NCBI GenBank assembly: GCA_003223245.1
Contig: QHYI01000161.1
Location: 1 to 34,995 of the forward strand
Reading direction: 5' to 3'
Length of the DNA stretch: 34,995 nt
Source of the DNA: Acidobacteriota bacterium
GTDB taxonomy: Bacteria > Acidobacteriota > Terriglobia > Acidiferrales > UBA7541
Numbering within the stretch: position 1 is the first letter of the stretch; each line of letters begins with the position of its first letter. The notes under the pieces are model-generated. The model was not told the DNA's origin. It was given only the letters and a program-made list of their open reading frames with translations, and made no database searches. Position numbers and translations under genes: made by a program. Shown here one piece after another: positions 1 through 34,995 of this stretch.

Positions 1-1
1 G

Positions 2-151
2 GTCGTCGTCGCCCATGGCGATGGCTCCGTGATTATGGCAAACGGAGGAGCACCGCTTCCGCCTTCACCCTGGAAAAATGGAGGCGCGCCGCTTCCGCCT
101 TCACCGTGGAAAAATGGAGGCGCTCCGCTGCCACCGTCGCCCTGGAAGTAA
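2..151 (+). CDS. C-terminal end of a hypothetical protein with three 12-residue repeats (5' end outside window)
   Basis: The frame is open from the left edge and stops at TAA 149-151, giving 49 visible residues. After a short VVVAHGDGSVIMA stretch it consists of three exact copies of NGGAPLPPSPWK, and the protein ends on the last Lys. The three 36-bp units differ only at synonymous positions. The tail is rich in Pro and Gly and ends each unit in Trp-Lys, so it is probably unstructured or exposed. No family is recognised; small secreted acidobacterial proteins with Pro/Trp-rich tails are one possibility and a multi-core peptide precursor is another, both inference. The gene for the 7-TM protein starts 40 bp downstream on the same strand. 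Confidence 0.7.
   Translation, partial: VVVAHGDGSVIMANGGAPLPPSPWKNGGAPLPPSPWKNGGAPLPPSPWK
41..148 (+). repeat. Three tandem 36-bp coding repeats
   Basis: Units at 41-76, 77-112 and 113-148 each encode NGGAPLPPSPWK. Units 1 and 2 differ at four bases and units 2 and 3 at seven, all in third codon positions and all synonymous, so the peptide is conserved while the DNA has drifted. Confidence 0.9.
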
Positions 152-191
152 TAGCCTAAGCAGCTAACGGCCAGGGCGTAGAGAGGAAAAC

Positions 192-890
192 GTGCCTGGT
201 CTGCTTGATTATTCCATATGGGTCCTCTGCACGCTGTTCGAAGCAGGCGTGGTCATTTGCGCTGCGAGGCGAGGTGTGTTTCGACGTTACCTCGCTCTTA
301 ACCTTTACATGCTGGCCTCGATCCTTGTCAGCATTATACGTCTAAAGATCTTGCTCGCGTACGGCTTCGGTTCAGCCGAGTATATGTATTGCTACTACTA
401 CTCGGACTTATTGCTGACGATCGGACTGTACTGCGCGTTGATGACTCTGTATGTCCATGTCTTTGAGGACTTGGGTGCGGAGCAATACGTGCGCTTGGGG
501 GCCGTGCTTCTCCTGCTCGGTACAGCAGGCTTCTCCTTTGCAATCGTGCAGCAATTCTCCACCAAAATCTTGAGCCATTTCGTGGTGGAAGTCTCCCAAA
601 ACCTCTACTTTGTTGGTTTGGTTCTCACCTACGTGCTTTGGGGCGCGATTCTCAAGTTGAGGGAAACGCGGACGCGGCTTATTCAATTGGTGTTAGCCCT
701 AGGATTGTATTTCAGCCTCTTTGCAGCCAGTTACGCGCTCAGGAATCTATACCCTGGCTCGCGTGGCGTGTGGGATTATGTCACCCCTCTGTCTGGCTGT
801 ATCTTGCCCCTTGCTTGGGGCTATGCCTTCTGGCAGGTTCCTGAGGAAGCCCGTACGGTTCCTGCGCATCTTGTGGCGGTGCCCCGATGA
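192..890 (+). CDS. Seven-transmembrane hypothetical protein
   Basis: 232 residues starting at GTG 192, with a purine-rich GAGAGGA just upstream as ribosome binding site. Hydrophobic segments at about residues 8-26, 32-54, 68-90, 100-120, 136-155, 161-182 and 195-216 suggest seven helices, with short charged loops (RRGVFRR, KLRETRTR) probably cytoplasmic. No catalytic motif is visible and I do not recognise a named family. Its stop overlaps the start of the next gene by four bases (ATGA), so the two are almost certainly cotranslated. A role in sensing or transport is possible but nothing in the sequence fixes it. Confidence 0.75.
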   Translation: MPGLLDYSIWVLCTLFEAGVVICAARRGVFRRYLALNLYMLASILVSIIRLKILLAYGFGSAEYMYCYYYSDLLLTIGLYCALMTLYVHVFEDLGAEQYVRLGAVLLLLGTAGFSFAIVQQFSTKILSHFVVEVSQNLYFVGLVLTYVLWGAILKLRETRTRLIQLVLALGLYFSLFAASYALRNLYPGSRGVWDYVTPLSGCILPLAWGYAFWQVPEEARTVPAHLVAVPR

Positions 891-1288
891 CGGCTGCCTT
901 CATTTTCGTCGTGTCTGTGGTGATTTTCCTGCAGTTCTTCGTGTTTTACTGCCGGTCGCTGATCGCTGTGTCGTCCAAGCAGCCTCTCTCGCCAGAGGTC
1001 CAAGAGGTCACCGGCATACAAAGAGTTCCCTCCGGTGAAGATTTCAACCGGGTTATGCAGCTCTTACATCTGTGCCCTGAGCGGCCGGAAGACCGCAAAG
1101 GAATCCAAGCGATTGGCGCCTATTTCCGCTTGCTGAGTTTTGTCAGTTCCACGTTCGCGCAGTTGGTCCCTTCCATGAAGGCCTGGATGGAGTCCGAGCG
1201 GGGGCATTGTACTTATTTCGCGGCCATCGCACTGGAACGCCGCATTTCGTTTAGCCGCGACATGCTCGCTCAGCAAATGGATTCCTGA
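887..1288 (+). CDS. Small membrane-anchored hypothetical protein
   Basis: 133 residues starting at ATG 887 inside the stop of the preceding gene. One strong hydrophobic helix spans about residues 4-24 (FIFVVSVVIFLQFFVFYC), followed by a soluble domain of about 105 residues with no recognised motif. The helix could be an uncleaved anchor leaving the domain on one side of the inner membrane. Four-base overlap with the 7-TM gene implies translational coupling and probably a shared complex. Function unknown. Confidence 0.7.
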   Translation: MTAAFIFVVSVVIFLQFFVFYCRSLIAVSSKQPLSPEVQEVTGIQRVPSGEDFNRVMQLLHLCPERPEDRKGIQAIGAYFRLLSFVSSTFAQLVPSMKAWMESERGHCTYFAAIALERRISFSRDMLAQQMDS

Positions 1289-1429
1289 GCGGGCCCGGGC
1301 CTCCCCGCTGTCCGGATGCTTCTTTCGTGACCGCCATCCACGATTTCCTGCTTGACATTTCAGCGGCGTGGTATTCTACCCAAGCTCTCTCCTCACCGGA
1401 GCGGAAGCGTCCGCAGCGCAAAACTCACG

Positions 1430-2413
1430 GTGACAAAAACATGCTCGCAGTGTGGCGCGGTGTTACCCACAGGGGCCTGCGTCTGCCAATTCTGTGATTC
1501 ATCCTTTTCTACGGGTTTTTCTGCCCTAGAGGATCCTCCAGAGATCTCTTCGCTCGGAACCCTTCCGCGAAGCTCAGAGGATGAAAAGCCAGCTGGGGAA
1601 GTGTCTGGATTGCCGATTGCTCCTGTTGGAGGGGCGACAGAGCCCGGTTCATGGCGGGGCGAATTGGCGCAACGCCTGAAAGCTTATCGCACACGCAGGA
1701 AACTATCCGACAGCGACCTGCAATCCCATTTTTCTTTTGAGGAATCGCCGGCGGAGCGCGGGACCGAGGCTTCCATTGCCATTGCCGAAGGGCGGGATCC
1801 TAAACAAGAGTTCGCTTTCACCATCGCCATAGGCAGATCTTCAGAAACAAAGGCTTCTGAGGAATTACCGGTCGAAATTCATATCTCTGCCGCGCCGGAC
1901 ACAAGCGGTCATGCTGGGGCACAAGTCCCCAACTTGGAAGCCGGCTCTCCTGCAGGCCTGTACCCGGTCGCTTGCATCGATGACCGCCGGCTGGCCGCGG
2001 TTATCGATCTTTTTTGCCTGCTATTTGCATACGGCGGCTTTCTGGGGCTCTTCGGTTCATTGGGAGGACATTTCACGCTGAGCAAGTTGAGCGCTGCAGT
2101 TTGCGTCACGACTTTTGCGATTGTCTATCTGCAGTACTTCGCGCTTTTTACCATCTTCGGTGGGACCACCCCCGGAATGATGATGCGCGGCTTGCAAGTG
2201 GTCAGTTTTTCCGGCGAAGCGCCCGGGCCAAGACAAATGTTGTTACGCAGTGTGGGTTACCTGCTCTCGGCCGGGACATTTTTTCTGGGATTTCTGTGGG
2301 CACTGTGGGATTCCGATGAATTGACTTGGCATGATCGTCTCTCGCGGACGTATTTGAGCGAGGAGCGGACGCTGCCCGACGTAGAAGTTCCAAACGCCGC
2401 TCGAAGCCGGTAA
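1430..2413 (+). CDS. Zinc-ribbon and RDD-domain membrane protein
   Basis: The protein opens with a zinc ribbon (CSQCG at residues 4-8, CQFC about 12 residues later), then a long hydrophilic linker to about residue 175, then an RDD domain. That domain starts at VACIDDRRLAAVIDLF, has about three hydrophobic helices, the GTTPGMMMRGLQVV core and the closing WHDRLSRTYL typical of the family. RDD proteins are inner-membrane proteins of mostly unknown function, some linked to ion transport. I chose GTG 1430, five codons before the first ribbon Cys, rather than TTG 1352, because the sequence from 1352 is TTGACA and looks more like a promoter box than a start. No strong Shine-Dalgarno supports either. 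327 residues from GTG. Confidence 0.75.
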   Translation: MTKTCSQCGAVLPTGACVCQFCDSSFSTGFSALEDPPEISSLGTLPRSSEDEKPAGEVSGLPIAPVGGATEPGSWRGELAQRLKAYRTRRKLSDSDLQSHFSFEESPAERGTEASIAIAEGRDPKQEFAFTIAIGRSSETKASEELPVEIHISAAPDTSGHAGAQVPNLEAGSPAGLYPVACIDDRRLAAVIDLFCLLFAYGGFLGLFGSLGGHFTLSKLSAAVCVTTFAIVYLQYFALFTIFGGTTPGMMMRGLQVVSFSGEAPGPRQMLLRSVGYLLSAGTFFLGFLWALWDSDELTWHDRLSRTYLSEERTLPDVEVPNAARSR

Positions 2414-2426
2414 TGCTTCCAGATTC

Positions 2427-3830
2427 TCATGCACATGACGAGACAGATTGACAGTCACGCGCTACGCGAATAATGGCTTCAAGGCTTCTTTCCACGTCAG
2501 CCGCGGTAGTAGCCCAGGAAGAAACGCTGATCCGCATGGCCGTCTTTCCTTGCCACACGGTTCCGCCGCACCAACATGTGCCTTCTTCCTGAACCCGGCG
2601 AATCACTTCTCGAGTCACTTCGGGAGCGCCGAAAGAAACCAGCACTTGATTGATCACCACTTCGTTTAATACTTCAAAGCCTGCATTGCGCAACCCGCTG
2701 GCAAATCTTTGAGCGTGAGTGCAGGTTCTTGCAATGAGTTCGCAGAGACCGGCTCGACCCAACGATTTCAACGTGGCCCACAATTCCACTCCGCGAGCCC
2801 GTCGCGATGCATCGGGCGTGTGATACATCGGCTCACGGCGCGCACCAGGTTCGAGATAGGCCGCGGTCATGCCAAGGGACGCTCGCAACGCATCGCCATC
2901 TCTTAGCAGAACGACGCCACAGTCATAGCCGGCGTTTGGCCATTTGTGTGTATCCGTGGCCCAAGAATCAGCGTTCTCAAATCCTCGAGTCAAGTGCTCA
3001 AACTTGGGTGACACGTGTGCCCAGAGGCCGAAGGCGCCATCCACGTGTACCCAGGCGCCCTGTTCCTTGGCGGCAGCGCAAATTTCTTTAGCGGGGTCGA
3101 ACGCGCCGGTGTTTACGTTGCCTGCCTGGATGCAAACAATCGTTCGCTTTGTCAGCCTCGGAAGGCGGTCGGAGCGCATTCTCCCTTGACTGTCCGCGTC
3201 TACCATGGTCACGCGCTTTCTTCCAAAGCCAGCCATGCTTAAGGCCTTTAGGATTGATGCGTGAACCTCAGCTCCAACGACCACTTCAATCGGCGGCGCG
3301 CCAAACATTCCATCTTCGTTGACGTGCCAGCCGGCCTGCACGAGGAGGGCGTGGCGAGCAGCAACGAGAGCGGTGAAGTTGGCCATAGTTGCGCAAGTAA
3401 CGAGCCCGCCTTCGCAATCGGAAGGCAATCCGAGAGCATCACAAATCCACTGAAGAACTATATCTTCGAGCTCTGCAGCAACCGGGGACATGCTACGAAG
3501 CGCAGCGTTTTGATTCCAGGCGTCTGCCATCCAGCTTGCAGCGAGGGCGGCGGGAACGATGCCACCGTTCACGAAACCGAAATAGCGGCCGCCCGTCATG
3601 CCCGTCGTAGCCGGCGATCCGATTGCGTCTAGCTGTTTGAGCACCTCGGCGGGGTCGCAAGACACTTCGGGAAAAGGTTCGTGAAACCCGGAGAGAGCAG
3701 CAAGAGCAGCGGAGGCGGGACCCACTCTGCGGTCTCGAACTTGATCGGCGTAGCGAGTCGCTTTTTCAGCAGCAAAACTCAACAACTCGCCAATCCGTGG
3801 TATTGCGCTTTCATCGGACAAGGCGCACAT
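2427..3830 (-). CDS. Pyridoxal-phosphate-dependent group II amino acid decarboxylase
   Basis: 467 residues, usual length for aromatic-L-amino-acid or glutamate-type decarboxylases. It shows the fold-type I landmarks: GRYFGFVNGG near the N-terminus, the cofactor-binding HVDGAFGLWAHVS segment, and the lysine that forms the Schiff base in TDTHKWPNAGYDCG at about K296. Expected reaction: decarboxylation of an amino acid to its amine in the cytoplasm; the substrate cannot be read from sequence. Start taken at ATG 3830, which has AAGGA eight bases upstream; ATG 3839 abuts that site and GTG 3893 has none. It lies about 110 bp downstream of the ABC ATPase gene on the same strand, and a weak hairpin separates them, so cotranscription is uncertain. 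Confidence 0.85.
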   Translation of the reverse strand: MCALSDESAIPRIGELLSFAAEKATRYADQVRDRRVGPASAALAALSGFHEPFPEVSCDPAEVLKQLDAIGSPATTGMTGGRYFGFVNGGIVPAALAASWMADAWNQNAALRSMSPVAAELEDIVLQWICDALGLPSDCEGGLVTCATMANFTALVAARHALLVQAGWHVNEDGMFGAPPIEVVVGAEVHASILKALSMAGFGRKRVTMVDADSQGRMRSDRLPRLTKRTIVCIQAGNVNTGAFDPAKEICAAAKEQGAWVHVDGAFGLWAHVSPKFEHLTRGFENADSWATDTHKWPNAGYDCGVVLLRDGDALRASLGMTAAYLEPGARREPMYHTPDASRRARGVELWATLKSLGRAGLCELIARTCTHAQRFASGLRNAGFEVLNEVVINQVLVSFGAPEVTREVIRRVQEEGTCWCGGTVWQGKTAMRISVSSWATTAADVERSLEAIIRVARDCQSVSSCA

Positions 3831-3924
3831 AGGATCCATCCTTCTCGGCGCGCGTACACAGGAACGCGCCTTGACGAGTTTCTTCGCCAGCACAAAAGCT
3901 AACAGCTGTTGACTGGAGGGAAAG

Positions 3925-3941
3925 AGCCGAATTGTCCGGCT
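3925..3941 (-). terminator. Possible weak hairpin between the ABC ATPase and decarboxylase genes
   Basis: AGCCG (3925-3929) and CGGCT (3937-3941) form a 5-bp stem with a 7-base loop. It overlaps the last codons of the ATPase gene and is followed on the minus strand by only a short CTTT run. The stem is short and the T run poor, so this is at best an attenuating site. Confidence 0.25.
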
Positions 3942-4680
3942 ATTTCTTTACGGCCTCATCGGAGGCGATTCTGCCGTCGCGGATGTGGATGATGCGATGG
4001 GCGTGTTGCGCGATGTCGTGTTCGTGGGTCACAAGAATGATCGTGTTTTCCTGGCGATAGAGGTTTTCAAAGAGCGCCATGATTTCTTCGCCGGTTTTGG
4101 AATCCAGGTTACCGGTGGGCTCGTCTGCCAGCACGATCGATGGATTATTGACCAGAGCGCGCGCAATGGCCACGCGCTGCCTTTGACCGCCGGACAGCTC
4201 ATTGGGTTTGTGCTGCATGCGGTCAGTAAGATCCACCCGCTCGAGGGCCTTCTTGGCCTTTTCCATGCGCTGTTCGGCTGGCGTACCGCTATAGATCAAG
4301 GGCAACTCGACGTTGTGAAGAGCAGTTGCGCGGGGCAGTAAGTTGAAAGTTTGAAACACGAAACCAATTTCTTTGTTGCGGATGTAAGCCAGTTCATCGT
4401 CGTCCAAATCACTGACCGGCCGGCCCGCCAGCCAATACTTTCCGGAGGTTGGCGAGTCAAGGCAACCAATGAGATTCATAAGTGTGGATTTGCCGGAGCC
4501 GGAAGGCCCCATGATGGCCACGTACTCGCCTTTGCGAATCTCCAGGTTTATGCCGCGCAAAGCATGCACCTGCTCCGCGCCCATTTCGTAGACTTTGGCA
4601 AGTTCTTCCGTTTTGATGACTATGCCAGAGTTGACCAGGTCTTCCCGGTAAGAATCAGCAGTCTGCGTCTCGACAGGCAT
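3940..4680 (-). CDS. ABC transporter ATP-binding protein (MacB/LolD type)
   Basis: 246 residues with a complete nucleotide-binding domain: Walker [10 protein letters not shown] (about residue 58), Q-loop [13 protein letters not shown], signature [15 protein letters not shown], Walker [10 protein letters not shown] with catalytic Glu, and the H-loop VTHEHD. The sequence is typical of the MacB/LolD/FtsE group that powers tripartite export or lipoprotein release at the inner membrane. ATG 4680 has GGGAG seven bases upstream. It follows the adaptor gene by 23 bp, so the two are an operon. The usual FtsX/MacB-like permease is not next to it: the following gene is a decarboxylase. Confidence 0.93.
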
Positions 4681-4703
4681 ACAAATCTCCCTCGTTCTAT
4701 TTA

Positions 4704-6113
4704 TCAGCTCTGCTGATCATCTTGCTTCTTGGGGGCGCTGTTGTCTACCTTGACCTGGGCTTCCGGCTTCAAAGTGCGCAGCGCTTTATAACTTCCAATC
4801 ACAATTTCATCGCCGGGCTGCAAGCCTTTGGTGACCTCGATGTCCGTCACGCCTGAAATGCCGGTGTCCACCGGACGGAAGACGGCTTTCTTCCCGTGCA
4901 CCACGAAGACGCCCTGGATTTCATCCTTTTTTGGATCGCCTGGCGTAGCTGGTGGCGGCGCAGCAAGAGTCACGCCTGATCCGCCTTGCCCCTTTGCGTT
5001 CTTAGCGGCCTCTTCCAATTCCTTGCGGGTCCGCATCGCCAAAGCTTGGATGGGAATAGCAACGACATTTTTCCGCTCGGCCGTCTTGATTTTTGCCGTG
5101 GCCGAAAGGCCCGGCCGCAGATTGTCGGGCGGGTTTTCAAGGGTCACCACAACTTTGAAGTCTTTCGCCTCTTGTGTGCTGGTCGTAGTTTGCGTGGTCG
5201 TCAAACCGGAACTGCGCAGGACGGCTTGCGAACCGATTTCCGTCACTTTGCCCTTGAAGACTTTGCCCGGGGCAGCGTCGATCGTGACGTCAGCTTCCTG
5301 ACCCATCTTCACGTTGACGATGTCGGTTTCATCCACTTTAACTTCCGCGGTGACCGTGGACATGTCAGAAAGCGTCATCAAGAAGCTGCCGTTGGAGTTC
5401 TGGATGCCGGGGACAACATAATCGCCCACACGCTCCGGGAGATAGCTCACAATTCCGTTGATCGGTGAAGTGTAGATGGTCTTGTGCAAAATGTCTTCAC
5501 TGTGCACCAGCATGGCACGGCTCTGATTCAACTGGGAGTGCGCCTGCTCCAGTTGCGCTCTCAGCAGGGAGACGCGTGCGCGGGCCGAATCGACCGCAGC
5601 CGCGGCTGCGGCATAAGTGGTTTTTCGCTGGTCGAAGTCCTGCTTCGGGATCAAGCCATCGTTGTACAGCCCTTGGCCGCGTTCGTAATCCAGTTTGGCT
5701 TTTTCCAGGTTGGCTTCCTGGGAAGTCAAATCCGCTTGCGCTGCTTTATAGCTGGCTTCTGCCGCTTGCACGCCCGATGCGGCGGAATTACTCGCGGCCT
5801 CCTGAGCTTGGACATCCGCATTGGCCTGAACGTTCTCCTGAAGCAGCAGTTTGTCACCCTTCTTGACGTGGTCCCCCTCTTTCACCAGAATCGCTGTAAT
5901 CCTGCCAAACCCTTGTGCCGTCACGTTGGTATAGGTGGTGGGCTTGATTTCGCCCGAGGCCGTTACTAGAGACACCAGGCTGTCCTGCTTGGCCACCTTC
6001 GCCGTTTGCACCGTAACAACACCCTTGTTTGCCTGGTTTACGCTGAACAGAACAATGCCGCCGAGTACGACTACGACACCCGCGCCAATCGCCACTTTAT
6101 GCCACGTCTTCAT
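4704..6113 (-). CDS. Periplasmic adaptor (HlyD/MacA-like membrane fusion protein)
   Basis: 469 residues. An N-terminal membrane anchor (about residues 7-26, [19 protein letters not shown]) is followed by the first half of a biotinyl-lipoyl-like domain ([20 protein letters not shown]). Next come a long alpha-helical hairpin (about residues 95-205), the second lipoyl half ([13 protein letters not shown]), a beta-barrel domain ([20 protein letters not shown]) and a C-terminal membrane-proximal domain. Such adaptors bridge an inner-membrane ABC permease to a TolC-like outer-membrane channel. ATG 6113 has AAAGG seven bases upstream. Cotranscribed with the ATPase gene that follows; no TolC homologue or permease is in the window. 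Confidence 0.9.
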
Positions 6114-6782
6114 TCGCTTGCCTTTCGCTCCACCACGCCCCGGCCACTACTCCAAGTCGCTGCTATCCTGCGAAGTTCCGTGAGAAATCCTTGGTTTAGG
6201 AAGCTGCAACGACAGATGCCTGCCCGAACCGCTCTACTTTACATACGCCGGTTCGCGTGGAAATGTTTCGCCTGGGCTCAGTGCGAGATTGCAGCTCGGA
6301 TTCGCAACAGGAAAGTCTAGAATTGGTGCTGCGGGATCCGGATCATCTCTCCAGAGACAGCGGCTTAGCCACGCAATGCCCTATTCTATCGTCACTTGCT
6401 TGCCATGAAAAGCGCGGTAGGGGACTTAGCCAATAGTCAGCCAGGAGATTTTGAGGGCCGGGCCGCGTTGTCCTGTCTGCTCCGGACGTTTAATGCCATC
6501 CTTTTCGATTTGCGCCGTCTCATTGGCGGCAGCTAACCGGCCGCGGGGAATGGCAAAGTGGCTGAATGCGGCGGTTTTGCCAGACCAACCTGCCTTGTCT
6601 CGAGTCGCTCATTTACATTTGCTTTCAACAACTTGCGCCGCTCTCATTGGGGGGCCAAGATAGTCTCATTGGGAGGTTACAGTGCACCAAGAAAAATAAG
6701 GTCCCTTGCGGGTACAGGGTGCCAATGAAGTATGTGCTTTGACCGTGCTAACGCCGAAGCATACACTCGTCGGTAGCTGCTG
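6114..6782. other. 669-bp intergenic region with a repeated CTCATTGG element
   Basis: No convincing gene on either strand. It separates two minus-strand genes and must hold the promoter of the adaptor gene. TTGCGCC-(C)TCTCATTGG occurs at about 6510-6526 and 6633-6650, and TCTCATTGGG again near 6664-6673. No clear sigma-70 promoter or terminator was found. Confidence 0.5.
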
Positions 6783-8285
6783 TTATTCAGTTCTTCGAAC
6801 GTTGAGCGGCAATACCGCCACTACCGTAGTAAGCGCATTCTGAGAACTGATCTCCAGATTTCCCGCGAGCTGCCGCATACGCTCGCGCATACCTGCAAAG
6901 CCAAGGTGATTCGCCATATCTTCAGATTCAGCCTTGCCGAGGCTGCCCCGAGACATTCCCTGGCCCTTGTCGCTGACCTCCAAGGTCACTTCTCCCGTTC
7001 CTACGCTTAGGCTGACGGTTACCGCTGGCCTTGTCGAGCGGCGGAGAAAGCTCGCAAGGCTTTCCTGTGCCACGCGGAACAGCGCAATTTCGGCATCTTG
7101 CGAGAGTCGCACCAAAGTTTCGGGAAGCCTCATGTCCACGGGGATTCCTGTGCGTTTCGTGAAATCGGAGATGTACCAACGCAAACCCGCCAACAAGCCG
7201 CTCTGTTCGAGCATGCTGGGGTGCAGGAGTTGAGAGAGATTCCGGACAATATGGGAAACATCGTCGACAAGCTTCAAACTGTCATCGAGGATTTTGGAAG
7301 CTCCGGGGCCAAGCTCGCGGCTGCTGTGCCGCAAAGTGTAGAGTTTTCCGGTTAGCGAGGCTAGCAGCGGGCTGGTGCTGTCATATAGTTCCAGAGCAAC
7401 CCGTCGCCGCTCATTATCGCGTGTCTCAATCAAGCGCCCCAAAAAATCTCTGAGAACTTCTTCTGCCACCTTGCGGCCGGTGACTTCGAAGAGGAAACCG
7501 TCCAGATGCTCTGCTTTGGAGGAGTTGCTTGCCACCGCCCGGCCCTGGTCCAAGACCCAGCAGGTGCGACCGTCCGCGCGAACTATGCGATACTCGAGAC
7601 CGAAGGAAACTCCTTTTTTGGCAGCCTCTTCAAGAGCCGATGACAAAACTTTTGCGTCATCGGGATGTACGACGCTGGCATAGCTTTTGCGACCTTCGAT
7701 GAATTCGGAAGCGGCGTAACCAGAGAGCCCGGCGATGGGGTCGCTGACAAATTGGAATTCCCAGGGCGGCTCAGCCTTGCGCCGGTAGACCGCACCGCGG
7801 ACATTCGTAATTAAAGTCCTAAAACGCGCTTCGCTCTCCCGGATTTCCTCCGACTTTTGGAACAGTTCGAGGAAGATGCCGACTTTGGCTTTCAACACTT
7901 CAGACAGATACGGCTTAAAGATGAAATCGACACCTCCCGCACAATAGCCGCGGGCAATTTGATTGGGGGTAGCGTCAGCCGCGGTGATGAAGATGATAGG
8001 AGTATGCCGCGAGCGTCGTCGCTTACGGATGAGTTCCGCGGTCTCGAATCCATCCATGTCGGGCATGCGGACATCGAGGAGGATCACCGCAAAATCCCGG
8101 TCGAAAAGGAGCCGCAGCGCTTCTTGGCCCGAACGCGCTCGGATGAGGTCCTGTCCAAAATCTTTCAGGACCGCTTCAAGGGCGTCGAGATTGTCGGGGC
8201 GGTCATCCACGAGCAGGATCGCTGCTTTTGACCGGCTGGTTTCCTGGCTCCAATGATCAACTGATGATTCTAAATCTTTACTCAT
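6783..8285 (-). CDS. Response regulator-PAS-degenerate histidine kinase
   Basis: Receiver domain first (LLVDDRPDN, phospho-acceptor Asp in LLDVRMPDMDG, Lys in FKPY), then a PAS/PAC domain (RFRTLITNVRGAVYRR to DGFLFEVTGRK), then a HisKA_3/HATPase_c kinase module. In that family the dimerisation helix reads ERxRIARELHD; here it is ERRRVALELYD, so the phospho-acceptor His is Tyr (codon 7383-7385). The N box, usually TNVxRH, reads ASFLRRS and lacks Asn, while the G boxes (DKGQGM, GFAGMRERMRQL) are recognisable. It is therefore a likely pseudokinase with a working receiver. It follows the poly-HAMP kinase gene on the same strand. ATG 8285 gives 500 residues; GTG 8330 would add 15, and neither has a strong Shine-Dalgarno. 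Confidence 0.88.
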   Translation of the reverse strand: MSKDLESSVDHWSQETSRSKAAILLVDDRPDNLDALEAVLKDFGQDLIRARSGQEALRLLFDRDFAVILLDVRMPDMDGFETAELIRKRRRSRHTPIIFITAADATPNQIARGYCAGGVDFIFKPYLSEVLKAKVGIFLELFQKSEEIRESEARFRTLITNVRGAVYRRKAEPPWEFQFVSDPIAGLSGYAASEFIEGRKSYASVVHPDDAKVLSSALEEAAKKGVSFGLEYRIVRADGRTCWVLDQGRAVASNSSKAEHLDGFLFEVTGRKVAEEVLRDFLGRLIETRDNERRRVALELYDSTSPLLASLTGKLYTLRHSSRELGPGASKILDDSLKLVDDVSHIVRNLSQLLHPSMLEQSGLLAGLRWYISDFTKRTGIPVDMRLPETLVRLSQDAEIALFRVAQESLASFLRRSTRPAVTVSLSVGTGEVTLEVSDKGQGMSRGSLGKAESEDMANHLGFAGMRERMRQLAGNLEISSQNALTTVVAVLPLNVRRTE

Positions 8286-8400
8286 GACTTGGTCCGGAGC
8301 GAGCGCCCTTCCACTATGAATTGAATGCACATGCGCAAAATACTACAAAGTGCCCTGCCTGCTTTCAATCAGTCGCAAAGTGATCGGACATTGGCTGCCC

Positions 8401-11400
8401 TCACTGCTTGGGATATAGCCATACGCGGAGAAGCGAAAGGAGTCGCGCCGGGTCAACCGGCTTCGGGATGTAGTCTGAAGCGCCCGCCTCGATCGAGCGC
8501 TCCCGATCTCCCGGCATAGCTTTGGCCGTTACTGCGATGATCGGGAGCGAATTGAAGCGCTCCATCTTGCGGATTTCGCGCAATGCCTGATAGCCGTCCA
8601 TTTCCGGCATCATAATGTCCATAAGAACAAGGTCGATCGCAGGATTAGAGGCCAGTTCCTCGAGCGCCTTCCTTCCATCCTGCGCGCATACAACGTTCAT
8701 CTGACAGAGTTCGAGGACGCTGGAGAGGGCGTAGATATTACGCATGTCATCGTCCACAACCAGGGCAGTCTTGCCGGCGAGCCCCGGGCCTTTGTCAACA
8801 GAGCTTTCGAGCATTTTGCGAAGCGGAGCACCAAGCACAGCGACAGGCCGGTGCAGGAAGAGTGTGACCTCTTCCACAATGCGTTCCGGCGAGGTCGCAT
8901 CCTTGACGACAATGGCGCTAGTAAGCGTTGAAAGATGCGCTTCTTCCTCCGGGGAAAGGTCCTTCCCGGTATGAACAACGATCGGGAGTTGGAGAAGCCC
9001 GACTTCGGATTTGATCCTTTCGAGCAGTTCAATACCGGCCATGTCAGGCAGCATCAAATCAAGAACCAAGCAATCGAAGGGTTTGGATTTGAGCATCTCC
9101 AGGGCCTCGGCGGCCGTCCCCGCCTCTTGCGTAACAACATCGTCGCCAGCTAGAAGGTCAACGAGACTCCGCCTTTCGACCTCGGAATCCTCCACAATCA
9201 TCAGATTCTTTGGCTGCCGGCTTAGGAAGGTCTGTATCTTCAGCAAGGCCTTAACCAGGTCCTCTCGCTCGGCGGGCTTCTTCATATAGGCAAACGCCCC
9301 TGCCCGCAACGCCCGCTCGGGGTCATCGCCGCCCGAGAGAACGAGCATGGGGATATGACGCAATTCCAGGTTGTGCTTAAGGTAGTCGAGAAGAGCGTAG
9401 CCCTCCATGTCGGGCAGCCGTAGGTCGAGCGAAATGGCCTGCGGCCGGAACTTCCGGGCCATGGCAATAGCCGCCTCGCCCGTAAAGGCCAGCAAACCCT
9501 TGAAGCCCTGCTCGCGCGCAAGATCAAGCAGCAGGCTCGCAAAGGAGATATCGTCCTCCACGATGAGTAGGGCCTGGTCTCCAGGTTGCAAGTTTTCGCG
9601 ATCATCTTGCACTTCGGTGGTAAGGAGTTCCACGATGGCCTCACCGGCCATAGCTGGCTTCGACTCTTCGCGCGCAACTTCGCGCATCGGAGTGACAATT
9701 GCCTCTTTAACCGTCTTAGGCCGCACCGGGACGTAACGGTCGGGCAGATAAAGCGTAAAGGTGCTGCCCTGGCCCGGAGTGCTCTCGAGCTTGATTTCTC
9801 CGCCCAAGAGCTTAGCCACTTCCCTGGAGATCGAAAGTCCTAATCCGGTCCCGCCGTACTTGCGGCTGGTCGAGGTGTCGGCTTGTTGGAAGGGCTCGAA
9901 AATGACCTGATACTTGGCTGGAGAGATCCCGATCCCGGTGTCCTTGACGGCGAAAGAAACCACCTTGTCCGCGCGGCCCAGAATCTCATGGTCACGCGTC
10001 CAGCCGTGACTCGCCAGCCCAATGTGCAGCTTCACGCTGCCCTCGGAGGTGAACTTGAAAGCGTTCGAGAGGAGATTGCGAAGCACTTGCTGCACGCGCT
10101 TGGTGTCGCTTTCAAAGGCTCCCGGAAGGTCAGCGTCCGTTTCGATCTCAAAGTCCAACTTTTTTGAGAACGCAATTGGGCGAAAACTGGCCTCCACTCC
10201 GTCCCGAATATCTCTGAAGCGAACTTGGGCCGCGTCTACGGACATGGTGCCCGACTCGATCTTTGAGAGATCGAGGATGTCGTTGATGAGCGAGAGCAAG
10301 TCGCTGCCTGCCAAGTTGATGGTTTTTGCGTGCTCGACTTGCTTGGGAGTGAGGTTCCCTTCGATGTTTTGGTACAGCATTTTGGAAAGGATGAGAAGGC
10401 TGTTTAAAGGCGTCCGCAGCTCGTGCGACACGTTGGCCAAGAAATCGCTTTTGTATTTTGACGTTAACTGCAGCTGCTCGGCCTTTTCGTTGAGTTCCGC
10501 GTTCGTCTGCTGGAGCTCCGTAGTAAGCGCCTGGGACCGTTTGAGCAGGTCCTCGGTACGCATGGTGGCCGCAATGGTGTTCAACACGATACCGAATAGT
10601 TCGGTCAATTGATCGAAAAACGTCTGGTGTCCCTCGCTGAAAGGCCTGAAGGATGCGAGCGAAATCACTGCTTTGACCTGTTTCTCGAACAGCACCGGAA
10701 GTACGACCACATGAGACGGTTTGGCCTCGGCTAGTCCGACATTAATTCGCCAACCGTCTTCCGGAAATTCATCGACAACGAGTTTCTTGCGGTCCAGCGC
10801 GCATTGACCGATCAGAGTCTCGGCCAGCTTTAGCCGGAGTGGCAGATCGCGGCTTCCGGCGTAGGAAGTTACCAGCAAAAGCGGTTCTTCCGGATTCTCT
10901 CTGTCGTCATAGGTATAGAACACTCCTTGGTGGGCATTCACCAGGGATGCCAACTCGGAAAGAATCTGCTGCGCGACCGTTTGCAGATCGCGCTGCCCCT
11001 GCAGCATTCGGCTGAACTTGGCGAGATTTGTTTTCAACCAATCCTGCTCCGAGTTCTTCTGGGTGGTGTCGCGCAGGTTCCGAATCATCTCATTGATGTT
11101 GTCCTTCAGGACCTCGACTTCGCCTCGCGCTTCGACTGCAATCGAACGCGTGAGGTCACCCTTGGTTACGGCGGTTGCGACATCCTTAATCGCGCGGACT
11201 TGAGTCGTCAGGTTGGCGGCCAGCTGATTTACGTTGTCCGTCAGGTCCTTCCAGGTGCCGGCCACATCCTTTACTTGCGCCTGCCCGCCAAGTTTTCCTT
11301 CCGTACCCACTTCGCGCGCTACGCGCGTCACTTCCGAAGCGAAGGCGTTCAGCTGGTCCACCATCGCATTGATGGTCTCTTTGAGTTCGAGCAGTTCGCC

Positions 11401-13872
11401 TTTCACTTCGACGGTAATTTTCTTTGCCAGGTCGCCACGGGCAATCGCGGTGGTCACGTCCGCAATGTTGCGCACTTGGTTGGTCAAGTTCGAGGCCATG
11501 AAGTTGACGTTGTCGGTCAGGTCCTTCCAAACGCCAGCCACGCCTTCGACCTGGGACTGCCCGCCGAGCTTGCCTTCGGTGCCGACCTCGCGAGCCACGC
11601 GCGTAACTTCCGAAGCGAACGCCTTCAGCTGATCGACCATCGTGTTGATGGTGTCCTTGAGCTGGCGGATTTCGCCTTTCGCGTCTACGGTGATTTTTCT
11701 CGAGAGGTCGCCCTTAGCCACGGCGGTGGTCACGTCGGCGATATTTCGCACTTGGTTGGTCAGGTTTGAACCCATGTAGTTCACGTTGTCGGTGAGATCT
11801 TTCCAAGCACCGGCTACACCTTTAACCTGAGCCTGACCTCCGAGTTTGCCGTCGGTGCCGACTTCGCGGGCCACGCGCGTTACTTCCGAAGCGAACGAAT
11901 TCAGCTGGTCCACCATCGTGTTGATGGTCTCTTTTAGCTGAAGCAGTTCGCCCTTTACTTCTACCGTGATCTTTTTGGAGAGGTCGCCTTTCGCAACGGC
12001 CGTAGTTACCTCGGCAATGTTGCGCACCTGGTTGGTCAGGTTCGAGGCCATCAAATTCACGTTGTCGGTCAGATCCTTCCAGGTGCCCGCCACGCCCTTC
12101 ACTTTTGCCTGACCGCCGAGCTTACCCTCTGTGCCGACTTCGCGGGCGACGCGTGTCACTTCCGATCCAAAAGCATTGAGCTGATCCACCATGGTATTGA
12201 TCGTCTGCTTGAGTTGCAGCAGTTCACCCTTGACCCGGACGGTGATCTTGCGAGAGAGGTCTCCGCGAGCCACGGCGGTGGTGACTTCGGCGATGTTGCG
12301 CACCTGGTTGGTCAGGTTGGAAGCCATGGAGTTTACGTTGTCGGTCAAATCCTTCCAGGTTCCCGCCACGCCCTTCACCTGAGCTTGGCCGCCGAGCTTG
12401 CCTTCGGTGCCGACCTCGCGCGCAACGCGAGTGACTTCCGAGGCGAAGGCGTTGAGCTGGTCCACCATGGTGTTAATCGTGTTTTTGAGTTCCAGAATCT
12501 CCCCTTTCGCTTCCACGGTAATCTCTTTGGAAAGATCGCCCTTGGCGACGGCGGTGGTGACTTCGGCGATGTTGCGCACCTGATTGGTCAGATTGGAAGC
12601 CATGGAGTTCACGTTGTCGGTCAAGTCTTTCCAGACCCCGCCCACCCCTTCGACCTCTGCCTGACCACCGAGCTTGCCTTCTGTACCGACCTCGCGCGCC
12701 ACGCGCGTGACTTCTGAAGCGAAGGAATTCAACTGATCGACCATCGTGTTGATGGTCTGCTTGAGTTGGAGCAGCTCGCCTTTGACTTCCACGGTAATCT
12801 TTTTCGAGAGGTCCCCGCTGGCGACGGCCGTAGTCACCTCAGCAATGTTGCGCACCTGGTTGGTCAGGTTTGAGGCCATGGAATTTACGTTGTCGGTCAA
12901 GTCTTTCCAGGCGCCCGCAACGCCCTCAACCTCCGCCTGACCACCGAGCTTGCCTTCCGTGCCCACTTCGCGCGCCACGCGCGCCACTTCGGAAGCAAAC
13001 GCATTGAGCTGGTCCACCATCGTGTTGATGGTGTCCTTGAGCTGGCGGATCTCACCCTTGGCTTCGACGGTAATTTTCTTCGAGAGGTCGCCTTTGGCGA
13101 CGGCGGTGGTGACGTCGGCAATGTTGCGCACCTGGTTGGTAAGGTTGCGCGCCATCGAGTTGACATTGTCGGTGAGGTCTTTCCAAGCGCCGGCTACACC
13201 CTTCACCTGTGCTTGGCCACCGAGTTTGCCGTCCGTTCCGACTTCGCGCGCGACGCGGGTGACCTCAGAGGCAAAGGCCTTCAGTTGGCCAACCATCGTA
13301 TTGATGGTGTTCGCCATTTGGAGGAAGGCGCCCTTGACAGGCCGGCCTTCGATTTCGAGGGGCATCGTTCGGGAAAGATTGCCCTCGGCAACCTCATCAA
13401 TAACGCGTGCCACTTCGATGGTCGGCTGAACCAGATCACCGATTAGCGTGTTCACCGCAGCAATGGACGTGCCCCACGAACCACGAGCGTTCTTCAATGA
13501 CGCGCGCTCCAGGAGCTTCCCTTCCTTGCCCACCAAACGGCTGACACGCTCCAATTCCCCGGCAACTCTCTCGTTCATCCCAATGACGTTGTTTAGAGCG
13601 CGGGCGACCGGGCTCCGCGAATGGCGGAGGGGCACGCGAGCGGCAAAGTTGCCTTGCTCAAATGCCTCAAGCGTGCGTAGAAGGTTATTCCTTTCCCTGC
13701 GAAGTTCCTCCAATTCGGCAAAGACTTCGTTCAGACCTGCAGCGACCTCTCGCGTAATCCCCGATTGTCTTTCAGCAATGCGAACGTTGAGCTTCCCGTT
13801 GCGCGCAGCGTTCAAGACCTGCAATAAATCCGGCGATTCGTGAGAAACCCGAGCGACCCCGTTACCACGCAT
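8401..13872 (-). CDS. Giant poly-HAMP GAF hybrid sensor histidine kinase with three receivers
   Basis: 1823 residues with no clear membrane helix, so probably cytoplasmic. Residues about 150-925 are a tandem HAMP array of about nine canonical units ([14 protein letters not shown] type), each alternating with a divergent segment ([15 protein letters not shown]) in a 92-residue period, as in fungal group III (Nik1/Os-1) kinases. A GAF domain follows (about 945-1110), then HisKA with [11 protein letters not shown] (His about 1150) and HATPase_c (N box [22 protein letters not shown]). Three receivers follow with acceptor Asp at about 1483, 1605 and 1752. All catalytic residues are present. I chose ATG 13872, with GGGAGG 5-6 bases upstream, over TTG 13929, which follows a TGA. 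The receiver-pseudokinase gene lies downstream and is the obvious partner. Confidence 0.93.
11100..13420 (-). repeat. Tandem 276-bp repeats encoding the HAMP array
   Basis: The segment encoding TINTMVDQL recurs about every 276 bp (for example near 11370, 11645, 11920, 12197, 12473, 12749, 13025 and 13300). Units are highly similar at DNA level, diverging mainly at third positions and in the alternating KGEIRQL / KGELLQL variants. Boundaries are approximate. Confidence 0.85.
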
Positions 13873-14468
13873 TGCTCCCTCCCGGAACACAGCCTCGCTT
13901 CCGAGCTTCGATCCAACCGCAATTTTCAAAACTCATGAAAGGGCAGGTCCCCTTGCAAGCACTTAAAGGCAAGCCACATCTCTCTGTTTTTTTTCGAGAT
14001 TAGCGCCCACGGCGTATCCCAGGCGCACAAGTCCCCTCGGTATATTCTCGACATCGAATTCAGGCGGGGCCTGCCCCCCTTTTAGGGCAATATCTGGGGC
14101 GCCACAATCCGGTAAACACCTGAATCTGCGGGATGGACCGAACCACCAACCCTCCTGGTTCCGCCTTGCAAGTACAAGTAAAAGCAAAAGTAAAAAGTCC
14201 ATAAGCCATCGTCTGGGCGTCACTTACCGGAGATTTTCTTCGTGGCGAGAATAAAGCGACGGCGGTTCGAGACTTGATGCGAGGGCTGGCTATAATAGAT
14301 AAGTGGAATCCCACGAAGGAGGAGGTTTTCTAGAATCGCATCAGTAAATTCCTGGGAAAGCTCGTACAGACTCGTATAGATTTTGAAGCACTAAATTCTC
14401 TCGAGTTGATCGCAGCGGTCACGTTTCTGCATCTATAATAGTGTTCGTTCGCGTTGGTTGCAAAACGC
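13873..14468. other. 596-bp intergenic region, no gene recognised
   Basis: It lies between two minus-strand genes. The stretch 14162-14198 is a simple A/G-rich low-complexity run. A GGCGGGGCCTGCCCCCC-TTTT sequence near 14064-14084 could fold but has no plus-strand gene before it. AAGGAGGAGG near 14314-14323 looks like a strong ribosome binding site, but only a 14-codon frame crosses it and no start follows at the right distance. The kinase promoter should lie here but I could not identify it. Confidence 0.4.
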
Positions 14469-16745
14469 TTACGGTTGCTTTGTTGCTTGCACCAGAAGGT
14501 ATCCGGTAAATGAAGTGGTCAGCCGCGGATTCGATCTGTCCACCGTTCCCAGGTCTTTCCCGTTTACATAATCCGTCGCGCGGTATTCCCCGGACGGCAG
14601 CCCGCGCAATTCGATCGCTCCTCGGTACGGCGCGCTTGGAGTGTCCGTGAAGAAGGCATAGTACATGGTTCCGTCCTTCTCAATCGCGTACGCCTCGGGA
14701 TCATCGTAGCCGTAGACATAGAGGTCGCGAAATTCGCCGCGCGAAAGCATCTTCTCATTGTAAAGAGAGATCCATTTCTTCCACTGCGCCTCCTTCGAGG
14801 CCGTCAGCGCCACGTCCTTGTACTTCGGGCGGTTGTCTCCCCAAGTGAACTTCGTTCCCAGCACGCCGCCTGCGCCCAGTGTGGAAGCGAAATCGCGACC
14901 GTGCTCTTTCCAGTTGCCATTGCCGGTGCGGGTCATTTCCGAGAGTTCGACGTGATCGCCGTAAACTGCGGCGCGCGGCCCGAGCAACGCCTTGTACCAC
15001 TTGATCCGGCGACGCACCTGCACTCCGCCGACCGGATCAGCCGTCACCGCCTGGTCCATATACTGCAGCCACGTAAAGTTCGGTGTCGTTCCGCAGGGAC
15101 ATATTTGCGTCACACTGTCGGGTTTCAGCGCCCGCGTGGTCTCGAAGATCACCTTGTAAACCTCGGCCATCGCCTGAATCGAATCTCGCGGCGATTGGTG
15201 ATGGTGTTTGGGGTTATAACAGGCGGGCACACTGTAGATATTGTCCAGCTTGTGGCCGTCGAAATCCCAATCGCGGATAAACTTCTCGGCCGAACGCTTG
15301 GTGTATTCCCGCACTTCCGGCAGCGCGGGGCAAAGGGTTGCCAATCCACGCGTGCTGCGTGCCGGTTTACCGCCTTGATCCAGAATGAGCCAGTCTGGAT
15401 GCTGCTTCACCACGTCCGCAACAACGTATTTGTGCGATTCATACCCGCCGGTCCCGTCTTCCGCCACCAGCGGATACCACCAGATCTGCGCTCGTAGTCC
15501 TTCTCGGTGGAATTCATCCACCATTTTCTTGAGCGAATCGCCGGGAAACGTGTCCTTGCGCGGATTCCAATCGCCGTAGGTATCAAACCAGCGGTCGTCG
15601 AGAGTGGCCCAGCGGATCCCTAGCTCCTTTAGCTTTGGGATGGTGCCGAGCATCTGCTTCGGCGTCACATTGAATTCGTAGCCCCACCCACACCACGCTA
15701 CGCCATAGTCTTCATTGTTCGGTTTAGGAAGCGTCCAGCCTTCTTTTTGCAAGGCGAGCGAATACATCCGCAGCGGCTCGTAAAAATCGCCGGCGTACAC
15801 GGCGAGAAACGTCCTGGGAGCCGCAAAACTCTCACCCGGTTTGAGCGTGGCCGCATCGTTCAGCTCGATCGACGTTTCAACACGCTGGTCGCTTCCCACA
15901 CGAACGGGCATGGTGAGCACGAAGGGGAGAGTCTCCACATGCCCGATCGCGAGTCCTACGCTTCGCGTCCAGAATGCATTGACGGGAATCCCGCCTCCGT
16001 GTCCGTGATTGACCGGCGCCGCCATCACGTTTTCTTGCGCGAATTTCGCGGGGATCGGCAAAATCTCATCATTGCCCCAGTTCACGCTGGCGCCTTGGAA
16101 AGACCACATCTGATAGGGCTTGGCTTTAGCGTCGGCGAGCGACGCGTCCAACTCGTGCCGCTCGGCAATGACTTTGTCGAGCTGGAGATCCCTACCGGAA
16201 GCGTTCTTGTACGCCGTTGAGCGGATCGCCAGATTTGGGAAGTCGTCATAGACCTCAATCGTGTCGGTTCTCTCAAGCTTCGTCGAAGCGCTTGTGCTTA
16301 CGAATTCCATTCGTCTGCCCTGCGCTCCGAGCCTGCCGCTGGCTTCTGTAATCTTTGGCGGGGATTGCGCGACGAAGTCGTACACCGGCTTTCCGTTGAC
16401 GATCGCTGTTTCCGACTGATCCGCATCTCGATCCGCCTGAATCGTCAGCTTATTCCCATTGGCTAGCAGGAACGCCCTTGCCGAGTGCGCGCCGAGCACC
16501 TGAAACTCCGCGGTCTTGGTGCGCACGACCCAGCGACTCTCGTTCCCCGAGGGCGGAGCGATTTCGACCGATGACAGTGGTGTCGCTCGGGGCGCCTCGC
16601 CCGTTTTTCTCATGCAGCCCGCGACCGCATGCAGAAGAACCGGCAGCGCCAATGCGAGCGGGAGCCGTGTCGGCGTTTTCACGGTCCTGCATTCCCGCTG
16701 CGCCCGCCGCATGTTCATCTTGACTTGGGTCCCGCTTTGCTTCAT
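14469..16745 (-). CDS. Clan GH-D (GH36/alpha-galactosidase-like) glycoside hydrolase lipoprotein
   Basis: 758 residues. A hydrophobic N-terminus ends in LHAVAGC, a lipobox, so the enzyme is likely a lipoprotein in the periplasm or outer membrane. A beta-sandwich-like N-terminal region leads to a barrel with GWGYEFNVTPKQM, WATLDDRW and DWDFDGHKLDNIY, where the Asp of KLD (D501) fits the clan nucleophile. Then comes ICPCGTTPNFTWLQYMDQ with AVTADPVGG, whose Asp (D570) fits the acid/base. Family knowledge predicts release of terminal alpha-galactosyl or related residues; the true substrate is inference. ATG 16745 is the longest start; GTG 16682 would give a typical 23-residue lipoprotein signal up to the Cys. 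It is transcribed divergently from the FAD oxidoreductase/TonB receptor operon. Confidence 0.82.
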   Translation of the reverse strand: MKQSGTQVKMNMRRAQRECRTVKTPTRLPLALALPVLLHAVAGCMRKTGEAPRATPLSSVEIAPPSGNESRWVVRTKTAEFQVLGAHSARAFLLANGNKLTIQADRDADQSETAIVNGKPVYDFVAQSPPKITEASGRLGAQGRRMEFVSTSASTKLERTDTIEVYDDFPNLAIRSTAYKNASGRDLQLDKVIAERHELDASLADAKAKPYQMWSFQGASVNWGNDEILPIPAKFAQENVMAAPVNHGHGGGIPVNAFWTRSVGLAIGHVETLPFVLTMPVRVGSDQRVETSIELNDAATLKPGESFAAPRTFLAVYAGDFYEPLRMYSLALQKEGWTLPKPNNEDYGVAWCGWGYEFNVTPKQMLGTIPKLKELGIRWATLDDRWFDTYGDWNPRKDTFPGDSLKKMVDEFHREGLRAQIWWYPLVAEDGTGGYESHKYVVADVVKQHPDWLILDQGGKPARSTRGLATLCPALPEVREYTKRSAEKFIRDWDFDGHKLDNIYSVPACYNPKHHHQSPRDSIQAMAEVYKVIFETTRALKPDSVTQICPCGTTPNFTWLQYMDQAVTADPVGGVQVRRRIKWYKALLGPRAAVYGDHVELSEMTRTGNGNWKEHGRDFASTLGAGGVLGTKFTWGDNRPKYKDVALTASKEAQWKKWISLYNEKMLSRGEFRDLYVYGYDDPEAYAIEKDGTMYYAFFTDTPSAPYRGAIELRGLPSGEYRATDYVNGKDLGTVDRSNPRLTTSFTGYLLVQATKQP

Positions 16746-16903
16746 ATTCCGCAGCGCACCGAAAGCAATCGAAACCTTTCAACGCGCCATAGCGTGTCAT
16801 AAAGGAGCGATACGAAGCAATATGAAACGCGCCGCTTCGCCGATCGCGGCTTCGCTCTTTGTCGTTGCGGAAGAAAGACGGGCCAGCTGAAAGGAACTTC
16901 GCG

Positions 16904-18844
16904 GTGGGTGGATGCCCGCATCGCCATACGCTCCTCGGTCTCGACGAGCCGATTGCGCGTCGTGATTTCCTGGATGGAGTACTGCTGGCCTCCGCGGATG
17001 TGTTACTGGCCCGGTCCTGCCCGATTCTTCTCCGTGCCCAAGGAACCGGTGAAATCAGTGCTGACTGGACGGGATATACCGGAGAGGGCGACTACCAGGC
17101 CTCTGCCGGCAATACCGAACGAGTGATCCAAAACGCGCATGCAGTGCGCGATGGGCAGTATGACAAACCTCGGTCGGAATCCACGGAAACAGGCGAGGCA
17201 TACGACTGCATTGTGGTCGGAGGAGGCTTCGCCGGTTTGTCGGCCGCGCTATTCTTCTCCGAGCAAGCCGGTCCCAAGCGCAACTGCCTCATTCTCGACA
17301 ATGCGCGAATCTTCGGCGGGGTCGCCAAACGAAATGAATTCGTCGTGGACGGCCATCGCCTGTTCGCCCCGCAGGCGTCGGTTCATTTTCAACCGCCCTA
17401 TCCGGACAGCTTTCTGAAAAGCGTCTATGACGCCATGGGCTTGGACTGGGATGCGTTCCAGTCCTATCAGAAATGGCAAGGTCCCTCGCCTGAAATTTCC
17501 CTGCCGCGAAGCGCATACGGTCAAGGGACGATGAACGGCAAGCCCGCGGTGGGTTTCTTCTTCGGCGCGAAGTACGGGCACAAGCCGGGAATCTGGATCA
17601 CCGACCCGTGGGGCAAGAAACTCGAAGGAACTCCCTTCCCGGAGACCACCCGCAGCGAAATGTTGGCGCTACACGGCGAACAGGCGGTTCGCCCGCCGCT
17701 GGTTTACGACTATCCGGGCGACGCCGTCTCACGGCAGCTTGACAGTATGACTCTCGAGGACTACCTCATACGCACCTACGGCGTCAGTCGCGAAACGATT
17801 CGCCTGCTGGTCGCAGGGGAATCGAGCGGCGGATTTGGCCTGGGCCCCGATGCACTATCCGCATTCCTTTACTATGAATGGTCCAAGGTCATTCCGACGG
17901 TCGACGACAGCATGGCGACAGGGATTCAAATGTTCCCTGGCGGCAACTCCGGCATGATTCGATTGCTCGTCAAAACTCTCATCCCGGAATCGATAGTAGG
18001 ACCGCGCACCATGCAGGCGGTCTGGAACAACCCGGTGAACTTCTCTGCCTTGGACCGAACCGGTCAGCGAGTTCGCCTGCGGCTCGATTCCACGGCGGTT
18101 CGTGTCGAACACCTCGGCGAGCCGGACAAATCGGATTTCGTTTCGGTCACCTACACCAATGGCGGTCGCCTCTTTCGAGTCAAAGCGAAGACTGTGGTTA
18201 TGGCCGGAGGCGGTTGGATGACCAAGCACGTGGTCCGCGATTTGGATGAGACCCGGCGCAAGAGCTACGAAGAATTCAACTACTCGCCCTATATGACGGC
18301 GAACGTCGCCGTTCGCAACTGGCGCTTCCTCTACAACCTGGGCATCTCCAGCGCCGAGTGGTTCGAGGGCTTCGGCCGTTATGTCAACGTGCGGAAAAGC
18401 GCGACGTTTGGTGTCGATTCGCCAACGATTGGCCCGGATCTGCCCACCGTGCTCACCTTCTTCGTCGATTTCGCCAAGCCGGGCCTTCCGGCTCGCACCC
18501 AGGGTCAGCTGGGCCGCGCGGAGTTGCTTTCCACCTCATTCGCCGATTACGAGCGGCAAATACGCCAACAGATGACCGACATGTTTGCCGCCTCGGGCTT
18601 CGAGGCCAGGCGCGACATCGCCGGAATCGTGCTCAACCGCTTTGGTCACGCTTTCATTAATCCGCAACCCGGGTTCTTCTTTGGACGGGACGGCCAACCT
18701 GCTGCTCGCGATGCGCTTCGCAATGGTCCTTTCGGTAGAATCGCGTTTTCTCATTCCGATTTGGCCGGAGCGATGGATCATCGCAACGCGTTCTTGGAGT
18801 CCAAACGTGCAGTGAATCAACTCCTGGATCGCGTCCTAACGTAG
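16904..18844 (+). CDS. Tat-exported FAD-dependent oxidoreductase, spermidine-dehydrogenase-like
   Basis: 646 residues. A twin-arginine signal (IARRDFLDGVLLAS, Arg pair at residues 19-20) is preceded by the LGLDEPI stretch seen in acidobacterial and proteobacterial spermidine dehydrogenase-like proteins. A Rossmann FAD motif (CIVVGGGFAGLSAALFF, about residues 102-118) and a later VVMAGGGWMTKH support a flavin amine-oxidase-like fold. Expected role: FAD-linked oxidation of an amine or other small substrate outside the cytoplasm; substrate not readable. I chose GTG 16904, with AAAGGAA seven bases upstream, over TTG 16859 which lacks a ribosome binding site. The TonB-dependent receptor starts 21 bp downstream, so the two form an operon. 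Confidence 0.83.
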   Translation: MGGCPHRHTLLGLDEPIARRDFLDGVLLASADVLLARSCPILLRAQGTGEISADWTGYTGEGDYQASAGNTERVIQNAHAVRDGQYDKPRSESTETGEAYDCIVVGGGFAGLSAALFFSEQAGPKRNCLILDNARIFGGVAKRNEFVVDGHRLFAPQASVHFQPPYPDSFLKSVYDAMGLDWDAFQSYQKWQGPSPEISLPRSAYGQGTMNGKPAVGFFFGAKYGHKPGIWITDPWGKKLEGTPFPETTRSEMLALHGEQAVRPPLVYDYPGDAVSRQLDSMTLEDYLIRTYGVSRETIRLLVAGESSGGFGLGPDALSAFLYYEWSKVIPTVDDSMATGIQMFPGGNSGMIRLLVKTLIPESIVGPRTMQAVWNNPVNFSALDRTGQRVRLRLDSTAVRVEHLGEPDKSDFVSVTYTNGGRLFRVKAKTVVMAGGGWMTKHVVRDLDETRRKSYEEFNYSPYMTANVAVRNWRFLYNLGISSAEWFEGFGRYVNVRKSATFGVDSPTIGPDLPTVLTFFVDFAKPGLPARTQGQLGRAELLSTSFADYERQIRQQMTDMFAASGFEARRDIAGIVLNRFGHAFINPQPGFFFGRDGQPAARDALRNGPFGRIAFSHSDLAGAMDHRNAFLESKRAVNQLLDRVLT

Positions 18845-18865
18845 GGAAAGGATGGCGAAGCCACA

Positions 18866-21800
18866 ATGCTTAGCGCAATTCTGGTTCGCAGACTAACCCA
18901 AATCTTTGGGTTTATCGCGCTCGGACCGATGCTTGCGGTAACGACCTTCGCACAGGTTGATGCGGGGGCAATATCCGGCACCGTCAAAGATCCGAGCGGC
19001 GCGGTCATTCCCGGCGTCAGGGTGACCGTCGCCAATGAAGATACGGGACTCTCCATGTCGACCACCAGCGGCTCCGCTGGCGAATATGCTTTTTCGCCCG
19101 TCAAGATTGGACATTACTCAGTGTCCGCAGAAATGAAGGGCTTCCAAAAGGTCCAGCAGAAAAACGTTACAGTGGAGGTGCAACAGAGGGTCGTCGTCGA
19201 TTTCACGCTGGCGCCGGGCCAGGCGATGGAGACCATCGTCGTAAACGCGGAACCTCTCGTACTCCAGACACAAGACGCGTCTGTCGGACAGGTGATTCGC
19301 GAACGCACGATAGACGCTCTTCCCCTGAATGGACGTAACTACATCTTTCTTGCCCAGCTCTCTGCCGGCGTCACTCAGGATCAGCAGGACACGCGTGGGC
19401 TCGGCGCCAGCGGAAGCTTTGCCGCGAATGGCCTGCGACCCGCACAAAACAACTATTTGCTCGACGGAATTGACAATAATGTTGACCTCGTCGACTTCCT
19501 GAACGGCACGCATTTTGTGGTCCGCCCTCCTGTCGACGCCATCCAAGAATTCAAGATTCAAACCAATAGCTTTAGCGCCGAGTTCGGACGGTCCGCCGGC
19601 GCCATTCTGAATGCCACCATTAAGTCCGGCACCAACCATTTCCACGGAACGCTCTGGGAATTCCTTCGCAATGACAAGTTCGACGCTGCCAATTTTTTTG
19701 AGAATGCCGGAGGAATTCCCAAAGGAGAATTCCGGCAAAACCAATTCGGCGGATCCCTCGGCGGTCCGATAATCCTTCCGCATCTCTATCACGGCAAGGA
19801 TAAGACCTTTTTCTTTTTCGATTATGAGGGTACCCGCATCCGCCAAGCTGTTCCCTATACTTCAACGGTTCCCACGGCCCTGGAACGCTTGAGCGGCTAT
19901 ACCAATCTTTCCGAACTCCTCACGCAAGGCGGCACGCAAACCGATGTTCTCGGGCGAACCACGCCGCTCGGCCAGGTTTTTGATCCCTCCACCACGCGCG
20001 CGGTGTTCTGTGGTATGGCCGATCCCGTCACGGGACTCACGCCGCCTAGCGGGGCGGGTACCGCTTGTCCCACCGGAACTCCGGCGGGAACTCAAGCAGG
20101 GTTTGTCCGCGAACCCTTCTCGGGAAATCTCATTCCGGCAACCCGGCTTGATCCGAACGCGATTAGCTTGCTGAATCTGTTTCCCGCGCCGAACAACGCC
20201 AGCTTGTTCTCCAATTTCGCGAGTAATCCCGTCTTGCGCGTCAACGCCAACCAGTTTGATGCGCGCGGCGATCAGGTCATCGGCGACCAGGACCAAATGT
20301 TTATCCGTGTCAGTTACTCCGATACGCCCGAGTTCATCCCTGGACCCTTTACCGGAATCGCCGACGGCGGCTCTTTTTCGGCCGGCGACCAAACCGCAAA
20401 ATCGTGGAACATTGCCCTGAGCGAAACACACACGTTCTCTCCGCTTCTCGTAAATGAAGCCCGCATCGGCGTCAATCGCATCGACACCACACGTGTTCAG
20501 CCATTCAGCAACGACCTGCGCAATATTCCCAATCAATTTGGCATTCAGGGGGTTCCGCAGGTGCCCTCCAATGGGGGCCTCGGGACCATTTTCATCACCG
20601 GACTGAACACTTTGGGCAGCAACCAATTCCTTCCGTCCATCGAGACCAGCCAGACCTCGCAGTACACGGACAACCTCACCAAAGTTTGGGGAGAGCAGAC
20701 CATGAAGTTTGGCTTCGAGCACCAGCACTTACGCTTCACCATTCTGCAGCCGCCCTCCGGCCGCGGAGCGTGGTCCTTTAGCGGGGTGTACACGGAAGTT
20801 CCCTCGCAAGGCGGAGGGAATACGGGATTGGCACAGCTGCTGTTGACCCCCATCAAGGGTACGGTTTCCGGCGCGTCCGACTTTGTCGGCGGCGCAGATA
20901 ATGTGCAGGCTTCCAACTACGCCAACACGGATATGGGCCGCAACTATAACGCCGCGTACATACAAGATGAGTGGAAAGCCACTCCTAAGCTGACAGCGAA
21001 TTTAGGGCTGCGGTGGGAATATTTTGGTCAAATTGCCGAGCGCTACGGCGCACAAACCAATTTTCAACCGGCCGCGACACCGGGGGGCACTTCGGTATTT
21101 CTGCTCACCCAGCGGAGATGCGGCGTGCCCTTCTCCGCCGATTTCAAGGCCGCCGCTGCAGCGGACAATATCAGCATCGTGTGCTCGAACGTAGGCGGGC
21201 TCGGTCACTCGCAGAAGACCAATTTCGGCCCGCGTACCGGTTTGGCCTATCGCGTGACGTCCAAGTTCGTTGCGCGTGCCGGCGCCGGTCTGTTCTTTGG
21301 CGGCTTTGAGAACTCCGTTGTTGAAACCTATGTCGATTTTCCGTTCCAGTTCAATTTGTCTTATCCCTCGCTTGCGCCGAATCTGCCCATCACTTTCGCA
21401 AATGGCGCGATCGGGACACTCGAAACCGGGCTTTCCGCGCTTGTGCCCATTACGTCTGCCGTAGCAGAACCCGCGGGCTCGAGCTTGATTGGCGAAGACT
21501 ACCATATGAAAACGCCTTACACCCTGAGCTACAACCTCACTCTGCAGTACGAGCTTTCCGCGGGTCAGACCGTGCAGGCAGCCTATGTAGGCAACGGTGT
21601 GAGGCACTTGGGTGTGTACATCAATCCGAATTCACCGAACGAGATTCTTCCTCCGGGACTGAACTCGTTCCAGTATTCTCCGTATCCCGATTTTCCGACC
21701 GGCTTTACGTATTCGAGTTTTGCTGGAAACAGCTACTACAATTCTCTCCAACTCAATTATGAGCGGCAGTTCAGCGCGGGCTTGGAGGCGCTCGCGAATT

Positions 21801-22531
21801 TCACCTGGTCCAAGTGCCGGACCGATGCCTCCGACGTCCTCAACGAAACGGCGATCTTCTATCGCGCCCCGCGGCTCCCGGGGTTCGGCATCCAGGGAGA
21901 CTACGGGCTGTGTGATTTCGACATCACCAAGGTCTTCCATTTCAGCGGCGCCTACCAGTTGCCCATCGGCAAGGGAAAGCGCTTCCTCGCAAATAGTGCT
22001 GCGCTCGTCGACGGTGTGCTGGGAGGCTGGAAAACCAACTGGATTCTCACGCTCCAGGACGGCCAGCCGCTTACCGTTCCGTGTGTTAGTTCCACGACTT
22101 CCGGATTTGGCTGCAATGCTCTTCTTGTTCCCGGGCAGAACAAATACGCTGGTCCGCACAACGTGGACCATTGGCTGAACCCCGCGGCCTTTGCCAGCCC
22201 GGCCGTCGCGACCACCATAGGGCAGTCGGATCGCTCGCCCTTGGGCGGCTCCCCGACTCAATTCTATGGCCCCGGCTTTCACCGAATGGACTTCTCCCTA
22301 TTCAAAGATTTCCGCACGTCCGAAAACACGCACTTTGAGTTCCGATCCGAGTTTTTTAACCTCACCAACCATCCTAACTTCTCGCCCCCCGGATTTAGCG
22401 GCAACGGGGTCCTGTCCGCGCCCGGTTCGCTCGATTACACTTCGCCGTCTACCTTCGGCAAGATAGCGTCGACACGCGACGGCCAGAACGACCAGCGCGA
22501 AATTCAGTTCGCCCTGAAATTCTATTTTTGA
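18866..22531 (+). CDS. TonB-dependent receptor, Oar-like, with N-terminal carboxypeptidase-regulatory-like domain
   Basis: 1221 residues. Signal peptide to about residue 29 (cut after TTFA), then a CarboxypepD_reg domain (ISGTVKDPSGAVIPGVRVTV, about 34-115), a plug domain with the typical acidobacterial LPLNGRNY motif, GLRPAQNNYLLDGIDNN, and FGRSAGAILNATIKSGTN. A long beta-barrel follows, ending in FALKFYF with C-terminal Phe for outer-membrane assembly. Such receptors import large substrates or release products across the outer membrane with TonB energy. It lies 21 bp after the FAD oxidoreductase, so both are probably expressed together and may handle the same compound. Confidence 0.93.
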   Translation: MLSAILVRRLTQIFGFIALGPMLAVTTFAQVDAGAISGTVKDPSGAVIPGVRVTVANEDTGLSMSTTSGSAGEYAFSPVKIGHYSVSAEMKGFQKVQQKNVTVEVQQRVVVDFTLAPGQAMETIVVNAEPLVLQTQDASVGQVIRERTIDALPLNGRNYIFLAQLSAGVTQDQQDTRGLGASGSFAANGLRPAQNNYLLDGIDNNVDLVDFLNGTHFVVRPPVDAIQEFKIQTNSFSAEFGRSAGAILNATIKSGTNHFHGTLWEFLRNDKFDAANFFENAGGIPKGEFRQNQFGGSLGGPIILPHLYHGKDKTFFFFDYEGTRIRQAVPYTSTVPTALERLSGYTNLSELLTQGGTQTDVLGRTTPLGQVFDPSTTRAVFCGMADPVTGLTPPSGAGTACPTGTPAGTQAGFVREPFSGNLIPATRLDPNAISLLNLFPAPNNASLFSNFASNPVLRVNANQFDARGDQVIGDQDQMFIRVSYSDTPEFIPGPFTGIADGGSFSAGDQTAKSWNIALSETHTFSPLLVNEARIGVNRIDTTRVQPFSNDLRNIPNQFGIQGVPQVPSNGGLGTIFITGLNTLGSNQFLPSIETSQTSQYTDNLTKVWGEQTMKFGFEHQHLRFTILQPPSGRGAWSFSGVYTEVPSQGGGNTGLAQLLLTPIKGTVSGASDFVGGADNVQASNYANTDMGRNYNAAYIQDEWKATPKLTANLGLRWEYFGQIAERYGAQTNFQPAATPGGTSVFLLTQRRCGVPFSADFKAAAAADNISIVCSNVGGLGHSQKTNFGPRTGLAYRVTSKFVARAGAGLFFGGFENSVVETYVDFPFQFNLSYPSLAPNLPITFANGAIGTLETGLSALVPITSAVAEPAGSSLIGEDYHMKTPYTLSYNLTLQYELSAGQTVQAAYVGNGVRHLGVYINPNSPNEILPPGLNSFQYSPYPDFPTGFTYSSFAGNSYYNSLQLNYERQFSAGLEALANFTWSKCRTDASDVLNETAIFYRAPRLPGFGIQGDYGLCDFDITKVFHFSGAYQLPIGKGKRFLANSAALVDGVLGGWKTNWILTLQDGQPLTVPCVSSTTSGFGCNALLVPGQNKYAGPHNVDHWLNPAAFASPAVATTIGQSDRSPLGGSPTQFYGPGFHRMDFSLFKDFRTSENTHFEFRSEFFNLTNHPNFSPPGFSGNGVLSAPGSLDYTSPSTFGKIASTRDGQNDQREIQFALKFYF

Positions 22532-22937
22532 AGCGGAAATTCTGTCTGACAAGATTCGTGCCAGCTTAGTCTGGAAAGAGCCTTGGTGGATTTCCTACGT
22601 TCTCCCAGGCGAGGTGTGGATTGTAGAGGCCCGCTGACAAAAACTGAGAGGAGAAGGTGTTGCTCGCTGCGTTAGTCTTGAGAGGGGACAAGTGCGTTTA
22701 ATGCCAGTGGGCGCTTAGCTTGGGCGAGGCTTCATTGTGCGTGCCGTAAGTTGCGATATTGTAATCAAGCCTCGGAGAGTCGATCCGACGCTGACGAACT
22801 GATTCGGAGAATAGGCGCCGGTTTTTCCCGACCGCTGCTGCAAATTTTAAGGAAGACTCGCATTGATCTTGCAGACTTATTCTCTCTTCCGGGACTTCCG
22901 GCTCGTTTGCTCACTGTGCGCAGTACCCGTAGATGGA
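22532..22937. other. 406-bp intergenic region between convergent genes, nothing recognised
   Basis: It separates the end of the TonB-dependent receptor gene from the end of the minus-strand carboxymuconolactone-decarboxylase-like gene. No good hairpin with a T run, no ribosome binding site with a usable frame, and no repeat was seen. Confidence 0.5.
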
Positions 22938-23258
22938 CTATCTCCTTTTTAGTATGTCTTCCGCCCAACTGATCGCCGCCATTGCGCGGGGGAACCCGAT
23001 CGTGGTGATAGTCAGCAGGATCACGTGACGAATCTCCTCGGCGGGAATCCCGGCGGCCTTTGCATGGCGAACCGCGGAGTGCACAGCTCCTTCCGATTGG
23101 GCGGCGGCGGCGATTCCTACTTTGACCAGCCGCCGAACGCGGTCATCGAGCGGCCCAGCGCCGTGACACTCTTCTCCCAATTTCTGAAATGCCTGCCAAA
23201 CGGTTGCAAAAGTGGTGGAAAAGGATTCGACGGTCTTGGGTAAGGGCGGTCTCTTCAT
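22938..23258 (-). CDS. Carboxymuconolactone decarboxylase (CMD/AhpD-like) family protein without the active-site cysteines
   Basis: 106 residues starting at ATG 23258, with AGGAGA six bases upstream; the open frame extends further but without such a site. The CMD core is clear: PLDDRVRRLVKVGIAAA, EGAVHSAVRHAKAAGIPAEEIRHV and TIGFPRAMAAISW. In AhpD-type enzymes the helix carries EGCxxCxxH; here both Cys positions are filled by other residues (EGAVHSAVRH), so thiol peroxidase-reductase activity is unlikely. Such cysteine-less small CMD proteins are common and mostly uncharacterised. It is 126 bp downstream of the ArsR gene, with a hairpin between them. Confidence 0.85.
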   Translation of the reverse strand: MKRPPLPKTVESFSTTFATVWQAFQKLGEECHGAGPLDDRVRRLVKVGIAAAAQSEGAVHSAVRHAKAAGIPAEEIRHVILLTITTIGFPRAMAAISWAEDILKRR

Positions 23259-23335
23259 CAGTGGTCTCCTCGCTTCAGCCTGGTTGTTTTCCAAGTTGCG
23301 GCAGTGCGTATGCTGCTGAAGTATCCCTGCTTCTA

Positions 23336-23362
23336 CCACAAAAACACGAGCACCGTCGTGTT
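23336..23362 (-). terminator. Hairpin with T run after the ArsR gene
   Basis: AACACGA (23343-23349) and TCGTGTT (23356-23362) form a perfect 7-bp inverted repeat with a 6-base spacer. Read on the minus strand the stem is followed by a TTTTT run, as in a Rho-independent terminator. It starts 22 bp after the ArsR stop codon. It could instead be an operator for the CMD-like gene. Confidence 0.45.
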
Positions 23363-23384
23363 CCTGCGAACTTAGATTTGGAGT

Positions 23385-23861
23385 CTAGAGAGGGAGACTT
23401 TGCGCGTTGCGCACTTGGGCCTTCAGCACGCGCCGGATGAAGTGACACGCTTGGCGAACTTCGGGGAGCGCAAGAGAACAGTAGACGTGCTTGCCCTTCT
23501 TTTCGGTAACCACGACGCCCGCGGCCCGCAGCGTGGCCAACTGGACGGAAACATTGGCGAGCGGGATTCCCAGCGCCGCCTGGAGTCCGGATACCGTGTA
23601 GGACTTCTTGCCAAGCAGATCCAGAATGTGCAGCCGAGTATGATTCGCAAGCGCTTTGCAGATTCGCACTTGCATTTCATAAATGCGGTTCTCCCCCGCT
23701 GCCGTTTCGGCAGTACCAGCGGGCCCGGATCTTTTGCTTGTTGAGTGCCTCTTCATCGTATGCGCCGGAACCGGAAGGTGGCTTTCCGCAAACTCCGTGA
23801 TTCCGTGACGCACCTTCAAAACCGAACCAAATCTGTGCGCGGTCGATCCATTCTTATGCAT
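23385..23861 (-). CDS. ArsR-family winged-helix transcriptional regulator
   Basis: 158 residues starting at ATG 23861, with AGGAGG six bases upstream. About 55 poorly conserved N-terminal residues precede the ArsR/SmtB fold: RICKALANHTRLHILDLLGKK, the recognition helix region LQAALGIPLANVSVQLATLRAAGVV, and the beta wing EKKGKHVYCSL. The ELCVCDL metal site of ArsR is replaced by SYTVSGL, so it is not a classical arsenite sensor; three Cys remain (RICK, VYCS, QACH) and redox or sulfur sensing is possible but unproven. The gene lies 40 bp after a 39-residue exported-peptide gene, and a perfect inverted repeat upstream of both is the likely operator. Confidence 0.9.
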   Translation of the reverse strand: MHKNGSTAHRFGSVLKVRHGITEFAESHLPVPAHTMKRHSTSKRSGPAGTAETAAGENRIYEMQVRICKALANHTRLHILDLLGKKSYTVSGLQAALGIPLANVSVQLATLRAAGVVVTEKKGKHVYCSLALPEVRQACHFIRRVLKAQVRNAQSLPL

Positions 23862-23901
23862 TACCCACCTCCTGTGCAAGGTTTCGCCGCGACCGGAAGC
23901 A

Positions 23902-24021
23902 TCATCGGATGGCACTCATCTGACCCGCAAAGTTGGCGGGAGTTTCCGCTGGTGGGGATTGTGCCCAGGCCGTGACTCCGGCCAGCAGTAAGCAAATCGT
24001 GAGAACTAAAGACTTGGCCAT
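23902..24021 (-). CDS. 39-residue exported small protein
   Basis: ATG 24021 is preceded by GGAGGT at seven bases, an ideal ribosome binding site. The product starts with a textbook signal peptide (MAKSLVLTICLLLAGVTAWA, cleavage expected before QSPPAE) and leaves a mature peptide of about 19 residues, QSPPAETPANFAGQMSAIR, with no Cys. It is the first gene of the unit that continues with the ArsR regulator 40 bp later. No family is recognised. The good ribosome binding site and signal peptide together argue it is real; a truncated remnant of a longer exported protein is the main alternative. Confidence 0.65.
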   Translation of the reverse strand: MAKSLVLTICLLLAGVTAWAQSPPAETPANFAGQMSAIR

Positions 24022-24359
24022 GTGTATGACCTCCGTAAGTGTCTGGCGTTAACCTCCAGTGGTTTGGACCTCCAGGAAAGGGCCCTTCTGAGAACGAGTG
24101 TGCGCGGACGGGCGCAGAACCGCAGTGACTTTGGATACTTTTCCGCGTGACGATCATCACACAGTTACATAGTTATATATTCTTATAACCATCAAATCAT
24201 CGAATTGTGTCTTCCCGCGAGAAAGCCAGTTACAGATGGGAGCAGCGGAACAAGATTACTCGTTCCAACATGAAAGGGTCACAGTCTTGGAGTGTCACAA
24301 GAAAAACGGATTCGGCGTTCGCCAGACACTCCATGGATGCGCCTGGCGACCGCGGCCGA
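24022..24359. other. 338-bp region holding the control signals of the small-protein/ArsR unit
   Basis: No gene seen. It contains the ribosome binding site of the exported peptide (24029-24034), an imperfect 14-bp palindrome GTGACGATCATCAC near 24147-24160, and the inverted repeat at 24172-24189. The part from about 24200 to 24359 is the downstream side of the large TPR gene and shows no clear terminator. Confidence 0.45.
24172..24189. promoter_or_regulatory. Candidate ArsR operator, perfect inverted repeat
   Basis: GTTATA-N6-TATAAC, an AT-rich inverted repeat of the size bound by ArsR/SmtB dimers, about 150 bp upstream of the exported-peptide start. On the minus strand TTGATG lies just upstream of it and TATGTA just downstream, about 18 bp apart, so the repeat may sit between the promoter boxes and allow autorepression. 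The promoter boxes are weak; the repeat itself is certain. Confidence 0.45.
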
Positions 24360-27300
24360 TTAGTCAGGTTGGCTCTTGGGCCGAGGAGGAGGAGCAGAGA
24401 GACCTGCGAGGGCCCTCCGTTTTTCCTCGATTTCGTTCGTTTCCTTTTGTAGACGCATGAACGCATCCAGCGCTTTGCCACGATCTTCTGTCTTCCCAAG
24501 CTGCCTGTACACGTTCGCCAGAACATAGTAGTACGAGGACGCCCGAGGATTTAGAGAAACTGCGTGGGCCAGAGCCTCAGCCGCATCGTTGAGCCGGCCT
24601 TGCGCCTCATCGGCCTTTGCCTTTTGAAACCAGGCGCCATCACATTCAGGATCGATCTGCAATGCCGCGAGCGCATATTCGCGGGCTTTTTCGTAATCGC
24701 CCTTACGGTTGTAATAGCCGCTCAGGTTTACGTGGGCAGAGACGAATCTTCCCTTCTTGGCCTCATTGAGGGCGATGGCTTTCTCATAACTCGCAACGGC
24801 TCCAGCCCCGTCTCCCAAAGCTTCCTGAGCAAATCCCAGAGCATCCCACGCTTCCATGTACAAAGGGTCGATACGGAGCGCCTGTTCAAATTCTTTTCGC
24901 GCAGCCGCCCAGCTGTCCTGAATGGAGAATAGTTTGCCCAGGTTCAAATGCATCTCGGCTGACTGCGGGCTGTACCTGATTCCTTGTTCAAACTCTGTTT
25001 GAGCCGCGTCGAACTTTCCAACAACCATAAGATCGCGGCCAAGAATCTTGTGGGCCTCCGCGTTCCGGACATCGAGTTGGAGTGACCTGGCCAGCGCCTG
25101 AATGGACTCCCCAATTTTTCGCTGCGCGAACTGGCTGTACCCCAGTGCGTACCAACCCCAAGAGGATTCCGGGTGCTCTTTCACATAGGCGACAAGCAGC
25201 GGCTCGACATCCTGAAACCGTCCTTCGCGGATGTAATCTTCGAATTGGCTGATACGAGTTGGCTCATCTGCAGCGCCTCTTTCGCTGGAAAGCGCGGCGA
25301 TTCTCTCCCTGGCGAGGATATCGCCCGGATTCAGTTCAAGAGCTCTTCGATAGGCCGTCGAAGCGCCCTCCGCGTCACCCCGCTTTTCAAGAACTGCTCC
25401 CAGAAAATGTTCGGCATCGGCGGATTCGGGCTGCAGTTCGAGCGCGTGCCGAAACTTGGCTGCGGCTTGCCCCAAATCCCCTTGTTCGAGCGCAACATGG
25501 CCTTCCGCGATATCCAAAGCCGCGTTCTGCCTTCGATCGTCCGAGGAAGCCAGTTCTCGGCTTTTTTGCAACTCAACAGCACCCTCGTCCTTGTGTCCTG
25601 CCCGAACCAAAGCCAGCCCCAGTTGATAATGAGCCTGGGTATTTTGTGGCTCTAGACGGACTGCTTCTCGAAGTTCTCCGACGGATTCCTCCACTAGCCC
25701 TTCGCCGAGAAGGCTTCTGCCCAGGGCGAGCCGGGCTCCGGGAAAATCCGGCTGACTGGCGATCACCTTGCGCAGCTGTTCGATTTCTCTGGTCCGTCCG
25801 TAGTTCGCATTCTCCCCATAAGCTATTGCTAGATTGAACCGCGCTTTCAGGAAGCCTGGCGCGAGCGCCACAGCCCTCTCCAATTCATGCACCGCCCCTT
25901 CGCTGTCCGAAGTGGTTAGGACTGCACCTAAGTTTGCGTGAGCGTCCGCGTAATCCGGGCTGATGCGCAAGGCTTCCAGGAACTCGACGATGGCTGCCTT
26001 CTCGTCATTATCCTGCGCCAATACAAGCCCCATGTTGTTGTGGGCCTCTGCAAAATCGGGGCGCAGGCGCACGGCCTCACGAAACTCTGTCAAGACTTCT
26101 TTGCTACTGGCGCCCCTGCGTCCAAGAAGGAGTCCAAGCACATTGTGAGCTTCAGCGTTGTCCGGTTTTGTAGCAAGTGTCTTTCGAAGCTCCGTCGTCG
26201 CACCGTTCCAATCGGGTGTCGGACCAGAGGGAGCAGGGACGTTTATCCCTGCCTCGAACTGCCCGACAGCTCTATCAAGTTCTCCCCTGCGGAGATAAAC
26301 GATTCCAAGGTCAATGTAAGTCGATGAAACGGCGGGCAGAAGAGCGATGGCGCACTGGAGGTTTCGCCTTGCCTCGTCTAATTCCCCAGTTTGAAGCAAT
26401 GTCGTGCCGAGGAATGCATAGGCGGAGCCCGCACCCGGGTCGAGGCGAACAGCCTCTCGCAACTCTGCAACGCTTTTAGCTTTTGAGCCGCTATACCACA
26501 ATGCAACGCCCCAATTGTAATGCGCGTCGGCCAATCCGGGGCGGAGGGCAACCGCGCGCTCCAAGTGCGGCAATGCCGAAGTAAGGTCGCCCTGCTGCCC
26601 CAATACAAAACCGAGCAAATTCTGCGCCTCGGCGTGGTTGGTATCTTTATCCACGGCTTCGCCTAGGAGGCGCTCCGCCTCTTTCAGTTCGCCCCGCTCC
26701 GCAGCCTGCTGCCCTCTGTGAAATAAATCGTCGGCGGGGCTCGCAGACGGTTGACGCGGCTTATGTAATGCTGCGGCCTCTTGCTTCAAGGCCACGCCGA
26801 GGGCGTAATAACCTTCACGAAACTCGGGATTAATCCGAAGCAGATCCTCGAAGGTCTTGATTGCCCCGCTGAGATTTCCGCCCTGCTGCAAGGTCTGGCC
26901 CAGCAGAGAAAGCGCCGTGACGTTACTTGGCTCGCGCTTAGCGACAAACTGGAAATGCACTAGGGCGTTTTTGCTGTCGCCTTTTTCCCGCAGGGCGATG
27001 CCCAGATTCAGATGCGCGGCTACATTGTTGGGCTCAAGCGACAAGGCCTTTTGAAAAAAAACGACCGCGCCGGCTACATCACCATTCTTTGCCGTCGCGG
27101 ATCCCAGGTTTGTGTATGCGCGGGCATATTTTGCGTTGCGGGAGATGGCTTTTTTGAACTCGGTGATGGCGCCCGGGAAATCACCCTGTTGCATTAGAGC
27201 GGCGCCCAGCCAATTGTGAGCTTGGGCGGACGCAGGGCCGAGCTTCACGGCGTGTTGAAACGCTTCGAAAGCACGCGCATAGTCGTTCTGACCCCAGTAA

Positions 27301-27476
27301 GCCAATCCTAGTTCGACGTAGAGATTGGAGCTGCTAGGACGCTGTTTTATTCGATTTTCAATTTGGCTGACCGACGCGGGGGCCTTTTCTTCTGCCTGGG
27401 GCCAGACGCCAGTGGGCAGCCCCAGAACCAAAGCGGCCAAGCTCATGCTCCGAACGGCTTTTGCGCCGAAACCCAT
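24360..27476 (-). CDS. Large exported tetratricopeptide-repeat protein
   Basis: 1038 residues. ATG 27476 has GGAG four bases upstream. An N-terminal signal peptide (SLAALVLGLPTGVWPQ, to about residue 27) is followed almost end to end by more than twenty 34-residue TPR units, such as AHNNMGLVLAQDNDEKAAI and AHNWLGAALMQQGDFPGAI. Only short linkers break the array (about residues 210-230, 415-430, 700-715). No catalytic domain is visible. TPR superhelices bind partner proteins, so a periplasmic or outer-membrane scaffold is likely. It is transcribed divergently from the second TonB-dependent receptor across a 577-bp regulatory region, and a second TPR gene lies at the right edge; all these genes may serve one uptake system. 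Confidence 0.9.
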   Translation of the reverse strand: MGFGAKAVRSMSLAALVLGLPTGVWPQAEEKAPASVSQIENRIKQRPSSSNLYVELGLAYWGQNDYARAFEAFQHAVKLGPASAQAHNWLGAALMQQGDFPGAITEFKKAISRNAKYARAYTNLGSATAKNGDVAGAVVFFQKALSLEPNNVAAHLNLGIALREKGDSKNALVHFQFVAKREPSNVTALSLLGQTLQQGGNLSGAIKTFEDLLRINPEFREGYYALGVALKQEAAALHKPRQPSASPADDLFHRGQQAAERGELKEAERLLGEAVDKDTNHAEAQNLLGFVLGQQGDLTSALPHLERAVALRPGLADAHYNWGVALWYSGSKAKSVAELREAVRLDPGAGSAYAFLGTTLLQTGELDEARRNLQCAIALLPAVSSTYIDLGIVYLRRGELDRAVGQFEAGINVPAPSGPTPDWNGATTELRKTLATKPDNAEAHNVLGLLLGRRGASSKEVLTEFREAVRLRPDFAEAHNNMGLVLAQDNDEKAAIVEFLEALRISPDYADAHANLGAVLTTSDSEGAVHELERAVALAPGFLKARFNLAIAYGENANYGRTREIEQLRKVIASQPDFPGARLALGRSLLGEGLVEESVGELREAVRLEPQNTQAHYQLGLALVRAGHKDEGAVELQKSRELASSDDRRQNAALDIAEGHVALEQGDLGQAAAKFRHALELQPESADAEHFLGAVLEKRGDAEGASTAYRRALELNPGDILARERIAALSSERGAADEPTRISQFEDYIREGRFQDVEPLLVAYVKEHPESSWGWYALGYSQFAQRKIGESIQALARSLQLDVRNAEAHKILGRDLMVVGKFDAAQTEFEQGIRYSPQSAEMHLNLGKLFSIQDSWAAARKEFEQALRIDPLYMEAWDALGFAQEALGDGAGAVASYEKAIALNEAKKGRFVSAHVNLSGYYNRKGDYEKAREYALAALQIDPECDGAWFQKAKADEAQGRLNDAAEALAHAVSLNPRASSYYYVLANVYRQLGKTEDRGKALDAFMRLQKETNEIEEKRRALAGLSAPPPRPKSQPD

Positions 27477-27715
27477 TGAACTCCGGCCCCTTCATCGCGG
27501 CGCGAACCGGTTGTTCGCGATTATCACCCCGCCGAGGAGTAGAGAATAGCGCCGCGTAGACTCGCTGTAAACGAATACCTGGGTTTTCGCCAAGTCGAGC
27601 GATTTGTCCAGGAAGGTCCTGGCATAGGGGCGGTCAAGCGTTTTTGCGTAATCTCTTTTCTTTTTAGAGTTTTCCTAAGATGCGAAAATTATTTTTTGAA
27701 GGTTCCAAAAAAATC

Positions 27716-27744
27716 TTGACATCCACTGCCCCAGGGAGTAGAAA
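27716..27744 (+). promoter_or_regulatory. Sigma-70-like promoter of the second TonB-dependent receptor
   Basis: TTGACA at 27716-27721, a 17-bp spacer and TAGAAA at 27739-27744. The -35 box is a perfect match and the -10 matches at four of six positions. An A/T-rich stretch lies directly upstream. Transcription would start near 27751, giving a leader of about 300 nucleotides. Confidence 0.65.
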
Positions 27745-27760
27745 GCGGGGCAGTTAGGGA

Positions 27761-27768
27761 AAACGTTT
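27761..27768. promoter_or_regulatory. Possible LacI-family operator core
   Basis: AAACGTTT, set in GGGAAAACGTTTACTT, is a palindrome with a central CG like operators of LacI-family sugar repressors. It lies about 10-18 bases after the predicted transcription start, where a bound repressor would block RNA polymerase. No LacI-family gene is in the window, so this is inference from the motif. Confidence 0.35.
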
Positions 27769-27770
27769 AC

Positions 27771-27788
27771 TTATCCCCTAGGGGATAA
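27771..27788. promoter_or_regulatory. 18-bp perfect palindrome in the receptor leader
   Basis: TTATCCCCTAGGGGATAA is fully self-complementary. It has no loop, so binding of a dimeric regulator to DNA is more likely than an RNA hairpin. It starts two bases after the AAACGTTT core, about 20-38 bases after the predicted transcription start. Confidence 0.55.
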
Positions 27789-28053
27789 AGACGAATTCTC
27801 CGAACTTTCAAAGTTTGGGGACTGAAGCGAGTCGCTCGGCGAGCGGCTCCCGCGTGGAACAACCAGGGGGTGTGGAACCAGAGAACTCACAAAGTCAAAT
27901 TCTGCCTCACAAAGACCCACTCGACTTGCAATCAGAGCGGGGTCTGGCTGCACGCGGGATAGCTCGCGGAATGCTGAGGTGGCTTTGGTTCCACGCACAT
28001 CGGGGAGTTCACGCCGGACGGCTGCAGCATTTGAGTCTGCGGGAGGCGTGAAA

Positions 28054-31000
28054 ATGAGGCGAGCATTAGCTCTGGGCGTCTTGTTGGTGTGTGCTTTGCT
28101 TGTGTTCGCAGGACAGGTCGCCCGTGCTCAACAGGCTGATCGGGCTGTCATTACGGGTATTGTCACGGACTCGAGCGGCTCGGCAATTCCTGACGCGAAA
28201 GTCACGATTATTGACGAGAAGACCGGAACAAGAATCGAAGTGGGTACAAACAGCGCCGGAAACTACAGTACTCCCCCACTAATTCTAGGCACGTACACAG
28301 TCCAAGTCGAAAAGAATGGGTTCAAGCTCTCCACCACCAAGGGAATTGTTGTCACCGGCGGGCAGACTTATCGGCAGGATGTAAAGTTGGAGGTTGGCGC
28401 CGTCACCCAGACCGTTACGGTCGAAGGTGGGGTCGAGCAGATCAACACGGACAATGCAACAGTCTCGCACACGATAGGTGAAACCTATTATCGCGATCTT
28501 CCCGCAGCCATGGGGGCCGACATCCGGCTAGCCGAATCTCTGCTGCAGCTTCAGCCCGGCTTTGTGCCTATGCAGCCGAATGGCGACGCCATCTTCCGCG
28601 GCAGCCAGTTCACCTCGCGAATTAACGGCGGGCAAACCTTAGCCACGGAAAACTGGTTTGACGGCGCGGCGTTTGGTTACGCGGAAGGCCACCAGGGAAC
28701 GCAGGAAAGCTCTGTGCCGTACACCTCGGTGCAGGAAATGACCGTGGTGGAAAATACATTTTCGGCGCAATACGGGCACACCAGCGGCGGATTCGTGAAC
28801 TACACCACAAAGTCCGGCACAGACAAGTTCCACGGAAACTTGTACGACTTTTACAGCAGCGACAAGCTAGACGCGGGCAACTTCTTTTTTGCAGGCATAC
28901 CCACGATCCCTAATAAGAAACTTCCCCTCACTCAGGATAACTGGGGAGCCGCGATTGGCGGGCCGGTTCCTAAGATCACCAAGTGGGGCAAGACCTTCTG
29001 GTTCTTCAATGTGGACGGCCTCGACTATCACAGCACGGTCAATACTGGCTTTGTGAATACTCTTCCAACGGCCCTTCAGAGGCAAGGAGACTTTAGTGAG
29101 TTCCTGACGGGCAAGCAGGCGGTTGACTCAAAGGGGAACCCACTTTTCGATGCGCTTGGCCGACCCATTATGCAAGGGGCCATTTACAATCCAGCGACGA
29201 CGCGTTTAGTTAACGGAGTGCCGGTTCGCGATCCTTATCCGGGGAACGTCATCCCTGCCAATGACCCTTTGCTGAGTTCGCTCGGCGCATTCATGGCGCC
29301 GATTATCCCTGCGCCGGACCGCAATACTCTGGCCATAAACGGTTTTGGCGGGAGTTCGGACGACAACAACAAAATCCACGTGAGGACGTGGCTTTTCCGA
29401 ATCGATCATACGTTCAACAATAAGTTCTCCATCAGCAACACCTATTATCAGAACAACAGGCCGCGCATCGCGCACTGCGGCGGACCGGATGGCTGCAACA
29501 CGCTGCACGACGGGGAGACAGATTCCGCCGCGAATGATACGTACATTGGGCAAGGCTTTTTCCAGCGTATCACAAACCATTTTGAGCATTTGCAGATGAA
29601 TTGGGTGATTAAACCGAACCTTTTCAATCACACCACGCTGGCCTACGATCGCTGGCACATGCAAGGCAACCAGCTGTCAGGAGGGGTTGGCTGGAACCAA
29701 AAGCTGGGGCTTGGCTTGCCGAACGCACCCGTATTCAACAAAGCCGGCTTCCCCTCGATTAACTTCAGTGGACCGCAGGGTTACACAGCTTATGGTACGC
29801 CGTGGGCGAGTGGTGGGAGCGATATCAACAATCGCTACCAGTTCCTGGATGATGTGAGCTGGATCACTGGCAAACACACCCTGAAAGCTGGGATCGAGTA
29901 TCGTTACATGAACTTCCCGCAAACCGGTTGGGCCGTAAACACCGGCGGGAGCTTTAACTTTAGTTCCAATGAAACTGCCGCCTACGATGCCTCGGGGGCT
30001 AACAGAAGCGATGTGAGCGGGAACGGGTTTGCTTCGCTGCTACTGGGACAAGTGAATAGCGCCGGCTTTTCTATACCGTTCAATTATATGCCTAAGATGA
30101 AATATGCCGCTCCTTGGGTCAATGATGACTTCAAACTGACGCCCAAGCTTACGTTGAGCTTGGGCTTGCGGTTTGACTGGCAATCCGGGCTTTACGAAGA
30201 GCACGGTCGTTTTTCGACATTCGATCCCACAGCGCAAAACCCCGTTGGCCATTTGGGAGCGACGATTTTCAACAGCCCGAAGGCCAACGGCAACAGCAAC
30301 TGGAATGTTGGGCCGCGCTTCGGTTTCGCCTACGCCCTGGGTGAGAGTGGTAAGACCGTAATCCGCGGTGGTTATGGAATCTATTATGCAGGAGCGCAGG
30401 CCGACTCCTGGGACCCGTATCCGGTAGACGGCTATCAAACGAACCCGACCGCGCCGAACGTGACTAACGGTCTACTACCGGCCTTTTACTTCCAGGGCAC
30501 GGGCAGTTGCCCCACCCAAGAGACTTCCCAGGGTATTTCCTGCGGATGGCCCGCGGGCTCTATTGTTCTGCCTCCCCAACTTAAGGCTGATGTCGCGAAC
30601 GGCGGGAATCCTGTAGGGGTCGACCCCAAGACCTACACCATGCCGCGGTATCAGAACTGGTCCATCTCGTTCCAGCGACAATTGACGCAGAACATGGCCG
30701 TCGATATCGCGTACGTGGGCAATCATGGGACCCGACTCATTGATGGCCGGAGCTCGGCCGGAGTTTTCGACAACATGAATCCCGGAAGCGTCCTTGCTCT
30801 GGGGAGTGTTCTTACAACTGGGGCCTTCACAAACGGTGTTCCTAATGCTGCGGCCGTTGCCGCCGGATTCACAACACCTCCGTACCCGGGGTTCACGGGG
30901 GACATAGCCCAGTCGCTAAGGATGTGGCCACAATATCAACAGATTAACTGGCGTTATTTCCCGAACGGCGCAAGCCATTACAATGCACTCCAAGCCAGCT

Positions 31001-31719
31001 TTGACCGACGCATGAGTCAGGGCTTGCAATTCAGGGTGGCTTACACCTATTCGCGCCTGATGAACAACGGCGCAGAGACAGGGCTCGGCTCCGGGGGACC
31101 TCCCGTGCAAAATCCCAGCGACATGCGCGACCTTTACACGGTCAGTTCCGACGATGTCCCGCACATTTTGACCTTGGGCTGGCAGTACCAATTGCCTTTT
31201 GGCAAGGGCAAATGGCTCGGAAGAGACGCGAACGGAGCTTTGGACAAGGTCATCGGGAATTGGGAAGTTTCAGCCATACAAACATACCAATCGGGCAGAC
31301 CGCTATCCATCACGATGGCAAACAACAGCCTGGGGGGATATCTCTTCAACTACGTCCAATTTCCCAACAGGGTCAGCGGCACGAACCCCCTCACGGGAAA
31401 CTTTAGCGATCCCAACAAGGACACTTATTTGAACGCGACGGCGTGGGCCGACCCAGGACAGTTTGGGTTTGGCAACGCGCCTCGCGAAAATGAGAATGTC
31501 CGCTGGTTCGGGTACAGGAACGAGGACTTTTCCATCCAAAAGGACACCTACTTCAGTGAGGGCAGATATGTTCGATTCCAGGGCGATGCCGGAAATGTCC
31601 TTAACCGCGTTTTCTTCTGTCCGCCCGTCACGGCCTTGGGTAACAGCAAGTTCGGCACAACTGGTAGCCAGTGTAATATCCCCAGGCGGTGGCAGCTCGC
31701 CTTGCAAATCTTCTTCTAG
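28054..31719 (+). CDS. TonB-dependent receptor, Oar-like, with N-terminal carboxypeptidase-regulatory-like domain
   Basis: 1221 residues from ATG 28054, which has GGAGG seven bases upstream; the frame is open further back but without such a site. Signal peptide to about residue 25 (LLVFAGQVARAQ), CarboxypepD_reg domain (ITGIVTDSSGSAIPDAKVTI, about 30-115), plug domain with VVENTFSAQYGHTSGGFVNY, and a long barrel ending in WQLALQIFF with C-terminal Phe. The plug lacks the LPLNGRN motif of the other receptor (here DLPAAMGADIRL), so the two are distinct paralogues and probably differ in ligand. Expression is likely controlled at the palindromes after its promoter. Confidence 0.93.
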   Translation: MRRALALGVLLVCALLVFAGQVARAQQADRAVITGIVTDSSGSAIPDAKVTIIDEKTGTRIEVGTNSAGNYSTPPLILGTYTVQVEKNGFKLSTTKGIVVTGGQTYRQDVKLEVGAVTQTVTVEGGVEQINTDNATVSHTIGETYYRDLPAAMGADIRLAESLLQLQPGFVPMQPNGDAIFRGSQFTSRINGGQTLATENWFDGAAFGYAEGHQGTQESSVPYTSVQEMTVVENTFSAQYGHTSGGFVNYTTKSGTDKFHGNLYDFYSSDKLDAGNFFFAGIPTIPNKKLPLTQDNWGAAIGGPVPKITKWGKTFWFFNVDGLDYHSTVNTGFVNTLPTALQRQGDFSEFLTGKQAVDSKGNPLFDALGRPIMQGAIYNPATTRLVNGVPVRDPYPGNVIPANDPLLSSLGAFMAPIIPAPDRNTLAINGFGGSSDDNNKIHVRTWLFRIDHTFNNKFSISNTYYQNNRPRIAHCGGPDGCNTLHDGETDSAANDTYIGQGFFQRITNHFEHLQMNWVIKPNLFNHTTLAYDRWHMQGNQLSGGVGWNQKLGLGLPNAPVFNKAGFPSINFSGPQGYTAYGTPWASGGSDINNRYQFLDDVSWITGKHTLKAGIEYRYMNFPQTGWAVNTGGSFNFSSNETAAYDASGANRSDVSGNGFASLLLGQVNSAGFSIPFNYMPKMKYAAPWVNDDFKLTPKLTLSLGLRFDWQSGLYEEHGRFSTFDPTAQNPVGHLGATIFNSPKANGNSNWNVGPRFGFAYALGESGKTVIRGGYGIYYAGAQADSWDPYPVDGYQTNPTAPNVTNGLLPAFYFQGTGSCPTQETSQGISCGWPAGSIVLPPQLKADVANGGNPVGVDPKTYTMPRYQNWSISFQRQLTQNMAVDIAYVGNHGTRLIDGRSSAGVFDNMNPGSVLALGSVLTTGAFTNGVPNAAAVAAGFTTPPYPGFTGDIAQSLRMWPQYQQINWRYFPNGASHYNALQASFDRRMSQGLQFRVAYTYSRLMNNGAETGLGSGGPPVQNPSDMRDLYTVSSDDVPHILTLGWQYQLPFGKGKWLGRDANGALDKVIGNWEVSAIQTYQSGRPLSITMANNSLGGYLFNYVQFPNRVSGTNPLTGNFSDPNKDTYLNATAWADPGQFGFGNAPRENENVRWFGYRNEDFSIQKDTYFSEGRYVRFQGDAGNVLNRVFFCPPVTALGNSKFGTTGSQCNIPRRWQLALQIFF

Positions 31720-31854
31720 GTTCACCCCCGCCCCGGGGAGACCTGCCGCGGATGGTCCGCAAGGGTCGTCTACGGTTAGTTGATTAACCCTCGAAAAAAG
31801 ACTAGCGGGCAGATCCAGCATGTTCGGGTGTACATCTCGGTGGCAGCGTGCCTG

Positions 31855-33753
31855 TCACGCGCCTAATTTCTGGCGCCTTGTAATTCCGTGGCCTTCCTGC
31901 AAGATTAGGAGTTGGTTTGCTTTGACATTTTTGAATGATTCCATCAAACCCAAGGGCCAGCGAACCTCCACCAAATCCGCCTGCCTGGCCCGACCCAGCC
32001 CAAAATGCAAACGAAAGTCATTTTGAGATAAAAAGCTAGACCCGCTCAGGACCTCATTCATCTGCGAATGCCTGCCGGTAACCACCCGGACGCGCGCGCC
32101 AATGGCACTGCGATTGGACTTCGTGCCGATGCACTTGACCTTTAGCCAATTGGTTCTCGATGGCGAGTCGTTGCGGAGGAGCGAGGGAGGCTCATTCATA
32201 TTTATGACAGCGACGTCGACGTCTCCATCATTGTCGAAGTCACCGAAGGCCATCCCGCGGCTGGGGCGGGGTTGCGTCACGGCCGGCCCGCTGATCGCTG
32301 TCACGTCCGCAAAGCGACCGTGGCCAAGATTCCTATAAACAATTTTTCTTTGTTCGAAAGTGACGTGTAACTTTCGCGCGTCCACCTCGGGGAAGACGTG
32401 GCCGTTGGACATGAATATGTCTGGCCAGCCGTCGTTGTCGAAATCAAAGAGACCGACTCCCCATCCCAGGTACTTTGTGTTCGCGCCCAGTCCCGCTTGA
32501 AACACGGCATCATAAAAAGTGCCGTCTCCGTTGTTGTGATATACGTTCGCGGTTTGGTCGGAATAGTTGGTCTTGATTATGTCCAACCAGCCGTCGCAAT
32601 CGTAGTCCCCGACGCCCACTCCCATGCCGCCCTGCGCTTTTCCGTTCCCGTCTAAGGCGCAGCCGATCTCCGAGCCGACCTCTTCGAAGGTTCCATCATG
32701 ATTGTTATGGTAGAAACGACTTGCGACGGAATCGCACGCGACATAAATGTCCGGCCAGCCGTCGTTGTCAAAATCCGCGGCGCACACTCCGAGACCGTAA
32801 GAGCCCGCGGGAATCCATTGGTCGCTGACGAAGGTGGGAACCGCCGGACCCCGCGGAACTACGACGCCGGATCGCTCAGAAACGTCCTCGAACGTTCCAT
32901 CGCCGCGATTGTGATACAGGATATTGGTGCCGCCGCTTAGTCCTTGCGGTCCGCATCCGATGGAGAGGCCAAAGTAGCGGCAATACTGGCTGTCGCCGGG
33001 CTGAGGAGCGGACGGTGGATCAAAATTCACGTAGTTTGCGACAAACAGGTCGAGAAGGCCGTCGCGGTCGTAATCCACAAAGCAGCAGCCGGTATTCCAT
33101 CGCGGAATTGGTTCTTTTTGCAGAAGGCCAGCCTTTTCTGTAACGTCGGTGAATGTCCCATCCCCGTTGTTGTGGTAAAGGACGATTCCGCCCCAGTAGG
33201 TCACAACCAGGTCATCAAAGCCGTCGTTGTCATAGTCTCCGACACAGCAACCCTGTCCCCATCCTGAGCGCGTCAGTCCGGCTTTTTCAGTTACGTTAGT
33301 AAACGACCCATCGCGTTTATTGCGAAACAAGAAGTTCGTCGGCGGGTGTTCTGGCGAGAGGCCTTCGAATCTCGTTCCATTAACTAGGAAGAGGTCCAAC
33401 CAACCATCGTTGTCATAGTCGAAAAACGCTAGACCGCAACCAAGTTCTTCCAGGAGGTACCGCTTGCGTGTAACGCCACCAAAAACGTTGGTTGCGTGGC
33501 CTAAGCCTGCCTGATCGGCTACGTCCGTGAAATGAAAACTCGCCCTGGATGTGGAAGCGGCCCCGGTTTTCCCTGTTGCCGTGGCTGTCCGCGGCCTTTG
33601 GAGACTCAGTGTTTCACGGAGCGCCGGCAAAAGCAGGGACGCGGGCACTATAGAACCACATCTCCCGAGTTGACGGAGAAAACCGCGACGCGAAATCTGT
33701 TCCAACTTCCTGGTGCTAAGCGAACTCCCCCGGTTAACCAAATGACTCGACAT
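31855..33753 (-). CDS. Tat-exported CRTAC1-family protein (FG-GAP repeats plus ASPIC/UnbV)
   Basis: 632 residues from ATG 33753. A twin-arginine signal (ISRRGFLRQLG, residues 20-30) is followed by about seven FG-GAP/VCBS-like units with calcium-binding DxDxDG loops (DYDNDGWLDLF, DYDNDGFDDLV, DYDRDGLLDLF, DFDNDGWPDIY, DYDCDGWLDII, DFDNDGWPDIF, DFDNDGDVDVA), probably forming a beta-propeller. A C-terminal ASPIC/UnbV domain (IGARVRVVTGRHSQ to VEVRWPLG) completes the CRTAC1 layout. Such proteins are exported, bind calcium and are thought to bind glycans or proteins; activity unknown. The start lies seven bases after the stop of the TPR gene, so the two are cotranscribed. The longer GTG-type start at 33837 would place 28 unlikely residues before the Tat signal. 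Confidence 0.92.
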   Translation of the reverse strand: MSSHLVNRGSSLSTRKLEQISRRGFLRQLGRCGSIVPASLLLPALRETLSLQRPRTATATGKTGAASTSRASFHFTDVADQAGLGHATNVFGGVTRKRYLLEELGCGLAFFDYDNDGWLDLFLVNGTRFEGLSPEHPPTNFLFRNKRDGSFTNVTEKAGLTRSGWGQGCCVGDYDNDGFDDLVVTYWGGIVLYHNNGDGTFTDVTEKAGLLQKEPIPRWNTGCCFVDYDRDGLLDLFVANYVNFDPPSAPQPGDSQYCRYFGLSIGCGPQGLSGGTNILYHNRGDGTFEDVSERSGVVVPRGPAVPTFVSDQWIPAGSYGLGVCAADFDNDGWPDIYVACDSVASRFYHNNHDGTFEEVGSEIGCALDGNGKAQGGMGVGVGDYDCDGWLDIIKTNYSDQTANVYHNNGDGTFYDAVFQAGLGANTKYLGWGVGLFDFDNDGWPDIFMSNGHVFPEVDARKLHVTFEQRKIVYRNLGHGRFADVTAISGPAVTQPRPSRGMAFGDFDNDGDVDVAVINMNEPPSLLRNDSPSRTNWLKVKCIGTKSNRSAIGARVRVVTGRHSQMNEVLSGSSFLSQNDFRLHFGLGRARQADLVEVRWPLGLMESFKNVKANQLLILQEGHGITRRQKLGA

Positions 33754-33760
33754 GTTTGGA

Positions 33761-34111
33761 TTATTCTGGCAACAGCAACCGAAGACGCAGGTCGCTCTGC
33801 GCCCTGCGCTCGGCTTCCAATTTTCGCGACTTGGCAAACTGTTCCTCAGATTCGTTGAGTTTGCCGAGGCGGCGGAATAACAGGCCCAGCTGGTAGTGGG
33901 CCTCTACAGACCCTGGATCGAGCGCGACCGCCCGCTCAAGATCTTGCCGGGCTTCGTCATACTGGTGTTGTCTCAAGAGAATGCTGCCCAACTTGGCGCA
34001 CGAAGGGGCATGGTCAGGATGGTCCTCGAGGAGGTTGCGAAACACAGCGACAGCCTGATCCGCCTGTCCAACGGCATCATACGTGAGACCCAACCGCGCC
34101 CATTGCGTAGT
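33761..34111 (-). CDS. C-terminal part of a frameshifted TPR gene
   Basis: The frame opens after a TGA at 34112 and carries about three TPR units, beginning LGLTYDAVGQADQAVAVF and continuing with CAKLGSILLRQHQYDEA and AHYQLGLLFRRLGKLNES, ending RLRLLLPE. The only candidate start is TTG 34093, inside a TPR helix and without a ribosome binding site. This is best read as the continuation of the TPR protein encoded just upstream in another frame. It ends seven bases before the CRTAC1 gene. Confidence 0.7.
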   Translation of the reverse strand, partial: TTQWARLGLTYDAVGQADQAVAVFRNLLEDHPDHAPSCAKLGSILLRQHQYDEARQDLERAVALDPGSVEAHYQLGLLFRRLGKLNESEEQFAKSRKLEAERRAQSDLRLRLLLPE

Positions 34112-34995
34112 TCAGGATGGCATCCTGGGGACGCTTTTGCAGAAGCCCCGCGAGAAGGGATGCCGCTTTGGCCAAGTCGCCTTTAGCGACATTGGCTGAG
34201 GCCAGAACATAAACATAGGGATCATGATCGGGCTTCAGCGAGACAGCCCTGGAAAGGGCGGGCCAAGCGTCTTCCAGTAAATTTCGCTGCAAGCACACTT
34301 TTCCGAACTGGAATAAGACCTCGGGATCGTCAGGAGCCTGTTTTTTCGCCTCAATCAAGTAGGCCAGGGCTTTCTCCGTGTCTCCCTGGTGCACTGCAAT
34401 CTCGGCGAGTTTTTGGTTGCAGACCACGCACGCGGCGTCTAAGGTGAGCGCGGTTTGGAAGCTTTGCTCAGCGCGCTCGAGAAGTCCCAGGGAAAAGTAG
34501 GCCTCTCCGAGTTTCAAGGCTAGAAGGGAAGAGGGGCGCGCAGCGGTCCTTGTCTCTGCGGCTTCCAGAACTTCCTTCGCCTCCGGGGTCATTCCGTATT
34601 TGGCCAAAACACTAGAGAGTTCCATTGAGGATTCGTCAGACGGAACAGAGATCTTCTGCCAGTTACGAACCAGACCCCTCAGCTCTTCTGTTTTTCCTAG
34701 GGCTCCATAGTCTGTCGCCAGCAGAAGGATGCCATCATCAGACGCGCTTAGCTGAGGCACGATGGGTTCCGCTATGTCCAGAGACTTCTGATAATTCTGG
34801 AGGAATGCCTCCACCTTGGCCAAGTCAAAGCGGGCGTTGAGGTTGCCGGGATCAAGTCTGAGGGCTTCCAGGAAACTTTTTTGGGCCAGGTGCGATTTTC
34901 CCTGGAGCAAGTAGGCGTTTCCCAAACTTGTTCGAGCGCCAACCAGTCGAGGATTGAGCGCTAGAGCTTGCGTCAGGAAGTGTGTGCTCTCCTTG
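34077..34995 (-). CDS. TPR protein, main part (5' end outside window, frame broken at 3' end)
   Basis: Open from the right edge: the frame continues upstream of the TTG at 34925 through residues such as HFLTQALALNPRL, so the true start is outside the window. About 305 visible residues consist of TPR units (ARTSLGNAYLLQGKSHLAQK, AYFSLGLLERAEQSFQTAL, LFQFGKVCLQRNLLEDAW). It ends abruptly at TGA 34077 in the middle of a TPR helix (ILNYAMGAVGSHV), and the TPR pattern resumes at once in the next frame. Together with that piece it would be a TPR partner of the CRTAC1 protein. A genuine mutation and a sequencing error are both possible. Confidence 0.8.
   Translation of the reverse strand, partial: KESTHFLTQALALNPRLVGARTSLGNAYLLQGKSHLAQKSFLEALRLDPGNLNARFDLAKVEAFLQNYQKSLDIAEPIVPQLSASDDGILLLATDYGALGKTEELRGLVRNWQKISVPSDESSMELSSVLAKYGMTPEAKEVLEAAETRTAARPSSLLALKLGEAYFSLGLLERAEQSFQTALTLDAACVVCNQKLAEIAVHQGDTEKALAYLIEAKKQAPDDPEVLFQFGKVCLQRNLLEDAWPALSRAVSLKPDHDPYVYVLASANVAKGDLAKAASLLAGLLQKRPQDAILNYAMGAVGSHV
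34080..34111 (-). other. Frameshift site in the TPR gene
   Basis: Both frames are open here. The minus strand reads ATGGGCGCGGTTGGGTCTC. Taking out ten bases between the two TGGG copies would join ILNYAMG directly to LTYDAVGQADQAV, a perfect TPR helix pair; a one-base change would also restore a frame but leave three extra residues. Confidence 0.6.

Follow-up and report, generated by a model that had tools for sequence, protein, structure and literature searches.

Several described systems resemble parts of the locus analyzed here. In the SusC/SusD polysaccharide-utilization loci (PULs) of Bacteroidota, a TonB-dependent receptor (TBDT) likewise lies beside soluble helical-repeat and β-rich partners, with glycosidases in some loci. 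Murine CRTAC1 (PDB 9etn) shares a propeller and an ASPIC domain with the protein of our locus, and the VCBS propellers, which include PVL-type lectins and aldos-2-ulose dehydratase, share seven blades, Dx[DN]xDG motifs and fold matches (PMC8023676, available part). PL11 rhamnogalacturonan lyase has been counted with the calcium-blade propellers (PMC3123361, available part). Paralogue groups of Candidatus Solibacter usitatus include ASPIC/UnbV, TonB receptor and CnaB-type proteins (PMC3174227, available part). In the portion of the open-licence literature covered by our searches we found no work joining CRTAC1/UnbV with TonB, SusC, TPR or PULs beyond those separate groups, and no function for the multi-copy CRTAC1 family of bacteria.

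Our host is a soil-type bacterium of the Acidobacteriota, a phylum that abounds in soil but is difficult to culture. Its genome has about 65 or more TBDT genes (65 of 116 candidates scored) and no SusD_RagB match, which raises the question of how it takes up organic matter. The window, by which we mean the whole 34,995-nucleotide stretch analyzed, is one complete contig, and its end carries TPR, TBDT, CRTAC1 and TPR genes that an initial annotation had read as a possible PUL-like uptake locus. Co-occurrence, a conserved cassette and the lack of a SusD_RagB match support that reading in part; surface binding, obligate pairing and a polysaccharide substrate are not supported. Our main reading, to which we give a probability of roughly 0.4, is that of a TonB-linked capture locus that lacks SusD and has TPR-CRTAC1 as its conserved core.

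Gene content of the locus

Open reading frames (ORFs) and domain matches bore out all four genes (Table 1), and the seven bases said to separate the TPR2 stop from the CRTAC1 ATG are correct. Gene calls were longest ORFs and profiles were seeded from the window, so the counts given below are approximate; a count of 37 in one genome is a ceiling, at most 37 candidates having been scored per genome. The TBDT barrel matches PF25183 (4.8e-173); no Pfam plug domain was matched, although the N-terminus weakly resembles models of PqqU and FepA. Its ORF opens with GTG at 27979, and by eye an internal ATG at 28054 is the likelier start. The intergenic sequence toward TPR1 is partially conserved among the window and the loci L231 and L232.

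Table 1. Features of the window discussed in the text.
Feature	Position	Strand	Description
Melibiase/GH31-like glycosidase	about 14469..16745	-	same contig, ~7.6 kb from TPR1; candidate locus member
FAD/NAD-binding oxidoreductase	16859..18844	+	weak matches; same contig; candidate locus member
Second TBDT	18866..22531	+	CarboxypepD_reg + barrel; same contig
TPR1	24360..27476	-	1038 aa, TPR over full length; divergent from TBDT
TPR1/TBDT intergenic stretch	27477..28053	.	candidate shared promoter region, judged from gene starts
TBDT	27979..31719	+	CarboxypepD_reg + OMP_b-brl_4 barrel
CRTAC1	31855..33753	-	632 aa, FG-GAP_3 + UnbV_ASPIC
TPR2 3' part	33761..34093	-	second frame; stop seven bases before CRTAC1 ATG
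TPR2 out-of-frame gap	34077..34093	-	92 bases missing relative to L231 and L053 (alignment)
TPR2 5' part	34077..34994	-	reaches contig end, hence incomplete

The N-terminus of TPR1 resembles a Sec signal by eye, in line with the claim that at least one TPR protein is exported. TPR2 occupies two frames, stopping at 34077 and resuming in another frame from about 34093; in alignment to relatives 92 bases are missing, about the length of one TPR unit, and the break may be genuine or a product of misassembly. Relatives of TPR2 are full-length in L053, L232, L233 and L234. None of the four genes encodes a glycosidase, as had been noted, but the Melibiase-like gene lies elsewhere in the same contig, so this absence is true only within positions 24360-34995. 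Across the genome, the SusD_RagB model (PF07980) gave 0 matches, with a positive Bacteroides control.

The CRTAC1 protein

CRTAC1 is confidently predicted to be a seven-bladed propeller with calcium-type motifs, which would bind calcium. Its family domains are a UnbV_ASPIC domain (PF07593, 1.3e-22) after FG-GAP/VCBS repeats (PF13517, 4.9e-58); the structure prediction (pLDDT 87.8) gives seven blades and an ASPIC domain; and seven Dx[DN]xDG motifs lie at residues 112, 173, 227, 327, 383, 437 and 505. Among the 50 matches listed, the top solved structure is murine CRTAC1 (PDB 9etn; Z 43.5, rmsd 2.3 over 457 residues), and the solved CRTAC1 also matches by profile (E 2.2e-31). PVL-type lectins, which bind GlcNAc, rank next by Foldseek among the matches listed, and aldos-2-ulose dehydratase matches at Z 29.7; LGI1, a non-sugar propeller, scores as high as these sugar-related ones (Z 30.6). 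In these models the likeness of CRTAC1 to lectins is at the level of fold only. PL11 rhamnogalacturonan lyase was not among the 50 structural matches listed, which excludes nothing.

Drawing on animal CRTAC1 and on integrins, one might instead see in the propeller and TPR proteins an adhesion or matrix system that sticks cells to surfaces. Murine CRTAC1 being the closest solved structure among the matches listed, together with integrin propellers matching by both profile and fold, favors such a system; the lipobox pattern revealed no surface anchor, however, and adhesion leaves the receptor and the sugar-related neighbors unexplained, and we consider it improbable.

TPR and CRTAC1 form a conserved genetic unit

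CRTAC1 of the window is one of 36 CRTAC1 matches in its genome, and association with TPR genes is a recurrent property of the family. A TPR gene is the immediate neighbor or fusion partner of 17/31 CRTAC1 genes in the own genome, 36/68 in a phylum sample and 49/85 in named loci, as against 2/299 and 1/289 TPR genes among random genes; these counts omit CRTAC1 ORFs shorter than 300 aa or at a locus end, and score neighboring fusions as TPR. The co-occurrence proposed for these two families thus holds, about half of CRTAC1 genes lying next to or fused with TPR, and <1% of random genes being TPR genes. Stretches around own-genome CRTAC1 genes contain TPR in 21 of 26 cases, random stretches in 1 of 20. 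Fusion proteins occur in both domain orders, the pair is also found in Poribacteria, Gemmatimonadota and Latescibacterota, and TPR lies within 3 kb of CRTAC1 in 9/11 focal loci outside Acidobacteriota. Because of this adjacency, fusion and breadth across phyla, TPR-CRTAC1 is a conserved genetic unit.

We infer that the two proteins also form a physical complex. Two results weigh against our reading here: CRTAC1 and TPR show almost no co-divergence, with a single one of the twelve similarity tests giving a correlation (rho 0.13, p 0.036), and a model of a TPR-CRTAC1 fusion (pTM 0.58), although its parts fold, resolves neither the linker nor any TPR-propeller contact.

A periplasmic redox or cytochrome-linked complex would account for CxxCH motifs in some of these TPR proteins (15/133 elsewhere, 3/43 in the genome), for cytochrome-type matches in the TPR protein of L038, for Cytochrome_C554 in 4/111 neighbors in a Pfam scan of named loci (which took in 111 of the 150 selected neighbors), and for peroxidase and AhpC/TSA neighbors in L049 and L052, respectively. 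We regard this as scarcely probable, as most TPR partners lack CxxCH and no CRTAC1 protein has it (0/35 and 0/177).

Linkage of the receptor

The receptor also co-occurs with CRTAC1, as had been proposed. Of the own-genome CRTAC1 ORFs, 19/37 have a TBDT no more than 5 kb away, compared with 20/294 random genes, and stretches around own CRTAC1 genes contain a TBDT in 18/26 cases compared with 3/20 random stretches (Fisher p 3e-4; the enrichment tests treat clustered genes as independent). Random-stretch controls, 20 from the own genome and 20 from the phylum, ruled out a chance neighborhood. We dropped an earlier statistic (TBDT within 10 kb of 20/36 CRTAC1, chance 23.3%, p 3e-5) because its TBDT list was incomplete, missing at least two TBDTs in random stretches (L144, L145); its 23.3% "upper bound" on chance is thus not one. 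Some CRTAC1 genes stand apart from receptors: for 11/37 own ORFs the stretches covered contain no TBDT closer than 10 kb, in some cases because the contig ends.

The grouping recurs in the genome and its relatives far more often than chance would give. Among 40 relatives, the same four genomes have a close TBDT orthologue (77-87%) and a close CRTAC1 orthologue (79-84%) among at most 16 and at most 30 candidates scored per genome, respectively; the two are adjacent in 4/4, the order TPR-CRTAC1-TBDT is kept in 4/4, and the distal TPR is present in 3/4. Best-hit TPR1 orthologues (69-96% identity) lie near the TBDT orthologue in L231, where TPR1 is a 254-aa fragment, in L232, and in L233, where three ORFs intervene. 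L167 and L188 also have the order TPR-CRTAC1-TBDT-TPR, and the genome also has a sister locus, L045, with TPR, CRTAC1, TBDT and GH127 genes following one another on one strand.

Co-location without a joint machine is a rather doubtful alternative: three large paralogous families would gather in the same variable islands, TPR-CRTAC1 perhaps forming one unit with the receptor a mere neighbor. Consistent with this, TBDT and CRTAC1 similarities do not correlate (twelve tests over all pairs), TPR genes are also present in 8/13 own-genome TBDT loci lacking CRTAC1, and TBDT orientation relative to CRTAC1 varies among loci, with opposite strands in the window. Against it stand the adjacency kept in all four orthologous loci and the frequency of TBDTs immediately beside CRTAC1 (5/31 in the own genome, 14/85 in named loci, only 4/68 in the phylum sample) compared with TBDTs among random genes (3/299 and 2/289). 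One scan kept the best 80 of at least 552 confirmed stretches; 4/40 sampled loci lacked a CRTAC1 call and were kept in per-locus counts. An obligate pairing of TBDT and CRTAC1 is not supported, given the lack of co-divergence and the finding that 11/11 loci outside Acidobacteriota are devoid of a TBDT of this model up to 5 kb from CRTAC1.

The receptor may alternatively serve export, an Oar-like CarboxypepD_reg protein passing Tat-exported, folded CRTAC1 or TPR to the surface; one Oar-type protein is reportedly necessary for protease secretion in Myxococcus. The N-terminus of CRTAC1 is Tat-like (SRRGFLRQ), as are 20/32 in its genome, the receptor adjoins its would-be cargo, and lipobox-like N-termini are not enriched. 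We think export improbable, as the Tat-like pattern occurs in only 48/171 CRTAC1 proteins elsewhere and TBDT does not co-diverge with CRTAC1.

Substrate and anchoring

Families listed near CRTAC1 include LacI/PBP, sugar oxidoreductase and GH. An apparent glycosidase enrichment in 80 neighbors relative to 80 random genes was not upheld by a matched longest-neighbor test, in which glycosidases were the longest neighbor in 6/20 CRTAC1 loci and 3/20 controls (p 0.23, not significant), and the polysaccharide substrate originally proposed is not supported. A neighbor of at least 250 aa was present in 24/27 own loci (the window, L040 and L044 had none), and L033, L041, L042 and L056, which have no separate TPR or TBDT, were excluded from the test. 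The 80-gene tally listed the first 25 families; a GH57 gene of the random set (L131) is among the rest. The partners had also been described as surface binding proteins. Lipobox-like N-termini in them are near the background rate by a crude pattern and not clearly enriched, which lends no support to surface anchoring.

A proposed SusD-less capture locus

We suggest that TPR and CRTAC1 would act as a conserved extracytoplasmic two-protein unit, often coupled in Acidobacteriota to a TBDT in a SusD-less capture locus. The CRTAC1 propeller may bind or process an organic ligand, for which a sugar or glycan is the likeliest candidate. The TPR superhelix could be an adaptor that keeps CRTAC1 and further partners close to the receptor, and the receptor would carry the ligand over the outer membrane with TonB energy in a putative uptake step. 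A broader version seems somewhat unlikely to us: Acidobacteriota would have a whole family of capture machines that are coupled to TonB and independent of SusD, each genome carrying many paralogous copies, such that the TPR superhelix replaces SusD, the propeller is a sugar-binding or sugar-converting module, and the TPR-CRTAC1 core, common to other phyla, predates the receptor link.

The receptor-TPR-CRTAC1 grouping may be an undescribed nutrient-capture system, with putative uptake. In the available part of PMC3174227, the ASPIC/UnbV and TonB receptor groups of Solibacter usitatus are given separately, with no link described and TPR unmentioned. The recurrent set is a concrete candidate for uptake and suggests a role for bacterial CRTAC1 that can be tested. 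In contrast to SusC/SusD loci, it occurs in a genome without a SusD_RagB match and with partners not enriched in lipoboxes; its TBDT and CRTAC1 do not co-diverge; and TPR-CRTAC1 also occurs without a receptor. Its likeness to the VCBS propellers lies in blades, motifs and fold, with sugar binding by CRTAC1 putative. Unlike murine CRTAC1, the protein of the window is bacterial, has a Tat-like signal, belongs to a set of 36 in its genome, and is paired with TPR.

Organization of the locus

We read the locus most likely as a SusD-less, TonB-linked capture locus on a TPR-CRTAC1 core; its uptake step, ligand and compartments we infer. The four genes that the initial annotation had taken for a possible uptake machine (TPR, TonB-dependent receptor or TBDT, CRTAC1, TPR) stand as observed at 24360-34995, in a window that is one entire contig (C127) of a 6.3 Mb genome in 237 contigs, with a completeness of 95.8%. 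The claimed seven bases between the TPR2 stop and the CRTAC1 ATG also hold; a single intergenic stretch separates the divergent TPR1 and TBDT, and TBDT and CRTAC1 are convergent, with a spacing of 135 bases. The TPR2 frame shifts near 34077-34093, where 92 bases are missing in the window and relatives keep an open frame; this may be either a real lesion or an assembly error.

Features of the locus, of the window and of related loci elsewhere in the genome
Feature	Position	Strand	Remarks
TPR1	within 24360-34995	-	one of four locus genes
TBDT	within 24360-34995	+	one of four locus genes
CRTAC1	start ATG 33753	-	Tat-like N-terminus
TPR2	within 24360-34995	-	one of four locus genes; cut by contig end
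Hybrid sensor kinase	8401-13929	-	window; 1842 aa; eight HAMP stretches, GAF, histidine kinase, three receiver stretches
Second TPR2-CRTAC1 pair	L053 17040-19451 (C66 end)		cut by contig end; 72% and 78% identity to the window's pair
TPR protein close to CRTAC1	L036 2988-4850		CxxCH near N-terminus
TPR protein close to CRTAC1	L038 9818-11596		CxxCH near N-terminus; also cytochrome-type matches

A close CRTAC1 (79-84%) occurs in 4/40 relatives and a close TBDT (77-87%) in the same four; in all four loci (L231-L234) these orthologues adjoin and a TPR2 orthologue is present. TPR1 has orthologues in L232, in L233, where three ORFs intervene, and in L231, where the contig truncates the gene; none was found in L234, whose contig stops about 3.3 kb past the receptor. 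Past TPR2, in a region absent from the window, L232, L233 and L234 carry a further, divergent CRTAC1, and such a second CRTAC1 also adjoins the own-genome relative in L053. The TPR-CRTAC1-TBDT-TPR order is found again in two further loci (L167, L188).

Co-occurrence and breadth

The genome holds 36 UnbV_ASPIC matches. For OMP_b-brl_4, the 65 candidates scored out of 116 gave at least 72 matches, and these we merged by hand into at least 65 TBDT genes. Distances were counted with our own profiles on stretches around CRTAC1, random genes of the same genome serving as control. A TBDT lay within 5 kb of 19/37 CRTAC1 ORFs against 20/294 random genes, and within 10 kb of 26/37 against 34/294; for a TPR ORF within 5 kb the counts were 27/37 and 10/294. 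Stretches around CRTAC1 contained a TBDT in 18/26 cases against 3/20 random stretches (Fisher p = 3e-4), and a TPR gene in 21/26 against 1/20 (p = 2e-7). The predicted co-occurrence of CRTAC1, TPR and receptor is thus borne out, with counts exceeding random controls. TPR was adjacent or fused to CRTAC1 in 17/31 cases in this genome, 36/68 in the phylum sample (40 loci from other phylum genomes) and 49/85 in the named sample (80 loci), TPR making up 2/299 and 1/289 random genes in the first two; CRTAC1 lay directly beside a TBDT in 5/31, 4/68 and 14/85, against a TBDT share of 3/299 and 2/289 among random genes. TBDT-TPR pairs without CRTAC1 also occur (L061, L064, L065, L067-L069), with a TPR gene in 8/13 TBDT-only loci.

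PF07593 is present in 64/149 phylum genomes, with a maximum of at least 37 matches per genome. Among the best 80 of 552 loci in the named-genome scan (69 titled as Acidobacteriota, the other 11 as Poribacteria, Gemmatimonadota or Latescibacterota), the focal CRTAC1 had a TPR within 3 kb or fused in 54, many being on short contigs; the 37 loci with 5 kb on both sides had a TPR in 26, a TBDT within 5 kb in 20 and both in 14. The core looks like TPR-CRTAC1, and the receptor like an addition in Acidobacteriota, because TPR occurs in 9/11 of the best loci outside that phylum and a TBDT of the window-seeded model, the only receptor type sought, in 0/11, and because fusions exist both with TPR first (e.g. 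L056, L230) and with CRTAC1 first (L154, L179, L225). Three Poribacteria loci (L198, L203, L215) share the order TPR, ~310-aa protein, CRTAC1, ~636-aa protein, the unnamed neighbours in L203 being an FGE-sulfatase-type and a DUF6785/DUF6784 protein.

Other results argue against a tight machine. Lipobox-like N-termini were near background in this genome (TPR 6/43, CRTAC1 3/35, TBDT 2/23) and in others (15/133, 16/177 and 3/55). CRTAC1 similarities showed no correlation with those of TBDT (rho -0.20 to 0.17, p ≥ 0.13) and hardly any with those of TPR (rho no higher than 0.16; a single one of the 12 tests overall gave p = 0.036), and the predicted structure of a TPR-CRTAC1 fusion left the TPR-propeller contact open.

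Bearing on function

The CRTAC1 model (mean pLDDT 87.8) pairs an ASPIC domain with a predicted propeller, in which the Dx[DN]xDG motif occurs seven times. Among the matches listed, murine CRTAC1 comes closest of the solved structures (Z 43.5; rmsd 2.3 over 457 residues), followed in Foldseek by PVL-type lectins, several with bound GlcNAc sugars, and aldos-2-ulose dehydratase (Z 29.7). Because LGI1 propellers reach Z 30.6, function is not given by fold alone.

Sister locus L045 encodes TPR, CRTAC1, TBDT and GH127 on one strand; L034 encodes a TBDT, GH5-type and GH59 enzymes and two CRTAC1 genes. Among the families encoded near CRTAC1 genes of this genome are LacI/periplasmic-binding domains, sugar oxidoreductases and the glycosidases GH127, Melibiase, GH31, GH29 and GH3. 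A glycosidase was the longest neighbour at 6/20 CRTAC1 loci (GH31, GH5, GH29, GH2, GH127, GH3) against 3/20 random stretches (GH57, glycogen-debranching type, GH3), a non-significant difference (p = 0.23). SusD_RagB had no match anywhere in the genome. MacB/FtsX-type permeases also lie near CRTAC1 (5/80 neighbours; L032, L035, L036, L053), adjoined in L032, L035 and L053 by a small PadR-like ORF identified by eye.

Comparison with known systems

In the literature searched we found no description of the combined receptor-TPR-CRTAC1 set; in the parts of PMC3174227 consulted, ASPIC/UnbV and TonB receptors appear only as separate groups. Related propellers, according to the portions seen of PMC8023676 and PMC3123361, include lectins, aldos-2-ulose dehydratase, integrins and rhamnogalacturonan lyase. 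The locus would most likely be a TonB-linked capture locus founded on a TPR-CRTAC1 core and working without SusD.
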